In this document: positions 1 to 64,000 of the stretch, in pieces | Layout: each line of letters begins with the position of its first letter | How positions within the stretch are numbered: the first letter of the stretch is position 1 | Assembly: GCF_004634195.1 (NCBI RefSeq) | Contig: NZ_SKBP01000002.1 | Span: forward strand, 62,001-126,000 | Direction: 5' to 3' | DNA: 64,000 nucleotides | Source of the DNA: Flavobacterium salilacus subsp. salilacus | GTDB lineage: Bacteria > Bacteroidota > Bacteroidia > Flavobacteriales > Flavobacteriaceae | The notes under the pieces: generated by a model | Told to the model about the DNA's origin: nothing | What the model saw: the letters and a program-made list of their open reading frames with translations, nothing else | Databases searched by the model: none | Position numbers and translations under genes: made by a program

Positions 1-161
1 ATGACATTTTTGATAAGCTCGACGAAACCCGCGTAGCCAAAATAGTGCAAATGATAAACGATAAAACCTTTGGACAAATATTTATAACTGATACACACCC
101 CGAGCGTACCGAAGAAATAGTAAAAGCTACCCATCAGAGCTATAAGATTTTTAATTTTTGA
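1..161 (+). CDS. recF: RecF C-terminus (partial, 5' end outside window)
   Basis: Only the last 52 codons are present, read in the frame that begins at base 3 and stops with TGA at 159-161. The translation starts [14 protein letters not shown] and contains FITDTHPER, which is the end of the ABC-type ATPase head of RecF, including the D-loop region after Walker B. RecF binds gapped DNA with RecO and RecR and helps load RecA during recombinational repair; it is cytoplasmic. The beginning of the gene, with Walker A, lies upstream of the window, so its start and completeness cannot be judged. The assignment rests on recalled family similarity of a short segment. Confidence 0.8.
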
Positions 162-209
162 GTGAGTATATTAAGATTAAATATTTATTTTTAAATAAAA
201 TTTGCAACC

Positions 210-881
210 ATGCTGTCACAACAAGTATTTGATTTCCTCGAAGACCTGAAAGAAAATAACCATCGTGATTGGTTTCAGGCACACCAAGACCGTTATGCCG
301 ATTATAAAAAAGCCTATAAAAATACCGTTGAGGCTTTTATAGCCGAAATGAGCAAAGGCGATGAGTCTTTAAAAAATCTTGAATTTAAAGATTGCTCTTT
401 CCGTATAAACCGCGATATACGTTTTTCTAAAGATAAATCGCCGTACAAAACCAATCTGGGCATCTGGATGTCGGCAGGAAGCAAAAACACCAACTTGGGC
501 GGCTACTATATACATATCGAAAAAGGAGCAAGTTTTATAGCCGGAGGCATTCATTATCCTGACTCGAACGACCTAAAAAAAATGCGCAGAGAAATAGCAG
601 GGTTTTATGAAGACTTAGAAAATATAGTTGAAGATAAAAACTTTAAAAAAATATATGGCACACTGGATCGTGATGAAAATAACAGCCTGAAAACATCGCC
701 AAAGGACTATGACAAAGACCATCCTGCTATAGAATTCTTAAAGTTAAAAAGTTTTACGGCAAGCGCAAAAATGGATGATAAGGAACTTACGGATAAAAAT
801 TTTGTAGAAAATACTTCCAAAAAACTCCTTGTATTAAAACCTTTAGTCGAATTTATAAACCGTGCGTTAACTACCGAATAA
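210..881 (+). CDS. DUF2461 domain protein (TIGR02453 family)
   Basis: A 223-residue soluble protein without signal peptide or membrane segment. It carries the hallmarks of the DUF2461 family: NNHRDWF near residues 16-22, RINRDIRFSKDKSPYKTN near 65-82, and GGYYIHI near 97-103. The whole length matches the family. The biochemical function of the family is not established. The gene follows recF by 48 bases. Just before the ATG lies AAAATTTG, a near match to the Bacteroidota -7 box, so it may have its own promoter. The start at 210 is the first ATG and keeps the conserved N-terminus. Confidence 0.85.
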   Translation: MLSQQVFDFLEDLKENNHRDWFQAHQDRYADYKKAYKNTVEAFIAEMSKGDESLKNLEFKDCSFRINRDIRFSKDKSPYKTNLGIWMSAGSKNTNLGGYYIHIEKGASFIAGGIHYPDSNDLKKMRREIAGFYEDLENIVEDKNFKKIYGTLDRDENNSLKTSPKDYDKDHPAIEFLKLKSFTASAKMDDKELTDKNFVENTSKKLLVLKPLVEFINRALTTE

Positions 882-886
882 AACTT

Positions 887-894
887 TACTTTTG
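887..894 (+). promoter_or_regulatory. -7 box of murB promoter
   Basis: TACTTTTG matches the Bacteroidota consensus TAnnTTTG exactly. It lies 22 bases before the ATG at 916 and overlaps the alternative upstream start at 892, which rules that start out. No clear TTG at -33 is seen. Confidence 0.6.
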
Positions 895-915
895 CGGCAT
901 TGCAAAAATTACCTG

Positions 916-1929
916 ATGGAGATACTTACACACTATCCGCTAAAAGCATATAATACATTTGGCATTAGTGCCTTTGCTAAAGAATTTATAGCGGTGCACA
1001 CCACCGAAGAACTTGTCGAAGTACTTAAAGAAAACACGGGAAAAAAACTTTTTATACTGGGCGGAGGCAGCAATATGCTGCTGACACAGGATATTGATGC
1101 ACTGGTTATCCATATTGATATAAAAGGTAAAAGAGTTGTAAAAGAAGAGGGCGACTATGCACATATAGAAGCTATGGCGGGCGAAAACTGGCATGAGTTT
1201 GTGTTGCATTGTATTGATAATAACTATGGCGGGCTGGAAAATCTTTCGCTGATACCCGGCAATGTAGGCACTACCCCCATCCAGAATATCGGGGCTTATG
1301 GTACAGAGATAAAAGATACTTTTGTTTCGTGCCAAGCTATGGATATTGCCACACAAGAGCTTGTAACTTTTACTAAAGAAGAATGCGAATTTGGCTATCG
1401 CGAAAGTGTTTTTAAAAACAGGCTAAAAGGCAAGTATATCATCACTTCGGTAACATTCAGGCTTACCAAAACCAATCATAAAATAAATACAGCTTACGGC
1501 GATATCACTGATAAATTAATTGATAAAGGTATAATAGTGCCCACTATTAAAGATGTGAGCAATGCCGTGATAGCCATAAGGCAAAGCAAGCTCCCCAACC
1601 CTAAAGAACTGGGTAACAGCGGCAGTTTCTTTAAAAACCCAATACTACCCAAAGTAGATTTTGAAAAAATTTATGCACAACATCCGCTAATGCCGCACTA
1701 TATACTATCGGATACCGAAGTGAAAGTACCTGCCGGCTGGCTGATAGAGCAAAGCGGTTTTAAAGGAAAACGTTTTGGCGATGCCGGTGTACACACTAAG
1801 CAGGCATTGGTATTGGTTAATTATGGTACTGCCACAGGGCAGGAACTTTTAGCACTATCCAAAAACATACAGGACACTGTTTATAAAAACTTTGGTATCA
1901 ACATAGATGCAGAGGTTAATATTATTTAA
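916..1929 (+). CDS. murB: UDP-N-acetylmuramate dehydrogenase MurB
   Basis: This flavoenzyme reduces UDP-N-acetylenolpyruvylglucosamine with NADPH to UDP-MurNAc, the second committed step of peptidoglycan synthesis, in the cytoplasm. The 337-residue product shows the FAD-binding motif LGGGSNMLL, the NLSLIPGNVGTTPIQNIGAY segment and the catalytic serine loop GNSGSFFKNP. Length and layout fit the E. coli-like (type I) enzyme. The reading frame is open from a TTG at 892, but a TAnnTTTG box at 887-894 puts transcription start after that point, so the ATG at 916 (MEILTHYPLK) is chosen. It lies 34 bases after the DUF2461 stop. Confidence 0.95.
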   Translation: MEILTHYPLKAYNTFGISAFAKEFIAVHTTEELVEVLKENTGKKLFILGGGSNMLLTQDIDALVIHIDIKGKRVVKEEGDYAHIEAMAGENWHEFVLHCIDNNYGGLENLSLIPGNVGTTPIQNIGAYGTEIKDTFVSCQAMDIATQELVTFTKEECEFGYRESVFKNRLKGKYIITSVTFRLTKTNHKINTAYGDITDKLIDKGIIVPTIKDVSNAVIAIRQSKLPNPKELGNSGSFFKNPILPKVDFEKIYAQHPLMPHYILSDTEVKVPAGWLIEQSGFKGKRFGDAGVHTKQALVLVNYGTATGQELLALSKNIQDTVYKNFGINIDAEVNII

Positions 1930-1961
1930 AAGTTTTTATAGTACAAATTAATAATTGAGCG

Positions 1962-1969
1962 TAAATTTG
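1962..1969 (+). promoter_or_regulatory. -7 box upstream of glycosyltransferase
   Basis: TAAATTTG is a perfect TAnnTTTG match 29 bases before the ATG at 1999. A -33 TTG at the right distance is not obvious. Confidence 0.5.
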
Positions 1970-1998
1970 TCGTTACAATTCAAAGAGGAAAAGCCTAT

Positions 1999-3105
1999 AT
2001 GGTAACCATTATTTTTTATGTGTTTGTTGGTGTCAGTATAGTACAACTGGTGTATTACTTAGCTATATTCGGGAAATTTGCTTTTGCCAAATCTAAGCCT
2101 GCAACACCAAAAAAAATTCCAATTTCGGTAATAGTATGTGCTAAAAATGAAGCTGAAAAAGTAAAGCAGTTTGTGCCGCTGCTGGCTGCACAAAACTATC
2201 CTGATTTTGAAATTGTGTTAATTGATGACGCCTCTGCTGACGATACCCTTGACATTTTCGAAGAATTTGAAAAGCAGTACAGCAATGTAAAACTTGTAAA
2301 GGTAGAAAACAACGAAGCCTTTTGGGGTAATAAAAAATATGCCCTTACACTGGGAATAAAGGCTGCAAGCAAAGAATACCTGCTTTTTACGGATGCTGAC
2401 TGCTACCCCGCCACTACCGACTGGATTACGCAAATGAGTTCGCACTTTACGCTGAACAAAACTATAGTGCTCGGCTATGGCGGTTACGAAAAAGTAAAAA
2501 ACTCTTTCCTTAATAAAATTATACGGTTTGATACAATGCTTATGGCAACCCAATACTTTGCCTGGGCAAAACTGGGTAAGCCTTATACCGGCGAAGGCAG
2601 AAACCTTGCCTACAAGCGCGAAGAGTTTTTTAAAGTAAACGGGTTTATAGACCACATGAATATCCGTACGGGAGAAGATGCTTTGTTTATCAACCAGGCG
2701 GCAACACCAAAAAATACTACGGTATGTTATTCACCCGAAAGTTTTACCTATTGCGAGGCTAAAAAAACCTTTAAAGACTGGTTTGCCCAAAAACGCAGAC
2801 ACGATTATACCACTGCGTTTTTCAGTACTTCCGATAAATTGCAACTAAGGGTTTATACCATAACACAGGTTTTATTCTTTATACTGGCAATACTGTTACT
2901 ATCACTTCAATACGACTGGAGGTTTACAGTGCCCGTTATTGCGCTGCGTTATCTTGCAAGCTGGGTAACTATTGGGTACAGTGCCGCAAAACTTAAAGAA
3001 AAAGATGTAATATACTGGTTTCCCATTATAGAAATAATTATTACCTTCACAAAGATTAATGTTTTCTTTACCAATATGTTTTCAAAACCGGTACATTGGA
3101 AATAA
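1999..3105 (+). CDS. Membrane-anchored family 2 glycosyltransferase
   Basis: A 368-residue GT-A glycosyltransferase. After an N-terminal hydrophobic segment (about residues 1-20) it carries PISVIVCAKNEAEKV, the sugar-nucleotide site FEIVLIDDASADDT, the metal-binding DADCYP (a DxD-type motif) and the QKRRHDY motif (Q/RxxRW-like) near residue 262. The C-terminal third has two or three hydrophobic segments (about 283-345), so catalysis is expected at the inner face of the cytoplasmic membrane. Donor and acceptor cannot be told from sequence. The downstream sigma gene overlaps it by 10 bases, so the two are probably one transcript. Confidence 0.85.
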   Translation: MVTIIFYVFVGVSIVQLVYYLAIFGKFAFAKSKPATPKKIPISVIVCAKNEAEKVKQFVPLLAAQNYPDFEIVLIDDASADDTLDIFEEFEKQYSNVKLVKVENNEAFWGNKKYALTLGIKAASKEYLLFTDADCYPATTDWITQMSSHFTLNKTIVLGYGGYEKVKNSFLNKIIRFDTMLMATQYFAWAKLGKPYTGEGRNLAYKREEFFKVNGFIDHMNIRTGEDALFINQAATPKNTTVCYSPESFTYCEAKKTFKDWFAQKRRHDYTTAFFSTSDKLQLRVYTITQVLFFILAILLLSLQYDWRFTVPVIALRYLASWVTIGYSAAKLKEKDVIYWFPIIEIIITFTKINVFFTNMFSKPVHWK

Positions 3106-3671
3106 ATTCGCAGCTTATACGAAGCAACATAGAAAAAGCCCAAAAAGGCGACCAGGTTGCCTTTACATTTCTGCTCGATTTCTTTTGGAACGAGGTGTAT
3201 GGCTTTATGCTGAAACGTACCCAAAATGAAACCGATACTGAAGATATTGTTATTGAAACTTTTGCAAAAGCTTTCGACAGAATTGCAACCTACAATCCTG
3301 ATTATGCCTTTAATACCTGGTTGATTGCCATTGCCAAAAATGCACATATCGATATGCTTCGTAAAAAAAAATCTTCTCTTTTTATAGATATCAACGAAGA
3401 TGATGACAGGCAAGCCTATAATATTGCCGACGACTCCCTCTCGGCAGAAGATGAGCTGATACAGGAGCAAAACCTTTCCCGCCTGTTAGAATGTATCAAA
3501 AAACTGAAACCGCAGTATCAGGAAGTAATACAACTCAGGTATTTTCAAGAGCTAACTTATCAGGAAATAGCCGAGCAGTTGGGCGAACCTCTTAATAACA
3601 TCAAGGTAAAACTGCTGAGAGCCAAAAAATTGCTTTCAGAAATTATCAAAAATAAAAAAGAAGACTGTTAG
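3096..3671 (+). CDS. ECF-type RNA polymerase sigma factor
   Basis: A 191-residue sigma-70 family protein with region 2 (about residues 25-95, including DTEDIVIETFAKAFDRI and FNTWLIAIAKNAHIDMLRKK) and region 4 with a helix-turn-helix (ELTYQEIAEQLGEPLNNIKVKL, near 150-171, here split by position). No anti-sigma gene is adjacent, unlike many ECF pairs. The most likely start is a TTG at 3096, which overlaps the glycosyltransferase end by 10 bases; no ATG occurs in frame before residue 38, inside region 2. The stop overlaps the stop of the convergent beta-lactamase gene by four bases. Confidence 0.85.
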   Translation: MEINSQLIRSNIEKAQKGDQVAFTFLLDFFWNEVYGFMLKRTQNETDTEDIVIETFAKAFDRIATYNPDYAFNTWLIAIAKNAHIDMLRKKKSSLFIDINEDDDRQAYNIADDSLSAEDELIQEQNLSRLLECIKKLKPQYQEVIQLRYFQELTYQEIAEQLGEPLNNIKVKLLRAKKLLSEIIKNKKEDC

Positions 3672-4384
3672 TCTTCCTCATGCTTTCGCAGTAACTTAAT
3701 GGTATGCTTTAATGATTTTCTCCCTTTGCTCCACCCAAAGTGCCCGGGTATCACATACGCTATACGCGGATATTTCTCAAGCAGGGTTTCAATAGTATCA
3801 TCCCACGCCTCAAGGTTGGCATCGCCTATATACCCCAGGCTGTTGTTTTCAACACTCTTTACCAGGCACCCGCCATACAGCACTTTATCTTTTGCAAACC
3901 ATACGGTAATATTATCTTTTGTGTGCCCCTCTCCGGGATAAAATGTATCTATTTTATACCCTCCTACGGTAAAGGTGGTATCTTTTGTAAAATAATGCGC
4001 CGCCTGCTTCTCCTTATACTCGGCGCACAAATCATAGGTTGGTTTAGAGGAATAGGTTGCTATACCCCTTTTCCTGAAAAATTCTAACCCCGCCGTCCTA
4101 TCGTCATGATAATGTGTGACAATGCAAAGTACCACATTTTTACTATGCCTCTTTTTAATACTGTCCAGCAGGGGCTCGAACTGTGCCTCATCCCAGGGTG
4201 TATCAATCAGCACTACCCCGTCATCTGTTACCATATATAAACTGTTGGAAGGGAAAAGGCTTCCCGAAAAGAGTTTATAAGTAGTATATATATAAATATT
4301 GCCCGACAGATGATTTATTTTCAGCTTAGAATGCTGGGCATGTACACCCGTAACCCATAACAAAAGGGATAGTAGATATTTCAT
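3668..4384 (-). CDS. Subclass B1 metallo-beta-lactamase
   Basis: A 238-residue exported zinc hydrolase expected to open the beta-lactam ring, including carbapenems, in the periplasm. From the ATG at 4384 there is a short signal peptide (MKYLLSLLLWVTGVHAQ). All B1 ligands are visible: H91, H93 and D95 in HYHDD, H154 in GHTKDN, C173 in GGCLVKS, and H215 in PGHFGW; K176, the usual carboxylate-binding lysine, is present. Overall layout resembles the chromosomal enzymes of Chryseobacterium, Elizabethkingia and Flavobacterium (BlaB, IND and JOHN types). The longer frame from 4417 is rejected because a TAnnTTTG box lies at 4406-4399. Activity is inferred, not shown. Confidence 0.9.
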   Translation of the reverse strand: MKYLLSLLLWVTGVHAQHSKLKINHLSGNIYIYTTYKLFSGSLFPSNSLYMVTDDGVVLIDTPWDEAQFEPLLDSIKKRHSKNVVLCIVTHYHDDRTAGLEFFRKRGIATYSSKPTYDLCAEYKEKQAAHYFTKDTTFTVGGYKIDTFYPGEGHTKDNITVWFAKDKVLYGGCLVKSVENNSLGYIGDANLEAWDDTIETLLEKYPRIAYVIPGHFGWSKGRKSLKHTIKLLRKHEED

Positions 4385-4398
4385 CTTTATAATTTTTT

Positions 4399-4406
4399 CA
4401 AAAGTA
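4399..4406 (-). promoter_or_regulatory. -7 box of beta-lactamase promoter
   Basis: On the minus strand 4406-4399 reads TACTTTTG, a perfect TAnnTTTG box. A TTG at 4425-4423 is 16 bases further upstream, somewhat short of the usual 19-21. The box fixes the start at 4384. Confidence 0.55.
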
Positions 4407-4529
4407 AACTTTTTCACTAAATCAAAACTTTAAAAATTCATGAACATTTATGATTTTACCTACAATAAATGAATCAACTACAACGTTTTAGTAGCATATC
4501 TTTTACTAACAAACCTAAATCATCGTATT

Positions 4530-5384
4530 ATGTCAAAAGTAAGTGTTTTCGACCAAGGATGGATTGACCTCGTTTTTGAGGGTCGTAATAAACAATATGG
4601 CGCATACCAACTACGCCAAGAACAATCAAGAACAACCATTGTAGCCCTCATTTCGGGTATTGCCCTAATTTTAGCATTAGTAAGCATTCCTGCCGCCATA
4701 AACTATTTTAACCCGCAACAAGCTGTTGCCGGCGGCGATTCAGAACCTACTATAATTGAACCAAAAATTATAGATGAAATTATTTATAAAATGCCGGAGC
4801 AGCCAAAACCAAAAGCTCCTGAGCCAAACCCTCAGCATACAGCAGCAGCCCCCGCCAGAACTCCTGAACCCACAATAAGGCTGCGACCTGTTGTGGCAGT
4901 TTCAACCCCGGTTATAGAAGAAATACCTACTACCGAGCAAGCAATAGCAACACAAACCTCATCCGTTACAAGCGAAGGCGATGGCAGTAATAATTTTTCA
5001 ACAGGAGTAACAAGTCCTACAGGTATAGAAGGCGGTACAGGTACAGAAGCGAGTGGAGAAGGAACGGGTACTATAGATTCTACATTGCTTGAAGAAGCAC
5101 CGGTTTTTCCCGGTGGTATGAAAAAATTTTATGAAAAAGTAGGAAGAAGTTTTAACATTCCTGAAACAGGAAACGCTACTACACTAAAAGTATATGTATC
5201 TTTTGTTGTGGAGAAAGACGGAACCATGTCTAACATACAAGTATTGCGCGATCCGGGTTATGGTGCAGGTGAAGAAGCTATACGGGTATTAAAATCGATT
5301 AAAACAAAATGGAAACCCGGCAAGATGAAAGGTAAACCGGTAAGAACATCCTACAACCTCCCGATAACCCTTAACATAAAATAA
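4530..5384 (+). CDS. TonB-family energy transducer
   Basis: A 284-residue protein that couples the inner-membrane proton motive force to outer-membrane TonB-dependent receptors. The N-terminus (residues 1-34, with the GRNKQYGAYQLR motif usual in Bacteroidota TonB) is cytoplasmic, followed by one membrane helix at about 35-59, a proline-rich periplasmic spacer around 89-118, a Ser/Thr/Gly-rich linker, and the C-terminal TonB domain (about 198-284) with GMKKFYEKVG and SFVVEKDGTM. ExbB and ExbD are not in the window. It is a single-gene unit closed by the terminator at 5386. Confidence 0.9.
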   Translation: MSKVSVFDQGWIDLVFEGRNKQYGAYQLRQEQSRTTIVALISGIALILALVSIPAAINYFNPQQAVAGGDSEPTIIEPKIIDEIIYKMPEQPKPKAPEPNPQHTAAAPARTPEPTIRLRPVVAVSTPVIEEIPTTEQAIATQTSSVTSEGDGSNNFSTGVTSPTGIEGGTGTEASGEGTGTIDSTLLEEAPVFPGGMKKFYEKVGRSFNIPETGNATTLKVYVSFVVEKDGTMSNIQVLRDPGYGAGEEAIRVLKSIKTKWKPGKMKGKPVRTSYNLPITLNIK

Positions 5385-5385
5385 C

Positions 5386-5413
5386 AAAAAGCTCCCAAAA
5401 GGGAGCTTTTTTT
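5386..5413 (+). terminator. Intrinsic terminator after tonB
   Basis: A six-pair stem GCTCCC/GGGAGC with an AAAA loop, flanked by A and T runs (seven T after the stem). Confidence 0.85.
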
Positions 5414-5460
5414 AACCCCTGTATAAAAGGTGACTTTTCGGCAAATCCATAAATAAACCT

Positions 5461-5468
5461 TATCTTTG
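5461..5468 (+). promoter_or_regulatory. -7 box of lipA promoter
   Basis: TATCTTTG matches TAnnTTTG and precedes the ATG at 5487 by 18 bases. It overlaps the alternative TTG start at 5466 and so rules it out. Confidence 0.55.
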
Positions 5469-5486
5469 CACTCTAAAGTTTTGAGT

Positions 5487-6377
5487 ATGGAAAGCATTTT
5501 AGATACCGTAAAACCAACAGCCGTAAACGGACAATATACCCAGAAACCAAAATGGTTGAGAGTAAAGCTCCCTACCGGTAAAAAATATACTGAACTTCGT
5601 GGGCTTGTAGATAAGTATAACCTGCATACTATATGTACCTCCGGTAGTTGCCCTAACATGGGCGAATGCTGGGGCGAAGGCACGGCAACCTTTATGATAC
5701 TGGGTAACGTTTGTACCCGTTCATGCGGTTTTTGCGGTGTTAAAACCGGAAGACCTGAAACCGTAGATTGGGATGAGCCTGAAAAAGTGGCACGTTCTAT
5801 AAAAATCATGAATATTAAGCACGCCGTAGTTACCAGTGTAGATCGTGACGACCTTAAAGACGGTGGCTCTATCATTTGGGCAGAAACCGTTAAGGCTATC
5901 CGCAGGATGAACCCAAATACTACGCTTGAAACGCTTATTCCTGATTTTCAGGGTATCGAGAGAAATATAGACCGAATTATCGAAGTAGCTCCCGAAGTGG
6001 TTTCGCACAATATGGAAACTGTAAAAAGGCTTACCCGCGAGGTGCGCATACAGGCAAAATATGAGCGTAGCCTTGAGGTACTGCGCTACCTGAAAGATAA
6101 CGGCATTAACCGTACAAAATCGGGTATAATGCTGGGGCTTGGCGAAACCGAAGAAGAAGTGATACAAACCATGCACGACCTGCGCGATGTAAAACTTGAT
6201 GTACTTACCATTGGGCAATATTTACAGCCCAGTAAAAAACACCTCCCTGTTAAGGAATTTATTACACCCGATCAGTTTAAAAAATATGAAGAAATAGGGC
6301 TTGACCTTGGTTTCCGCCATGTAGAGAGCGGTGCTTTGGTACGCTCATCATACAAAGCGCAAAAACATATACTGTAA
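5487..6377 (+). CDS. lipA: Lipoyl synthase
   Basis: A radical SAM enzyme that inserts two sulfur atoms into octanoyl chains on E2 and H-protein lipoyl domains. The 296-residue product has both cluster motifs: the auxiliary cluster C50, C55 and C61 ([12 protein letters not shown]) and the radical SAM cluster C76, C80 and C83 (CTRSCGFC), plus the terminal RSSYKA segment that supplies the serine ligand. The start at 5487 follows the promoter box. A lipoyl-carrying E2 gene is at 26422 in the same window. It is followed after 7 bases by a DUF1796 gene and then gap, probably one operon. Confidence 0.96.
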
Positions 6378-6384
6378 TCATCTA

Positions 6385-7113
6385 ATGAGAATACCATTAG
6401 TATATATTCCTAAAACCAGGATAAAGCTATTTTTAAATATTGATAAAAACTATAGTGCATCGCGGCAGGTTATATCTATAGGCTGTGATTGCCACCCCGC
6501 CTATTGCCTGCAAAAACTGCACATACGTCAACAAAGTTTTCCTTTTGACTGGCTCAATACAGTACCCGAAAAAGGCTTGCAATATGTGGTGGATAATATC
6601 GATACCAATTTTAGCAGGTTTACAGAGAATATAATAACTAATAAAGAAGGTAACCCGGTTGCTGCATCCTATCCTTATGCGGAGTTTATCCATGAAAGAG
6701 AACTGAATACCGATAAAGAGGCGCAACACAAAATGAAACGAAGGGGAGAACGGTTTATAAAAGCCTTACATCATGAGCCTGTCGATTTGTTATTTAACTT
6801 CCCTGCCTCGGAGATAAAAAGTGAAGAGTCAGTAAATTCAGTGGTTGCATCAGCACAAAATTTAAGTTCAAAAATTAAGGATTCCGACCGTATTTGTATT
6901 TATATACGATATGACGAAAACACAGATGAAAATGCTGTTTTAGCCAATAACCTCATTCAAAATTTAAAGAAAGTAAAGAAAATTACAGTAGCTAAATACT
7001 GTCGTAATTTAAGTAAGCAAGGTATATGGGGTAATCCTGCCGAATATCCTGCATTACTAAAATCATTAAACATTAAAATTGCTGTAAAATTTCCAAAAAT
7101 ATACATCCGTTAA
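6385..7113 (+). CDS. DUF1796 papain-like cysteine peptidase family protein
   Basis: A 242-residue cytoplasmic protein (no signal peptide). The segment ISIGCDCHPAYCLQK followed by FPFDWL resembles the DUF1796 family of putative papain-like cysteine peptidases, in which the cysteine and a later histidine are proposed to be catalytic. Substrate and function are unknown, and I base the family call on recalled motif similarity only. The start at the ATG at 6385 is preferred over 6331, which lies inside lipA. It sits between lipA and gap with gaps of 7 and 3 bases, so co-transcription is likely, although a functional link is not evident. Confidence 0.6.
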   Translation: MRIPLVYIPKTRIKLFLNIDKNYSASRQVISIGCDCHPAYCLQKLHIRQQSFPFDWLNTVPEKGLQYVVDNIDTNFSRFTENIITNKEGNPVAASYPYAEFIHERELNTDKEAQHKMKRRGERFIKALHHEPVDLLFNFPASEIKSEESVNSVVASAQNLSSKIKDSDRICIYIRYDENTDENAVLANNLIQNLKKVKKITVAKYCRNLSKQGIWGNPAEYPALLKSLNIKIAVKFPKIYIR

Positions 7114-7116
7114 CGA

Positions 7117-8157
7117 ATGAAAACAAAAATAGCCATTAATGGTTTCGGTCGTATAGGACGTAACCTTTTCAGACTCTTACTTAACCACCCTACTATAGAA
7201 GTTGCTGTTATTAACGACATTGCCGATGCTCCCACTATGGCACACCTGATAAAGTATGACAGCATACATGGTGTACTCCCCTTCGAGGTTTCCCATACCG
7301 AGAGCAGTATTATAATAGCCGGTAAAAGTTTTCCTTACACGAGGACTAAAAATATAGCTGATATTAACTGGAGTGAATTTGATGTTGATGTCGTAATTGA
7401 AGCTACAGGAAAGTTTAAAACCTATAAAGACGCTGAAAAACATATTGCTGCCGGAGCTAAAAGGGTTATCCTTTCTGCGCCGCCCGAAGACGACCGGATA
7501 AAAACCGTTGTATTGGGGGTAAATGAGGATATACTGGACGGTAGCGAAACCATAATATCTAACGCGAGTTGTACTACTAACAATGCCGCGCCAATGATGA
7601 AAATTATTAACGAACTGTGCGGTATAGAACAGGCATACATTACTACGGTACACTCCTACACTACCGACCAAAGCCTGCACGACCAACCGCACAAAGACCT
7701 GCGCAGGGCGCGCGGTGCATCACAATCCATAGTGCCTACCACAACAGGAGCAGCTAAGGCATTAACTAAAATATTTCCGGAGTTTAACGGTAAAATTGGT
7801 GGTGGCGGTATTCGTGTTCCTGTACCTGATGGTTCGCTTACCGATATTACCTGCTATGTAAAGCGCGAAGTTTCTATTGAGGAAATTAATAGTGCGTTTA
7901 AAAAAGCTGCCAATAATGAACTGAAAGGCATATTGGCTTATACGGAAGACCCCATAGTATCGGTAGATATAATAGGGAATACCAATTCCTGCCTGTTTGA
8001 CTCATTATTAACTTCGGTTATCGACAAAATGGTAAAAGTTGTAGGCTGGTATGATAACGAAATTGGCTACTCATCCCGAATAATAGACTTGATAACCTAT
8101 ATTGAGAAAAATAACAGTTCCGGTAAAAAACAGGAAGAAATTGCAACTATTGATTAA
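7117..8157 (+). CDS. gap: Glyceraldehyde-3-phosphate dehydrogenase
   Basis: Converts glyceraldehyde 3-phosphate, phosphate and NAD+ to 1,3-bisphosphoglycerate in glycolysis. The 346-residue protein has the N-terminal Rossmann motif INGFGRIGRN, the nucleotide-specificity residues N33-D34 typical of NAD use, the catalytic cysteine C152 in SNASCTTN, the histidine H179 in TTVHSYT, and the phosphate-site segment near GGGGIRVPVPDGS. The C-terminus is longer by about ten residues than in E. coli, with a KNNSSGKK tail. The stop shares four bases with the stop of the convergent purine nucleoside phosphorylase gene. Confidence 0.95.
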   Translation: MKTKIAINGFGRIGRNLFRLLLNHPTIEVAVINDIADAPTMAHLIKYDSIHGVLPFEVSHTESSIIIAGKSFPYTRTKNIADINWSEFDVDVVIEATGKFKTYKDAEKHIAAGAKRVILSAPPEDDRIKTVVLGVNEDILDGSETIISNASCTTNNAAPMMKIINELCGIEQAYITTVHSYTTDQSLHDQPHKDLRRARGASQSIVPTTTGAAKALTKIFPEFNGKIGGGGIRVPVPDGSLTDITCYVKREVSIEEINSAFKKAANNELKGILAYTEDPIVSVDIIGNTNSCLFDSLLTSVIDKMVKVVGWYDNEIGYSSRIIDLITYIEKNNSSGKKQEEIATID

Positions 8158-8966
8158 GCAGTTGTTATAAATTCTTTAATCAGCAGGCGTACTTTGGGCT
8201 CTGCTTTTTGGGCAGCCTGTAATACTTCCTGATGGTTTACGTTTTCAATGGCCTCTTCGTTACCCATATCGGTAATAACCGAAACACCAAGGCATTGCAT
8301 ATCCATGTGGCGCGCTACGATAACTTCGGGTACGGTTGACATCCCTACACAGTCGCCCCCCATAGCTTTTACCATTCGATATTCGGATAACGTTTCAAAC
8401 GTAGGACCTTGCAAACTAAGGTACACCCCGTCTTTAACCTCAATATCAAGTCGGTTGGCTATGGCTTTGGCTTTAGCTATCATATCGCGGCTGTATGGTT
8501 CGCTCATATTTACAAATCGAGGACCAAAACGCTCATCGTTCTTACCTCGCAGCGGATGTTCGGGCATCATATTGATATGGTCGTACAGCAATACAATATC
8601 GCCTACTTTATAGGAGGGGTTCACTCCGCCCGAAGCATTGGACACTATCAATTTATCAACACCCAGATGTTTCATTACCTTTATCGGGAATGTAACTTCT
8701 TGCATACTGTACCCTTCGTAATAATGAAAACGTCCTTGCATGGCTACTACCTTTTTAGTGCCAACAGTACCAAACAGCAATGCCCCTTTATGCCCTGCTA
8801 CCGTAGAAACGGGAAAATTGGGTATGTCGCCATATGGCAAAGAAAACTCCACATTTATATCATTGGCAAAACCGCCCAGCCCAGATCCAAGTATTACGCC
8901 ATATTCCGGTTTAAAGCCTGTTTTGTTGTTTATAAAATCAACCGTTTGTTGTACCTTTTCCCACAT
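8154..8966 (-). CDS. Purine nucleoside phosphorylase (PNP-I, trimeric type)
   Basis: Phosphorolyses inosine, guanosine and their deoxy forms to base and (deoxy)ribose-1-phosphate in purine salvage. The 270-residue size and motifs fit the high-molecular-similarity PNP-I class of mammals and PunA: ILGSGLGGFA near residue 25, AGHKGALLFG near 57, MQGRFHYYEGYSMQEVT near 74, SNASGGVNPSYKVGD near 110, and GPTFETLSEYRM near 187. The start at 8966 overlaps the end of lpxK by 29 bases, so translation is probably coupled. No separate promoter is visible. Confidence 0.9.
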   Translation of the reverse strand: MWEKVQQTVDFINNKTGFKPEYGVILGSGLGGFANDINVEFSLPYGDIPNFPVSTVAGHKGALLFGTVGTKKVVAMQGRFHYYEGYSMQEVTFPIKVMKHLGVDKLIVSNASGGVNPSYKVGDIVLLYDHINMMPEHPLRGKNDERFGPRFVNMSEPYSRDMIAKAKAIANRLDIEVKDGVYLSLQGPTFETLSEYRMVKAMGGDCVGMSTVPEVIVARHMDMQCLGVSVITDMGNEEAIENVNHQEVLQAAQKAEPKVRLLIKEFITTA

Positions 8967-9963
8967 AGTCTAAAATAGTTTTATCAAATTCATTGCCTTC
9001 GCTTATAAAAGTACTTTTTATAGGCAAGTAAAACAACCTGTCGTCAGGCAGTTTACCGGCAAGGCGCATGTAATCTTTCTCGGTAGTTATAATAAGTTTA
9101 TTTCTTGAAATGGTTTCCAATTCCTTTAGTTCCTTTTCGGTAAAATAATGATGATCCGGATAGGTAAGACAAACATCGTTGTCCTGTTTTAAATAATCGA
9201 AAAAGGGCTGTGGTTTGGCTATACCTGCCACAATAATTTTGGGTTGTGCTTTAATGCTCTCTATACTCATTTGTGTAGTAGTATTATACACCCTATCATC
9301 ATAAGCGATATAAGAAAAATATACTTTTTGTCCCGACTTGGGGTTTAGCTTTTTGATTATCCGTTGTCGCTCCTCTACAGAAAGGTCGCGGGGACATTTC
9401 GTAACTATAATGCTATCGGCACGATTCGCCCCGCTCCTGCCCTCTCGCAAATTACCTGCGGGCAGTACATAATCATTGGCATAGAGGTCGCCATAAGCGG
9501 TAAGCACTATATAAAATCCTGCTTTTACACGGCGATGCTGATAGGCATCATCAAGGAGTATTACCTGAGGCTTTGGCAATAATTCCAGCAGCTTTTCAAT
9601 ACCGTTTTTCCTGTCGGCATCAACGGCAACGGTTATGTGAGGAAATTTTTTATAAAACTGATAGGGCTCATCACCCAGTATTTCAGCATCGGCAGTTGCA
9701 TCTGCCAATACATAGCCTTCCGATTTTCGTTTGTACCCCCTGCTTAATGTAGCTACTTTATATGTATCGCTTAAAAGGCGAATAAGATACTCTGTTTGGG
9801 GCGACTTACCCGTACCCCCGGTACTAAGGTTACCAATAACTATTACCGGAACATTAAATGTATAGGATTTAAAAATTCCTGTATCATAAAATAAATTCCT
9901 GAGGCTCACTATGAATAGGTATAATAAGCTAAACGGTAATAGTAACAGCCGAAATATCTTCAT
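8938..9963 (-). CDS. lpxK: Tetraacyldisaccharide 4'-kinase LpxK
   Basis: Phosphorylates the 4' position of the lipid A disaccharide precursor at the inner membrane. The 341-residue protein has an N-terminal hydrophobic segment (residues 5-20) for membrane association, the P-loop GNLSTGGTGKSPQTEY at 44-59, DADRKNG and ILLDDAYQHR (Walker-B-like, usual in LpxK). The start at 9963 matches the usual N-terminal length of the family. A perfect TAnnTTTG box ends only six bases before this ATG (9976-9969), which suggests an almost leaderless mRNA. The gene runs into PNP with a 29-base overlap. Confidence 0.93.
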   Translation of the reverse strand: MKIFRLLLLPFSLLYLFIVSLRNLFYDTGIFKSYTFNVPVIVIGNLSTGGTGKSPQTEYLIRLLSDTYKVATLSRGYKRKSEGYVLADATADAEILGDEPYQFYKKFPHITVAVDADRKNGIEKLLELLPKPQVILLDDAYQHRRVKAGFYIVLTAYGDLYANDYVLPAGNLREGRSGANRADSIIVTKCPRDLSVEERQRIIKKLNPKSGQKVYFSYIAYDDRVYNTTTQMSIESIKAQPKIIVAGIAKPQPFFDYLKQDNDVCLTYPDHHYFTEKELKELETISRNKLIITTEKDYMRLAGKLPDDRLFYLPIKSTFISEGNEFDKTILDYVGKGTTNG

Positions 9964-9968
9964 AAATA

Positions 9969-9976
9969 CAAATGTA
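9969..9976 (-). promoter_or_regulatory. -7 box of lpxK promoter
   Basis: The minus strand reads TACATTTG, a perfect TAnnTTTG match. Its last base is only 6 nt from the A of the lpxK ATG, compared with 18-22 nt at murB, lipA and the M15 peptidase. Confidence 0.5.
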
Positions 9977-10009
9977 CTGCTTAGTTATATATCATAATAT
10001 AACGTAATA

Positions 10010-10040
10010 AAAAAAAGTGTCCCTTACAGGACACTTTTTT
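10010..10040 (-). terminator. Intrinsic terminator after the 10062 lipoprotein
   Basis: An 11-pair stem AAAAAGTGTCC/GGACACTTTTT with a six-base loop and T runs on both strands. It ends the minus-strand lipoprotein transcript before lpxK. Confidence 0.85.
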
Positions 10041-10061
10041 AAAGATATGAATATAAATAAA

Positions 10062-10490
10062 TTATTCTCTTGTGTACACAGTTACATAATTAAATGTCTG
10101 CCCTTCAAATGTTTCAGAAACAGTTATTTTTAGCGTAGAACCTGAAAGCGTAGCGATGTTTTCTGTTACTGCATCAGTACCTGTACCAATAGTAAGGGTA
10201 TTACCATTCCTGGTCCATGTAGAAGTCTCAGTATCAAATTCACAATCACTATTAAAGAAGTCAACGTCTCTAAATACGCCTCCTTCTACAAACTCGATAT
10301 AATCTTTCTCACAACCAGCTTCATGATCATCATAATCGCTAAGATCTTCTTGTCCAACAGCCGAAAAACCTTCTTCAGAGTAATACCATTTTCCTTCAAT
10401 AGAGGCACTTCCTCCATCGTCATCGCTGCTACAAGAAGTAATTGTTAAACCTGCAAATGCAATCGCAGCAAGTAAAAATACTTTTTTCAT
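10062..10490 (-). CDS. Small lipoprotein, lipocalin-like
   Basis: A 142-residue lipoprotein. The signal peptide ends in the lipobox LTITSC (lipidated Cys about residue 20), followed by an acidic SSDDDGG stretch as often seen in surface-exposed Bacteroidota lipoproteins. The mature part begins IEGKWYYSEEGF and alternates short beta segments (TSTWTRNGNTLTIG, LKITVSETFEGQ), the pattern of small lipocalin-like domains common in Flavobacteria. The ligand is unknown. It is a single-gene unit with a perfect -7 box (10527-10520) and the terminator at 10010. Confidence 0.75.
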   Translation of the reverse strand: MKKVFLLAAIAFAGLTITSCSSDDDGGSASIEGKWYYSEEGFSAVGQEDLSDYDDHEAGCEKDYIEFVEGGVFRDVDFFNSDCEFDTETSTWTRNGNTLTIGTGTDAVTENIATLSGSTLKITVSETFEGQTFNYVTVYTRE

Positions 10491-10519
10491 AAATGTTTAT
10501 GTTAATGTTAAGTTTGGAG

Positions 10520-10527
10520 CAAACATA
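10520..10527 (-). promoter_or_regulatory. -7 box of lipoprotein promoter
   Basis: The minus strand reads TATGTTTG, a perfect TAnnTTTG box, 30 bases before the ATG at 10490. Confidence 0.5.
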
Positions 10528-10609
10528 AGTTATTATTTTTAAAAATCTAAATAAATCTCACAAACAATAATCATCATTATGTATCTTTTTATTAGATACA
10601 GGTTAAATT

Positions 10610-10640
10610 TTGGGCAATGATAGTGTAATAGCTATATTTG
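10610..10640 (+). promoter_or_regulatory. Promoter of the NIF3-like gene
   Basis: A full Bacteroidota promoter: TTG at 10610-10612 (within TTTTGG), a 20-base spacer and TATATTTG at 10633-10640. The ATG follows at 10657. Confidence 0.7.
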
Positions 10641-10656
10641 ATTTAAATTCTACTTC

Positions 10657-11751
10657 ATGAAAATTAAAGACATACTCGATATACTGGAAGAAATGGCTCC
10701 GCTTGCCTACGCGGAAGATTTTGACAACGTAGGATTACTAACCGGAAACCCTGACGATAATGCTAAGGGAATATTGGTATGCCATGATGCTTTGGAAAAT
10801 GTTATTGACGAGGCGATTGCCAAAAATTGCAATATGGTAGTGTGCTTTCACCCCATAGTATTTTCAGGGTTAAAAAAAATAACAGGTGCAACCTACGTAG
10901 AGCGCGCTGTGCTGAAAGCTATTAAAAATGATATAGCCCTATATGCCGTGCATACAGCACTGGACAATCATAAACACGGTGTAAATAAAATATTTTGTGA
11001 TGCTTTAGGGCTAATTAATACTAAAACACTTGTACCTAAGGAGGGTTTTATTCGAAAGTTGGTTACGTTTACCACCCCTGAAAATGCCGAAAAACTGCGT
11101 AATGCCCTTTTTGATGCCGGAGCGGGAAACATTGGCAATTATGAAAATTGCAGCTACAGCTCTCAAGGGATGGGAACGTACCAGGGAACTGCCGAAAGCA
11201 ACCCAAGCATAGGCGAACCGGGCGAATTTGTAGAAGCGCGCGAAATAAAAATAGAAGTTACTTTTGAAAAGTATCTTGAAAGTAAAATTCTTAAAGCATT
11301 ATTCAGCAACCATATATATGAGGAGGTGGCTTATGAGGTATATAGCCTCGAAAACCGCCACCAGAATATCGGTTTGGGTATGGTAGGAGAGCTGGAATCC
11401 GAGATGGATGCGAGAGAGTTTTTACTGTTTGTAAAAGAAAAAATGCAGGCAGGGGGCATCCGGCATAGTGCATTTACAGGAAAACCAATAAAAAAAGTAG
11501 CAGTATTAGGCGGATCGGGCAGCTTTGCCATAAAAAATGCAATAGCAGCAGGCGCAGACGCTTACCTGACTGCCGACCTAAAATATCATAACTTTTATGA
11601 GGCAGAAAACAAACTACTGCTTGCCGATATAGGGCACTTTGAAAGCGAACGCTACACAAAAAATTATATAGTTGATTATCTTACGAAAAAAATCGTTAAT
11701 TTTGCAATCATTTTATCACAAGAAAATACAAATCCAGTTAAGTACTTATAA
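10657..11751 (+). CDS. NIF3-like dinuclear metal-centre protein (DUF34/YqfO)
   Basis: A 364-residue member of the widespread NIF3/DUF34 family, whose hexamers carry a two-metal site; GTP cyclohydrolase-like and chaperone roles have been proposed, but the function is not settled. Metal-ligand motifs are visible at CFHPIVFSGLKK (H65), YAVHTALDNHKHGVN (near 97-110) and DIGHFESERY near the C-terminus. The length shows the central PII-like insertion domain of the long form (about residues 130-240). It is followed after two bases by the coiled-coil gene at 11754, so they form an operon, a common arrangement for this pair. Confidence 0.85.
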   Translation: MKIKDILDILEEMAPLAYAEDFDNVGLLTGNPDDNAKGILVCHDALENVIDEAIAKNCNMVVCFHPIVFSGLKKITGATYVERAVLKAIKNDIALYAVHTALDNHKHGVNKIFCDALGLINTKTLVPKEGFIRKLVTFTTPENAEKLRNALFDAGAGNIGNYENCSYSSQGMGTYQGTAESNPSIGEPGEFVEAREIKIEVTFEKYLESKILKALFSNHIYEEVAYEVYSLENRHQNIGLGMVGELESEMDAREFLLFVKEKMQAGGIRHSAFTGKPIKKVAVLGGSGSFAIKNAIAAGADAYLTADLKYHNFYEAENKLLLADIGHFESERYTKNYIVDYLTKKIVNFAIILSQENTNPVKYL

Positions 11752-11753
11752 AT

Positions 11754-12533
11754 ATGGCGAATACCAAGGAGTTAAGTGTTGAAGACAAGCTAAGAGCACT
11801 TTATGATTTACAGTTAATTGATTCAAGAATAGACGAGATAAGAAATGTGAGAGGTGAACTTCCACTTGAAGTGGACGATTTGGAAGATGAAGTAGCAGGA
11901 CTTACCACAAGGCTTGAAAAACTGAAAACCGACCTTGAATCTATCGAAAATCAGATTAAAGAAAAGAAAAACGCTATTGATGAGCACAAAGCAGCTATAA
12001 AAAAATATACTGAGCAGCAAAAAAATGTGCGCAATAACCGTGAGTTTAATTCGCTGACTAAAGAAATTGAATTTCAGGAACTTGAAATTCAGCTTGCCGA
12101 AAAGCACATTAAAGAGATGAAAGCCAGTATAGAGCACAAAAAAGAAGTAATTGAACAATCTTCTGAAAGGCTTGATGCTAAAAGAACTCACTTACAGCAT
12201 AAAAAATCAGAATTGGATGCAATTATGGCTGAAACTGAGAAAGAAGAAAATTTCCTTATTGAAAAATCAACTGAGTATGAAGCGGCTATCGAACCAAGGC
12301 TTATTGCTGCATACAAAAGAATAAGAGGCAGCGTAAGAAACGGTCTTGCAGTAGTATCTATCGAAAGAGGCGCTTCGGCAGGTTCATTCTTTACTATACC
12401 GCCACAAACCCAAATGGAGATAGCTTCGCGCAAAAAAATCATTACCGATGAACACAGCGGAAGAATATTGGTAGATAGTGCACTGGCTGATGAAGAAAAA
12501 GAAAAAATGGAGCAATTATTTGCTAAAATGTAA
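11754..12533 (+). CDS. Coiled-coil protein of the C4 zinc-ribbon family (COG1579), cysteines lost
   Basis: A 259-residue cytoplasmic protein. Residues about 30-180 are a long charged coiled coil of KLKTDLESIENQIKEKK type. The C-terminus has the family pattern FFTIPPQTQMEIASRKKI then SGRILVD, but the four zinc cysteines expected at CxxCF and CxxCGRI are replaced (GASAGSFF and DEHSGRI). The fold may persist without zinc. The function of the family is unclear; it is usually next to NIF3-like genes, as here. A terminator follows at once. Confidence 0.8.
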   Translation: MANTKELSVEDKLRALYDLQLIDSRIDEIRNVRGELPLEVDDLEDEVAGLTTRLEKLKTDLESIENQIKEKKNAIDEHKAAIKKYTEQQKNVRNNREFNSLTKEIEFQELEIQLAEKHIKEMKASIEHKKEVIEQSSERLDAKRTHLQHKKSELDAIMAETEKEENFLIEKSTEYEAAIEPRLIAAYKRIRGSVRNGLAVVSIERGASAGSFFTIPPQTQMEIASRKKIITDEHSGRILVDSALADEEKEKMEQLFAKM

Positions 12534-12538
12534 TATCT

Positions 12539-12569
12539 GAAAGCCTCCGCCACAACGGAGGCTTTTTTA
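12539..12569 (+). terminator. Intrinsic terminator after the COG1579 gene
   Basis: A nine-pair stem AAGCCTCCG/CGGAGGCTT with a six-base loop, followed by six T. Confidence 0.88.
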
Positions 12570-12574
12570 CTACT

Positions 12575-13420
12575 ATGCAGAAAGTATTTACCTATCTTCT
12601 TACCAAACTAATAGGACTGTATATTAATATTATAAGCTACATCTCGCCTGATAAGGCAAGAAAACTTGCTTATAAATTTTTTAGTGAGCCACGCGAAGGA
12701 CGACTCACGACAGAATTACTGCCAAAAATATTGCAGGAAGCCGAAGCCGAAATGGTAACCCATAACGAATATGTTTTCCAAATGTACACTTGGTTGGGCG
12801 GGAGTAAAAAAATATTGCTCGTACATGGTTGGGAAAGCAACTCGTCCCGCTGGGAGCAGTTTATACCCTACCTGCAAAAAGAAAATTATACCATTGTGGC
12901 ACTTGATGCTCCGGCACACGGGCTTTCGTCAGGAAAAGAATTTAACATACCCCGCTATGCAGAGTTTATCAATATAATTATAAATAAAATTCAGCCTGCC
13001 TATATGGTGGGACACTCTGTGGGCGGAGCCACTGCCATATACTACCAATGGCGTTACCAAAGCAATTTTATTAAAAAAATGGTAGTACTGGGCGCACCAA
13101 GCGACCTTAATACCTTGCTTGCAAATTACAGGGGCTTACTAAGCCTTAACAACAATGTGTCCTTATTGCTCGAAAAGCATTTTATAGAGCATTTCAAAAT
13201 AAAACCTCAAGAGTTTTCAGGAAGCCTGTTTGCTTCTGCCATAACGATTCCGGGACTGCTTGCGCATGATACCGAAGATGAGGTAGTTGATTTTACCGAA
13301 GGTGAAAAAATTGCACAAGCATGGCAAAGTGCAGAGTTTATTGTAACTCAAGGGCTCAAACACAGTATGCACGATGAGGGTTTATATCATAAAATCTGTG
13401 CATTTTTAAGCGAAGAATAG
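12575..13420 (+). CDS. Alpha/beta hydrolase
   Basis: A 281-residue alpha/beta-hydrolase. The oxyanion region is ILLVHGWESNSSRW (near residues 85-98), the nucleophile elbow GHSVGGA puts the catalytic serine at about residue 149, the acid is likely the aspartate in HDTEDEVV, and the histidine lies in GLKHSMHDEG near the C-terminus. An N-terminal hydrophobic stretch (about 5-23) may associate with the membrane. The substrate is unknown. It starts six bases after a terminator, so it may depend on read-through or on a promoter inside the terminator region. Confidence 0.8.
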   Translation: MQKVFTYLLTKLIGLYINIISYISPDKARKLAYKFFSEPREGRLTTELLPKILQEAEAEMVTHNEYVFQMYTWLGGSKKILLVHGWESNSSRWEQFIPYLQKENYTIVALDAPAHGLSSGKEFNIPRYAEFINIIINKIQPAYMVGHSVGGATAIYYQWRYQSNFIKKMVVLGAPSDLNTLLANYRGLLSLNNNVSLLLEKHFIEHFKIKPQEFSGSLFASAITIPGLLAHDTEDEVVDFTEGEKIAQAWQSAEFIVTQGLKHSMHDEGLYHKICAFLSEE

Positions 13421-13494
13421 TTTTTGCATCATAACAAAGCATTAAGAATACAGCTTAAATTTTTTCTGTAATTTTACGGGAAAATAAATATTCA

Positions 13495-15084
13495 ATGCCA
13501 TCAGACTGTATAAGCTATCAAAGTTCAGGATATTTTACGCCTCTAATTGTAGATTACCTTAACCAAAAGGAAAACCTGAAACCGCTATACCACCGTTTCC
13601 CTACACTCGAAAATTTTAAAAATCAGCTTGAAGAAAAACAGCAAAGTTATCCTGCTTCCTTTCGCAGTGTATTGGTAAATGTGCTGTTGGAGCAATATAA
13701 AAACAGTGAAACCTCTGCGGTTACACTGCAAAACATACAACTGCTTACCGAAGATACTACCTTTACTATTACCACAGGGCATCAGTTAAACCTGTTTACA
13801 GGGCCATTATATTTTTTATATAAAATAGTTTCGACCATAAACCTTAGCCGTGAATTAAAATCGGCATATCCCAATCATAATTTTGTGCCTGTATATTGGA
13901 TGGCTACCGAAGATCATGATTTTGAAGAGATTAACTACTTTAACTTTCACAGCAAAAAAATAAAATGGCACTCCGAAAGCGCCGGCCCTGTTGGCAGGCT
14001 TTCAACCAAAGGGCTGGATACCGTATTGGATGTTTTCAGCAAAGAACTTGGCGCAGGTAATACTGCCGAAACATTAAAATCACTTTTTAAAACAGCATAT
14101 CTCAATCATGATAATTTAGCCGATGCTACCCGTTACCTTGCCAATGAGTTATTTGGCAAAGAAGGGCTGGTAATTATAGATGCTGATAATGCCGATTTAA
14201 AAAAACTGTTTGTCCCTCATATAAAAAAGGAGTTATTGCACCAAACATCGCACAGCAAAGTAGCGGAAACGACGGAGAAACTTAGCGAATATAACATTCA
14301 GGTAAACCCAAGAGAGATAAACTTGTTTTATATAGAAAATAACCTTCGGGAACGTATTATTTTACAGGATGGTATATACTATATCAATAATACCGACTTA
14401 CAGTTTACCGAAAGTGAAATGCTGGAAGTATTGGAAAAATATCCTGAAAAATTTAGCCCGAACGTAATTATGCGTCCGTTATACCAAGAGGTTATATTAC
14501 CTAACCTTTGCTATATTGGCGGGGGTGGCGAACTTGCTTATTGGCTGGAACTTAAAACTTTTTTCGAGGCTTCGGCTATCCCTTTTCCTATATTATTGTT
14601 GCGTAACTCTGTACTACTTGCTACACAAAAGCAAGCGGACAAACTGGATAAGCTTAACCTTAGTTGGGCAGACGTGTTTATGAAACAACAGAAGCTCATG
14701 AACAATAAAATTCAGCACTTTTCGAAGTTTCAACTGGACTTTACGGAGCAAAAAGAATTTTTAAAGCAGCAGTTTAAAAAACTGAACGAAATAGCCTCAA
14801 AAACTGATACCACATTTGCAGGGGCGGTAAAAGCACAGGAAGCCAAGCAACTAAAGGGGCTTGATAACCTTGAAAAACGATTGCTGAAAGCGGAAAAACG
14901 CAATCATGCTAATGCGTTGGGACGTATTGCTGCCATACAAAACGAGCTTTTCCCATCGCAAAGCTTGCAGGAACGAAAAGCAAATTTTGCCGAATTTTAC
15001 CTTGATTATGATAAGCAATTAATTGATAAATTATTACAACAGTTAAAGCCTCTTGAACAGGAGTTTTCGATAATTGTGCTTTAA
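13495..15084 (+). CDS. bshC: Bacillithiol synthase BshC (cysteine-adding enzyme)
   Basis: Adds cysteine to glucosaminyl-malate, the last step of bacillithiol synthesis, the low-molecular-weight thiol of Firmicutes and many Bacteroidota. The 529-residue protein has the BshC signature TTGHQLNLFTGPLYFLYK (near 96-113), YWMATEDHDFEE (near 140-151) and the C-terminal coiled coil (about 430-480). The length is that of the family. The ATG at 13495 follows TAATTTTA, a near match to the -7 box. BshA and BshB are not in the window, and the neighbours are unrelated. Confidence 0.93.
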   Translation: MPSDCISYQSSGYFTPLIVDYLNQKENLKPLYHRFPTLENFKNQLEEKQQSYPASFRSVLVNVLLEQYKNSETSAVTLQNIQLLTEDTTFTITTGHQLNLFTGPLYFLYKIVSTINLSRELKSAYPNHNFVPVYWMATEDHDFEEINYFNFHSKKIKWHSESAGPVGRLSTKGLDTVLDVFSKELGAGNTAETLKSLFKTAYLNHDNLADATRYLANELFGKEGLVIIDADNADLKKLFVPHIKKELLHQTSHSKVAETTEKLSEYNIQVNPREINLFYIENNLRERIILQDGIYYINNTDLQFTESEMLEVLEKYPEKFSPNVIMRPLYQEVILPNLCYIGGGGELAYWLELKTFFEASAIPFPILLLRNSVLLATQKQADKLDKLNLSWADVFMKQQKLMNNKIQHFSKFQLDFTEQKEFLKQQFKKLNEIASKTDTTFAGAVKAQEAKQLKGLDNLEKRLLKAEKRNHANALGRIAAIQNELFPSQSLQERKANFAEFYLDYDKQLIDKLLQQLKPLEQEFSIIVL

Positions 15085-15148
15085 ATTGGCTTGCATTAAA
15101 AAAATGGAAACATTAATAATTATTTAAAATTATTAATTATAAAACCAC

Positions 15149-15156
15149 TATTTTTG
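15149..15156 (+). promoter_or_regulatory. -7 box of ndk promoter
   Basis: TATTTTTG is a perfect TAnnTTTG match 19 bases before the ndk ATG. Confidence 0.55.
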
Positions 15157-15175
15157 CACCAAATTTAAACAAACT

Positions 15176-15595
15176 ATGGCAACAAACAGAACTTTTACAA
15201 TGATTAAGCCGGATGCTGTTGAAAAAGGACACATCGGTGGTATTTTATCAATGATAACAGAAGCGGGTTTCAGAATTGTATCGCTAAAACTTACACAACT
15301 TACAGTAGCTGATGCAAAAGCATTTTATGCTGTACACAGCGAAAGACCTTTTTATGGTGAGCTTGTAGAATTTATGTCGAGAGGTCCTATAGTAGCTGCT
15401 ATCCTTGAGAAAGATAATGCTGTTGAGGATTTCAGAGCACTAATAGGTGCTACTAATCCGGAGAATGCTGCAGAAGGTACTATCCGTAAAAAATATGCTA
15501 CCTCTATGGGCGAAAATGCTGTTCACGGTTCTGACAGCGATGAGAACGCTGCTATCGAAAGTGCATTCCATTTTGCAGGCAGAGAGCAATTCTAA
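15176..15595 (+). CDS. ndk: Nucleoside-diphosphate kinase
   Basis: Equilibrates (d)NDP and (d)NTP pools by a phosphohistidine intermediate. The 139-residue protein begins with [20 protein letters not shown] and carries the active-site histidine in [15 protein letters not shown] near residue 116, both canonical. It is a monocistronic gene with a perfect -7 box upstream and a strong terminator at 15616. Confidence 0.97.
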
Positions 15596-15615
15596 TAAAT
15601 AGAATATCTTTTATA

Positions 15616-15647
15616 TAAAAAATGCCGCTTGTACAGCGGCATTTTTA
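15616..15647. terminator. Bidirectional terminator between ndk and DUF721
   Basis: A stem AAAAATGCCGCT/AGCGGCATTTTT with a TGTAC loop. A and T runs on both sides allow it to serve both convergent genes. Confidence 0.88.
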
Positions 15648-15649
15648 TT

Positions 15650-15946
15650 TTATCGTAATATAACCTCTTTTACTACTTCTCGACCAAGTTCTTCATTAAT
15701 CATCTTTACAATTTTTTCCTTACCATAGCTCAGCTCCTCTCGCAGCACCGCCGAAGTAAGAGCAACATACAGCGTACTGTTTTTCAGCATAATTTCGCTG
15801 GTGTAATTGTTCACTCCATTTCCCATAAGGTTTTTCCAGGCATCACGTACATTTATTTTATCAATACCTGACTGTAATTTATTCGCCTGAATAAATTCTT
15901 TCAGCACATCGCTTATAGCGTTATTATCGTTCAGTCGTTTTGCCAT
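15650..15946 (-). CDS. DUF721 family protein
   Basis: A 98-residue basic soluble protein of the DUF721 family (DciA-like superfamily). The pattern is MAKRLNDNNAISDVLKEF near the N-terminus and an AWKNLMGNGVNNYT segment in the middle, followed by ALTSAVLREELSYGKEKI. Proteobacterial DciA loads the replicative helicase DnaB, but whether this shorter Bacteroidota relative does so is not known. Its ATG shares one base with the stop of the upstream lipoprotein gene (TAATG), so translation is probably coupled. Confidence 0.8.
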   Translation of the reverse strand: MAKRLNDNNAISDVLKEFIQANKLQSGIDKINVRDAWKNLMGNGVNNYTSEIMLKNSTLYVALTSAVLREELSYGKEKIVKMINEELGREVVKEVILR

Positions 15947-16362
15947 TATTTTATACTAAAGGGTTCTGGTTTTTTATAATGATATTCTATATTTTGCTCA
16001 TTTTTCAATACAAGATGCTCTTCATCAATATCAAGTATCTGCTCTTTCCATTCAGAAAAATCAGTGGTGTAGCTGATATACGTTTTATCATCTTCCTTGA
16101 TTATTGTTATATCTTCCGAAGTATCATTTACACGATACGTACCGTCAAACTGTGGCATTACCTTTTTACGAATTCCTTTATTATCTTTTACTTCAAAATA
16201 ATCAATTATAGGATTCACTTTATATTCTTTTTCCGTACCGTCGGGCATTAGGGCCGTTTCTATTTCCCAGTATCCGTTTAAATGAACTATATCTTTATCT
16301 GCAATAGTTTTGCCACACGAAACAATTATAACAGCCAATAAAAGTAAAATACATTGCTTCAT
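15946..16362 (-). CDS. Small lipoprotein of unknown function
   Basis: A 138-residue lipoprotein: the signal peptide MKQCILLLLAVIIVSC has the lipobox cysteine at residue 16. The mature part contains LNGYWEIETALMPDGTEKEY and short beta-type segments, reminiscent of lipocalin-like Flavobacterium lipoproteins, but I do not recognise the family with certainty. The frame is open to 16437, but the -7 box at 16393-16386 and the signal peptide favour the ATG at 16362. It is coupled by TAATG to DUF721. Confidence 0.75.
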   Translation of the reverse strand: MKQCILLLLAVIIVSCGKTIADKDIVHLNGYWEIETALMPDGTEKEYKVNPIIDYFEVKDNKGIRKKVMPQFDGTYRVNDTSEDITIIKEDDKTYISYTTDFSEWKEQILDIDEEHLVLKNEQNIEYHYKKPEPFSIK

Positions 16363-16385
16363 CCCCTTGATTTTTTTAGTACCCA

Positions 16386-16393
16386 CAAATTTA
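16386..16393 (-). promoter_or_regulatory. -7 box of lipoprotein-DUF721 operon
   Basis: The minus strand reads TAAATTTG, a perfect TAnnTTTG box, 24 bases before the ATG at 16362. Confidence 0.55.
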
Positions 16394-16480
16394 CTTAAAA
16401 TAAAATACCTAAAAATTAAAAACATAATGAATATCAATTAAACTATTTAATACATTTATTGTCATATAACTAAAATAGAT

Positions 16481-17551
16481 ATGAAAAATATTTTATTACT
16501 GCTGAGCGTGTTTTTTATACTGTCCTGCAATTCTGATGATAACAATACTCCTGCTGTGGAAGGAGAAACGGAAGAAATGTATTTTCCGGATAATAATACG
16601 GATGTTTGGGAAACAAAATCACTTACCGAGCTTGGATGGGACGAGAGTGCCAAAAATGAATTGTTTACTTTTTTGGAAACAAAAAACAGTAAATCGTTTA
16701 TGGTACTGGTAAACGGGCGTATAGTAATAGAAGAATATTTTAATGGGCATACGGCTACTACCCCTTGGTATTGGGCAAGTGCCGGTAAAACGCTTACCAC
16801 TGCCCTAACAGGTATAGCCGAGCAGGAGAACTACTTGGATATTGATAATAAAGTAAGCGATTATTTGGGTACAGGATGGACAAGTGCATCTCTTGAAAAA
16901 GAAAACCTTATAACATGCAAACATTTACTTACCATGACATCGGGACTTGATGACAGCTTGGGAGATGATGTATCACCCGCTAACTTGCAATATATAGCCG
17001 ATGCAGGCACACGGTGGGCATACCACAATGTATATGTAAAACTGCAAGATGTTGTTGCTGAAGCTACCGGGCAAAGCTGGAGCAACTATTTTGACAGTAA
17101 GCTAAAAAACCCAACAGGAATGACAGGCGCATGGATACAAACGGGCGACCTTAGCGTGTACTGGAGTACTACAAGAAGTATGGCACGTTTTGGGTTACTC
17201 GCCCTCAATAATGGTAAATGGAAAGAGAACCAAATAATAAACAGCAACTATTTTGCAAATGCTGTTACACCTTCGCAAAATATTAATAAAGGATACGGTT
17301 ACTTGTGGTGGATAAACGGGGAACAAAGCTACCACCTGCCCCAATCGCAATTTGAATTTTCGGGTAGCATTATCCCTGACGGTTCTGATGATATGTATAT
17401 GGCTTTGGGTAAAAACGACCAAAAGATTTATGTAATCCCCTCTAAGAAAATGGTTATTATCCGCATGGGCGAAGCTGCTGATGGAGAAAACTTTGCGCTA
17501 TCAGGATTCGATAATGACCTATGGGTAAAAATAAATGCGATGATAAATTAA
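16481..17551 (+). CDS. Serine hydrolase lipoprotein (beta-lactamase class C/PBP4* fold)
   Basis: A 356-residue lipoprotein (lipobox FILSC, Cys16) of the serine beta-lactamase-like superfamily. The catalytic motifs are S100-A-G-K103 (SxxK) in YWASAGKTLTT and Y181-H-N183 (YxN). The KTG-like third motif is not sharp; it may lie within FEFSGSIIPDG. Such proteins are usually esterases or D-amino-acid peptidases rather than antibiotic hydrolases; the substrate is unknown. It is expected to be anchored in the periplasm or at the cell surface. It is a single gene, with no clear -7 box. Confidence 0.82.
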   Translation: MKNILLLLSVFFILSCNSDDNNTPAVEGETEEMYFPDNNTDVWETKSLTELGWDESAKNELFTFLETKNSKSFMVLVNGRIVIEEYFNGHTATTPWYWASAGKTLTTALTGIAEQENYLDIDNKVSDYLGTGWTSASLEKENLITCKHLLTMTSGLDDSLGDDVSPANLQYIADAGTRWAYHNVYVKLQDVVAEATGQSWSNYFDSKLKNPTGMTGAWIQTGDLSVYWSTTRSMARFGLLALNNGKWKENQIINSNYFANAVTPSQNINKGYGYLWWINGEQSYHLPQSQFEFSGSIIPDGSDDMYMALGKNDQKIYVIPSKKMVIIRMGEAADGENFALSGFDNDLWVKINAMIN

Positions 17552-17596
17552 AACCAAGTCTTTTTTATCATCGCAGGATTATATTTATCAACTACA

Positions 17597-17905
17597 TTAT
17601 TTTATAAAATATTGGCGAAAGTGCTCATCTGCCAAAGCAGGAATAATGAATGTCAATGCAAGAAAAGCAATTATAACCCAAAAAAATCTTTCGGTTACTA
17701 TGTAAAGGATAGAAAGTAATATTGCAAACACATAAATACCTGTAAGTAAAACTGTATAATCGTAAATGCCTTCTAATATAGACCTTGGAATAAGTGGGTT
17801 GTCAAGATTATAACTTGTTTGAAAATAGGAAGCCCAAAGAGTAATAATTTTGAGCAGAAAAATACCCGCCATTACTAAAACGAATATTTTTCTTTTCCCA
17901 TTCAT
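17597..17905 (-). CDS. Small integral membrane protein
   Basis: A 102-residue protein with three predicted hydrophobic segments, at about residues 7-24, 50-70 and 72-92. There are no recognisable motifs, and I do not know the family. The gene is eight bases downstream of the ftsY start on the same strand in transcription order reversed, that is, ftsY (17914-18867) precedes it in the transcript, so it is probably co-transcribed with ftsY. Gene status rests on length, hydrophobic pattern and tight spacing. Confidence 0.65.
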   Translation of the reverse strand: MNGKRKIFVLVMAGIFLLKIITLWASYFQTSYNLDNPLIPRSILEGIYDYTVLLTGIYVFAILLSILYIVTERFFWVIIAFLALTFIIPALADEHFRQYFIK

Positions 17906-17913
17906 AATATTTA

Positions 17914-18867
17914 TTACTTAAAGAATGAATCTACAAACTCATATTTGTTGAATACCTGTAAATCTTCAATTCCTTCACCAACGCCAATATACTTCACAGG
18001 AATTTGAAACTGATCTGATATCCCTATTACTACACCGCCTTTAGCAGTACCGTCAAGTTTGGTAACCGCCAGTGATGTAACCTCTGTGGCTGCGGTAAAC
18101 TGCTTAGCTTGTTCAAAAGCATTTTGCCCTGTAGAACCATCAAGCACCAGCAATACGTCATGCGGAGCATCGCCTATTACTTTTTGCATTACTCTTTTTA
18201 CTTTAGTAAGCTCATTCATAAGGTTCACTTTGTTGTGCAACCTTCCGGCGGTATCAATAATTACTACATCAGCATCTTGCTTTACCGCTGAATGCAATGT
18301 GTCAAATGCTACCGAGGCCGGGTCGCTGCCCATCTGTTGCCTTACAATAGGCACGCCTACCCTGTCTGCCCATACCTGCAACTGGTCTATAGCTGCCGCC
18401 CTAAAGGTATCGGCTGCACCAAGTACTACCTTGTACCCTGCTTTTTTAAACTGATAGGCAAGTTTACCAATGGTAGTAGTTTTACCTACGCCATTTACGC
18501 CTACAACCATAAGTACATATGGTTTTTTATCCGCAGGGATTTCAAAATCAGTTGCTTCTCCTGAATTGGTCTCTGAAAGCAATGCTGCAATTTCCTCTCT
18601 TAATATTTGGTTTAATTCATCTGTACCCAAATATTTATCACGAGATACGCGCTCTTCAATGCGCTCAATAATTTTTAGTGTAGTATTAACACCAACATCC
18701 GAAGATACCAGTACTTCCTCTAAATTATCAAGTACTTCATCATCTACTTTGGATTTTCCCGCTACGGCTTTAGAAAGTTTCGAAAAAAAAGAACTTTTTG
18801 TTTTTTCAAGCCCCTTATCCAACGTTTCTTTCTTTTCCGATGAAAATATTTTTTTAAAGAAATTCAT
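17914..18867 (-). CDS. ftsY: Signal recognition particle receptor FtsY
   Basis: The SRP receptor GTPase that docks ribosome-SRP complexes to the inner membrane for co-translational insertion. The 317-residue form has a short basic N-terminus instead of the long acidic A domain, an N domain (about residues 25-95) and the G domain with P-loop GVNGVGKTTTIGKLA, DTFRAAAIDQL, DTAGR and TKLDGTAKGG. A near -7 box (TACCCTTG at 18897-18890) lies between ftsY and the terminator at 18911, so it is probably transcribed separately from the ribosomal gene cluster. Confidence 0.95.
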   Translation of the reverse strand: MNFFKKIFSSEKKETLDKGLEKTKSSFFSKLSKAVAGKSKVDDEVLDNLEEVLVSSDVGVNTTLKIIERIEERVSRDKYLGTDELNQILREEIAALLSETNSGEATDFEIPADKKPYVLMVVGVNGVGKTTTIGKLAYQFKKAGYKVVLGAADTFRAAAIDQLQVWADRVGVPIVRQQMGSDPASVAFDTLHSAVKQDADVVIIDTAGRLHNKVNLMNELTKVKRVMQKVIGDAPHDVLLVLDGSTGQNAFEQAKQFTAATEVTSLAVTKLDGTAKGGVVIGISDQFQIPVKYIGVGEGIEDLQVFNKYEFVDSFFK

Positions 18868-18910
18868 ATTATAAATAGTGTGTTTTTTCCAAGGGTAAAT
18901 ATAGAAAATA

Positions 18911-18945
18911 AAAAAGCTACTTTCTTTAACGGAAAGTAGCTTTTC
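18911..18945 (-). terminator. Intrinsic terminator after the rpmB-rpmG-DUF4295 cluster
   Basis: A long stem with arms AAAAGCTACTTTC and GAAAGTAGCTTTT, a short loop and a T run in the minus-strand direction. It separates the ribosomal cluster from ftsY. Confidence 0.85.
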
Positions 18946-18963
18946 TATATATGTTGGGGATTA

Positions 18964-19116
18964 TTATTTCTTCTTAAGAAAATTATCCACTTCTTCAGGA
19001 GCCATCACGCTCTCAACAAAAGTATAAGCACCTGTTTTAGGTGATTTTACCATTTTGATAGCTTTGGTTAACCTCTTTGAAGATGTTTGTAACGTTGCTA
19101 CGGTTTTCTTTGCCAT
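18964..19116 (-). CDS. DUF4295 small basic protein, ribosome-linked by context
   Basis: A 50-residue lysine-rich protein beginning MAKKTVATLQTSSKRL and ending FLKKK, recognised as DUF4295, a family confined to Bacteroidota. The gene is too short for usual length cut-offs but begins 11 bases after rpmG and ends before a terminator. The size, strong basic charge and fixed position behind rpmB and rpmG argue for a ribosomal or ribosome-associated role; this is inference from context. Confidence 0.85.
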   Translation of the reverse strand: MAKKTVATLQTSSKRLTKAIKMVKSPKTGAYTFVESVMAPEEVDNFLKKK

Positions 19117-19127
19117 GACTCAATAAA

Positions 19128-19310
19128 TTATTTGATTTCTTTATGAACAGTCACTCTCTTCAAGATCGGATTAAACTTTTTAATCTCTAATCTGTCCGGA
19201 GTATTTTTCTTGTTTTTAGTAGTGATATACCTTGAAGTACCCGGTACACCGGAAGCTTTGTGCTCAGTACACTCTAAAATTACCTGGATTCTATTGCCTT
19301 TCTTTGCCAT
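19128..19310 (-). CDS. rpmG: 50S ribosomal protein L33
   Basis: A 60-residue protein of the large ribosomal subunit with [39 protein letters not shown] (split motif near residues 24-44) and a basic C-terminus. The zinc-binding cysteine pairs of the C+ form are absent (only one Cys is seen), so this is the zinc-independent form. It lies 27 bases after rpmB. Confidence 0.97.
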
Positions 19311-19337
19311 TTTTACTAATATATTATTTAGTGCGGA

Positions 19338-19574
19338 TTATTTAATAAATCCTTTTGCTTTAGCTTCTTTCAAAACTGCAGCAATACCATTTTTGTTAAT
19401 CGTTTTGATAGTAGAAGCGGCTACTCTAAGAGTTATCCACCTGTCTTCTTCAGGAAGATAAAAACGCTTCTTCACTAAGTTTACACTAAACTTTCTCTTA
19501 GTCTTGTTCATTGCGTGGGAAACATTATTTCCTACCATCGCTTTTTTACCTGTAAGGGCACAAACTCTTGACAT
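19338..19574 (-). CDS. rpmB: 50S ribosomal protein L28
   Basis: A 78-residue large-subunit protein: [20 protein letters not shown] is the classic L28 N-terminus and [15 protein letters not shown] the conserved middle. It is the first gene of the rpmB-rpmG-DUF4295 cluster. A near match to the -7 box (TTTCTTTG, 19620-19613) is 38 bases upstream. Confidence 0.97.
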
Positions 19575-19653
19575 TATATTTCGCTTTTATATCGTTATTC
19601 AAAATCAGGGTGCAAAGAAACGAAAAAGAAATATATTACACAAACATAATCAG

Positions 19654-20901
19654 TTAGTTTTTTAAAATTTCTTTATAAATTTTCTCCAGTGCTTTATTAA
19701 CTGCCCTGTCTATTACTTTTTCGCGTGGTTGCCCTAGTTTAAACTCTTCGCTATAAACTCCTCCGGGTGTTGCAAACCCTATAAAAACAGTGCCTACATC
19801 GGCGCTGCCTTCTTCTTTTGTGGGACCTGCATTTCCTGTTGTGGCAAGTGCATAATCAGTACCAAAAAGAGCTTTGGCGCTTGCTGCCATAGCCTGTGCA
19901 ACTTCGGCACTTACCACATCATTTTTATCTATAAAATCTTTATCAATACCCAGCAAAGCAACCTTACTTTCTATGGAGTAAGTTACCACTCCGCCTCCAA
20001 AATAGTTAGATGCTCCGGGAGCAGCGGTAAGTACCTGGGCAAGTTTACCACCTGTACAGCTCTCGGCCACCGCTATGGTTTTCTTTTGTTCTGTAAGTAG
20101 CTTACCTACTACTACTTCAAGCGTTTCATCTTCTTCATACCCCACAATAATATCGCCTATAAGGGCTTTTAGTTTTTCTGCTTCGGCAGCAATACCGGTA
20201 AGCAAAATAAGCTCATCTATTCCTCTGGCGCTAAGCCGTAAGCGCACTCTGCCCGGACTTGGCAGGTATGCCAGTTTTATATAATCCGGCAGGTTATTTT
20301 CCCAATCTTCTATACGTTCGGCTACAATACTTTCTCCCTGTCCGTATGTAAGTATTGTTTTGTGCAGTATATAGGGGCGTTTGTATTTGGCTATCAATCT
20401 TGGCAATACCTCTTTTACCATAATCTCTTTCATTTCATAGGGTACGCCCGGAAGGGATATAAATACGGTTCCTTCCTTTTCCATCCACATGCCGGGTGCT
20501 GTACCCACATTGTTAAACAGTACTGTGCTTCGTGATGGTACAAGAGCCTGGTCTTTGTTCATTTGCGAGGCTGCGCGTTGCAATACCTGCTCTATAAGTG
20601 TTACAACATGGGTGAGTACTTCCTGATTAATAACCAGCTCGTCATCAAAATACTCGCAAAGTGTTTTTTTGGTAATGTCGTCTTTTGTAGGTCCTAATCC
20701 GCCTGTAATAATTACAACTTCTACATGGTTTTGTAATGTGGAAAGTGTATTGAGTATATGCTGCCTTTCATCACTTACCGATCGCATTTCATAAACTCCT
20801 ATTCCTATTTTATCTAAAGCCTTGGCAATATACCCCGAGTTAGTATCTGTTATCTGCCCAATGAGTATTTCGTCGCCTACCGTTACAATGGCTGCTCTCA
20901 T
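19654..20901 (-). CDS. cinA: CinA-family nicotinamide-nucleotide amidase
   Basis: A 415-residue two-domain protein. The N-terminal MoaB/MogA-like domain (about 1-170) contains [20 protein letters not shown] and [11 protein letters not shown]; the C-terminal amidohydrolase domain (about 255-415) contains [20 protein letters not shown] and TTGNAGPT. The latter deamidates nicotinamide mononucleotide for NAD recycling; full-length proteins may also have ADP-ribose pyrophosphatase activity. It is the last gene of an operon with the exonuclease, FAH and Hpt genes, eight bases after Hpt. Confidence 0.93.
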
Positions 20902-20909
20902 ATTGTATT

Positions 20910-21254
20910 TTAAAGATTAAAATCTTTTTTAAGTTCTTTGATGGTGAGGCTTACATAATCTTTCAGATTCTTGACTACCTCTTTTATCTCTTTCTTTTTC
21001 CCTTCTGCTCTTGTCCATTCTTCTATTGTCAAAACATCATGATAGGCAATATCCATGCCCAACAAATCAAGCGTAGGCTTTATTTTATGGGCAGCATAAT
21101 ATACTTTTTTATGATTCTTTTCTTTTAAACCTTCTTTTATATTTTGTATTTCCACAGGTACTTCTTCTATAAATAAAATCACTATCTGCTTTGCGAAATC
21201 TACATCATTGTCAGAAATCGCATATACTTTCGATAAGTTATAATTTAAAGCCAT
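20910..21254 (-). CDS. Histidine phosphotransfer (Hpt) domain protein
   Basis: A stand-alone 114-residue Hpt protein that would relay phosphate between receiver domains. The phosphorylatable histidine is in [16 protein letters not shown] (about residue 56). The helical pattern covers the whole protein. No cognate kinase is adjacent; the gene is embedded in a metabolic operon between FAH and cinA, with a one-base TAATG overlap with FAH, so the partner must be elsewhere in the genome. Confidence 0.85.
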
Positions 21255-21865
21255 TATTTTACTTGTATCCTAAATAATTTTCTCCCTTCTAAATACCCTT
21301 CCAGCACATCATTATGGTTTACTTTTGCCACACCTTTTGGAGTACCTGTAAAAATGATATCGCCTTTTTTCAGTGTAAAGTATTGTGATACATAGGCAAT
21401 AAGCTCATCTATTTTCCATAGCATTTGCTGTGTATTTCCTGTTTGTACCACACTATCATTATTGGTTAATTTAAAATTAAGATTATTTACATCTCTTAAT
21501 TCTGATTTACTTATAAATTGACCTACTACGGCAGAACCGTCAAATGCTTTTGCTTTTTCCCAAGGCAAGCCCTTTTCTTTCAGTTTAGCCTGAAGGTCGC
21601 GCGCTGTAAAATCGATACCCAACCCTATTTCATCATAATACTTATGGGCAAACTTGGCATCTATATATTTTCCTACTTTATGTATTTTTACGAGCACCTC
21701 TACTTCATGGTGTACATCATTACTAAACTCCGGTATTACAAACGGAAATTTTTTGAGCACTACAGCCGTTTCGGGCTTCATGAAAATAACGGGCTCATCC
21801 GGTCGTTCGTTTTGCAATTCGCTTATATGGTCGGCATAATTCCTACCTATACAAATAATCTTCAT
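21254..21865 (-). CDS. Fumarylacetoacetate hydrolase family protein
   Basis: A 203-residue FAH-fold enzyme with the N-terminal signature MKIICIGRNYADHI, FMKPETAVV, the metal ligand segment HHEVEVLVKI (E-x-E type) and IIFTGTPKGV near the C-terminus. Related short members are oxaloacetate tautomerases or decarboxylases, or acylpyruvases; the exact substrate cannot be told from sequence. It is cytoplasmic. The gene starts 18 bases after the exonuclease stop in the same operon. Confidence 0.88.
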   Translation of the reverse strand: MKIICIGRNYADHISELQNERPDEPVIFMKPETAVVLKKFPFVIPEFSNDVHHEVEVLVKIHKVGKYIDAKFAHKYYDEIGLGIDFTARDLQAKLKEKGLPWEKAKAFDGSAVVGQFISKSELRDVNNLNFKLTNNDSVVQTGNTQQMLWKIDELIAYVSQYFTLKKGDIIFTGTPKGVAKVNHNDVLEGYLEGRKLFRIQVK

Positions 21866-21883
21866 CTTTATGCTCGAATTCGT

Positions 21884-22660
21884 TTATGCTAATTTATTAT
21901 TCAATTTTCGCAGCTTTATAGCCGTCAGCACTTTTTTAGTATAAAGCGGAAAATCAGCATTTTGCATCCAACCATAATATCCGGGTTCTTCCTCCAGCAC
22001 TTTTTCTACTTTAGCTCCTTTATTTTTACCAAAGCTAAATATTTCGTCGCCATCTTTATCAAGTGTAATAAACCCTGCAAAATCTACTGCTATCTTTCGG
22101 GTAGTAAATTCTGAAAGTGCTTTAATATCATTGGGCAAATCATCATAACGGTCGAGTTGCGATTTCAGTATCTCGTATGTAGCGTTGGTATCTGCTTCGG
22201 CACTGTGGGCATTTTCTAATGTTTCCCCACAATAAAATTTATAAGCCGCACTAAGGGTACGCTCTTCTTTTTTATGAAAAATGGTCTGTACATCTACCGA
22301 AACACGGTTTTTCATATCAAAATCAACTCCGGCACGAAGTAGTTCTTCCGCCAGTAGCGGAATATCAAATCTGTCCGAATTATATCCTCCCAAATCAGCG
22401 TCTTTCATCATATTATACACTTGGGCAGACAGTTCTTTAAAAGTAGGTTCATTAGCTACTTTTTCATCAGTAATACCATGAAACGCTGTTGTTTCGGGCG
22501 GTATCGGTCGTTCGGGGTTTACAAGCCACGTCCTGCTCTCTTTATTGCCGTTAGGATATACCTTTAGTATCGAGATTTCAACAATTCTGTCTTTAGTAAT
22601 ATCAGTACCCGTCGTTTCAAGATCAAAAAAGCAAATGGGTCTGCGTAGTTTAAGTTCCAT
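21884..22660 (-). CDS. DEDDh 3'-5' exonuclease (DnaQ-like)
   Basis: A 258-residue exonuclease of the DNA polymerase III epsilon superfamily. The catalytic set is visible: FDLETTGTD (D-x-E), YNSDRFDIPLL, and H-x4-D in AHSAEADTN. A C-terminal domain of about 80 residues (near GFITLDKDGDEIFSFGKNKG) is typical of the Bacteroidota exonuclease with the small additional domain. It may act in proofreading or RNA/DNA trimming. It is the first gene of the four-gene operon running to cinA, and has a perfect -7 box at 22687-22680. Confidence 0.9.
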   Translation of the reverse strand: MELKLRRPICFFDLETTGTDITKDRIVEISILKVYPNGNKESRTWLVNPERPIPPETTAFHGITDEKVANEPTFKELSAQVYNMMKDADLGGYNSDRFDIPLLAEELLRAGVDFDMKNRVSVDVQTIFHKKEERTLSAAYKFYCGETLENAHSAEADTNATYEILKSQLDRYDDLPNDIKALSEFTTRKIAVDFAGFITLDKDGDEIFSFGKNKGAKVEKVLEEEPGYYGWMQNADFPLYTKKVLTAIKLRKLNNKLA

Positions 22661-22679
22661 ATCTAATATTGTATAATTA

Positions 22680-22687
22680 CAAATATA
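22680..22687 (-). promoter_or_regulatory. -7 box of exonuclease-FAH-Hpt-cinA operon
   Basis: The minus strand reads TATATTTG, perfect for TAnnTTTG, 19 bases before the ATG at 22660. Confidence 0.55.
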
Positions 22688-22758
22688 GCCTTAGAATATT
22701 TTAAAAAGAAACGGTATCAGTAATTTATTATCGTTTTGCACAGTAGTACCAAAAAACG

Positions 22759-23403
22759 CTACTCATCACAATCCCACACAAAATCGGCAACCGGATATTG
22801 TTTTTTTACATAATCAAAATGCCACCATTCATTATCATATGGGGTAAAGCCCGCCCGAATCATAATTTTACGGAGCAATTTTCTGTTTTTTTTAGCTCCT
22901 TTAGAAATGGCTTGTGCAGCGTAATGCGAAAGTTCTGAGAAATCGTCAAACTCATTACCCATATCCAATAAATTCCCCTCCTCGTCAGCCAAAGCTATAT
23001 CTACCGCCAATCCTCTGTTGTGATTAGAGCCTTTACCCGGCTTGGCTACATAGCGCGGATTGTTTACTATTTCATACATTTTGTATTGAAACTGGTAAGG
23101 GCGGTAACAATCATAAATAACCAGTTTAAGGTTTCTTCTTTTAGCCAATCGGTTAGCATTATTCAACGCTTCGGCTGCTTCGGGACGTAAAAAACAGCGC
23201 GCACACGGGTAAATTTTTTGGTGCATAAAGTTAGCCGTATCAGCATACGCCATTTTATTTATAACATCAACACTGTCAAAACGTATTTCACTCCACTCTG
23301 TAGAAACAGAATCGACTATAGCGATATAAGGCTCCACAGGTACAGCGGATCTTCTGGGAGCATTCCCTATACTGAGCAGAATAAATATCCAATGAAAATC
23401 CAT
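22759..23403 (-). CDS. M15 family metallopeptidase (D-Ala-D-Ala dipeptidase, VanX-like)
   Basis: A 214-residue zinc peptidase. The ligands are visible: SNHNRGLAVDI (SxHxxGxAxD) and EWWHFDY (E-x-x-H), with the RPYQ motif before them. VanX/DdpX enzymes cleave D-alanyl-D-alanine in the periplasm or cytoplasm. A weak N-terminal hydrophobic segment (MDFHWIFILLSIG) suggests export. The frame is open to 23424, but a TAnnTTTG box at 23429-23422 covers that start, so the ATG at 23403 is used. Resistance to glycopeptides is not implied, since VanH/VanA partners are absent. Confidence 0.85.
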   Translation of the reverse strand: MDFHWIFILLSIGNAPRRSAVPVEPYIAIVDSVSTEWSEIRFDSVDVINKMAYADTANFMHQKIYPCARCFLRPEAAEALNNANRLAKRRNLKLVIYDCYRPYQFQYKMYEIVNNPRYVAKPGKGSNHNRGLAVDIALADEEGNLLDMGNEFDDFSELSHYAAQAISKGAKKNRKLLRKIMIRAGFTPYDNEWWHFDYVKKQYPVADFVWDCDE

Positions 23404-23421
23404 AATTACGTTTTTGTTATT

Positions 23422-23429
23422 CAAATATA
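23422..23429 (-). promoter_or_regulatory. -7 box of M15 peptidase promoter
   Basis: The minus strand reads TATATTTG, a perfect match, 19 bases before the ATG at 23403. Confidence 0.5.
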
Positions 23430-23433
23430 GCCA

Positions 23434-23466
23434 TAAAAAAGCCTGCTATTTAAGCAGGCTTTTTGT
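23434..23466 (-). terminator. Intrinsic terminator after the T9SS lectin gene
   Basis: A stem AAAAAGCCTGC/GCAGGCTTTTT with a seven-base loop and a T run on the minus strand; it also bears A/T runs for the other direction. Confidence 0.87.
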
Positions 23467-23482
23467 TTTATATAGTAAATCA

Positions 23483-26053
23483 CTAATTAATCTCTCTGTT
23501 TATATATATCCAACCTGTTTTTTGCTCTCCGGACATTTGAGTTCCATTAGTATAACTCATACTATAAAAGTATGTGCCTGTTGGCAGTTCATTCCCGTTA
23601 TCAGACTGCCCATGCCACTCATTCGTATAATTGGATGCGGTATAAACTTTTACGCCATATCGGTTAAATACGGATATTTCTTTTACATTGAAGCCTGTAA
23701 GATCGAAAGAATCGTTCATACCGTCGCTGTTAGGCGAAATACCTCTCTGAATGAAACATTTATTGACAATTATATCAAAACTTACAGATGTGCTGCATCC
23801 TAAGCTGTTCTCTGCGCTAATCCATATAGTCTGACTATCAGCTGTTGTATTTTGAAAAGCCTCAGGAGAACTAATTGTTATAAGCTCTCCATTATCCTCA
23901 TAAGCATACGTAAGCGTGATATCGGGGTTATTACCTGTTACCTGGCTTTCTATTGTAGTTAAATCAAAAGTTATGAAGCCATCATTATCATCATCACAAT
24001 CTTCAATGCTATCAGCCTGAGCAAGTACAGGTAATGGTTCTGCTATCAACTGTAAAGCTACTGTAGTGTAACATGCTGTTGCATTTTCAACACGCACCCA
24101 TATCTGGCTTTCCTGAGCCGTTGTTGTATAAAGCAAAGGCAGTTGTGTTGCCAAATTTCCTGTTTCTGCTTCTGCTTGCGTTGCATAAAATGTTACTATA
24201 GTATTTGGATTTGTAGCTAAAACCTCATCCTGTGCTAAAGTAAGGTCGAAATCAACAGAACCATCATTATCGGTATCGCAGGAAATAAGGTCATTAAGCG
24301 CATTAACCACAGGAACAGGCTCTACTGTTACTTGCATGCTTTCTATAGCATAGCAGCCTGTATTTGAATTTTCGATTCTCACCCATATCATTTGATTAAA
24401 AGGAACTGTATTAGTAAATGCCACAGGGAGCTGATCTGTCGCAGTATTATTTTCAGCCTCAGTTTCGCTTTCATAAAAAGTAACAACAAGGTCAGTATTG
24501 CCACCTTCTATCTGATCAGCGGCTGTATTAAGATTAAATTCTGCGAAGCCGTCATTTTCATCACTATCACATACCATCAAATCTGAAGGTGTATTGTAGC
24601 TTACCGGAGGAAATAAAGTTACTGACTCAATAGTACTGGCGAGGCAACTGCCGTTTACAGTATATTCTACAAAATAAGTTGCACCGGGAGTTCCGCCGGA
24701 TATTGTTCCGGTAGTACTATCAATTACAGATCCGTCAGCAGGTACAGGATTAAAGGCAAATGTACCTCCTGCATCTCCGGTTACTGTGGCTGTAGCTCCC
24801 TCGCAATCAGGAGTCATAGCGAATGAAGCACTGCCTGCTGCAATAGTAACTGTAGCACTGCCTGTGACATCAGCTTCGCAAAACGGAGCTTCTGTAAGCG
24901 CTACATTTACAAGCTGTACTATTTGTTGTGATGAAGCAGTTACCGCCAGGCTGGCTGCACCTGTATCATCAAGAAGTATGGTTTGTTCGTCTCCGCCATT
25001 AAGTGTATAAGTCACTTCACTATCCGGAGTACCGCTAAAATTGAAAACAGCATCTTCCCCACTACAAACAGGCGAAGCGGCAGCGGTAACGGTAACATCA
25101 GGGTTAGGTATAACAGTTATAGTAAAACTTTCTTCTGTAACCACTCCGCAGTTATCCGTTATGGTAAGGGTATAGGTTGTAGTGGCATCCGGTGTAAAAG
25201 TCGGGTCTGCTATATTAGTATTACTGACTCCTGTTGCAGGAGACCATTGATAGTTAGTTGCTCCGGGAAAAGTACCGTCAATATCTGTTACTGCTTCTCC
25301 TAAACATACTGTCTTATCGTCTAAAGGTGATTCTAAAAATGACAGGTATTGAAAACAAACTGATTGCTGGTTTGTAGCATCTCCTGTAGAGGCAGTGAAA
25401 CCGAAGTAAACCGTAGATTCTCCTCCGAAAACGGTATTTATAATATCTCCCGTATAATTAATGCGCTCATTGCAATCAAAAATTACAATAAATCTTTGCT
25501 CTTGGGCACGCCATTTTATTTTCACTTCGTGTTCTGTATTATTTTCGATATTTACAGAGGTAGCCGAAGCCTGCACATAACTTGTAAGGCTGTTGGGAGA
25601 AAGATGGTTTGTATTACCGTTTTTTTGTAAAGCGATATGGTCGTAATACGGGTCATTTATAGCTCCTCCGGAGTTTTGATACGTATCAAATTCTACCGCA
25701 AGAGAAGGTGTTTCGGGCAATTGCTGGTATCCAAGCCCTTCTCCGGGAAGACCTATAACCGGATTGGCAGTGGTTTTCAATACAAAAGCCATCCCGTCTG
25801 CTCCGCTATCGCTTGAGCCAAAAAAACCATTAAAAACAATATCAAAATCCTGATTCAGGTCTATAGGATTATCATACCAGGCAGCACCTGCCTGCTGCTG
25901 TAAATTGGGTGTAATAACATAACAACCATCTCCTGTAGAATAAGCATTGCCTACATAGGATGGTACTAACTGTGCCCAAGTATGAGTTGAGAACATCAGC
26001 CCGATTGTAATGACTAATGTTTTAAGTAAAGATTTTTTCATAGCATTTTTCAA
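23483..26053 (-). CDS. Secreted L-type lectin-like protein with T9SS type B sorting domain
   Basis: An 856-residue cell-surface or secreted protein. A signal peptide (about 1-28, ending HTWAQ) is followed by a legume-lectin-like beta-sandwich (about 29-240, with GADGMAFVLK and LAVEFDTYQN), a PKD/Ig-type module, and several repeats of about 85 residues with the pattern CDxDxDGxxxFDLT. The last 85 residues (ISPNSDGMNDSF then VFNRYG and WHGQSDNG, ending WIYINREIN) are the gliding-motility type B C-terminal domain, which directs export through the type IX system. It probably binds polysaccharide. Either ATG at 26053 or 26041 could be the start. Confidence 0.9.
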   Translation of the reverse strand: MKNAMKKSLLKTLVITIGLMFSTHTWAQLVPSYVGNAYSTGDGCYVITPNLQQQAGAAWYDNPIDLNQDFDIVFNGFFGSSDSGADGMAFVLKTTANPVIGLPGEGLGYQQLPETPSLAVEFDTYQNSGGAINDPYYDHIALQKNGNTNHLSPNSLTSYVQASATSVNIENNTEHEVKIKWRAQEQRFIVIFDCNERINYTGDIINTVFGGESTVYFGFTASTGDATNQQSVCFQYLSFLESPLDDKTVCLGEAVTDIDGTFPGATNYQWSPATGVSNTNIADPTFTPDATTTYTLTITDNCGVVTEESFTITVIPNPDVTVTAAASPVCSGEDAVFNFSGTPDSEVTYTLNGGDEQTILLDDTGAASLAVTASSQQIVQLVNVALTEAPFCEADVTGSATVTIAAGSASFAMTPDCEGATATVTGDAGGTFAFNPVPADGSVIDSTTGTISGGTPGATYFVEYTVNGSCLASTIESVTLFPPVSYNTPSDLMVCDSDENDGFAEFNLNTAADQIEGGNTDLVVTFYESETEAENNTATDQLPVAFTNTVPFNQMIWVRIENSNTGCYAIESMQVTVEPVPVVNALNDLISCDTDNDGSVDFDLTLAQDEVLATNPNTIVTFYATQAEAETGNLATQLPLLYTTTAQESQIWVRVENATACYTTVALQLIAEPLPVLAQADSIEDCDDDNDGFITFDLTTIESQVTGNNPDITLTYAYEDNGELITISSPEAFQNTTADSQTIWISAENSLGCSTSVSFDIIVNKCFIQRGISPNSDGMNDSFDLTGFNVKEISVFNRYGVKVYTASNYTNEWHGQSDNGNELPTGTYFYSMSYTNGTQMSGEQKTGWIYINREIN

Positions 26054-26421
26054 TTTATTGGTTATATCATTTTATTAGCTTTTACTTTTTAGGAAAGCAT
26101 ACAAAATGTAAGGAAAAATAGTTTTTTTCATTGTTCTGCCATGCTGGGAGGGTTTATATACTTTCGCAAATCCTATATATATATCAATCAGTTAAAAATA
26201 CATTTTAAAGACGGAAGTTAAATATATAAATATTCTTTAATATCTTTATGGTTATCATAACAATATTTCCGACATCAGGAACAAATAAGTAATAATTAAT
26301 TATAGCTTTTAAAAATTAATTATAAATATCATTATATTTTAATATTAAAGAGTAAAATTGAGTATCAAAAAAAATCCCGCCATTGCTGACGGGATTAAAT
26401 ATACTGAGTTTTAAAATTTGA
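26054..26421. other. AT-rich intergenic region between two minus-strand genes
   Basis: This 368-base gap has no open frame that looks coding. It holds the E2 terminator at 26365-26397 and, near the lectin start, TACATTTTG (26110-26102 on the minus strand), a -7-like box with one extra base. The centre, about 26200-26350, is very AT-rich with runs of ATTA and nothing I can name. Confidence 0.6.
26365..26397 (-). terminator. Intrinsic terminator after the E2 gene
   Basis: Arms AATCCCG/CGGGATT with a ten-base loop and a run of eight T in the minus direction. Confidence 0.82.
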
Positions 26422-27711
26422 CTATATATCTCTGTTAAGGTCAAAAGCTTCAAGATATTCTGCTACTCGTTTTACGAATGAACCTCCCAATGCGCCATCT
26501 ACAACCCTGTGGTCATAACTGTGTGAAAGGAACATTTTTTGACGGATACCGATAAAATCTCCCTCAGGAGTTTCGATAACCGCAGGCACTTTACGAATAG
26601 CTCCCAATGCCAAGATACCTACTTGCGGCTGATTGATAATGGGTGTACCAAACACACTGCCAAATGTACCTACGTTAGTAACGGTATAAGTACCACCCTG
26701 AGTATCGTCCGGTTTTAGTTTTCCTGCTTTGGCACGGTTGCCTAAGTCGTTTACTGCTTTTGCCATACCTACCAGATTAAGCTGATCGGCATTTTTAATA
26801 ACAGGTACAATAAGGTTGCCGTTTGGCAGGGCTGCTGCCATACCAAGGTTTATATTTTTCTTTTTAATGATATAATCACCTTCTACAGATATGTTCATAC
26901 CGGGGAAATCTTTCAGCGCACGCGCTACAGCTTCCATAAATATCGGGGTAAAAGTCAGCTTTTCGCCTTCTCGTTTTTCAAATGTGTTTTTAACTTTGTC
27001 CCTCCATTTTACAATATTGGTAACATCAACCTCGATAAACGACTGTACGTGTGCCGATGTTTGTACGGATTGTACCATGTAACCTGAAATCAGCTTACGC
27101 ATACGATCCATCTCTACAACCTCGTCCTGCCCGTTTACTGATACCGGAGCAGCTTTGGCTGCTGCCACAGGCGCGGGCTGCTGTACTGCCGGGGCTGCAA
27201 CAGGCTGGTTTGTTCTGTTTTTAATATAATCGAGTATGTCGTTTTTAGTAACTCTTCCGTCTTTGCCTGTACCGTTTATGGCTTCAAGCTCAGTAAGGGA
27301 AACACCTTCTTCTTTGGCAATATTTTTTACTAACGGCGAAAAGAATTTCTCTGAGTCTGAGAAATCAACAGGCGCAGCAACGGTTTCTTTAGCTGTTTCT
27401 ACTGATTGTTCAACTGCGGCAACGTTGGCTTTGGTAGTCGTTTCTGAAGGAGCATCTACTGCAACACCGCCTTCAATTTCTATATAGGCAATGGTTTGCC
27501 CTACCTGAACAACATCGTCAACCTGAAAAAGTATTTCTGACAAAACTCCGGAAACTTCTGATGGAACTTCAGAATCTACTTTATCGGTAGCGATTTCTAA
27601 AACTGCTTCATCTGCTTCAATGCGGTCGCCCACATTTTTTAACCAGTTTGTAATGGTTGCTTCTGCAACACTCTCACCCATTTTGGGTAATTTTAGTTCA
27701 AATTTTGCCAT
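26422..27711 (-). CDS. Dihydrolipoamide acyltransferase (E2) of a 2-oxoacid dehydrogenase complex
   Basis: A 429-residue E2. The N-terminal lipoyl domain (about 1-80) has the lipoylated lysine in EIATDKVDSEVPSE; the E3-binding domain is at about 125-165 (FFSPLVKNIAKEEGV then GTGKDGRVTKNDI), after an Ala/Pro-rich linker; the catalytic domain ends with SHSYDHRVVDGALGG, containing the DHRxxDG motif. The lipoyl sequence is closer to branched-chain than to pyruvate E2, but substrate class is uncertain. E1 and E3 genes are not adjacent, as is common in Flavobacteria. LipA at 5487 would modify it. Confidence 0.92.
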   Translation of the reverse strand: MAKFELKLPKMGESVAEATITNWLKNVGDRIEADEAVLEIATDKVDSEVPSEVSGVLSEILFQVDDVVQVGQTIAYIEIEGGVAVDAPSETTTKANVAAVEQSVETAKETVAAPVDFSDSEKFFSPLVKNIAKEEGVSLTELEAINGTGKDGRVTKNDILDYIKNRTNQPVAAPAVQQPAPVAAAKAAPVSVNGQDEVVEMDRMRKLISGYMVQSVQTSAHVQSFIEVDVTNIVKWRDKVKNTFEKREGEKLTFTPIFMEAVARALKDFPGMNISVEGDYIIKKKNINLGMAAALPNGNLIVPVIKNADQLNLVGMAKAVNDLGNRAKAGKLKPDDTQGGTYTVTNVGTFGSVFGTPIINQPQVGILALGAIRKVPAVIETPEGDFIGIRQKMFLSHSYDHRVVDGALGGSFVKRVAEYLEAFDLNRDI

Positions 27712-27818
27712 ATCGTTAACCTAAAGGTAAAATTAATGTTTCTGTTTGCGAAATTAATAAAAAAAATAACTTATTACTTACCTCTCAATAATTATTCGTT
27801 GTGTATCACTACAATTTT

Positions 27819-28973
27819 TTACCATGTAAGTACACTGCCTCTTCCGTTACTATTGTTACTGCCTAAAATAAAGTTACATCCCGCAGGCTTTATCTTAAAA
27901 GTATAACCTTGATTTTTATGACACTCCATTATGGTAATAATTTCGCCAAACGAAAGCATCTCATTATCAAATATAACTTCTATTCTTTTTTTATGCGAAT
28001 TTTTAGCCGAAAATAACATTGTCTGTTTATATTCGGCCAATCGGATTACTTTTTTACCTGTAGTCTTTTCAAGATGTTCTTTTAAAGATTCTTCTTTAGA
28101 AAACAAAAGGTATTCTTCGGGCTGTATTACCACTGTTTTTTTATTCTTTTTTGCGATGACAAAAAATGACACACTTGTTTTCATAAACAAATCGAAGGCT
28201 GCCGATTTTTTAAAATGCTTACGGTAAAACTCCTGCATGGCATCGTTAAAGCGTTTCATATACGTTTTATCCCGAACGGTGCTTTCTCCCTTATAATGCA
28301 GTATTGAAGTTCCCGGATAATACATGTTCTTTTTACCTGCTTTCAATACAGTATAAGAAATATCTACATCTTCGCCATACATAAAGTAATCTTCATCAAA
28401 ACCGCCTACACTACGATAAAGCTCGCGTTCCATAAACATAAAAGCACCCGTTAATATATCAGTTTGTCCTGTTGTGTTCTCATCAAGATGCTGTGCATAA
28501 TACTTATTAAATAAGGAAAGTTTCGGAAACACTTTATATAACCCGGCTATTTTGCTCATAGCAACCCAAGGCGTAGGTGTACCGCGCTTGCTTTCGGGCA
28601 GGAAGTTTCCTGTACCGTCTATCATTTTTACACCTGTAATACCTAAATTTTGCTGTGTGGATACAAATGCGAACAGTTTATGAAAGGTTTCCTCGCCCAC
28701 CACAGTATCAGGATTTAGTATGCATACATACTTACCTTTTGCACGGGCAACACCTACGTTGTTACCAATGGGAAAGCCTGCATTTTCTTTTTGGGCTATA
28801 AGTTGTACATCAGGGAAGCGTTGCGCCATCATGGCACAACTATCGTCGGGGGAGTTATTATCTACAACTATAATTTCTCCGTCTATACCTTCAAGGGCTT
28901 TTTGTACACTAAGTACACATTGTTCTAAAAAATACCGGACGTTATAGTTAAGGATTATTACTGATAGTTGCAT
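27819..28973 (-). CDS. Family 2 glycosyltransferase (rhamnosyltransferase-like)
   Basis: A 384-residue GT-A enzyme starting directly with the beta-1 strand QLSVIILNYNVRYFL. It has IVVDNNSPDDS, the nucleotide-sugar site CILNPDTVVGEE (DxD-like NPD), and MYGEDVDISY near residue 200 (the ED acid pair). A further C-terminal domain (about 280-384) contains YLLFSKEESL and ends with a short Ser/Asn-rich tail. It is probably involved in surface polysaccharide. A -7 box ends only 5 nt before this ATG, so the mRNA may be leaderless. Confidence 0.85.
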   Translation of the reverse strand: MQLSVIILNYNVRYFLEQCVLSVQKALEGIDGEIIVVDNNSPDDSCAMMAQRFPDVQLIAQKENAGFPIGNNVGVARAKGKYVCILNPDTVVGEETFHKLFAFVSTQQNLGITGVKMIDGTGNFLPESKRGTPTPWVAMSKIAGLYKVFPKLSLFNKYYAQHLDENTTGQTDILTGAFMFMERELYRSVGGFDEDYFMYGEDVDISYTVLKAGKKNMYYPGTSILHYKGESTVRDKTYMKRFNDAMQEFYRKHFKKSAAFDLFMKTSVSFFVIAKKNKKTVVIQPEEYLLFSKEESLKEHLEKTTGKKVIRLAEYKQTMLFSAKNSHKKRIEVIFDNEMLSFGEIITIMECHKNQGYTFKIKPAGCNFILGSNNSNGRGSVLTW

Positions 28974-28977
28974 TGGG

Positions 28978-28985
28978 CAAATATA
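28978..28985 (-). promoter_or_regulatory. -7 box of glycosyltransferase promoter
   Basis: The minus strand reads TATATTTG. It ends five bases before the ATG at 28973, which leaves no room for a normal leader. Confidence 0.45.
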
Positions 28986-28989
28986 GTAT

Positions 28990-29295
28990 TTATAAGTATT
29001 TGAGTAAATAATTACTATCGCGACTATTATTATGGAAGAGTAAAATGTCTAACTTTTTACTATCTGTATGCAATTTATAATATAGTGTTGTTTGTTTTGA
29101 CATAACAAAACTATAAATATCTTTTGCTGTTATGCACCTACCTATCATGGGGGTTCTTTGAAGAATTGCTATAAAATTCTCAGTAAGATTGATGAATTTA
29201 ACAACCTCTTGTGTGTTCCACTTCAACAATATAAAGTTTAACTCATCATTATAGGAACTTTCGGCAAGCGTAGTCCAATGTACACTATACTCCAT
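28990..29295 (-). CDS. RelE/ParE-family toxin
   Basis: A 101-residue protein with the ParE/RelE fold pattern: an N-terminal strand and helix (YSVHWTTLAESSYNDELNFI), RTPMIGRCI in the middle, and a C-terminal beta sheet with TTLYYKLHTDSKKLDILLFHNN. Toxins of the superfamily cleave mRNA on the ribosome or inhibit gyrase; which applies here is not clear. Its start overlaps the antitoxin end by one base, the usual coupling for a toxin-antitoxin pair with antitoxin first. Confidence 0.82.
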   Translation of the reverse strand: MEYSVHWTTLAESSYNDELNFILLKWNTQEVVKFINLTENFIAILQRTPMIGRCITAKDIYSFVMSKQTTLYYKLHTDSKKLDILLFHNNSRDSNYLLKYL

Positions 29296-29528
29296 TAAGC
29301 AATATTATACTTTTTCTTTATCGCCATCATTACCTCTTCATGAGCTTTTACTTTACCGGAAGTACTTTGCTCTAAACTTATATCGATAGCTTGTTTTATT
29401 TCGGGGTTCAATTCATCCCAAGCATTTCTCTTTTCATCAAGAATAGCTTCAAGTCGGTATAAAACCTCATCCTCTTCTACTTTAAGGAGCTTCTCTATCA
29501 TTTTATATTTTCTTGATTCAATATCCAT
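29295..29528 (-). CDS. Antitoxin of a type II toxin-antitoxin pair
   Basis: A 77-residue acidic-helical protein (MDIESRKYKMIEKLL then EEDEVLYRLEAILDEK) with a C-terminal part (KVKAHEEVMMAIKKKYNIA) that fits toxin-wrapping antitoxins of the addiction-module family common in Bacteroidota. The frame is open to 29549, but a perfect TAnnTTTG box (29554-29547) overlaps that start, so the ATG at 29528 is used. It lies immediately upstream of the toxin. Confidence 0.8.
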   Translation of the reverse strand: MDIESRKYKMIEKLLKVEEDEVLYRLEAILDEKRNAWDELNPEIKQAIDISLEQSTSGKVKAHEEVMMAIKKKYNIA

Positions 29529-29546
29529 AATAGTATTAATTATTAT

Positions 29547-29554
29547 CAAATATA
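29547..29554 (-). promoter_or_regulatory. -7 box of toxin-antitoxin promoter
   Basis: The minus strand reads TATATTTG, a perfect match, 19 bases before the antitoxin ATG at 29528. No clear operator palindrome is seen next to it. Confidence 0.5.
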
Positions 29555-29576
29555 CGAAATATCATAAAGGAGTAAT

Positions 29577-29604
29577 AAAAAAGCACCCTTTTCAGGATGC
29601 TTTC
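29577..29604 (-). terminator. Intrinsic terminator after hsp20
   Basis: On the minus strand the stem is AAGCATCCT/AGGGTGCTT with a GAAA loop. It has one T-G wobble that would be a C-A mismatch in the opposite orientation, so it works best for the minus-strand hsp20 transcript. A T run follows. Confidence 0.82.
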
Positions 29605-29630
29605 TCTCAACTAACCAATTCAAATTATTA

Positions 29631-30068
29631 TTATGAAATCTCTATTAACCTTTTTGCTTTTGGTAATGCATCTTCTTTTTTAGGAAGCATTATTGTTAAA
29701 ATACCATCTTGGTATGAAGCATTGATGTCATCAGTGTTTACACTTTCAGGCAATGTAAATGCACGCTTGAATGAGGAGTAACTAAACTCTCTTCGGGTAA
29801 ACTTACCTTCTTCCTGCTCTGTTTTCTCGTTTTTAATTTCATAGGAAATAGTCAACAAGTCATTTTCCACCTCAATATTAAAGTCTTCCTTTTTAAATCC
29901 GGGAGCCATAAGTGCTACCGTAAAAGCGTTATCTGTTTCCTTAATATTTACAGGAGGTATCATTTTATTTACCATTTGCGAACCACCTGCCCAGTCCTTA
30001 AAAATTTCATCCATAATAGATGGAAATAAACCATTTACGTTGCTGTTGTTTCGTTTTACTAAGTTCAT
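29631..30068 (-). CDS. Small heat-shock protein (Hsp20/alpha-crystallin)
   Basis: A 145-residue ATP-independent chaperone that holds unfolding proteins. The alpha-crystallin domain spans about 38-130 (PPVNIKETDNAFTVALMAPGF at its start, split motif; SYQDGILTIMLPKKE near the end), with the I-x-I-like tail (KRLIEIS). It is divergent from the ABC-F gene at 30243, with a 174-base gap that holds repeated GACATAATG motifs, possibly operators. No TAnnTTTG box is found; a TTGACT with CAATAT 17 bases further is present on the minus strand near 30100. Confidence 0.92.
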   Translation of the reverse strand: MNLVKRNNSNVNGLFPSIMDEIFKDWAGGSQMVNKMIPPVNIKETDNAFTVALMAPGFKKEDFNIEVENDLLTISYEIKNEKTEQEEGKFTRREFSYSSFKRAFTLPESVNTDDINASYQDGILTIMLPKKEDALPKAKRLIEIS

Positions 30069-30150
30069 AATGCTATATTTTTTAATTAAACTTGAAATAT
30101 TGTTTTACGATTTACCAATAGTCAAGTTTTGTTCCAATCAAAAAAATACC

Positions 30151-30245
30151 GACATAATGACACTTTAAGCGACATAATGTCATTTACAGATAATAATTGT
30201 AAGTAATTATAAATAGCCTATTTTTGCAAAAAAAGCGACATAGTG
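30151..30245. promoter_or_regulatory. Three GACATAATG-type repeats between hsp20 and the ABC-F gene
   Basis: GACATAATG occurs at 30151-30159 and 30171-30179, exactly 20 bases (two helical turns) apart. The second copy is part of the 11-base palindrome GACATAATGTC (30171-30181). A third, imperfect copy, AGCGACATAGTG at 30234-30245, overlaps the ABC-F start region. They could be binding sites of a regulator of one or both divergent genes. The regulator is unknown. Confidence 0.4.
30197..30226 (+). promoter_or_regulatory. Promoter of the ABC-F gene
   Basis: TTG at 30197-30199, a 19-base spacer and TATTTTTG at 30219-30226. The GTG start follows at 30243. Confidence 0.65.
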
Positions 30246-32117
30246 AATTACCTTTCAGTAGAAAACATATCCAAATCTTTTGGCGAACGTACCCTTTTCG
30301 AAAATATATCCTTTGGTATTAATAAAGACCAAAAAGTAGCCTTTGTGGCAAAAAACGGTACAGGAAAAACCAGCATATTAAAAATAATAACAGGCGAAGA
30401 CATGCCCGATACCGGGCAGGTAGTGGTGCGCAAAGAGATAAAAATGGCTTTCCTGCCCCAAGAGCCTAACCTGAACCCGGAACTCTCGATTGAGGAAAGT
30501 ATTTTTGCTTCGGATAACGAGGTACTGAAAATTATTGAACAATACGAAAAAGCACTGGAAAACCCTGAGGATGAAGAAGTGTACCAAAAAGCTTTTGAGC
30601 GAATGGACATGCACAACGCCTGGGATTTTGAAACACAATACAAGCAAATACTATCCAAACTAAAGCTTGACGACCTGAAACTAAAGGTTAAAAGCCTTTC
30701 GGGCGGACAAAAAAAGCGTTTGGCACTGGCTATTATCCTGATTAATAAACCCGATTTATTAATACTGGATGAGCCTACCAACCACCTTGACCTTGAAATG
30801 ATAGAATGGCTGGAAAATTATTTTGCCAAAGAAAACATGACGCTGTTTATGGTTACGCACGACCGTTTTTTCTTAGAACGTGTGTGTAATGAGATAATAG
30901 AACTGGAAAACGGAAAACTCTATCAATATAAAGGCAACTACTCCTATTATCTTACCAAAAAAGAAGAACGTATTGCTGCCGAAAATGCGAGTATAGACAA
31001 AGCACAAAACCTGTTTGTAAAGGAACTGGCATGGATGCGCCGCCAACCCAAAGCGCGTACTACCAAGTCGAAATCTAGGCAGGATGATTTTTATGTTATT
31101 CAGGAAAAGGCCAACAGCCGCCGCAAGGAGCACCAAATTGAGCTGGAAATAAATATGGAGCGCATGGGCAGTAAAATTGTAGAACTGCACAACGTATCTA
31201 AAAAATTTAAGGAAAAAACTATACTCGACAATTTTAGTTTCAACTTTAAAAAAGGCGAACGCATAGGTATCATTGGTAAAAACGGAACAGGAAAATCGAC
31301 TTTCCTAAACTTACTTACCCAAACCATACCCCCGGATGGCGGTAAAGTAGTAGTAGGCGATACTATAAAAATAGGCTACTACACCCAAAGCGGTATAAAC
31401 CCGAAACCCGAACAAAAGGTTATTGATATTATTAAGGAATATGGCGAATATATACCCTTGGCAAAAGGCAGAATGATATCCGCAGGGCAATTGTTGGAAC
31501 GCTTTTTATTCGACCGCAAAAAACAATATGATTTTGTAGAAAAACTAAGCGGTGGTGAGCTAAAACGCTTGTACCTGTGTACGGTATTGATACAAAACCC
31601 AAATTTCCTGATACTGGATGAGCCTACCAACGATCTTGATATTGTAACCCTTAACGTACTGGAAAGTTTCCTGCTCGATTATCCGGGCTGCTTGCTGGTA
31701 GTAAGTCACGACAGGTATTTTATGGATAAAATTGTAGATCACCTGTTTATATTTCGGGGAGAAGGTGTTATTGAAGATTTTCCCGGCAACTACAGCGACT
31801 TCCGAACGTATGAAGACAGTAGCGAGCCTAACAAAGAAACACTAAAGCCCGCAGGAGATACTACCGCTAAAAAAACGTGGAAACAAAATAACACCAAAGC
31901 AGGTTTAAACTTTAACGAGCAGAAGGAATACAATAAAATTGAAAAAGAGATAAAAGACTTAGAGCGCGAAAAAGAAGCCATAGAAGCACTTTTTGCCGAA
32001 GGTAAAATTGCAGATGCCGATATTGCCAAAAAAGCGGAGGAACTGCAAGCGGTGCTAAACAAAATGGATGAAAAAACAGAACGCTGGTTTGAACTCAGTG
32101 CAAAACTGGAGGAATAA
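30243..32117 (+). CDS. ABC-F family ATPase, Uup-like
   Basis: A 624-residue protein with two ABC domains and no membrane segment. Domain 1 has Walker A AKNGTGKTS (36-44, where the usual G is A), LSGGQKKRLALA and LILDEPTNHLD; domain 2 has GKNGTGKST, LSGGELKRLYL and LILDEPTNDLD. A C-terminal coiled coil (about 555-624) resembles Uup. ABC-F proteins act on the ribosome or on DNA recombination intermediates; Uup is linked to ribosome assembly and tandem-repeat stability. The start is GTG. The downstream gene at 32128 is 10 bases away. Confidence 0.92.
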   Translation: MNYLSVENISKSFGERTLFENISFGINKDQKVAFVAKNGTGKTSILKIITGEDMPDTGQVVVRKEIKMAFLPQEPNLNPELSIEESIFASDNEVLKIIEQYEKALENPEDEEVYQKAFERMDMHNAWDFETQYKQILSKLKLDDLKLKVKSLSGGQKKRLALAIILINKPDLLILDEPTNHLDLEMIEWLENYFAKENMTLFMVTHDRFFLERVCNEIIELENGKLYQYKGNYSYYLTKKEERIAAENASIDKAQNLFVKELAWMRRQPKARTTKSKSRQDDFYVIQEKANSRRKEHQIELEINMERMGSKIVELHNVSKKFKEKTILDNFSFNFKKGERIGIIGKNGTGKSTFLNLLTQTIPPDGGKVVVGDTIKIGYYTQSGINPKPEQKVIDIIKEYGEYIPLAKGRMISAGQLLERFLFDRKKQYDFVEKLSGGELKRLYLCTVLIQNPNFLILDEPTNDLDIVTLNVLESFLLDYPGCLLVVSHDRYFMDKIVDHLFIFRGEGVIEDFPGNYSDFRTYEDSSEPNKETLKPAGDTTAKKTWKQNNTKAGLNFNEQKEYNKIEKEIKDLEREKEAIEALFAEGKIADADIAKKAEELQAVLNKMDEKTERWFELSAKLEE

Positions 32118-32127
32118 TTAATTGTTT

Positions 32128-32760
32128 ATGAGTGTACAGCCCTATATACAATTCCTTTGGAATTCTAAAAATGCACACAACGTGCACTCCCCTTTTGTAT
32201 ATGGTATTGTTACCAAATGTTTCCATAGAAGAATACCTCAGCTTTATACCAAAAAGAAAAATATTCCGGTAAAAAACCTGAACTTACAAAGCGTAAATAC
32301 ACTACACAAAATAGTCGTAGGGCTTAAACCTGCAAAACTATATGTATTGGGAGATAAAGCTGCCGAAATAACCGAAATATTACGAATTTCGGGTGAAGAA
32401 GCAAACACCCGACCTTGGTTTTTCTCCACATTAGCCCCTATACCCGGTGCTATTGATTTAGCATATATATCCGAAAAAGATACCGCATCACTCCTACCCT
32501 TACTGGAACAAATACTACCCAATGCAAATGGCAATACAGTATGTATTGTGGGCAACATCCACGCTACCGAAGCAATGGAAAAGGCTTGGAAAACGATAAA
32601 AGAAAACCCAAATGTTACCGTTACTGTTGATACGTGTCATTTAGGATTAATATTTTTCAGGCAAGGGCAGGCAAAACAACATTTTATCATACGTCCCTTT
32701 AAGAACAGAGTTATTGATGCCGTCTTAGGCATCCGTACCCTGTGGGGATTACTGGCTTAG
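32128..32760 (+). CDS. Degenerate SAM-methyltransferase-like protein
   Basis: A 210-residue protein related to Bacteroidota class I SAM methyltransferases by its ends: NAHNVHSPFVYGIVTKCF near residue 17 and EAMEKAWKTIKENPNVTVTV followed by LGLIFFRQGQAKQHF near the C-terminus. Where intact members have an ELGTSLG-type SAM loop and a DGNH motif, this protein has LGDKAAEITEIL and no DGNH, so it may not bind SAM. It could be a structural or divergent enzyme. The ATG at 32128 is used; an upstream TTG is at 32122. The stop shares four bases with the convergent gene at 32757. Confidence 0.65.
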   Translation: MSVQPYIQFLWNSKNAHNVHSPFVYGIVTKCFHRRIPQLYTKKKNIPVKNLNLQSVNTLHKIVVGLKPAKLYVLGDKAAEITEILRISGEEANTRPWFFSTLAPIPGAIDLAYISEKDTASLLPLLEQILPNANGNTVCIVGNIHATEAMEKAWKTIKENPNVTVTVDTCHLGLIFFRQGQAKQHFIIRPFKNRVIDAVLGIRTLWGLLA

Positions 32761-33011
32761 TTGTTTCGCAGTGCCTCAATCAGCTCCTGCTTATTCATTG
32801 CAGAGCGACCGCTTATACCCACTTTTTTAGCCTGTTCATACAAGTCCTGCTTAGTGCGCTCTTCATATTTAGAGGCTTTACCGCCCCGGTATCCGGAATC
32901 TTCGGTATTGGCTATACGTGCCGATTTTTCTTTGCTATAGCCCTTATCCCTAAGTGCTTCATACTGCTCCGGGTTTTTAACCCTCGAGTTTAATTTCTTT
33001 TCAGGTGCCAT
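32757..33011 (-). CDS. Small Rho-N-domain-like protein
   Basis: An 84-residue lysine-rich cytoplasmic protein. The C-terminal half, KQDLYEQAKKVGISGRSAMNKQELIEALRNN, resembles the Rho termination factor N-terminal (SAP-like) domain, which binds nucleic acid; the N-terminal half contains YEALRDKGYSKEKSARIAN, similar to plasmid-borne or stress-induced small proteins. The function is unknown. The stop overlaps that of the methyltransferase-like gene. Confidence 0.7.
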   Translation of the reverse strand: MAPEKKLNSRVKNPEQYEALRDKGYSKEKSARIANTEDSGYRGGKASKYEERTKQDLYEQAKKVGISGRSAMNKQELIEALRNN

Positions 33012-33089
33012 AATACAATATTTTATAGTTTAACACCCTTAAAGGTAGTAAACCTAACACAGTTAATGCGTTAAGCATCAGTTAAAAAC

Positions 33090-33126
33090 AAAGAAAGCTG
33101 CTCTTGTACAGAGCAGCCTTTCTTTA
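33090..33126 (-). terminator. Intrinsic terminator after the 33168 lipoprotein
   Basis: A stem built from GCTGCTCT/AGAGCAGC with a TGTAC loop, extended by AAAGAAA/TTTCTTT arms with one bulge. Confidence 0.85.
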
Positions 33127-33167
33127 TGCAAACTAATAATCAACCTTCAAAATTATTCTTTGCAATG

Positions 33168-33830
33168 TTATTCCGCAGCTTCTTTCGCTGCCTCATTCTC
33201 ATTACTTTTAGCGGTCATTCTTTCCCACTTAAACTGAGGAGCAAATTCTAACTTAAGACTGGCAATCTTACCATTATCTTCAGATGACAGACCTTCTTTT
33301 TCAACCGTGTTTTTTCTGGCATCAAGCGCTTCATACCAATTTTTTATTTTATCAAAATCCTCACGCGAATAATTGTCTTTATTAGCCTGGAAGGTGTTTA
33401 CAAAATTTTGGTAAACGCTAAGTATGTTATCCTTGTTTACCCAGGTAAAGTCCATATCGTCACCCACAGCATTGGCTTCGCCAAAGTAGCTCACATAAAG
33501 CGAATTTCCGCTTTCTTTATTAGCCATTTCAGAAATATTGGTTTTAAGTTCTTCATATTTCTGTTTCGTTTCGTTTATTCTCTCTTCGGCATTCGCTCTG
33601 TCTTCCAGGTTTTCTATAGCAGTTTCTGCCTCCGAAAGCCTTCTTTGGTATTGCGCATCGATAGCATCCCAGTTAAACATTTTTTCTTCGTCGTCAAGGC
33701 TATATACAGAATCGACATACGCCTCGTAACTATCTACATTCTTCTCGGCAGCCATTTCGGCGTCATGCTTACAAGATGTTAGTCCCGCTGCAATTATAGC
33801 AGCTCCCAACATTACATTTAATTTTTTCAT
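33168..33830 (-). CDS. Coiled-coil lipoprotein of unknown function
   Basis: A 220-residue lipoprotein: the signal peptide MKKLNVMLGAAIIAAGLTSC puts the lipid Cys at residue 20. The mature protein is very acidic and helical, with a coiled-coil region around 70-115 (RRLSEAETAIENLEDRANAE, split). It resembles uncharacterised Flavobacterium lipoproteins, perhaps DUF6565, but I am not certain. The frame is open to 33905; a promoter at 33895-33864 and the signal peptide favour 33830. It is a single-gene unit. Confidence 0.75.
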   Translation of the reverse strand: MKKLNVMLGAAIIAAGLTSCKHDAEMAAEKNVDSYEAYVDSVYSLDDEEKMFNWDAIDAQYQRRLSEAETAIENLEDRANAEERINETKQKYEELKTNISEMANKESGNSLYVSYFGEANAVGDDMDFTWVNKDNILSVYQNFVNTFQANKDNYSREDFDKIKNWYEALDARKNTVEKEGLSSEDNGKIASLKLEFAPQFKWERMTAKSNENEAAKEAAE

Positions 33831-33863
33831 AATGGATTTGTTTTTTATGTTACTTTGATGGGG

Positions 33864-33895
33864 TAAATGTAGTTTTGATTGTTTAAAACTCAAAA
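33864..33895 (-). promoter_or_regulatory. Promoter of the coiled-coil lipoprotein
   Basis: On the minus strand TTTTG (33895-33891), a 19-base spacer and TACATTTA (33871-33864), one mismatch from TAnnTTTG. Confidence 0.55.
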
Positions 33896-34067
33896 TATAA
33901 AGCAAAACATTAGTAATAATTTAGTATTTATAACTCAATATTAAGAATAATTAAGAATATATTAAGACAAACCACCGCAGCAAGAGGCATTTTATGTACA
34001 TAAAAGCCAAAACCATTTTTATAGGTTACTATAATTTTTTATACATTTAAAAACTTAATCAATATAC

Positions 34068-36824
34068 ATGGCACTTAGCTGGAACGAAATTAAAGACCGC
34101 GCGGTACGATTTGCTAAAGAATGGGAAAATGACTTTAACGAAAATGCCGAGGCAAAATCATTTATGGATGCTTTTTTCAACGTGTTCGGCATACCCCGCA
34201 GGCGCGTGGCAACCTTTGAGCAACACGTAAAAAAAGAAGACGGCAGGCAGGGCTTTATCGACCTGTTGTGGAAAGGCATTATACTCATCGAGTTTAAATC
34301 CAGAGGCAAAGACCTTGACAAAGCCCACAAACAGGCAAAAGACTATTTCCCGGCACTAAAGGATGCCGAACTGCCCCGCTACATACTCGTTTCCGATTTT
34401 GAAAATTTCAGGCTGTACGACCTGGAAGAAGATATAACTATAGAGTTTAAACTCGCCGATTTGGTACACAACGTGCAGCACTTCGGGTTTATAGCAGGCT
34501 ACCAAAAACAAGTATATAAAGAGCAAGACCCTGTAAATATAAAGGCTGCCGAGCTTATGGGCAGACTGCACGACAGGCTGGAAGAGATAGGCTACGAGGG
34601 GCATAACCTCGAAGTATATTTGGTACGGCTGCTGTTTTGCCTGTTTGCCGAAGACACCACCATATTTTTACGGCAGGAATTCCAGAACTATATAGAGCAG
34701 CGCACCAATGCCGACGGCAGCGACCTCGCCTCTAAGCTACAGGAACTTTTTCAGGTATTGAATACCCCGCCCGAAAAACGCTATAAAAACATCGATGAGC
34801 AACTCAACTCTTTCCCCTATGTAAACGGAAAACTGTTTGAAGAACCCCTTGCCATAGCGAGTTTTGACAGCAAAATGCGACAGGCGTTGCTGGATTGCTG
34901 CTATCTGGACTGGAGCCAGATATCGCCCGGCATATTCGGCTCCATGTTCCAGAGTGTCATGAACCCCGCAGAAAGGCGTAACCTTGGCGCGCACTACACC
35001 AGCGAAAAAAATATACTCAAACTCATAAAGCCTTTGTTTCTGGACGATTTATGGAAAGAGTTTGAAAGCATAAAAAGCAACAGTAAAAAACTGAACGAGT
35101 TTCACAAAAGGCTCAGTACCCTTACCTTTCTTGACCCTGCCTGCGGTTGCGGTAACTTTTTGGTAATTACCTACCGCGAGTTGCGCCTGCTGGAAATAGC
35201 CATACTGCGCGCCCTGAACAAAACAGGGCAGGGTTTCCTGGACGTGCGCGAAATAATATGGCTGGATGTGGATATGATGTATGGTATAGAGTATGAAGAG
35301 TTCCCCGCACGTATAGCCGAAGTGGCAATGTGGCTGATGGACCACCAAATGAATATGCTGATAAGCAACGAATTTGGGCAGTACTTTGCCCGCCTGCCGT
35401 TAAAAAAGGCTGCTACCATAGTACACGGCGATGCACTGGAAACCGACTGGGAAAGCGTTATTCCCAAAAACAAACTATCCTACATTATAGGTAACCCGCC
35501 ATTTATAGGGTCTAAAATAATGACGGCATACCAACGCAACCAAATAGCTACCGTTTTTGATAACGCAAAAGGAACGGGCGTAATGGACTACGTAACGGGT
35601 TGGTACATAAAAGCAGCTAAATACATACAAGGCACAAAAATAAAAGCAGCATTTGTATCAACCAACTCTATAGTACAGGGCGAGCAAACCGCCATACTGT
35701 GGGGGCAAATGTTTAACAAATACAATATAAAAATACATTTTGCCCACCGCACGTTTAAATGGAGTAACGAAGCACGGGGCAATGCAGCCGTATATTGTGT
35801 AATTATTGGTTTTGCTAATTATGACACCAACGATAAACTAATTTTTGAATACGAAGACATTAAAGGCGAAGCCCATGAGGTAAAAGCCAAAAATATTAAT
35901 GCCTATTTGGTAGATGCTAAAGAAGTATTGATTGAAAAAAGGTCTAAGCCATTATGTAATGTACCAAAAATGAGTTTTGGTAACATGCCTTTGGATGGTG
36001 GGCATTTATTATTGAGTGACGAAGAAAAAAATGAATTTATTACAAAAGAGCCTTTATCAGAAAAATATATAAAACCTTTAATTTCTGCTTCAGAATTTTT
36101 GAACGGTAAAAAAAGATGGTGTTTATGGCTTGTAAACAGTACCCCTTCAGAATTAAAAGCAATGCCCGAAGTTTTAAACCGTATAGAAGGTGTAAAGAAA
36201 TTTAGATTAGCAAGTGTAGCTCCATCCACTCAAAAATTTGCAGCTACACCTGCCTTATTCCGAGATAGAAACGAACCCGAAACTTATATTCTTGTACCAA
36301 GTACATCATCCGAAAACAGAACTTATATACCAATGGGCTATTTCTCAAACTATGAAATAGCAAATAATAGCTGTCATACGATACCCGGTGCAACCCTATA
36401 TCATTTTGGTATATTAACTTCTACCATGCACATGGCTTGGGTAAAAACAACTTGTGGAAGACTCGAAAGCCGTTTTAGGTACTCTAATGAGGTAGTATAT
36501 AACAACTACCCCTGGCCCGAAAATCCTTCGGATAAACAGGTTACAGCCATAGAAAAAGCAGCCCAAAAAGTACTGGATGTTCGGGCACAGTTCGCTGACA
36601 GTTCCCTTGCCGACCTGTACCACCCGCTAACCATGCCCCCTGCTTTGGTAAAGGCACACAACGACCTCGATAAAAAAGTTGACCTCGCCTATCGCCCGCA
36701 GCCCTTTACCGGCGAAGCAAAGCGTATGGAATACCTGTTTGAACTGTACGAAAAATATACCGCCGACCTGTTTACCAAAGAAAAACCCAAACGCGGAGGA
36801 AAAGGGAGTAGAATTAAGAATTAA
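34068..36824 (+). CDS. MmeI-like type IIG/IIL restriction-modification enzyme
   Basis: A 918-residue single-polypeptide restriction and modification enzyme. An N-terminal PD-(D/E)xK nuclease is visible (D65, E75, K77 in GFIDLLWKGIILIEFKS), then a helical linker, an adenine methyltransferase with motif I DPACGCGNF (356-364) and motif IV NPPF (476-479), a target-recognition domain (about 580-800) and a C-terminal helical part. Length and order equal MmeI (about 919 residues). It would methylate one strand of its own site and cut about 20 bases away. GC content drops within the target-recognition segment (see findings). It has no partner genes, as expected for this class. Confidence 0.9.
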   Translation: MALSWNEIKDRAVRFAKEWENDFNENAEAKSFMDAFFNVFGIPRRRVATFEQHVKKEDGRQGFIDLLWKGIILIEFKSRGKDLDKAHKQAKDYFPALKDAELPRYILVSDFENFRLYDLEEDITIEFKLADLVHNVQHFGFIAGYQKQVYKEQDPVNIKAAELMGRLHDRLEEIGYEGHNLEVYLVRLLFCLFAEDTTIFLRQEFQNYIEQRTNADGSDLASKLQELFQVLNTPPEKRYKNIDEQLNSFPYVNGKLFEEPLAIASFDSKMRQALLDCCYLDWSQISPGIFGSMFQSVMNPAERRNLGAHYTSEKNILKLIKPLFLDDLWKEFESIKSNSKKLNEFHKRLSTLTFLDPACGCGNFLVITYRELRLLEIAILRALNKTGQGFLDVREIIWLDVDMMYGIEYEEFPARIAEVAMWLMDHQMNMLISNEFGQYFARLPLKKAATIVHGDALETDWESVIPKNKLSYIIGNPPFIGSKIMTAYQRNQIATVFDNAKGTGVMDYVTGWYIKAAKYIQGTKIKAAFVSTNSIVQGEQTAILWGQMFNKYNIKIHFAHRTFKWSNEARGNAAVYCVIIGFANYDTNDKLIFEYEDIKGEAHEVKAKNINAYLVDAKEVLIEKRSKPLCNVPKMSFGNMPLDGGHLLLSDEEKNEFITKEPLSEKYIKPLISASEFLNGKKRWCLWLVNSTPSELKAMPEVLNRIEGVKKFRLASVAPSTQKFAATPALFRDRNEPETYILVPSTSSENRTYIPMGYFSNYEIANNSCHTIPGATLYHFGILTSTMHMAWVKTTCGRLESRFRYSNEVVYNNYPWPENPSDKQVTAIEKAAQKVLDVRAQFADSSLADLYHPLTMPPALVKAHNDLDKKVDLAYRPQPFTGEAKRMEYLFELYEKYTADLFTKEKPKRGGKGSRIKN

Positions 36825-36880
36825 GATTATAGAATGTAGATTTCAGAATTGAGATAATAGATAATGGATGATAGATGATA

Positions 36881-37006
36881 GACTGAATACTGCGACTGTA
36901 AACTGTCAACCGTAAACTGCAACTGTAAACTACAACTGTAAACTACAACTGTAAACTACAACTGTAAACTGTCAACCGTAAACTGCGACTGTAAACTGCG
37001 ACTGAA
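36881..37006 (+). repeat. Tandem ACTGTAAACT-type repeat tract
   Basis: Between the restriction enzyme and the ABC ATPase lie about nine short units of 12-14 bases, variants of CAACTGTAAACTA, ACTGTCAACCGTAA and ACTGCGACTGTAA. The central three are exact 13-base copies (around 36920-36960). A related sequence, AACTGAATACTGTCACTATAA, occurs at 48731. It is non-coding and its role is unknown. Confidence 0.8.
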
Positions 37007-37041
37007 AAAAAATCATTACTTTTAAGGCTCAAAATAAAGCT

Positions 37042-37764
37042 ATGGCACAACCAATAATAAATATAAAAGGCATAACACGCGATTTTCCGTTGGGTAATGA
37101 AATTGTTAAAGTACTCAAAGGAATAGACCTCACCATAAACAAAGGGGAATATGTAGCTCTTATGGGACCATCAGGTTCGGGTAAAAGTACATTAATGAAC
37201 CTTTTGGGCTGCCTTGATACAGCAACATCAGGGTCGTATATCCTTAACGGTAAAGATGTAAGCCAGATGAGCGATGATGAGCTTGCCGGCATCCGAAATA
37301 AAGAAATAGGTTTCGTATTCCAAACCTTCAACCTCCTGCCCCGCACTACCGCGCTGGATAATGTGGCATTACCCATGGTATATGCCGGCTATAAAAAACC
37401 CGAACGCAACGAGCGCGCTACCGAAGTATTGAAACAGGTGGGACTGGCAGACAGGATGGATCATAAACCCAACCAGCTATCGGGAGGGCAGCGCCAAAGG
37501 GTAGCCGTGGCGCGTGCCCTGGTAAACCGCCCCTCCATCATACTTGCTGATGAACCTACGGGTAATCTGGACAGTAAAACCTCGGTAGAGATTATGAACC
37601 TGTTTAATGAAATACATGCCAACGGCAACACTGTAATACTGGTAACCCACGAAGAGGATATTGCCAAGTACGCACACCGTGTCATCCGCCTGCGCGACGG
37701 TATTATTGAAAGTGATAGTAGCCCCCTTGCCCCCAAAGGGGGATTGACCACTGAAAATTTATAA
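37042..37764 (+). CDS. ABC transporter ATP-binding protein (LolD/MacB type)
   Basis: A 240-residue ATPase with Walker [10 protein letters not shown] (about 42-50), Q-loop [11 protein letters not shown], signature [15 protein letters not shown], Walker [12 protein letters not shown] and switch histidine VTHEED. This subfamily works with FtsX-like permeases in lipoprotein release or efflux. No permease is adjacent. The last 15 residues ([15 protein letters not shown]) are encoded by the REP-like element starting at 37720, so the ancestral end was probably near residue 225. TACTTTTA at 37017-37024 is a near -7 box. Confidence 0.9.
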
Positions 37765-37823
37765 ACCATAAAATATTCCCTCGGCATGAGCCCCCTCTCC
37801 TTTGGAGAGGGATGGGGAGAGGC
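37720..37823 (+). repeat. REP-like element spanning the ABC ATPase end
   Basis: The element contains CCCCCAAAGGGGG (37730-37742) and the perfect hairpin CCCTCTCC-TTT-GGAGAGGG (37793-37811), followed by ATGGGGAGAGGC. The same modules, in inverse orientation, occur at 51934-51993. Here about 45 bases, including the ATPase stop, separate the two hairpins. Confidence 0.8.
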
Positions 37824-37830
37824 ATTAGTT

Positions 37831-38403
37831 ATGAAAGTATATACCAAAACCGGCGATAAAGGAACAACAGCACTATTTGGCGGTACACGTGTGCCCAAGC
37901 ACCACCTGCGCATAGAGAGTTACGGTACTGTTGACGAGCTGAACTCGCACATAGGGCTTATTCGCGATCAGGAAATGAACCCAATGTATAAAAAAATATT
38001 AGAACGCATACAGGACAGGCTCTTTACTGTTGGAGCCATACTGGCAACACCTCCTGATAAAGAAATGCTGAAAAACGGAAAAGAAAGGCTTAACATCCCT
38101 AAAATCTCCGATGCGGATATTGAGCTTCTTGAAAATGAAATTGACAGTATGGACACAGCCTTACCACAAATGACGCATTTTGTGTTACCGGGCGGACATA
38201 CTACCGTGTCATATTGTCATATTGCGCGGTGTGTATGCCGCCGTGCAGAGCGTCTTGCAGTGCATTTAGATGAATTGGAGGGTATAGACAGCATGGTTTT
38301 GAAGTACCTGAACCGACTTTCTGACTACCTCTTTGTACTGGCACGGAAGTTGTCATATGACCTTAACGCAGAAGAGGTAAAATGGATACCCGAAAAGTAT
38401 TAA
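37831..38403 (+). CDS. Cob(I)yrinic acid a,c-diamide adenosyltransferase (PduO type)
   Basis: A 190-residue ATP:cobalamin adenosyltransferase that makes the 5'-deoxyadenosylcobalamin used by methylmalonyl-CoA mutase. The PduO-type N-terminus is KVYTKTGDKGTTALFGG, the fold is helical, and the conserved HFVLPGG and CHIARCVCRRAER (ATP-site arginines) are near 115-145. The ATG at 37831 is chosen; 15 codons upstream in frame come from the REP-like element. meaB at 47555 encodes another protein of the same cofactor pathway. Confidence 0.9.
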   Translation: MKVYTKTGDKGTTALFGGTRVPKHHLRIESYGTVDELNSHIGLIRDQEMNPMYKKILERIQDRLFTVGAILATPPDKEMLKNGKERLNIPKISDADIELLENEIDSMDTALPQMTHFVLPGGHTTVSYCHIARCVCRRAERLAVHLDELEGIDSMVLKYLNRLSDYLFVLARKLSYDLNAEEVKWIPEKY

Positions 38404-38514
38404 TTGTGCCCGCTCTACGCACTAATATTCAGGCTTTAAGCCTTAAATTTAGTACATATTTAGAGATACAGAATTACGTTCTTAACTTTTTTAATAAAAT
38501 AAACAAATTTTTGC

Positions 38515-38544
38515 TTGACATTTTCAGCAGAAAAATTATTTTTG
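38515..38544 (+). promoter_or_regulatory. Promoter of the DUF2795 gene
   Basis: TTG at 38515-38517 (TTGAC), a 19-base spacer and TATTTTTG at 38537-38544, with the ATG at 38568. Confidence 0.65.
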
Positions 38545-38567
38545 CATAAAATTAAACCTTTTAAAAG

Positions 38568-38789
38568 ATGTATTGGACATTAGAATTAGCATCCTATTTA
38601 AGCGATGCCCCATGGCCGGCTACAAAAGATGAACTTATAGATTATGCTATCAGGACAGGAGCACCTTTGGAGGTGGTAGAAAACCTTCAGTCTATTGAAG
38701 ATGAAGGCGAAATATATGAATCTATGGAAGAAATATGGCCGGATTATCCTACTGATGAAGATTATCTTTGGAATGAGGATGAATACTAG
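38568..38789 (+). CDS. DUF2795 small acidic protein
   Basis: A 73-residue protein containing the DUF2795 motif (TLELASYLSDAPWPATKDEL then LEVVENLQSI) and a very acidic C-terminal tail (SMEEIWPDYPTDEDYLWNEDEY, split at will). The family's function is not known. It has its own strong promoter and a terminator at 38808, which suggests an abundant small protein. Confidence 0.88.
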   Translation: MYWTLELASYLSDAPWPATKDELIDYAIRTGAPLEVVENLQSIEDEGEIYESMEEIWPDYPTDEDYLWNEDEY

Positions 38790-38807
38790 CAAAAAATAAA
38801 TTTCAAT

Positions 38808-38838
38808 TGAAAAGTCTCTTTCACGAGGCTTTTTTTTT
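38808..38838 (+). terminator. Intrinsic terminator after DUF2795
   Basis: A nine-pair stem AAAAGTCTC/GAGGCTTTT (one wobble), a six-base loop and about nine T. Confidence 0.86.
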
Positions 38839-38841
38839 GGT

Positions 38842-38849
38842 TAAATTTG
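38842..38849 (+). promoter_or_regulatory. -7 box of secA promoter
   Basis: TAAATTTG is perfect for TAnnTTTG; it lies right behind the DUF2795 terminator and 34 bases before the secA ATG. The -33 region would overlap the terminator T run. Confidence 0.5.
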
Positions 38850-38883
38850 TACACTTTCGAATAACATAAGTAATTATATAATA

Positions 38884-41800
38884 ATGAGTTTAATAAACAG
38901 CATACTTAAAGCTTTTGTAGGCGATAAATCTGAAAAAGATATCAAAGCCATACAGCCGCTCATCACAAAGATACAATCTTTTGAAGCAGCTTTGGCAGCA
39001 CTTTCTCATGATGAACTTAGAGCAAAGACTATCTTTTTCAAAGAAAAAATAAAAGAAGCGAGAGCCGAAAAAGATGCCAAAATAGCATCATATCTTGAAG
39101 AAATAGAAAAAACAGAAGATATTGATAAAAGAGAGGACATATATGCCTCTATTGATGCGCTCGAAAAAGAAGCGTATGATATTTCGGAAAAAGTATTAAT
39201 GGATATTCTTCCCGAAGCGTTTGCAGTTGTTAAAGAAACCGCCCGTCGCTTTAAGGAAAACACCCATATTACCGTTACCGCAACACCTTCTGACAGAGAG
39301 CTGTCGGCTACAAAATCGTATGTAACCATTGAGGGCGATAATGCCGTATGGGCAAACTCATGGGATGCGGCAGGTAAGGCAATTACCTGGGATATGATAC
39401 ACTATGACGTACAGCTTATAGGCGGTGTGGTACTGCACGAAGGCAAAATTGCCGAGATGCAAACAGGTGAGGGTAAAACACTGGTGGCTACCCTTCCGTT
39501 ATACCTAAACGCACTTACCGGTAATGGTGTGCACCTGGTAACCGTAAACGACTACCTTGCCCGAAGGGACAGCACATGGAAAGCACCCTTATTTGAGTTT
39601 CATGGTATGAGGGTTGACTGTATAGACAACCACCAGCCTAACTCGGATGCAAGAAGAAGAGCTTATGCTGCCGATATTACTTATGGTACAAACAACGAGT
39701 TTGGTTTTGACTACCTGAGGGATAATATGGCACACTCGCCGGATGATTTAGTACAACGCAAGCACAATTTTGCTATAGTAGATGAGGTCGATTCGGTATT
39801 AATTGATGATGCCCGTACACCACTTATCATATCAGGACCTGTACCACAGGGCGACCGCCACGAATTTAATGAGCTTAAGCCAAAAGTAGATCACTTAGTA
39901 AACCTGCAAAGAACCTTGCTTAACGGTGTACTTGCCGAAGCCAAAAAACTGATAAGGGAAGGTAATACCAAAGATGGCGGTTTTCTGCTCCTCAGAGTTC
40001 ACAGAGGATTACCAAAAAGCAAAGCACTGATAAAGTTCCTTAGTGAAGAAGGTGTAAAACAGATATTACAAAAAACCGAAAACCAGTACATGCAGGACAA
40101 CAACCGAGAAATGCATAAAGTGGATGAGGCGCTGTATTTTGTAATAGAAGAAAAAAACAATCAGGTAGAACTTACTGATAATGGTATCCAATTCCTTTCG
40201 CAGGATACCGATAAAGAGTTTTTTGTACTTCCTGATATTGGCACAGGGATAGCTAATATAGAAAAGCAAAATTTAGAAAAAGAAGAAGAGGCGGAACGTA
40301 AAGAAGAGCTTTTCAGGGACTTTGCCGTAAAAAGCGAGCGTATCCATACCCTTACACAATTATTAAAAGCCTACACCCTTTTTGAAAAGGATGTGGAATA
40401 TGTTATTGAGAATAACAAAATTATGATTGTGGATGAGCAAACGGGTCGTATTATGGACGGAAGGCGTTACTCTGACGGTCTTCACCAAGCAATTGAGGCT
40501 AAAGAGAATGTAAAAATTGAAGCCGCTACCCAAACCTTTGCAACCATTACACTGCAAAACTATTTCAGGATGTACAATAAACTTGCAGGTATGACAGGTA
40601 CTGCCATTACCGAAGCAGGTGAGTTTTGGGAAATATACAAACTTGATGTGGTAGAGATACCTACTAACCGACCTATTGCCCGAAAAGATGAACATGACCT
40701 GATATATAAAACTACCCGCGAAAAGTTTAATGCCGTTATTGAAGATGTTACTAAACTTTCGGCAGCAGGAAGACCGGTACTTATTGGTACAACATCAGTA
40801 GAAATATCGGAATTGCTGAGCCGAATGCTTAAAATGAGAAATGTAGCGCATAACGTGCTGAATGCAAAACTTCATAAAAGAGAAGCGGAGATTGTAGCCG
40901 AAGCCGGTAAACCGGGCATAGTAACCATAGCTACCAACATGGCAGGTCGTGGTACGGATATTAAACTCTCGAAAGAAGTTAAAGATGCCGGCGGTCTTGC
41001 CATTATAGGTACAGAACGCCACGATTCAAGACGTGTGGACAGACAGCTTCGCGGTCGTGCCGGACGTCAGGGAGATCCGGGAAGTTCGCAGTTCTATGTA
41101 TCGCTCGAAGATAACCTTATGCGCCTATTTGGTTCTGAAAGGGTTGCTAAGGTTATGGACAGAATGGGACTTAAAGAAGGTGAGGTTATACAACACTCTA
41201 TGATGACAAAATCGATAGAGCGTGCACAGAAAAAAGTGGAAGAAAACAACTTTGGAGTACGTAAAAGACTATTGGAGTATGACGATGTTATGAACGCGCA
41301 ACGTGAGGTAGTATATAAACGCAGACGACACGCATTGCGTGGTGAACGTCTTAAAGTGGATATTGCCAACATGATGTATGATACTGCAGAGGAAATTGTA
41401 GTATCGAATAAAGAAATTAACGATTACAAGAATTTTGAATTCGAAATCATCCGTTATTTCTCTATAAGCGCTCCTGTCAGCGAAGCAGATTTTTCAAAAA
41501 TGTCTGAAAAAGATATTACTGCAAAAGTATATAAAGCTGTAATGGAGGCGTATCATGAAAAAAATGAACGTGATGCTTCGGAAGCTTTCCCCGTTGTTAA
41601 AAATGTTTATGAAGATAAAAACTCGCAATACGAGCGCATTGTAGTACCATTTACCGATGGTATAAAAACGCTGAATGTGGTTACCAATCTTGAAAAAGCA
41701 TACCAAACACAAGGAAAATCGCTGATTGCTGATTTTGAAAAGAATATAACACTTGCTATTGTTGACGAAGCGTGGAAGAAACACCTCCGTAAAATGGATG

Positions 41801-42246
41801 AGTTAAAACAATCAGTACAGCTTGCCGTACACGAACAAAAAGATCCTTTGCTTATTTATAAGTTTGAAGCCTTTAACCTGTTTAAGAAAACCGTAAACGG
41901 TATTAATAAAGATGTAGTTTCGTTCCTGTTTAAAGGAGACCTGCCATCGCATAACGTTAGTAACATACAAGAAGCAAAACAGGTAAAACAAAAAGAAGAT
42001 TATAAGACCAGTAAAGAAGATGTTTTAAATACGGATGAAATGGCTGCTCAGGCTCGCGAGGTATCGCAACAAAGCCAAAGTAACAGACCACAGGTAACTG
42101 AAACCATCGTTAGAGAAACTCCTAAAATAAACCGCAATGATACCGTTACTATTAAGCATGTAATGAGTGGTAAAACGGAAAACATGAAGTTTAAGAAAGC
42201 AGAAAGTATGCTTGCAACGGGAGAATGGATTATAGTTAACGAATAA
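38884..42246 (+). CDS. secA: Preprotein translocase ATPase SecA
   Basis: The motor of the Sec translocon. The 1120-residue protein is about 220 residues longer than E. coli SecA, mainly by an N-terminal extension and an insertion before Walker A (TGEGKT at 194-199) and by an insertion in the first nucleotide-binding domain, as usual in Bacteroidota. Other motifs: [36 protein letters not shown] and [16 protein letters not shown]. The C-terminus ([17 protein letters not shown]) has no CxCx8CH zinc motif. A monocistronic gene; a terminator follows. Confidence 0.97.
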
Positions 42247-42267
42247 ACTTTATATTGTTACGATTAT

Positions 42268-42298
42268 ACAAAATCCCCATAGTAAATGGGGATTTTGT
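42268..42298 (+). terminator. Intrinsic terminator after secA
   Basis: A 12-pair stem ACAAAATCCCCA/TGGGGATTTTGT with a seven-base loop and a T-rich tail. Confidence 0.85.
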
Positions 42299-42391
42299 AT
42301 TTATACTTTTTGATAATTTTTTGCACGATATGTTAATTAAAATTAAGTACGTGCTATTATCACTACCTTACATGAACATAAATAAAGTAAA

Positions 42392-42505
42392 ATGTCAAAA
42401 AGCCTCGACCCAAAAAAAAGCAGTAAAAAAGTCCCTTTAAAGACTGCCAAAGAGAAAAAAGAAGAAAAACGGGACAAAAAAAATAATAAAAAAGATTTTA
42501 GTTAA
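42392..42505 (+). CDS. Tiny lysine-rich protein (37 residues)
   Basis: An ATG-to-TAA frame encoding MSKSLDPKKSSKKVPLKT followed by a KEKKEEKRDKK repeat and KKDFS. About 45% of residues are Lys or Arg and the region is free of stops only in this frame. I recall similar short proteins with the VPLKTA(A/K)EK motif in Bacteroidota. It lies between the secA terminator and a hairpin at 42513. Probably nucleic-acid or ribosome associated, by composition only. Confidence 0.6.
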   Translation: MSKSLDPKKSSKKVPLKTAKEKKEEKRDKKNNKKDFS

Positions 42506-42512
42506 TCTTAAA

Positions 42513-42539
42513 AAAAGCTTCTTATACAAGGAGCTTTTA
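42513..42539 (+). terminator. Hairpin after the tiny lysine-rich gene
   Basis: Arms AAAAGCTTC/GGAGCTTTT with a loop of seven to eight bases; the T run is short, so the call is weaker. Confidence 0.6.
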
Positions 42540-42623
42540 ACATAATAGCTGCCTGCTGCTGTACAAAATTATCTTCCTTTTTTTAGTAATTTTATCCCAA
42601 TTTAAAAGCTGCTTCACCACCCT

Positions 42624-43865
42624 ATGGAATTGTATTACTCGCTATCTGTAATGATTGTTATAGCATCGTTTTTCGCTTACCTGAATGTGCGCTTCCTCAA
42701 GCTGCCCTCTACCATAGGCGTTATGATTATTGCAATGGCAGCCTCTATAGTACTGGTTACCTTTGGCAGTTCTATACCCAATATAGAAAACCGTGTTTCA
42801 GCATTACTTCATAGTTTTGATTTTACGGAAGTATTGATGGGGGCTATGCTTAACTTTATGCTTTTTGCCGGAGCCATACATATTAACCTGCGCGACCTTA
42901 ACGAACAGCGTACACCCATAATGACCTTTTCTACCGTAAGCGTTATTATATCAACTTTGGTGGTGGGTACACTGGTCTATTTTATACCCATGCCGGGGCT
43001 AGAAATACCTTATATATACTGCCTGCTCTTCGGGGCTTTAATATCGCCTACCGACCCTGTTGCGGTACTCAGCATACTTAAAGGCGCAAAAGTCAGAAAA
43101 TCGCTGGAAACAAAAATAGCAGGCGAGTCGCTTTTTAACGACGGTATGGCGGTTGTGGTATTTGCGGTAATATTACAGCTCGCCGAAAATGAAAATGCGA
43201 GCTTCAATATTTTTAATATAATATGGCTGTTTATAAAAGAAGCCGGCGGCGGTTTCGTTCTGGGTGTTATACTGGGTGTAACAGCCTCTAAAGCCATGCG
43301 AAAAATAGATGATTATAAAGTATCGGTACTCATCACGCTGGCAGTAGTTATGGGAGGCTATCTTATTGCCCATGCTTTGCATGTATCAGGACCGCTTACT
43401 ATGGTATTTGCCGGTCTTATTATTGGTAATTTCAACAGAAAGTCTTCGAATATGTCTTCTACTACCAAAGATTACTTAGATAAATTTTGGGAATTGAATG
43501 ATGAAATATTAAATGCTATTCTTTTCCTTTTCATAGGACTCGACCTTTTGCTGATACCCGACCTTAATGCCTACTGGATTCCCGGTATTGCCAGTATTGT
43601 AATAGTACTTGCTTCCCGCTTTATTTCGATATGGCTTCCCGGAAAATTTATTAAGCTGAAAGAACGGTTTGGTCCCGGCACCATTAAAATACTGGTTTGG
43701 GGTGGCTTGCGTGGCGGGGTATCTATCGCACTGGCATTATCTATAGCCGATAGTCCTTATACTAAAACTATTGTAGCGATAACCTATTTTGTAGTAGTGT
43801 TTTCTATTATTGTACAGGGACTTACCATAGGCAGGGTTGCCAACAAAGTATTGGAAACTAAATAA
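42624..43865 (+). CDS. Na+/H+ antiporter (NhaP/CPA1-like)
   Basis: A 413-residue inner-membrane protein with about 12 hydrophobic segments that exchanges Na+ (or K+) for protons. CPA1 motifs are seen: SPTDPVAVLSIL near residue 140, SLFNDGMAVVVF (ND pair) near 170, and the GLRGGVSIALALS motif near 370. There is no C-terminal regulatory domain. TAATTTTA (42587-42594) is a near -7 box. Its stop overlaps the convergent FAD-oxidase stop by eight bases. Confidence 0.9.
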   Translation: MELYYSLSVMIVIASFFAYLNVRFLKLPSTIGVMIIAMAASIVLVTFGSSIPNIENRVSALLHSFDFTEVLMGAMLNFMLFAGAIHINLRDLNEQRTPIMTFSTVSVIISTLVVGTLVYFIPMPGLEIPYIYCLLFGALISPTDPVAVLSILKGAKVRKSLETKIAGESLFNDGMAVVVFAVILQLAENENASFNIFNIIWLFIKEAGGGFVLGVILGVTASKAMRKIDDYKVSVLITLAVVMGGYLIAHALHVSGPLTMVFAGLIIGNFNRKSSNMSSTTKDYLDKFWELNDEILNAILFLFIGLDLLLIPDLNAYWIPGIASIVIVLASRFISIWLPGKFIKLKERFGPGTIKILVWGGLRGGVSIALALSIADSPYTKTIVAITYFVVVFSIIVQGLTIGRVANKVLETK

Positions 43866-45267
43866 CATCTGGCAATATCTTCCCAGGGTTCAAAATATTA
43901 TTAGGGTCAAATATTCCTTTTATGGCTTTCATCAAGCCGAGCTGCTTTTTATCAAAAGCGATATCCATATAATTTTTCTGTACATAGCCTATACCGTGCT
44001 CGCCCGAAAGCGTTCCTTTTAGCGATACTGTTAGTTCAAATATTTCCCTGATACCTTTAGGCACTTCATTTTTCCAATTATCATCACTCATATCACCTTT
44101 AATGATGTTTACATGCAGGTTACCATCGCCCGCGTGCCCATAGCAAACTGACTTAAAGCCGTATTTCTCCCCTATTGCTTTTACACCTTTTAAAAGTGTG
44201 GGGAGTTCATAACGGGGTACTACGGTATCTTCCTCTTTATATATTGAGTTCGATTTTACCGCTTCGGCTACCGTTCGGCGCAACTTCCATAAGGCATTCT
44301 TCTGCTCTTCGGTATCAGCATAGAGTACTTCATCAATATCGAATTGCTCCATTACATTCATTATTTTTTCCGCTTCCGCAAATAATATATCAGGGTAGTT
44401 ACCATCTACTTCTATCAGCAGGTGTGCCTGTACTTCGTCTTTAACATTCAGATTTACATTATCCAGAAATCGTAACCCCCAGTCAATGGCATCGCGTTCC
44501 ATAAACTCCAGCGCACTGGGCACTACCCCTGCCCTGAATATAGCTGCCACTGCTTCGCAAGCCTGCTCGGCTTTAAAGAAGGGAACAAGCATCAGCACAT
44601 TATGCGTATTTTTAGGGAGCAACTTCATCACAATTTGGGTTATAATGCCCAATGTGCCCTCACTTCCTACCATAAGCTGCGTAAGGTTATAACCTGTCGA
44701 ATTTTTCAATGTATTAGCCCCTGTCCGGATAATTTCGCCTGTGGGCAAAACCACTTCAAGATTCAGTACATAATCTTTAGTAACACCATATTTTACCGCT
44801 CTTGCCCCGCCTGCATTTTCGGCAACGTTACCGCCTATGGTACAACTCCCCCTGCTACTGGGATCGGGCGGATAAAACAGCCCCTTTTCCAAAGCCGCTT
44901 CCTGAAACTGCTGCGTTATTGCGGCAGGACCCAATATAGCCTGTAGATTTTTTTCGTCAATAGTTATACTGTTTAATCGTTCCGTAGAAAGTCCTATACC
45001 TCCATAAATACTTAATGCGCCACCGCTAAGCCCTGTACGCCCCCCTATGGGTACTACAGGAATTTTGTAGATATTGGCAAGTTTCATTATCTCCGAAATT
45101 TCCTGTGCATTGGCAGGCTTTACCACTACAGATGGCGGAAAGTTATAATCTTCAGTTTCGTCATGCCCGTAGTGTGTGCGGGTTGCTGTATCTGAAAAAA
45201 GAAATGACTGCCCAACTATGTTTTCAAGTTGTGCAATCATTTGCTGTGGTAGTGTTGTAGTATCCAT
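43858..45267 (-). CDS. FAD-linked oxidase (GlcD/D-lactate dehydrogenase type)
   Basis: A 469-residue flavoprotein of the vanillyl-alcohol-oxidase superfamily. The FAD domain (about 35-215) has VVKPANAQEISEIMKLAN, VPIGGRTGLSGG, STERLNSI and PPDPSSRGSCTIGGNVAENAGG (split at 131-152). The C-terminal FAD-oxidase domain ends with YGHAGDGNLHVNI, LSGEHGIGYVQ and DPNNILNPGKILP, all typical for GlcD and D-lactate or D-2-hydroxyglutarate dehydrogenases. The exact 2-hydroxy acid is unknown. A -7 box lies at 45308-45301. Confidence 0.92.
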   Translation of the reverse strand: MDTTTLPQQMIAQLENIVGQSFLFSDTATRTHYGHDETEDYNFPPSVVVKPANAQEISEIMKLANIYKIPVVPIGGRTGLSGGALSIYGGIGLSTERLNSITIDEKNLQAILGPAAITQQFQEAALEKGLFYPPDPSSRGSCTIGGNVAENAGGARAVKYGVTKDYVLNLEVVLPTGEIIRTGANTLKNSTGYNLTQLMVGSEGTLGIITQIVMKLLPKNTHNVLMLVPFFKAEQACEAVAAIFRAGVVPSALEFMERDAIDWGLRFLDNVNLNVKDEVQAHLLIEVDGNYPDILFAEAEKIMNVMEQFDIDEVLYADTEEQKNALWKLRRTVAEAVKSNSIYKEEDTVVPRYELPTLLKGVKAIGEKYGFKSVCYGHAGDGNLHVNIIKGDMSDDNWKNEVPKGIREIFELTVSLKGTLSGEHGIGYVQKNYMDIAFDKKQLGLMKAIKGIFDPNNILNPGKILPDVI

Positions 45268-45300
45268 AGTATTTTATAAAACTGCATTGCTGCCGAATTT

Positions 45301-45308
45301 CAAAAATA
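45301..45308 (-). promoter_or_regulatory. -7 box of the FAD-oxidase promoter
   Basis: The minus strand reads TATTTTTG, perfect for TAnnTTTG, 33 bases before the ATG at 45267. Confidence 0.5.
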
Positions 45309-45337
45309 CTATAATTTGCAGTAACGTTTTTTAAGCT

Positions 45338-45772
45338 TTAATAATTAATTTTTTTCTTTTTGCCCGTAATAAGTCTGTCAACCGAAAAACGACCACTGCC
45401 AATTATCAGTAATAGCACATATATGGCAAGATAAAGTCCGGGCAACTCTTTATTGCTAAAGTTGTCCTCGCTGTGTATTACAAATACGGCAATAAACATA
45501 GTTATGATAAGGGGGATGGCTGCCAGCCTTGTGGCAAAACCCATCAGAATAAGGAAAGAGCAAATAAGTTCGGCAAAAACAGTAAGTATAAGCGAGGCTT
45601 GCGCGCCTACACCCAAAGGATCTACAAACTTAACAGGACCGCTTTCCATAAGCATATCCAGTTTTTGCAAACCATGTGTTATCATAAAACATCCTACCGT
45701 AATACGCAATAAAAGAATTGTGAAATCATACAAATTCTGATTGTACGAAGTATTAAAGAGTCTCATCATCAT
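45338..45772 (-). CDS. DoxX family membrane protein
   Basis: A 144-residue integral membrane protein with four hydrophobic segments (about 17-35, 62-80, 84-102, 112-130). The segment LLLRITVGCFMITHGLQKLD is the DoxX signature. DoxX-like proteins are often part of thiosulfate oxidation or redox-linked membrane complexes, but in Flavobacteria the role is undefined. It lies upstream of the FAD-oxidase with a 70-base gap, which holds that gene's own promoter box. Confidence 0.85.
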   Translation of the reverse strand: MMMRLFNTSYNQNLYDFTILLLRITVGCFMITHGLQKLDMLMESGPVKFVDPLGVGAQASLILTVFAELICSFLILMGFATRLAAIPLIITMFIAVFVIHSEDNFSNKELPGLYLAIYVLLLIIGSGRFSVDRLITGKKKKINY

Positions 45773-46061
45773 TGTCCTGAAAATTGGATGTTGACAATAG
45801 ATGATAAATAAGTAATTCTTGCGGAATTTACTTTAAAATTAAGATGTGAATGCTCCGGGGGTAAAGACCATTGTAGTGTAATCATAATGTAAGGTGTTTT
45901 TTTATATTTTTTAGGATTTAGTTTAGGTACGTAAAGTTACACAAAACACAATTAACGAGCAGTTAAAATAACGTAAAGTGTTAATTAATTATTAAATTTT
46001 TAAAAATAAATAATTTTATCGCGCTTTACACAAACAATTGATTGCAAAAATATCCGAAAAA

Positions 46062-46973
46062 TCAATAATTATGCAATAACCAGTACCAAAATGCAAGGGT
46101 AAGGAATGATAAAGGTATCCCTACTCCTATCATCATACCCGAAAGGCGGGGTTTTAAACCGTGCGAAGAGGCAAGTATCGATGCAGTTATCATGGGTGCC
46201 ATAGCAGCTTCCATGACAGAAACTTCGGTTTCTATTCCCTGCCCTTTTAATACTAACTTATATAAGATGAAGAAAAAGGCAGGCATAATCATCAGCTTGA
46301 AAAACAAACCGATTGCAAGAAAATTCCAATGCTTGCTTTTAACATCTATTTTCAGTTGCATACCTACTGCTACCAGTGCTACAGGGGTAACCGTACTGCC
46401 AAGCCTTAGCAGTACCGACTGTACAGCTTCAATAAAATCAAAGTTAAAAACATTCATACATGCCCCTGCAAAAAAGGCGACAAAGGGAGGGAAAAGTATT
46501 ATTTTCTTTGCTATTGATGCAGTGCTTGTTACTCCTCTGGAATAGGCTGTGGCTACAATAATACCCAAAGTAGCCATTACCACAAATGTACCGGGCTGAT
46601 CGACTATAATAGCTGTTTCCAGTCCTTCTTTTCCGTATAATGCCTCTATAACAGGAAAGCCTACAAAGGCAGTGTTCCCCAATCCTCCCGTAAGGATAAG
46701 GCAGCCCGTAAGTTTGCGCGACCATCCGAAAATTTTACTCAGCGTGATAAAAAATACTAAAGCAAGCGCAAAGCTAAGCCATGCTACTCCCAAAGGATAT
46801 AACAGTTTTATACTAACAGCTATTTTAGGAATGTAATATAATGCTAAACCCGGCAATGATATATAAATAACAAATTGATTGAGCGCCACATAAGCATTAG
46901 GCGGAAACGCCTTTACCCGCTGTAAACCCACACCGGCAAGCATACAAACAAATATGAGAATAATACTGTCCAA
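46062..46973 (-). CDS. AEC-family transporter (auxin efflux carrier type)
   Basis: A 303-residue membrane protein with ten hydrophobic segments in two five-helix halves. The motifs GLGNTAFVGFPVIEALYG near residue 95 and FILY/APMITASI near 245 fit AEC transporters, which usually export organic acids such as malate. Substrate unknown. The start is a TTG at 46973, which places the first membrane segment (DSIILIFVCMLAGVGLQ) in the usual position; a perfect -7 box is at 47004-46997. It is divergent from the Rrf2 regulator. Confidence 0.85.
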   Translation of the reverse strand: MDSIILIFVCMLAGVGLQRVKAFPPNAYVALNQFVIYISLPGLALYYIPKIAVSIKLLYPLGVAWLSFALALVFFITLSKIFGWSRKLTGCLILTGGLGNTAFVGFPVIEALYGKEGLETAIIVDQPGTFVVMATLGIIVATAYSRGVTSTASIAKKIILFPPFVAFFAGACMNVFNFDFIEAVQSVLLRLGSTVTPVALVAVGMQLKIDVKSKHWNFLAIGLFFKLMIMPAFFFILYKLVLKGQGIETEVSVMEAAMAPMITASILASSHGLKPRLSGMMIGVGIPLSFLTLAFWYWLLHNY

Positions 46974-46996
46974 CTGATTTTATTACAAATTGCAGC

Positions 46997-47004
46997 CAAA
47001 TTTA
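46997..47004 (-). promoter_or_regulatory. -7 box of the AEC transporter promoter
   Basis: The minus strand reads TAAATTTG, a perfect match, 23 bases before the TTG start. Confidence 0.5.
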
Positions 47005-47068
47005 CAGTTATTACGCAACACCATACAGAAAAATATAACAAAATAGGGAGCTATTTAATAAAACCCTT

Positions 47069-47076
47069 TATTTTTG
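47069..47076 (+). promoter_or_regulatory. -7 box of the Rrf2 gene promoter
   Basis: TATTTTTG, perfect for TAnnTTTG, 24 bases before the ATG at 47101. Confidence 0.5.
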
Positions 47077-47100
47077 TAATGCAAAGTTCAATAAATTAAA

Positions 47101-47508
47101 ATGATATCAGGTAAGTTCGCCATTACACTCCATATTCTTACGCTTTTGTCAAAATTTCCCGAAGAATATCTTTCATCGGATTTTTTGGCATCCAGTATGA
47201 ATATTAACCCTGTATTGGTGCGAAAAGAAATTGCTAACCTGAAGAAACATAATATTGTAGAAAGCCGCGAGGGTAAATACGGAGGTTCGAAACTTTGTAT
47301 AGGCTCTGATACCATTACGCTCGATGATATTTTTAAAATAACTTTTGAAACTGTTTCGCTTGGTTACTGCAAAAAAGACCCGAACCCCGAATGCCCCGTA
47401 GGCAAAAAAATAAATGAAAACCTCGACAAGCTATATACCGATATTAATAATAATATTAGCGACAAACTTTGCCAAATATCCTTAATGGAATTTACTGAGG
47501 AATTTTAG
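47101..47508 (+). CDS. Rrf2 family transcriptional regulator
   Basis: A 135-residue DNA-binding protein with an N-terminal winged helix (FAITLHILTLLSKFPEEYLS then INPVLVRKEIANLKK, HNIVESREGKYGGSKL). Four cysteines are present (C66, C90, C98, C124); the pair C90-x7-C98 could bind an Fe-S cluster or sense oxidants, but the three-cysteine IscR pattern is not complete. It lies divergent from the AEC transporter with about 130 bases between, so it may control that gene. Confidence 0.88.
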   Translation: MISGKFAITLHILTLLSKFPEEYLSSDFLASSMNINPVLVRKEIANLKKHNIVESREGKYGGSKLCIGSDTITLDDIFKITFETVSLGYCKKDPNPECPVGKKINENLDKLYTDINNNISDKLCQISLMEFTEEF

Positions 47509-47554
47509 CAATCCCAATCAAAATGCCTATTTTTACTGTACTTAAAGTAATACA

Positions 47555-48640
47555 GTGGATAAACCCAAACACCATACCGCCCTGCATGAAAAGGATGGCA
47601 TAAGCCAGCCCGAGAATATTAGTGCGGCATCTATAGCAAATATTACACAGTTAAGAAAAAAGCAACCTTCTGCTGATGAATTGGTTAAAGGCATTCTTGA
47701 TGGTAACAAAACCGCATTGAGCAGAGCTATAACTTTAGTAGAAAGCACCAACCCTGCCCATCTTGAAAAAGCAATGGCGGTAATAAACCAATGCCTTCCC
47801 CATGCCAACAAATCAGTACGCATAGGTATTACCGGCGTGCCGGGGGTTGGTAAAAGTACCTTTATAGAAGCTTTTGGTAAACACCTTACAGGTTTGGGGC
47901 GCAAAGTAGCCGTACTGGCTGTTGACCCCAGCAGCTCTATGTCGCATGGCAGCATATTGGGCGATAAAACCCGAATGGAAGAACTGGTAAAAGATGAAAA
48001 TGCCTATATCCGTCCTTCAGCATCGGGCGATACATTGGGTGGTGTGGCTCGCAAAACACGCGAAGCCATCATACTCTGCGAAGCCTGTGGCTTTGATACC
48101 ATAATAATTGAAACGGTTGGTGTAGGACAAAGTGAAACCGCCGTGCATAGTATGGTCGATTTTTTCCTGTTGCTTAAAATAGCGGGTGCAGGTGATGAAC
48201 TACAGGGTATTAAACGCGGTATTATGGAAATGGCAGACCTGATAGTTATTAATAAAGCTGACGGCGATAATATCAAAAAAGCAAAACTTGCCAAAACAGA
48301 GTTTAACCGTGCGTTGCATTTATTTCCTGCTAAAAATTCAGGTTGGCAACCTAAGGTTACTACTTGCAGTGCTATTACTCATGATGGTATAGCCGATGTG
48401 TGGCAAGTAGTAAACGATTATTTTGAAATGGCTAAAGGCAATCGTTATTTTGAAGCAAAACGCACCGACCAAAACCGCTACTGGCTTACCGAAACAATTA
48501 ACGAACAACTGAAAGCCAACTTTTATGCCCGTGAGGATATTGCTGTTCTACTGGAACACTATAAAAAAGCAGTACAAAACAACGAACTTTCGCCGTTTGC
48601 AGCAGCACAATTTTTATTGGAGAAATATTTTGAGAAGTGA
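47555..48640 (+). CDS. meaB: Methylmalonyl-CoA mutase-associated GTPase MeaB
   Basis: A 361-residue G3E-family GTPase that protects and reactivates methylmalonyl-CoA mutase and gates cofactor loading. Motifs: P-loop GVPGVGKST (about 92-100), DPSSSMSHGSILGDKTRM, VETVGVGQSE (Walker B region) and NKADGDN. Start is GTG at 47555, after a near -7 box (TATTTTTA at 47528-47535); no in-frame ATG occurs before residue 71. The mutase genes are not in the window. The adenosyltransferase at 37831 belongs to the same pathway. Confidence 0.93.
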   Translation: MDKPKHHTALHEKDGISQPENISAASIANITQLRKKQPSADELVKGILDGNKTALSRAITLVESTNPAHLEKAMAVINQCLPHANKSVRIGITGVPGVGKSTFIEAFGKHLTGLGRKVAVLAVDPSSSMSHGSILGDKTRMEELVKDENAYIRPSASGDTLGGVARKTREAIILCEACGFDTIIIETVGVGQSETAVHSMVDFFLLLKIAGAGDELQGIKRGIMEMADLIVINKADGDNIKKAKLAKTEFNRALHLFPAKNSGWQPKVTTCSAITHDGIADVWQVVNDYFEMAKGNRYFEAKRTDQNRYWLTETINEQLKANFYAREDIAVLLEHYKKAVQNNELSPFAAAQFLLEKYFEK

Positions 48641-48647
48641 ATCTTCA

Positions 48648-48729
48648 TCATTCTGAATGTAGCATAGCGGAATGAAGAATCTAAAGCCAGTAAGAGATTC
48701 TTCACTGCATTTCATTCCGTTCAGAATGA
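48648..48729. repeat. Imperfect inverted repeat (about 82 bases)
   Basis: Arms TCATTCTGAA...GAAGAATCT (48648-48682) and AGATTCTTC...TTCAGAATGA (48695-48729) are reverse complements apart from a few mismatches around GGAATG/CATTCC. This palindromic element resembles a common intergenic repeat of Flavobacteria. It starts eight bases after the meaB stop and could fold into a long hairpin. Confidence 0.8.
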
Positions 48730-48730
48730 C

Positions 48731-48757
48731 AAACTGAATACTGTCACTATAAACTGT
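48731..48757. repeat. ACTGAATACTG-type dispersed repeat
   Basis: AACTGAATACTGTCACTATAA is related to GACTGAATACTGCGACTGTAA at 36881. It runs up to the stop codon of the acidic gene at 48758. Confidence 0.6.
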
Positions 48758-48988
48758 TTACTGCTTCTCGTAGCGCTCCATTTCGCGGTCATAAAAAGCA
48801 TTTGCCTGCTCTATCAACTTTTCCATTTCGGTTTCCAACTCATTCTCGTCAAGGTCTTCCGCTTCTTCCATAATCTCTACCTCATCATCTTTAAGATTGA
48901 TTATAAAACGAGGATAATCTAAATGAATGATGAATATATCTTCAGGGTGGTCAGTATTGTCGGCAAGTACAAATTTTGGTAATTCCAT
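48758..48988 (-). CDS. Small acidic conserved protein
   Basis: A 76-residue very acidic protein (MELPKFVLADNTDHPEDIFI, then a DEVEIMEEAEDLDENELETE stretch, ending YDREMERYEKQ). No signal peptide or membrane segment. I recall similar short proteins in Flavobacteriaceae but no function. It is 50 bases downstream of the MATE gene on the same strand, perhaps independent or read first in the transcript, since the MATE gene lies upstream in transcription order. Confidence 0.7.
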   Translation of the reverse strand: MELPKFVLADNTDHPEDIFIIHLDYPRFIINLKDDEVEIMEEAEDLDENELETEMEKLIEQANAFYDREMERYEKQ

Positions 48989-49038
48989 ATCAGTCGTAAA
49001 GTTTGAACGTCTAAAGTCATAAAGTCAGTTTTCTGAAA

Positions 49039-50415
49039 TTATTTCCCGAGACGAATAAGTTTCTTTGTTAAATAATTAAAGCGAATATACAAAAATAATG
49101 CTGCGGCTGTAAGCCCTGCCAGCAAGCCTATCCATATTCCCGTTGCTTCCAGCGAGGTATATAACCCTAAATATAATGATATAGGAAAACCGATAACCCA
49201 ATAGGATATAAAGGTTATTACAGTTGGTATTTTTACATCCTGTAAACCGCGCAATGCCCCAAGCACTACTACCTGTATGCCATCGGAAATTTGAAACACC
49301 GCAGCCACAATCAATAGTTGTGCTGCAATATTTATAACTACCGTGTTTTCGGCAAGCAATGCATCATCCGTCATGTTCAGGAAAAACTGGGGCAGATAGT
49401 TGTGAAAAATTATAAACAAGGCTGCAAATACTATTTCCAGCAATACTGCCAACAGGAAAATAGAACGTGCTACGAGCAGTAATTTTTTATAATCTTTCAG
49501 TCCTTTTTGATTTCCCACACGTATCATAGAGGCTACACTTAGCCCCATGGCAAACATAAATGTCATCGAAGCAAGACTCAAGGCTATTTGGTTGGCTGCC
49601 TGACTTGATTTACCAATAGAGCCTGATAGCCATACCGCCATAGTAAACAAAGCTACTTCAAAAAACATTTGCATGGACGAGGGTATCCCCAATGCAGTGA
49701 TTCTTCGGAGCATTGATTTTTTAATTTCGCTGAAGCTGAAATTGGTAAAATATATTTTTAACTGCTCGTTTTTAGCCAATATATAGTGGATGTACACTAC
49801 CATGAATATTCTGGAAATTACCGTACCCAAAGCAGCACCTACAATACCCATTTCGGGGAAAATCCATATACCATATATCAACAGGTAGTTTACTACTATA
49901 TTAATAACATTCGATATAATTACTGCATACATGGCATATTTGGTAAGCGACAAACCGTCGGCAAACTGCTTATATCCCTGAAATATAACCATTGGCAGTA
50001 ATGAAAACGCAACCCAGTCAATATAAGGTGCAGCAAGTGTTACCACCTCTTCGGGCTGGCTCATAAGGTGCATTAATGGTTTGGAAAAACACACTATTGC
50101 AAATAAAAAAACGCCGAGTATAGTGCACAAAAACAACCCATGATGAAAAACAGTGCGTACTTTAGCAACATTTTTTTCGGCATCATACTGTGCTACTATA
50201 GGTGTAATAGCGGTAGAAAAACCAATACCTACGGACATGGCTATAAATACCATACTGTTACCTAACGAAGCTGCTGCCAGCTCTGCTGCACCAAGCTTGC
50301 CCACCATAATATTGTCTATAATACCCGTTATGGTATGCCCCAGCATACCCAATATTACAGGCCAGGCAAGGAGGATATTGTATCGGAATTCTTTTGTATA
50401 AGCGGATAGTTTCAC
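49039..50415 (-). CDS. MATE family multidrug efflux transporter
   Basis: A 458-residue inner-membrane antiporter with 12 hydrophobic segments, exporting cationic drugs or metabolites against Na+ or H+. N-terminal half: LLAWPVILGMLGHTITGIID then AASLGNSMVF; the second half repeats the fold (GIPSSMQMFFEVALFTMAVW). The longest frame begins at 50478, but a perfect -7 box lies at 50442-50435, so the GTG at 50415 (protein starting VKLSAYTKEFRY) is chosen; this length fits the family. Confidence 0.9.
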   Translation of the reverse strand: MKLSAYTKEFRYNILLAWPVILGMLGHTITGIIDNIMVGKLGAAELAAASLGNSMVFIAMSVGIGFSTAITPIVAQYDAEKNVAKVRTVFHHGLFLCTILGVFLFAIVCFSKPLMHLMSQPEEVVTLAAPYIDWVAFSLLPMVIFQGYKQFADGLSLTKYAMYAVIISNVINIVVNYLLIYGIWIFPEMGIVGAALGTVISRIFMVVYIHYILAKNEQLKIYFTNFSFSEIKKSMLRRITALGIPSSMQMFFEVALFTMAVWLSGSIGKSSQAANQIALSLASMTFMFAMGLSVASMIRVGNQKGLKDYKKLLLVARSIFLLAVLLEIVFAALFIIFHNYLPQFFLNMTDDALLAENTVVINIAAQLLIVAAVFQISDGIQVVVLGALRGLQDVKIPTVITFISYWVIGFPISLYLGLYTSLEATGIWIGLLAGLTAAALFLYIRFNYLTKKLIRLGK

Positions 50416-50434
50416 TATTCCTGAATTTTTTTGG

Positions 50435-50442
50435 CAAATGTA
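50435..50442 (-). promoter_or_regulatory. -7 box of the MATE promoter
   Basis: The minus strand reads TACATTTG, perfect for TAnnTTTG, 20 bases before the GTG at 50415. Confidence 0.5.
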
Positions 50443-50616
50443 AGCAGAAGAAACGAATGGCATGGGTGGTGCAAACATAAATAATTGTAAATATCAAAAT
50501 GCCTTGAATATCTTGCTTGACAGAGAAAAACTACAATACGCTGGTTAACAAATTGTAAACTCTGTTATAAAAGCCAATCTTTACAAAAGGCTGCCTTATT
50601 ATTGGTGCAGGTTTTT

Positions 50617-50624
50617 TATTTTTG
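50617..50624 (+). promoter_or_regulatory. -7 box of the receiver-like gene
   Basis: TATTTTTG is perfect for TAnnTTTG, 25 bases before the ATG at 50650. Confidence 0.5.
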
Positions 50625-50649
50625 TTGTAACATCACATCCTAGAAAAAA

Positions 50650-51018
50650 ATGAAATTGTTTATTATTGACTGGACTAAAGAGAGTACAACACCGCTTATT
50701 GAGTATTGCAAAAAGACATCTCATAAAATTGTAGGTACGCAAATGGCAGACGGAGGTACTGCCTATAAAGATACCGCACTAAGCAAACCCGATGCCGTTG
50801 TAATTAATTATGCCGTTAAACCCTCGCATGGCAGGGAAACGGCGCAGCAAATACGCAAACGGAAGTCAACCTCCGCAATACCTATCTATTTCATTAACGG
50901 CGATGAGGATGATAATGAAAAAGCCGAAAATATAGGGATATGCCTGTCCGAGGAAGAGTTTAAAGATTTACTTGATACCGATCATTTAAATACTTCACTC
51001 GAAAGTTTCATGCTGTAG
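50650..51018 (+). CDS. Degenerate receiver-like protein
   Basis: A 122-residue protein with the alternating pattern of a CheY-like fold: KLFIIDWTKESTTPLIEYCKK, then PDAVVINYAVKPSHGRETAQQIRK (the strand and loop that normally hold the phosphorylated Asp, here Asn-Tyr), then AIPIYFING. The acidic pair at the N-terminus and the Thr/Lys positions are also not conserved, so phosphorylation is unlikely. It may be an effector-binding or pseudo-receiver protein. It has its own promoter box. The family call rests on pattern recognition only. Confidence 0.55.
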   Translation: MKLFIIDWTKESTTPLIEYCKKTSHKIVGTQMADGGTAYKDTALSKPDAVVINYAVKPSHGRETAQQIRKRKSTSAIPIYFINGDEDDNEKAENIGICLSEEEFKDLLDTDHLNTSLESFML

Positions 51019-51089
51019 GCAATAGTAAAATTATTACATCACTGTAAGAATTCATACATTTACTACGTTCTACTATAAAAACCCAAATT

Positions 51090-51932
51090 ATGCAAAAGTT
51101 TCAGTTGCAACTACTTTTCCGCATTATTGGCATCGGCTCAGCTTCAGGACTTTTCTTCAATGGCAGTTCGCTATTCATACTATCCGATAATAGCCATATG
51201 CTTTATGAATATCATATTGACAGTAAAAAGCTGAGCAAAACGGCTTTGGTTGCCAAAGATTACAACGGACCTATGGAAAATGTACCCAAAAAAGATAAGC
51301 CCGATTATGAAGCTTTGGCTGTAAAAGGTAACGACCTGTATCTGTTTGGCTCAGGCTCTACCGAAAACCGAAACAGTATAGGGCATATTGATATGAAAAC
51401 TAAAGAAGTTTTCCCACACCTTGACGCTACCGATTTGTATCTTGCTATGCAAAGCTTTAGCGAAATAAGACCGGAAAATTTTAATATAGAAGCTGCCGTT
51501 AACGATGGCGATACTTGGTACTTGTTACAACGTGGCAATGGCACATCCGGACAAAACGGAATTTTTACGCTTGAAGGCAATATATCCGATATGTTTTTTC
51601 AAATTATATACAACCCTATCGAGTTACCCGAAATAGGTGGTGCGCAGGCAGGCTTTACTGATGCCGTTAAAGTAGGCGACCGACTTTACTTTTTGGCTGC
51701 CGCCGAAAAATCAGCCTCTACCTATCTGGATGGCGAAGTAACCGGAACAATTATAGGAAGTATAGATATTGAAACCATGAAATTGGGCGATACCCAAATT
51801 ATAGGAAAAAACAAATTTGAAGGTATTACACTATATAAAGACAATGGCAAAAAACTTGAATTTTTATTGTGTGAAGATAACGACAGCCCGGAAGCTGTAT
51901 CCGATATATACAAATTAACGATTGATAAGTAA
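51090..51932 (+). CDS. Beta-propeller-like protein (perhaps DUF6929)
   Basis: A 280-residue protein rich in short beta strands with recurring motifs such as GSSLFILSDNSHMLYEY, YEALAVKGNDLYLFGSGS, WYLLQRGN, AVKVGDRLYFLAAAE and EGITLYKDNGKKLEFLLCEDND, spaced like blades of a propeller. No clear signal peptide is present, so it may be cytoplasmic. It resembles an uncharacterised family (DUF6929, from memory). Function unknown. A REP-like element follows directly. Confidence 0.65.
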   Translation: MQKFQLQLLFRIIGIGSASGLFFNGSSLFILSDNSHMLYEYHIDSKKLSKTALVAKDYNGPMENVPKKDKPDYEALAVKGNDLYLFGSGSTENRNSIGHIDMKTKEVFPHLDATDLYLAMQSFSEIRPENFNIEAAVNDGDTWYLLQRGNGTSGQNGIFTLEGNISDMFFQIIYNPIELPEIGGAQAGFTDAVKVGDRLYFLAAAEKSASTYLDGEVTGTIIGSIDIETMKLGDTQIIGKNKFEGITLYKDNGKKLEFLLCEDNDSPEAVSDIYKLTIDK

Positions 51933-51933
51933 G

Positions 51934-51993
51934 CCTCTCTCCATCCCTCTCCTTTGGAGAGGGAGTGTTCCCCCTTTGGGGGTTAGGGGGCTT
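51934..51993 (-). repeat. REP-like element, inverse copy
   Basis: Contains CCCTCTCC-TTT-GGAGAGGG (51945-51963) and CCCCC-TTT-GGGGG (51970-51982), then TTAGGGGGCTT. Its reverse complement matches the element at 37720-37823, without the 45-base spacer found there. Confidence 0.8.
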
Positions 51994-52061
51994 GAAAAAT
52001 TTTCGCTCCTCTCCCAACCTTTTGCAACTTTTGCTGCTCTATATAAACAAAGAGACATATT

Positions 52062-52610
52062 GTGATAGACGAAAAACTCATAGCAGCATGCAAGAAAATG
52101 CACCGGGATGCCCAAAGGCAGGTGTATGAACTTATGGCACCCAAGCTGTACCATACTTGCAAAAGGTACTTAAAACGGGAAGAACTGATAGAAGAGGCTA
52201 TGGCCGATGCCTTTTATACCATTTTCACCAAACTGGATCAATTGAAAGAAAGTAAAGCTTTTGAAGCATGGGCACGCAAAATTGCGGTAAACCAATGCTT
52301 ACCGAGCCTAAAACGAAACGTGAACTTTAATATTTATATTGAAGATATGGCAGCCGCAGCCGAACCTTCGGAAGCTCAATCGGTCGGGCTGGAAGAAGAA
52401 GACCTGCTGCAATTGCTGACACACCTGCCCGAAGGATGCAAAACTGTATTTAACCTTTTTGCCATCGAAGGCTATTCGCACAAAGAAATAGCCACTATGC
52501 TGAACATTAGTGAGGGAACTTCCAAATCACAATTAAATGTCTCCCGAACAAAACTTAAGGAATTAGTAAACAATGTTTATTATCAAAACGTGAACAGCAA
52601 TGGAAAATAG
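52062..52610 (+). CDS. ECF-type RNA polymerase sigma factor
   Basis: A 182-residue sigma factor with region 2 (LYHTCKRYLKREELIEEAMA then FYTIFTKLDQLKES and FEAWARKIAVNQCL) and region 4 (GCKTVFNLFAIEGYSHKEIA then TMLNISEGTSKSQLNVSR, near 128-165). The start is GTG at 52062; AACTTTTG (52026-52033) is a near -7 box. The end overlaps the next gene by 11 bases, the arrangement typical of a sigma and anti-sigma pair. Confidence 0.88.
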   Translation: MIDEKLIAACKKMHRDAQRQVYELMAPKLYHTCKRYLKREELIEEAMADAFYTIFTKLDQLKESKAFEAWARKIAVNQCLPSLKRNVNFNIYIEDMAAAAEPSEAQSVGLEEEDLLQLLTHLPEGCKTVFNLFAIEGYSHKEIATMLNISEGTSKSQLNVSRTKLKELVNNVYYQNVNSNGK

Positions 52611-55600
52611 AGATAAAATATACGAACAGTTTAAAGAAGCTGTGGATAAAGCCGAACAAAAAGGTTTTGACCGTATGGAAGCGGTATGGAACCATGTAGA
52701 GGAAAAACTGGACAACAAAAAGAAACGCCGTGCCATAGCATGGTGGAAATATACAGGCATTGCCGCACTGCTCCTGCTGTTCATCAGCATAGGGAATCTT
52801 CTTATCAATAACAATCCTGATGTTATAACAACACCTAACGTAACACCCGAAAATAATGTTACCGTTATAGACACCCAAAAGATAAAGGAGACTTTTAATC
52901 CTAAGCATGAAAAAGTGATTGAGGAAGAGGTTGTTGTAACAGAACCTGCCGTTATACCTAAATCTGACAATAGAAATATTTCAGATTCGGTATATTACGA
53001 GAAAGTAGCTCGCTTTACAACTGCTGAAGAAGTAAATAATCCTAAATACCCTCTTAGAACAAAAACAATAAAACACAAAGGCGTTATTCAATCATATTCG
53101 AAACAAGTAAACCCTGACGGTACAATTACATTTACAGGTACTGTAGCTGATAAAATAGGTCGTTTACCTGGCGCATCTATTGCTATAAAAGGAACCAATA
53201 ATACAACTAAATCAGATATAGATGGTAAGTTTACAATAAATATTAAGCCGGGCGATACTTTACAAGTATCCTATGTTAGCTTCGATTCAAAAGAGATGGT
53301 AGCTGATTTATCAAACAATAATACTAACATAGTTTTGGATGCTCAGCCATTATCATCAGTCATTGTAGACAAATACCGAGCAACTGTGCAAAGAAAAAAG
53401 GCTACTACAGCAACAACATTATCTACACAAGGATATGTTAACCAATCGTTATCCAACTCAGCAACCATAAGCCAAAATCCCGGCAATCAATATCCGGCAG
53501 TTACTACCAATCGTTATCCTGTAAAAAGTGCTGATGCAAAAGAAAAGTCTGCTGATGCGGTAGCCTCAGTCGAAGCAGTCGAAGACAGAGCCAACGCATC
53601 CGTAATTCAAAGCCTTCAAGGGCAGGTAGCCGGACTTAATATTGCCACAGGTTCAGGACAACTGGGTGCAGACAGTACTATAATACTACGCGGTGTAGGC
53701 ACTATAAACGGTAACGCAGAACCCCTGTTTGTTGTAGATGGTATTCCTGTAGATGAAGATGGGTTTAGGAGTATCAGTCAAAATGACATAGCTTCCTATA
53801 GCATTCTAAAAGATGAAGCAGCAACATCAATATACGGTAACAGAGGGGCAAACGGAGTTATTGTTATTACTACTAAAAACGGAGCAGGTTATTACTTAGG
53901 AAAAAGCATAAATTCTCAAAGCAGAGAAGAAATAAAAATAGAACTTAATAATATTAGTACTATACCCAACGGTAAAAAACCGCTTTATATAATAGATGGT
54001 ATACCGGTAGATGAAGTAACCTACAAAAATTTAAGTCTTGACGATATTGCCAACTGTAAAGTACTTAAAGATGGGGCATCAACAGCTATATATGGTAGTA
54101 AGGGAGCTAATGGTGTGGTAATAATAAATACTATAAAAGCTTTTAGAGATATAACTTCAAATTATAACAGTAACGAGCAAAGTAGTGAAACTAAAGATGA
54201 AGAAACCAATTTTAATCCAAATGCTAAAATCCAAATAGATAGTGAGGATTACGAATCTTTTGAGGAAAACCAGTTTGAAAACACTGCTATAATGCCACTT
54301 TCAACATTTTCTATTGATGTAGATAACGCTTCATACACCAATATACGTCGTTTTATTAACAATGGGCAAACTGTACCTAAAGACGCAGTAAGAGTTGAGG
54401 AAATGATTAACTTTTTTAAGTATGATTACAAGCAACCTACACTTGGTACGCCCTTTTCCATGCACACCGAATATAGCGATGCGCCATGGAACTCCAAACA
54501 CAAATTACTAAAAATAGGTTTGCAAGGTAAAGATATACCAACCTACAACCTTCCTGCATCTAACTTCGTCTTTCTAATTGATGTATCCGGTTCAATGGGC
54601 GATAGCAACAAGCTACCGCTACTAAAAGAATCGATGAAACTGTTGGTTAACCAAATGCGTGCGGAAGACAGGATTGCCATAGTAGTATATGCAGGAGCAG
54701 CAGGTTTGGTACTGCCTTCTACCAGCGGTGCCGAAAAACAAACAATAATCCGAGCTCTTGATAAACTTGAATCGGGTGGTAGTACCGCAGGGGGTGCAGG
54801 TATAGAACTGGCTTATAAAACGGCTCAGGAAAACTTTATCAAAAAAGGGAATAACCGTGTGATACTGGCTACCGATGGCGATTTTAACGTAGGTGCATCA
54901 TCTAACACTGATATGCGGACACTTATTGAACAAAAGCGTAAAAGTGGTGTTTTCCTTACTTGTTTGGGCTACGGTATGGGTAATTATAAAGACTCTAAAA
55001 TGGAAATACTTGCCGATAAAGGTAATGGTAACTATGCCTATATTGACAATATGCAGGAAGCCGACCGATTTTTACAGAAAGAATTTAAAGGCTCGATGTT
55101 TGCCATAGCTAAAGATGTGAAGATACAAATAGAGTTTAATCCTAAACACGTACAGTCGTATCGATTAATAGGGTATGAAAACCGCAAACTGCGCAATGAA
55201 GATTTTGCCAATGACGCTATTGATGCAGGCGAACTGGGCAGCGGGCATACCGTTACCGCATTATACGAAATAATCCCTGTGGGTGTAGATAGCGATTACT
55301 TTACCCCTGCTCCTGAACTAAAATACAGCCAGCCGAATACCGCACCAGGAAGTCACAGCGATGAACTCGCCACTATAAAATTCAGGTATAAAAAACCGGA
55401 TGAAGATGTTAGTAAGGAAGTTGTGAAGGTAATTCCGAATACATTAGTACCATCGGAACTGACAACTCCCGACTTTAAGTTTGCTGCTGCGGTAGCATGG
55501 TTTGGGTTAAAATTGAGGGATAGTAAACTGATACCGAACAAAGAAACCGAGGCTATTATAAAACTGGCAAAAGAGGGATTGAATAACGACCCGGAGGGCT

Positions 55601-55641
55601 ACAGAGCAGAATTTATAAGGCTCGTGAACAGGATAGAATAA
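52600..55641 (+). CDS. Anti-sigma-like membrane protein with two SusC plug motifs and a YfbK-type vWA domain
   Basis: A 1013-residue protein. Residues 1-50 are a charged cytoplasmic stub (YEQFKEAVDKAEQKGFDRME); 52-69 is one membrane helix; about 174-247 is a carboxypeptidase-regulatory-like domain (GASIAIKGTNNTTKSDIDGK). Then come two copies of the SusC/RagA plug signature: 335-426 (QSLQGQVAGLNI, FVVDGIPVDEDG, SIYGNRGANGVIVITTK) and 460-513 (PLYIIDGIPVDE, AIYGSKGANGVVIINT), with no beta barrel. From about 565 a YfbK-like part follows: SIDVDNASYTNIRRF, MIDAS motif D661-V-S-G-S in DVSGSMGDSN, and the C-terminal DUF3520-like region. The overlap with the sigma gene suggests it controls that sigma factor; this is inference. 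Confidence 0.75.
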   Translation: MENRDKIYEQFKEAVDKAEQKGFDRMEAVWNHVEEKLDNKKKRRAIAWWKYTGIAALLLLFISIGNLLINNNPDVITTPNVTPENNVTVIDTQKIKETFNPKHEKVIEEEVVVTEPAVIPKSDNRNISDSVYYEKVARFTTAEEVNNPKYPLRTKTIKHKGVIQSYSKQVNPDGTITFTGTVADKIGRLPGASIAIKGTNNTTKSDIDGKFTINIKPGDTLQVSYVSFDSKEMVADLSNNNTNIVLDAQPLSSVIVDKYRATVQRKKATTATTLSTQGYVNQSLSNSATISQNPGNQYPAVTTNRYPVKSADAKEKSADAVASVEAVEDRANASVIQSLQGQVAGLNIATGSGQLGADSTIILRGVGTINGNAEPLFVVDGIPVDEDGFRSISQNDIASYSILKDEAATSIYGNRGANGVIVITTKNGAGYYLGKSINSQSREEIKIELNNISTIPNGKKPLYIIDGIPVDEVTYKNLSLDDIANCKVLKDGASTAIYGSKGANGVVIINTIKAFRDITSNYNSNEQSSETKDEETNFNPNAKIQIDSEDYESFEENQFENTAIMPLSTFSIDVDNASYTNIRRFINNGQTVPKDAVRVEEMINFFKYDYKQPTLGTPFSMHTEYSDAPWNSKHKLLKIGLQGKDIPTYNLPASNFVFLIDVSGSMGDSNKLPLLKESMKLLVNQMRAEDRIAIVVYAGAAGLVLPSTSGAEKQTIIRALDKLESGGSTAGGAGIELAYKTAQENFIKKGNNRVILATDGDFNVGASSNTDMRTLIEQKRKSGVFLTCLGYGMGNYKDSKMEILADKGNGNYAYIDNMQEADRFLQKEFKGSMFAIAKDVKIQIEFNPKHVQSYRLIGYENRKLRNEDFANDAIDAGELGSGHTVTALYEIIPVGVDSDYFTPAPELKYSQPNTAPGSHSDELATIKFRYKKPDEDVSKEVVKVIPNTLVPSELTTPDFKFAAAVAWFGLKLRDSKLIPNKETEAIIKLAKEGLNNDPEGYRAEFIRLVNRIE

Positions 55642-55674
55642 TCAATAATTTTAGTTCTATAGGTTTAGTTAATT

Positions 55675-55710
55675 AAAAAGCCCCTGCAATAATTGCAGGG
55701 GCTTTTGCTG
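55675..55710 (+). terminator. Intrinsic terminator between the vWA and beta-helix genes
   Basis: A stem AAAAGCCCCTGCAA/TTGCAGGGGCTTTT with a short TAA loop; T runs on both strands, so it may be used by both convergent genes. Confidence 0.9.
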
Positions 55711-55729
55711 TTTTTATTTTTTGAGGAAT

Positions 55730-58273
55730 TTATTGTTTGATAAACTTGCGTGTATATACATTTTCGCCTGATGTAAGGCTGATAACATACACACCCGGTT
55801 GCAGTGCACTAACATCAACTGTATTATTACTAACATTACCTGATAAAACCGTTTTTCCTAAAACATCAACAACGGTAATTGCAGTAATATTTGCATTGGT
55901 ATTTATGTTTAATAAAGATGTTGCAGGGTTAGGATATAACACTACATCACGCTGTAGTTTGTTATCATTTACTCCCAGTATTTCACTAACCGTTATACAA
56001 TCACTAATATCCTCACAACCGTTAAGCGTTACAACAACAGCATATTCCCCAACAGCAGTAGCTGTATAGCTTTGCTCTATAGCACCGTCTATGGGTTGGT
56101 TATCGTTATTACAATCCACCCACTGATAGCCTGCTCCTTCCTGAGCTACACTAAGGGTATTCCCTGTTAAATCAGCAGTAGTATCAATAGTAACTATAGT
56201 AACATTTACTGCTTTTCTTTCGCTTTCGCAAGCGTCTATAGTTTGTGATACATAATAAATACCTCCATCTGTTAGCTCTGTCGTAAGTTCTAAAACAGAA
56301 CCTTCGGTTTCAGCATCATACCAAACTAAATCAGTTCCTGTAACTACAAGATCGCTCAATACAGCACCTGCACATACCATTTGGTTTTCATCTCCTTCAG
56401 GCAGCGGGGTATTACATGGCACTTCATAAGCTCCCATATCTATACTTAAGCTCTGCACCCTTTCATTACCTGCAATATCGGTAGTTATTTCTGAAAGATC
56501 AGGAGTTTGTCCTGCCTCATAATATGTAAAACTACCTGCATTAATAGTCACACTGGTCGCCTGAGGTGTATAATCGCCTCCGGTAAAAGGAGCTGTACTA
56601 AAATCAGGAGCATCAGTAAACAAAGGGTCAGTATCACCGCTTATGTTTCCGTTATCAGTATCGGTCAATCCTTGTACAAGGCTATACTCATAGGTAGGTG
56701 CAACGTCTGATTCTACCCCGCTGCTGTTACCATATATAATACTGTTTCTTACAGCAATATCCGAACCGGAATTAAGTAAACCTCCTCCTACATTCGCAGA
56801 TGAATTACCCGCTATGGTAACATTAGTAAAAGTAGCTGGAGCATTGGAGTTATATATACCTCCTCCAACAGGGTTTGTAGTCGTGTTTCCTGTTACTGCC
56901 ACATTGGTAAATATTGCAGCAGAATCAATATTATAAATACCCCCGCCCGGTCCTCCGGTAGCTGCATTACCGCTTACAACTATATTGGTAAATTCAGCAT
57001 CAGAATCATTATATATACCGCCGCCAATAACTGCTGCATTATTGCTTACAGTTCCGTTTTCAAAAGTTAAAGAAGTAGCATTGTTATAGATACCTCCACC
57101 CGGTCCGCCGGCTGTATTATTGGTTAAGGTTACATTAAAAAGAGTAGCCTCAGAGGTAACTGTACATATAGCGCCACCGGGTGCACTGGCTGAATTTCCA
57201 TCCATAGTAGCATCTGTCAGCTCAAGAGAACCTCCTGTAATATATATACCTCCTCCGTTTGCAGAATTAGAAGTATTATTATTGATTGTTGCGGTATTAA
57301 TTACCAATGAAGAATTTTCGATATATATACCACCCCCGGGAGAGTTGGCTGTGTTATCATTTATAGTAGCATTGTTAAGCACAAGAGTAGAAGTACCCGT
57401 ATTATACATACCTCCTCCTACTGCTGTAGTTGTATTACCACTTATAGTTACCCCATTTGCAGTAAATGTACTACCATCGTTATATACCCCTCCACCCGGA
57501 GCTTGTGCCTCATTATCATTAATAATAACATTCGTTAATAAAAGTACAGAGCCTGCTGTATTATACATACCCGCTCCAAAAGCCATGGTAGTATTATCGG
57601 TAATTTCTACATCGGTAAGTACCGGAGAAGAATTACTATTATACATACCACCACCAAAAATACCTGAATTATCGGTTATTGTTACGTTAGTAAATGATGG
57701 AGAGGAGTTAAGGTTATATACACCCGGTCCGTTAGCAAAAACAGTATTATCGGTTATAATTACATTGCTTACGGTTGGCGAGGCATATGCATTATACATA
57801 CCACCGCCATCGGCTACCTGCCCACCGTTGGATAGGGTAAAGCCATCCAAAACAGCCGTATCATTAAGTACTGCGCCCTCGGTAAAGCTGTTATTTATAA
57901 CGCGGGTTACATCATTTCCTGAAAGTATAGTTGTGTAAACTTCCCAATCGCGATCATCCATTACCGGAGTTCCTGTAGCAGGGAAGCCACCATATAGGGC
58001 TACATTGTTTTTCATGATAAGACCGTTGTTCTCACTATTATAAGTGCCTTCGGCTATCCAGACTTGTTCTGTTCCATCAGCATCAATCATAGCCTGAATG
58101 CCGGCAGAAGCATTTTCCCAGCTGCTGCCTGAGCCATCGCCTTCAGCTACGGGTTTTACATAACGAATAGTTTGCCCGCATAGCGGTGCCGTGAATAAAA
58201 AGGCCGTAACGACCACAACTGCACGCCATAGAGCCGACATGCTAAAAAAATTTGTAAGGTTTTTCTTTCTCAT
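55730..58273 (-). CDS. Secreted beta-helix protein with T9SS type A sorting domain
   Basis: An 847-residue secreted protein. After a signal peptide (about 1-35, MRKKNLTNFFSMSALWRAVV then LFTAPLCGQ) comes a right-handed parallel beta-helix of about 20 rungs with the repeat T(V/I)xxN(T/x)xxxxGGG(I/M)YN, then a choice-of-anchor-Q-like segment (MGAYEVPC), an Ig-like domain (WYDAETEGSVL) and the type A C-terminal domain (LYPNPATSLLNI then LGKTVLSG and FIKQ at the end). Probably surface adhesin or polysaccharide-active; no catalytic residues identified. The ATG at 58273 is preferred over 58339 because of the signal peptide. Confidence 0.9.
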   Translation of the reverse strand: MRKKNLTNFFSMSALWRAVVVVTAFLFTAPLCGQTIRYVKPVAEGDGSGSSWENASAGIQAMIDADGTEQVWIAEGTYNSENNGLIMKNNVALYGGFPATGTPVMDDRDWEVYTTILSGNDVTRVINNSFTEGAVLNDTAVLDGFTLSNGGQVADGGGMYNAYASPTVSNVIITDNTVFANGPGVYNLNSSPSFTNVTITDNSGIFGGGMYNSNSSPVLTDVEITDNTTMAFGAGMYNTAGSVLLLTNVIINDNEAQAPGGGVYNDGSTFTANGVTISGNTTTAVGGGMYNTGTSTLVLNNATINDNTANSPGGGIYIENSSLVINTATINNNTSNSANGGGIYITGGSLELTDATMDGNSASAPGGAICTVTSEATLFNVTLTNNTAGGPGGGIYNNATSLTFENGTVSNNAAVIGGGIYNDSDAEFTNIVVSGNAATGGPGGGIYNIDSAAIFTNVAVTGNTTTNPVGGGIYNSNAPATFTNVTIAGNSSANVGGGLLNSGSDIAVRNSIIYGNSSGVESDVAPTYEYSLVQGLTDTDNGNISGDTDPLFTDAPDFSTAPFTGGDYTPQATSVTINAGSFTYYEAGQTPDLSEITTDIAGNERVQSLSIDMGAYEVPCNTPLPEGDENQMVCAGAVLSDLVVTGTDLVWYDAETEGSVLELTTELTDGGIYYVSQTIDACESERKAVNVTIVTIDTTADLTGNTLSVAQEGAGYQWVDCNNDNQPIDGAIEQSYTATAVGEYAVVVTLNGCEDISDCITVSEILGVNDNKLQRDVVLYPNPATSLLNINTNANITAITVVDVLGKTVLSGNVSNNTVDVSALQPGVYVISLTSGENVYTRKFIKQ

Positions 58274-58457
58274 AATTATTATTAAATTTTTATAATGCCT
58301 TAAACTATTTAAGACGTTCAAATCTATCGTTAATAACAATTACTACGATTGTAAACCCTAATACTTTTTTGTCAAAAAACACACATATTTTGTTATAATA
58401 GGCTTGAAGAATATTATTATAACAAACAATAGATTAATTAGTTACATTTTTAACAAT

Positions 58458-58499
58458 AACCTAATCAGGTTGCTCCAAAACCTAATCAGGTTGCTCCAA
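58458..58499 (-). repeat. Two tandem 21-base copies with internal palindrome
   Basis: AACCTAATCAGGTTGCTCCAA occurs at 58458-58478 and again at 58479-58499, directly against the stop of the ABC-F gene. Each copy contains AACCT-AATC-AGGTT, a five-pair palindrome. It could act as a weak terminator or RNA-stabilising structure. Confidence 0.85.
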
Positions 58500-60131
58500 C
58501 TATTTTTCTATCTCCCTCAAATTCTCCATCTTTTTACACTCTAAGAAACCTTTTATATCTTCAAAATGTTCTTTAACCCGTTTGTTGCCAAACTCAAATA
58601 CTTTGGTTACCAGCCCATCAAGAAAATCCCTGTCGTGCGATACTAATATCAATGTACCGTCAAATGCTTTCAGGGCATCTTTAATAATATCCTTTGTTCG
58701 CATGTCCAGGTGATTGGTAGGCTCATCCAGTATCAGCACATTTACAGGTTCGAGCAGCAGCTTTATCATAGCAAGCCTTGTTTTCTCTCCACCCGAAAGC
58801 ACTTTAACTTTCTTGGTCGTATCATCGCCACTAAACATAAAAGCTCCTAATAAATTTTTTATCTGTGTCCTGATGTCACCTTCCGCAATACGGTCAATAG
58901 TTTCAAATACGGTCAGGTCTTCGTCCAGCATAGCAGCTTGGTTTTGTGCAAAATAGCCTATCTGTACGTTATGCCCTACCTCCAGCTTGCCTTCAAAGTC
59001 AATTTCGCCCATGATGGCCTTTATCATAGTCGATTTTCCTTCACCATTTTTACCTACAAAAGCCAGTTTTTGTCCCCGCTCTATAACCATATCAGCATTT
59101 TTAAACACAACATGGTCGCCGTATGATTTAGATAATTCATTAACTACAACAGGGTATTGCCCTGAACGCGGTGCAGGTGGAAATTTAAGACGAAGTGCCG
59201 ATGTGTCAACCTCATCCACCTCTACCAGTTCCAGTTTTTCGAGCATTTTTACGCGCGATTGCACTTGTAAGGTTTTTGAGTATGTTCCTTTAAAACGTTC
59301 TATAAACTCCATATTCTCAGCAATCATTTTTTGCTGCTCTTCATACGCTTTTTGCTGATGCGCCCGGCGGTCTTTACGCAGTTCTAAGTAGTGCGAATAT
59401 TTGGCTTTATAATCATATATGCGCCCCATGGTGACCTCTATAGTACGAGTGGTAATGTTATCTACAAAGGCGCGGTCGTGACTGATAACCACTACGGCTT
59501 TGGCATCGTTTACCAAGAAATCTTCAAGCCACTGGATGCTTTCAATATCCATGTGGTTGGTAGGCTCATCCAGTAATATAAGGTCGGGTTTTTGTAATAA
59601 TATCTTTGCCAACTCGATACGCATACGCCATCCTCCGCTAAATTCAGAGGTTGGTCGGGTAAAATCTTCGCGGGTAAAACCCATACCCTTCAGTACCTTT
59701 TCTACCTCGGCTTCATAGTTTACTTCTTCTATAGAATAAAACTTTTCACTGAGTTCTGATACTCTTTCTATAATTTTATAATACTCGTCTGACTCATAAT
59801 CGGTACGTACCGTAAGCTCTTCGTTCAGTTTGTCTATCTCATCTTTCATTTTAAAGGTTTCCGCAAATGCTTTTGAGGTTTCTTCAAACACGGTAGCATT
59901 ATCTTCTGTCAGCAAGTGCTGTGGCAAGTAGGCTATAACCGTACCTTTGGGTGCAGAAACGGCTCCCGAAGAGGGCTTGCTAACGCCTGCTATTATTTTT
60001 AGCAGGGTCGATTTTCCCGCACCGTTTTTACCCATTAGGGCTATTTTATCCGTTTCGTTTATTGAAAACGAAACATCGCTGAAAAGTGTAGTACCTCCAA
60101 ACTGTACCGAAAGTGCATCTGCTGTAATCAT
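58500..60131 (-). CDS. ABC-F family ATPase
   Basis: A 543-residue soluble protein with two ABC domains. Domain 1: GKNGAGKSTLLKII, SGGWRMRIELAKILL and LILLDEPTNHMD; domain 2: GKNGEGKSTMIKAI, LSGGEKTRLAMI and LILDEPTNHLD. The linker between them (about 225-300) is the charged P-site-tRNA-interaction motif region of the ABC-F class. It is shorter than the 30243 homologue and lacks the C-terminal coiled coil, so it is closer to YbiT or YheS. Probable role in ribosome rescue or antibiotic protection. A full promoter is upstream. Confidence 0.92.
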   Translation of the reverse strand: MITADALSVQFGGTTLFSDVSFSINETDKIALMGKNGAGKSTLLKIIAGVSKPSSGAVSAPKGTVIAYLPQHLLTEDNATVFEETSKAFAETFKMKDEIDKLNEELTVRTDYESDEYYKIIERVSELSEKFYSIEEVNYEAEVEKVLKGMGFTREDFTRPTSEFSGGWRMRIELAKILLQKPDLILLDEPTNHMDIESIQWLEDFLVNDAKAVVVISHDRAFVDNITTRTIEVTMGRIYDYKAKYSHYLELRKDRRAHQQKAYEEQQKMIAENMEFIERFKGTYSKTLQVQSRVKMLEKLELVEVDEVDTSALRLKFPPAPRSGQYPVVVNELSKSYGDHVVFKNADMVIERGQKLAFVGKNGEGKSTMIKAIMGEIDFEGKLEVGHNVQIGYFAQNQAAMLDEDLTVFETIDRIAEGDIRTQIKNLLGAFMFSGDDTTKKVKVLSGGEKTRLAMIKLLLEPVNVLILDEPTNHLDMRTKDIIKDALKAFDGTLILVSHDRDFLDGLVTKVFEFGNKRVKEHFEDIKGFLECKKMENLREIEK

Positions 60132-60152
60132 TTACATCAATTTTTAAAGCCG

Positions 60153-60182
60153 CAAAGATAGAATAATTAGCCTACTAAGCAA
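60153..60182 (-). promoter_or_regulatory. Promoter of the 58500 ABC-F gene
   Basis: On the minus strand TTG (60182-60180), a 19-base spacer and TATCTTTG (60160-60153), 21 bases before the ATG at 60131. Confidence 0.68.
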
Positions 60183-60193
60183 TTGGAATTGCT

Positions 60194-60224
60194 TTGATAA
60201 AGCCACGAAAAACAATTATATTTG
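60194..60224 (+). promoter_or_regulatory. Promoter of the small membrane protein pair
   Basis: TTG at 60194-60196, a 20-base spacer and TATATTTG at 60217-60224; the GTG start is at 60247. Confidence 0.68.
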
Positions 60225-60246
60225 TTAGCCTGTAAACAATGGTATT

Positions 60247-60441
60247 GTGACGAATAATTTTTATAAAACGGCTTTATTTTTTGGGCTAAGTATGTTTATT
60301 ATGAATGGTGTTATTTTCCCTTTACTGGATGGTAAAGAAATGACTATTCAAAAACTCGCTTTAGGATTACTTATTTGGGGAGGGTTAAGTGGTTTTACAT
60401 TTGCTTATATAGTGCATCGAAAACCAAAGAAAAAGAATTGA
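60247..60441 (+). CDS. Small two-helix membrane protein A
   Basis: A 64-residue protein with two hydrophobic segments (about 5-25 and 36-55) and a basic tail (HRKPKKKN). The loop between the helices holds FPLLDGKEMT. It resembles the next gene's product and is probably a tandem duplicate. Starts at GTG 60247, after a good promoter. Function unknown; perhaps a membrane-complex subunit by size. Confidence 0.68.
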   Translation: MTNNFYKTALFFGLSMFIMNGVIFPLLDGKEMTIQKLALGLLIWGGLSGFTFAYIVHRKPKKKN

Positions 60442-60442
60442 C

Positions 60443-60643
60443 ATGAAAAAACAAGTATGGTTAGGACTGCTTTGGGGTGTATTGCTATATACAGCTACTA
60501 TGGTTTTATTTCCGCTTATAGACGGAGAGAAATTTTCGCTCTACAAATTACTTATGGGTATTCCGTTATGGCTTGTGGTAGGGCTTAGTATAAGTTATCT
60601 TTTTAGAAAAAAAGGTAAGACTGCGAAAACAAGAAAGCGTTAA
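60443..60643 (+). CDS. Small two-helix membrane protein B, paralogue of A
   Basis: A 66-residue protein with two hydrophobic segments (about 4-24 and 37-55), loop FPLIDGEKFS and a basic tail (RKKGKTAKTRKR). The pattern FPL(L/I)DG(K/E)xx(M/F)(T/S) and KL after six residues is shared with the gene before it. It begins one base after that gene's stop, so the two are one transcript. Its stop shares four bases with the convergent GNAT stop. Confidence 0.68.
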   Translation: MKKQVWLGLLWGVLLYTATMVLFPLIDGEKFSLYKLLMGIPLWLVVGLSISYLFRKKGKTAKTRKR

Positions 60644-61155
60644 TGAGGATTATTAATTTCATACCACGCGCATATTTCTCCATCTCCATAATCAAAATCT
60701 TCTATAAACTTTAATCCTGATTTTTCGAGTGCACGTCGAGAGGCAATATGCCCTACCATGGCACAAGCATTTATTTTTTCTAATTTCAGTTTATTAAAAC
60801 CATAGTTTACAAAAAACAAGGCAGCTTCGGTGGCATAACCATTGCCCCAATATTTTTTCATAAAACGATACCCCACGTCATAAAACTTATCATGCCCGTT
60901 TACATTGCTTTCCAGCTTTAGTCCTGCCCAGCCTATAAACTCATTCGTCTCTTTCAGTATTACAGCCATACGACCAATACCATTATCTTGATATTGCTGT
61001 CTTATGTTTTTAATATGTGTTCTACTTTGCTCAATATCCGTTAACGGATTATTACCCAAATAAGTGTGTACTTCGGGATCAGAATCTAAAGCAAACATAG
61101 CTTCATCGTCAGAAGCATCTAATTCGCGATAGTAAAGGCGTTCAGACTGTAACAT
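60640..61155 (-). CDS. GNAT family N-acetyltransferase (RimJ/RimL-like)
   Basis: A 171-residue acetyl-CoA-dependent acetyltransferase. The acetyl-CoA loop is in KKYWGNGYATEAALFF (the Q/RxxGxG/A region), preceded by the strand YDVGYRFM; the N-terminus RLYYRELDASDDEAMFAL and the C-terminal IASRRALEKSGLKFI are those of the RimJ/RimL branch. It probably acetylates a protein N-terminus or small amine; substrate unknown. TAATTTTG at 61171-61164 overlaps the upstream gene's stop and may be a -7 box. Confidence 0.87.
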   Translation of the reverse strand: MLQSERLYYRELDASDDEAMFALDSDPEVHTYLGNNPLTDIEQSRTHIKNIRQQYQDNGIGRMAVILKETNEFIGWAGLKLESNVNGHDKFYDVGYRFMKKYWGNGYATEAALFFVNYGFNKLKLEKINACAMVGHIASRRALEKSGLKFIEDFDYGDGEICAWYEINNPH

Positions 61156-61168
61156 GAGTAGTACAAAA

Positions 61169-61372
61169 TTATGCCCCTATAATACCTGTTGCCTTTGCAA
61201 CATCCTCCTCATTCACAAATATCTGTACCGTTTGCCCGAAAGAGCCAAACCCGGCAAGTGTAGCCGATTCGATATTATCTTTTATAATGGTGCTTATACC
61301 TGCCTCTTCCAGTTTAATTTGCACTGATTGTGCCATAATTTCGCTGCCTCCATATACTTTTACCATTGCCAT
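61169..61372 (-). CDS. DUF2007 putative signal-transducing protein
   Basis: A 67-residue soluble protein of the DUF2007 family (a GlnB-like alpha-beta fold): KVYGGSEIMAQSVQIKLEEAGI then VQIFVNEEDVAKATGIIG. Function of the family is not established. It lies between the helicase-like gene (11 bases after it) and GNAT (13 bases before it) on the same strand, so it is part of a small operon. Confidence 0.85.
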   Translation of the reverse strand: MAMVKVYGGSEIMAQSVQIKLEEAGISTIIKDNIESATLAGFGSFGQTVQIFVNEEDVAKATGIIGA

Positions 61373-61383
61373 ATCGCTATAAT

Positions 61384-62034
61384 TTATTTGGTTACTTCTT
61401 CTTGTTCTTCCTGCTCATCGTGTTCGTCAAATTCAAAAAATAATGGTTCTATCATTATTCTGTCGGCTAACGATTCTATACGTTCGGTAATTGCTTCTGT
61501 AAAAAACAAACGTTGTGTTTTTATAATACCGTCAGACATTCGCATTACCTTAGTATCATGCCTTGCTTTAAGTATGACATTGGCATCATCTAATATAAAC
61601 ATTTTAAGCCGGTTTACATCAAATCCTGCCGAAGAAAACATATTGTTAAGCCTGCCCGGCGTACCGATAAGTACATCAATACCTACCGATATTTGATTCT
61701 TATCATAATCTATATCGCCCTGTTCATACACACCATACACTCTCAGGTCGGTATGTTTAGCATATTGTTTAAACAACTCTTCCATTTCGAGTACTTTAGC
61801 TTTGTCCTGCACTATTACCAGCGCGCGTGGCGATTGTTCAAAAGCTTTTTCCAGTCGTTGTATAACATTAATAACAATAGTAACAGTCTTGCCCATACCG
61901 TCAGGAGCAGCAATTACACAATCAACGCCACTCTTTATAGTACCAAACGTTTCTTTTTGTACTCCAGTTGGTTTTGTTAGCCCCGCTTCTTCAAGACCTT
62001 GTAACAGGCTTGGATTTATTTTTTTTAAAAACAC
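61384..62034 (-). CDS. Single-domain DEAD-box-helicase-like protein with altered motif II
   Basis: A 216-residue protein equal to only the first RecA-like domain of a DEAD-box RNA helicase. The Q motif region (GLTKPTGVQKETF), motif I APDGMGKT (43-50) and TPGR (125-128) are kept, but the DEAD box reads D149-D-A-N152 and the SAT motif is missing. The second RecA domain is absent, replaced by an acidic tail (FDEHDEQEEQEEVTK). ATP may bind but unwinding is unlikely. Start is GTG at 62034. It could be an RNA-binding or regulatory protein. Confidence 0.75.
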   Translation of the reverse strand: MFLKKINPSLLQGLEEAGLTKPTGVQKETFGTIKSGVDCVIAAPDGMGKTVTIVINVIQRLEKAFEQSPRALVIVQDKAKVLEMEELFKQYAKHTDLRVYGVYEQGDIDYDKNQISVGIDVLIGTPGRLNNMFSSAGFDVNRLKMFILDDANVILKARHDTKVMRMSDGIIKTQRLFFTEAITERIESLADRIMIEPLFFEFDEHDEQEEQEEVTK

Positions 62035-62058
62035 GTAATATAAAATTAGTCTGTATTA

Positions 62059-63222
62059 TTATTTACTTGCAAAAAGTTTCACGTCATTTTCAGAAATTTC
62101 AGCTCCGCCCAAAATGATAAGACGCTCTACCACATTGCGCAATTCGCGAATATTACCCGTCCAGTCATATTCCTGTAATAGCTTAATAGCTTGATCGGAA
62201 AATCTCTTTTGTGCCGTTCCCTGTTCGGTTGCTATTTTTTCGGCAAAGTGATTTATCAGTAACGGAATATCATCGCGCCTGTCATTCAATGCAGGTACTT
62301 TTACCAATATTACCGCAAGGCGGTGGTATAAGTCTTCGCGGAAACGTCCTTCTTCAATTTCTTTTTTAAGGTCTTTATTAGTCGCAGCAACTACCCGAAC
62401 ATCTACTTTAATATCTTTTTCTGCGCCTACCCTTTGTATCATGTTTTCCTGTAAGGCACGTAATACTTTAGCTTGTGCCGACAGGCTCATATCGCCTATT
62501 TCGTCAAGGAATATAGTACCCTTATCGGCAGCTTCAAATTTACCCGCTCTGTCTTTTACAGCACTGGTAAATGCACCTTTAACGTGACCGAAAAGTTCGC
62601 TCTCTATCAACTCCGAAGGGATTGCAGCGCAGTTAACCTCTATAAATGCCGCACCGGAGCGTTCGCTTTTTTCGTGCAGCCAATGTGCCACAAGCTCTTT
62701 ACCCGTTCCGTTTGGTCCGGTTATCAATACACGGGCATCGGTTGGGGCTACTTTTTCTATTATTTCTTTTATATGGTTGATAGGCTCACTGTTACCTACC
62801 ATTTCATAATTTTTGCTTACTTTTTTTTTCAGCATTTTGTTTTCTACCACCAGTACTTTACGGTCGAGCGCATTGCGTACGGTATTTAGCAATCGGTTTA
62901 AATCGGGTGGTTTCGATATATAATCAAAAGCACCTAAACGCATGGTTTGTATTGCCGTTTCAAGGTCGCCATGCCCCGATATCATTACAAATGGTATTTC
63001 GGGTTTTATTTTTTTTACAGCTTCCAGCACTTCTACACCATCCATTTTAGGCATTTTAATGTCGCACAGTACTAAATCATAATCGTCATTCTTTATCATT
63101 TCAAGTCCTTGCACACCATCTTCGGCTTCTTCTATGCTATATGTATCGCTTTCTTCTGCAAGTATTTTTCCTAATACTCTGCGGATGGCAGCTTCATCTT
63201 CTATAATTAGTATTTTAGGCAT
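62059..63222 (-). CDS. Sigma-54 activator (NtrC family) without DNA-binding domain
   Basis: A 387-residue response regulator. The receiver domain (1-120, phosphorylated D54 in VLCDIKMPKMDG) is followed by the AAA+ domain (about 140-370) with Walker A GPNGTGKE, the sigma-54 contact loop GAFTSA (usually GAFTGA), FLDEIGD and WTGNIRELRNVVERL. The protein ends soon after at LFASK, without the Fis-type helix-turn-helix. It may act from solution or via a partner. The helicase-like gene starts 24 bases after its stop. Confidence 0.9.
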   Translation of the reverse strand: MPKILIIEDEAAIRRVLGKILAEESDTYSIEEAEDGVQGLEMIKNDDYDLVLCDIKMPKMDGVEVLEAVKKIKPEIPFVMISGHGDLETAIQTMRLGAFDYISKPPDLNRLLNTVRNALDRKVLVVENKMLKKKVSKNYEMVGNSEPINHIKEIIEKVAPTDARVLITGPNGTGKELVAHWLHEKSERSGAAFIEVNCAAIPSELIESELFGHVKGAFTSAVKDRAGKFEAADKGTIFLDEIGDMSLSAQAKVLRALQENMIQRVGAEKDIKVDVRVVAATNKDLKKEIEEGRFREDLYHRLAVILVKVPALNDRRDDIPLLINHFAEKIATEQGTAQKRFSDQAIKLLQEYDWTGNIRELRNVVERLIILGGAEISENDVKLFASK

Positions 63223-63333
63223 TCTTGTTTTGATTATTGGATTGTTAGATTATCTGATTTTAAAATTATGAAACACAAGACAAACTAAACATTATTTAAC
63301 TCATTTTTGGGACTGTAAGCCGTTACTGACAGC

Positions 63334-64000
63334 TTAATACTTCAGCCATTTAAATATCTCTTTATAGGTTGGCTTTTTGCCATACATCAGGATACCGATA
63401 CGGTATATTTTGGCTGCAAACCATACTACACCAAAGAATGTTCCGAAAAGTAGTACCATAGATACTATGATTTCCCATAGCGGTACGCCAAAGGGTATGC
63501 GCATCATCATTACTATGGGCGATGTAAGCGGTATCATAGAGAATACTGTTGCTACAGTGCCGTGCGGATCGCTTATTACGGTAAAGAACCCTACATATAC
63601 ACCAAGCATTAAAGGCATGATGATGGGCAGCAGGAATTGTTGCGAGTCGGTTTCGCTATCTACGGCTGCACCGATAGCGGCATATAGTGAACTGTATAAA
63701 AAGAACCCTCCTATGAAGTAGATGATAAATGAAAGGAATATGGTAAACAGCGGCAATTTCCATACCTCGCTAAGGTAGAGCTGTGCGCTGTTCATGGCTT
63801 CCGCCGATGCTGCCGCTGCATCCGGCTGTGCTGCCGCGCCTACCTGCACTCCAAACACATTGCTGAGTATAAAAAACAGTCCGAGTCCTAATATTGTCCA
63901 GATAAGGAATTGTAATATTCCTGCAAATGAAGTACCTATTATTTTACCCATCATCAGTTTAAACGGCTTTACTGATGAGATAATGATTTCGATAATACGA
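63334..64000 (-). CDS. ABC-2 type permease (NatB-like), C-terminal part
   Basis: The 3' part of a gene that begins outside the window; the frame stays open to the last base. The visible 222 codons start RIIEIIISSVKPFKLMMGKI, the usual segment of NatB/ABC-2 permeases that precedes the C-terminal helices, followed by five hydrophobic segments (for example LQFLIWTILGLGLFFILSNV and VGFFTVISDP). Such permeases export peptides, Na+ or drugs with a separate ATPase, not seen here. Confidence 0.82.
   Translation of the reverse strand, partial: RIIEIIISSVKPFKLMMGKIIGTSFAGILQFLIWTILGLGLFFILSNVFGVQVGAAAQPDAAAASAEAMNSAQLYLSEVWKLPLFTIFLSFIIYFIGGFFLYSSLYAAIGAAVDSETDSQQFLLPIIMPLMLGVYVGFFTVISDPHGTVATVFSMIPLTSPIVMMMRIPFGVPLWEIIVSMVLLFGTFFGVVWFAAKIYRIGILMYGKKPTYKEIFKWLKY

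Follow-up and report, generated by a model that had tools for sequence, protein, structure and literature searches.

An MmeI-family Type IIL restriction-modification enzyme in Flavobacterium salilacus and the probable exchange of its specificity module among relatives

A gene of Flavobacterium salilacus subsp. salilacus encodes a complete single-chain Type IIL restriction-modification enzyme of the MmeI family. On a reading that we hold to be probable as a whole, it was acquired as a single gene, the module containing its target-recognition domain (TRD) is of a kind exchanged among relatives, and the AT-rich tract inside the gene is the usual composition of this module, set on an unusually GC-rich backbone. 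Coordinates given without a locus name refer to the window, the whole stretch of 64,000 nucleotides that was analysed (contig NZ_SKBP01000002.1, positions 62,001 to 126,000).

The enzyme and its genomic setting

The five Pfam domains MmeI_N, MmeI_hel, MmeI_Mtase, MmeI_TRD and MmeI_C occur in that order, each above its curated cut-off, and residues 1-913 align with the solved MmeI (PDB 5hr4), which bears out the MmeI-like identity proposed in the initial annotation. The PADLOC Type IIG model covers residues 2-899. Nuclease, spacer, adenine methyltransferase, TRD and C-terminal domain follow one another in a single chain, the arrangement that defines Type IIL (Table 1). LDPACGCGNF is taken to be the SAM-binding motif, and NPPF is presumably the catalytic motif of the adenine methyltransferase. 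Both motifs and the nuclease residues are intact, as in Type IIL enzymes generally. MmeI-family Type IIL enzymes methylate one strand and cut about 20/18 downstream without a partner methyltransferase, and none was seen by eye among the ORFs at 28000-44000. In MmeI the nuclease residues are D70, E80 and K82, according to the available part of the structural report (PMC4833311). Judged by its domains and residues, the enzyme is a fresh member of the known MmeI family. It is the sole match in its own genome at E 0.001; at the same threshold 43 of 199 genus genomes (its own included) hold some match, many of these being weak or partial.

Table 1. Features of the enzyme gene and its 3' neighbourhood (positions in the window)
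Feature	Position	Strand	Basis or remark
MmeI-family Type IIL restriction-modification enzyme	34068..36824	+	918 aa ORF; Pfam, PADLOC, 5hr4 alignment
PD-(D/E)xK nuclease residues D65, E75, K77	34260..34298	+	aligned with MmeI D70, E80, K82
LDPACGCGNF, codons 355-364	35130..35159	+	aligned with MmeI
NPPF, codons 476-479	35493..35504	+	at the longer 5' exchange boundary (breakpoint clusters)
Counterpart of the module swapped among relatives (codons ~481 to ~820)	35508..36527	+	breakpoints in near-identical pairs
AT-rich tract by synonymous third positions, codons 572-798	35781..36461	+	best-segment likelihood
TRD-N, codons 613-739	35904..36284	+	borders carried over from MmeI 621-745 as given in the available part of PMC4833311, rounded
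TRD-C, codons 740-818	36285..36521	+	MmeI alignment; available part of PMC4833311
Tandem array, 13-base units, 9.1 copies, 88% matches	36889..37008	+	between enzyme and ABC transporter genes

Near relatives were located through the adjoining lolD-pduO DNA, and nine surrounding stretches were compared. The row hsp20-abcF-smr-rho-scp-lolD-pduO-secA lacks the enzyme in all four stretches that hold both scp and lolD (G130, G024, G087, G033); in G085 smr directly precedes lolD, without rho and scp, and in the remaining four scp is not present within the stretch. Because the conserved row occurs in relatives without the enzyme gene, the latter looks like a single-gene insertion into it. The same four relatives carry a small ORF at the scp-lolD junction, two of them with additional ORFs, and the inserted enzyme gene may have replaced it; in the enzyme's own genome the best match to this ORF is a 51% relative on another contig (L206). 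By eye, the junction ORF encodes a secreted protein (L131 9550-10068, L135 9752-10267 and L136 9111-9632, all on the minus strand; L134 6444-7094, plus strand). The 13-base tandem array sits at the edge of the insertion, and the stop codon of the enzyme gene is overlapped by another short repeat (36808-36861). Further upstream, two small ORFs of 101 and 84 aa lie end-to-start at 28990-29549 on the minus strand and by eye resemble a toxin-antitoxin pair. The best relatives of the enzyme reach about 60% on plasmids, 50% in phages and 56% on viral contigs (the last in a pattern-based scan), and thus a recent mobile vehicle was not seen.

Base composition of the gene and of its homologues

The hand counts on which attention first fell are exact on recount, with 92 G+C in 300 bases at 35881-36180, 62 in 120 at 35101-35220 and 63 in 120 at 36541-36660. 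A low GC level was dropped as evidence on its own, since 4364 of the 63701 overlapping 300-base windows of the 64 kb have at most 92 G+C. More unusual is the contrast within one gene. Such dips were compared in 30 ORFs of at least 600 codons, among them the enzyme gene, taken from the window and from 18 stretches sampled from the same genome. The enzyme gene has the largest dip (GC -0.146, GC3 -0.31), the runner-up values being -0.136 for GC, which is close, and -0.19 for GC3. At synonymous third positions GC3s is 0.202 inside the AT-rich tract and 0.513 outside, with a log-likelihood gain of 34.3 that none of 200 codon permutations matched (maximum 11.2); within 2 log units the tract starts at codons 462-579 and ends at 794-843. 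It exceeds the 300 bases originally pointed out and may begin inside the methyltransferase domain. It covers the TRD, so the coincidence of the low-GC part with the TRD, claimed at the outset, holds.

The host reference consists of 139 ORFs of at least 200 codons (the enzyme gene included) from the window and the 18 sampled stretches, with a mean GC3 of 0.346 and an SD of 0.068. GC3 at codons 605-818 of the enzyme gene is 0.257, with 16 of the 139 ORFs lower, and outside the TRD it is 0.517, above 138 of them. Against its own genome, the odd part of the gene is the GC-rich backbone, while the TRD lies within range. These values, as well as the insertion of a single gene, favour the somewhat unlikely explanation that the gene in its entirety originated in a GC-richer host, whose signature its backbone still carries. 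Whole-gene transfer alone, however, does not explain the AT-rich TRD, and a close GC-rich donor was not seen: by the same measure, backbone GC3 is 0.25-0.45 in the 11 relatives checked and 0.58 in the F. salilacus gene.

The first set of homologues was drawn from 106 loci, of which 5 shorter than 851 codons, the self copy and 3 duplicates were left out, giving 97; comparisons were made on the 82 of these with a backbone identity above 0.5. A later set added 47 further loci (8 too short and 3 identical ones skipped), giving 135 rows that include the F. salilacus gene and the partial L085. GC3 of the TRD is below that of the backbone in 78 of the 82 homologues. When codon families are matched, 79 of 82 homologues have lower odds of GC-ending codons in the TRD than in the backbone; the value for the F. 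salilacus gene, 0.20, is below all 82. In the wider sample of 118 homologues with a backbone identity above 0.55, for which the backbone was defined more narrowly, these synonymous odds (TRD versus backbone) are below 1 in 114, and the value of 0.18 for the F. salilacus gene is the fourth strongest of 119. The 67 homologues with at least 2.4 kb of adjoining ORFs have a TRD that is AT-richer than those ORFs in 61 cases and a backbone that is GC-richer in 44. Across the family, therefore, the TRD is as a rule poorer in GC than the gene that carries it, and the F. salilacus gene stands at the extreme of a general trend. The dip also spans the conserved codons 551-600; L065, L080 and L063 have hardly any dip, so the composition is not obligatory.

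Exchange of the TRD among relatives

In 74 pairs of homologues at least 90% identical over codons 160-470, a set in which the 49 rows are shared among pairs, the median identity is 0.91 for the nuclease (71 pairs), 0.46 for TRD-N, 0.67 for TRD-C and 0.87 for the C-terminal domain. When each row is used once, 27 non-overlapping pairs with a backbone identity of at least 88% remain (L031-L173 being probably the same genome twice), and an identity more than 0.25 below that of the backbone is found in 20 (TRD-N), 16 (TRD-C) and 1 (C-terminal domain) of these 27, and in 0 of the 26 pairs with a measurable nuclease. The initial annotation had proposed that the specificity module was replaced by recombination while the nuclease and methylase were kept. 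As a process among relatives this is well supported by the pairwise identities; as a recent event in the F. salilacus gene it is not shown, there being no identity step against L002, L159 and L085.

Individual pairs illustrate the borders. In L045-L056 nucleotide identity drops from 0.83-0.97 in the codons up to 480 to 0.54-0.73 between codons 480 and 800, and L018-L087 displays the reverse, with 0.94-0.98 over module codons 481-780, mostly above its flanks (0.74-0.94). In the 61 pairs with a backbone at least 0.86 and a TRD at most 0.65 identical, whose rows are again shared among pairs, the best identity segment starts at codons 452-482 in 23 and at 597-650 in 27, this segment being the high-identity one in 3 of 61; a shorter version of the exchanged module would thus start near codon 620. 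A low-GC3 segment exceeds a self-set, uncalibrated threshold in 50 of the 82 homologues, starting in codons 455-491 in 24 of the 50 and ending in 799-813 in 26, and 29 of the 82 have no GC3 segment above that threshold. Of 15 pairs compared for the DNA beside the gene, over at most 3.5 kb and in several cases far less, 3 matched (L083-L086 and L024-L026 over about 100 bases; L018-L087 over about 1500), and therefore in-place replacement at one locus is not demonstrated. Some 40-54 extra residues are present between codons 456 and 486 in 30 of the 135 aligned homologues, which are about 950-990 aa long (e.g., L017, L024, L179); this insert adjoins NPPF and the longer 5' exchange border.

Changes in half of the TRD were also found. 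At backbone identities of at least 0.90, TRD-N differs far more than TRD-C, the more conserved half of the TRD, in L043-L068, L083-L086 and L198-L199. The opposite change was found in one pair, L003-L085, with identities of 0.98 over codons 160-480, 0.90 in TRD-N and 0.69 over codons 740-800; its nucleotide identity has a minimum at codons 721-780, yet is reduced already from codon 451. A screen for half-TRD changes returned 13 pairs in which TRD-C is 0.80 or more identical while TRD-N is 0.62 or less, and none of the converse kind. In a tentative extension, given slightly less than even odds, Type IIL enzymes of Bacteroidota would share a pool of AT-rich specificity cassettes, with borders recurring at NPPF, at the TRD start and at the TRD end, in which TRD-N (site positions 1-2) and TRD-C (positions 3-6) also move independently, so that new sites would arise by combination and not only by point changes. 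It is rated no higher because change confined mainly to TRD-C comes from the one pair L003-L085, the screen having given no such pair. In L083 (G187) an in-frame TAA is reported in the matched stretch; its ORF has 908 codons, so this stop lies at the extreme C-terminus. Among the titles and abstract openings of freely readable papers that were covered, none was noticed in which single-chain Type IIL enzymes exchange whole or half TRDs in nature; this is not a claim that such exchange is unpublished.

Among relatives with the TRD type of the F. salilacus gene, L002 and L159 have the same 13 contact residues, and L085 differs solely at the two residues of position 6. Identity to these three is 0.71-0.84 throughout codons 160-900: 0.83-0.84 over codons 160-470, 0.75-0.77 over codons 613-818 and 0.71-0.76 in the C-terminal domain, with 0.69 in the nuclease domain for L002 and L159 (L085 is incomplete there). 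The TRD is thus 6-9 points under codons 160-470, but not under the C-terminal domain, and above the nuclease. The initial annotation held that close homologues having the same dip with even identity would speak against recent exchange; the three relatives do show no identity step, but their dips are small, because their backbones are AT-rich too. By contrast, the flanks of the gene match L013 and L179 far better than its centre does (codons 160-470, 0.84 and 0.86; TRD-N, 0.44 and 0.36). The best identities among the homologues listed are about 80% overall and 86% over codons 160-470, too distant for an event to be dated.

In the TRD tree, the gene falls into a clade of eight with L002, L007, L008, L009, L010, L016 and L085 (support 100), whereas in the backbone tree it groups with L004, L013, L024 and L026 (support 80), all of which have other TRDs. 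In AU tests of clades named after inspection of the trees, the backbone strongly rejects the eight TRD mates as one group (p 1.3e-21) and the TRD rejects the five backbone neighbours as one (p 4e-77), while a smaller backbone group of the gene, L002 and L085 withstands the test at the 5% level (p 0.059). The eight TRD-clade genes need 8 changes on the backbone tree, a count that leans on weak branches because this quickly built tree leaves 22 of its 52 inner branches unresolved. L159 has a backbone 0.96 identical to that of L011, with a TRD-N identity of 0.56 between them. The trees and the L159-L011 pair indicate that this TRD type has moved between backbones; the trees also weakly indicate exchange in the lineage of the F. 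salilacus gene itself, whose present TRD type was probably acquired by exchange at some time. Against 17 relatives, third-base identity lies near chance in the TRD, exceeding it by at most 0.09, and is also low in the backbone, with an excess of at most 0.17; synonymous sites are near saturation and do not allow the exchange to be dated. The nuclease domain (codons 1-150, 34068-34517) is nearest to L013 (0.84), L004 (0.80) and L005 (0.76), not to the TRD mates, a hint that the N-terminal domains may have a history of their own.

A recent replacement, in which an AT-rich donor gave its TRD module to a GC-rich backbone in the recent ancestry of the strain, is unlikely. The synonymous contrast, stronger than in all 82 homologues (fourth of 119 under the other backbone definition), the sharp compositional step, compatible with the module borders, and the quite different TRDs of L013 and L179, which are among the nearest backbone relatives, are what such an event would leave. 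The dip is nevertheless family-wide, relatives of the same TRD type show no identity step at the TRD, and no relative closer than about 80% was listed among the best 80 of 285 matches kept from pattern-based scanning of 84,980 species genomes, or in 398 genus genomes. The even identity with L002 and L085 was withdrawn as proof against recent exchange, as the trees scatter that TRD type over backbones. Distinctly unlikely is an AT-richness imposed by selection on codons, mRNA or amino acids and unrelated to exchange, which would suit a nearly universal dip extending over conserved codons 551-600, but the dip survives codon-family matching, is nearly missing from L065, L080 and L063, and has its edges where identity breakpoints cluster, although conserved blocks could attract both.

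The preferred reading is that of a module which moves among relatives and is normally AT-rich. The single chain would comprise an N-terminal nuclease, a helical spacer, an adenine methyltransferase and a two-part TRD steering both activities; by analogy with MmeI, it would methylate one adenine in an asymmetric site of about 6 bp and cut unmethylated sites about 20 bases downstream. The enzyme would have entered a conserved gene row as one gene, and the segment swapped between backbones would be either the TRD by itself or the TRD plus the 3' portion of the methyltransferase domain. The borders fall on conserved blocks, one around NPPF, one ahead of the TRD and one around RLESRFRYS/NNYPWP, which makes homologous recombination the likely route. 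The AT-rich tract would be the normal composition of the module, made conspicuous by the unusually GC-rich backbone.

Predicted specificity and comparison with known systems

Thirteen contact residues can be read from the MmeI alignment, and the gene has the co-varying base-contact residues of Type IIL enzymes. TRD-N contributes A718, R732 and D733 (position 1) and F637 and M640 (position 2); TRD-C contributes S745 and N767 (3), S768 and R804 (4), T746 and L799 (5) and E800 and R802 (6). In the available part of PMC4833311, similar residue combinations are described for positions 2, 5, 6 and partly 4, not for 1 and 3. In MmeI numbering, F/M at 642/645 is found in enzymes reading A at position 2 (PMC4833311, same part). 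By analogy with that account, T752/L805 are consistent with a methylated A at position 5 and E806/R808 with C at position 6; for position 4, R810 together with S774 points to R (or G). G at position 1 is weakly suggested by R737, weakly because A723 is not the residue described there for G. For S751/N773, C or Y at position 3 would follow from N773. The tentative target site is GA(Y)RAC. L085, with K/D at MmeI positions 806/808, should by the same analogy read G at position 6.

The F. salilacus gene by itself is of modest significance. In Type IIL enzymes, one TRD sets both cutting and protection, so that one exchange can yield a new self-consistent restriction system. The relatives reveal natural joining borders for specificity modules, perhaps for half modules, which would be useful to enzyme engineers.

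MmeI (PDB 5hr4) shares with the enzyme the five Pfam domains and the nuclease, SAM and NPPF residues, and the contacts A723, T752, N773, L805, E806, R808 and R810 are equal. The enzyme differs in having F/M for Y642/K645, R/D for F737/Y738, S for E751 and S for A774, and a different site is therefore expected; its nuclease domain is also 5 residues shorter. In Type I and two-subunit Type IIG systems of Helicobacter pylori, specificity likewise shifts through recombination of TRDs at conserved flanks, but there the TRDs are carried by a separate S subunit, which has repeats and two TRD slots, as described in the available parts of PMC3077401 and PMC3983042. In the family studied here, by contrast, homologous single-chain enzymes, each with one TRD, would swap all or part of that domain. 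In the H. pylori Type IIG enzymes JHP1272/HP1353-1354, part of an MmeI-like TRD is also a separable specificity unit; there, according to the available part of PMC3936762, a small TRD-like domain is added at the C-terminus, whereas in the relatives of the F. salilacus enzyme a piece appears to be replaced by another version.
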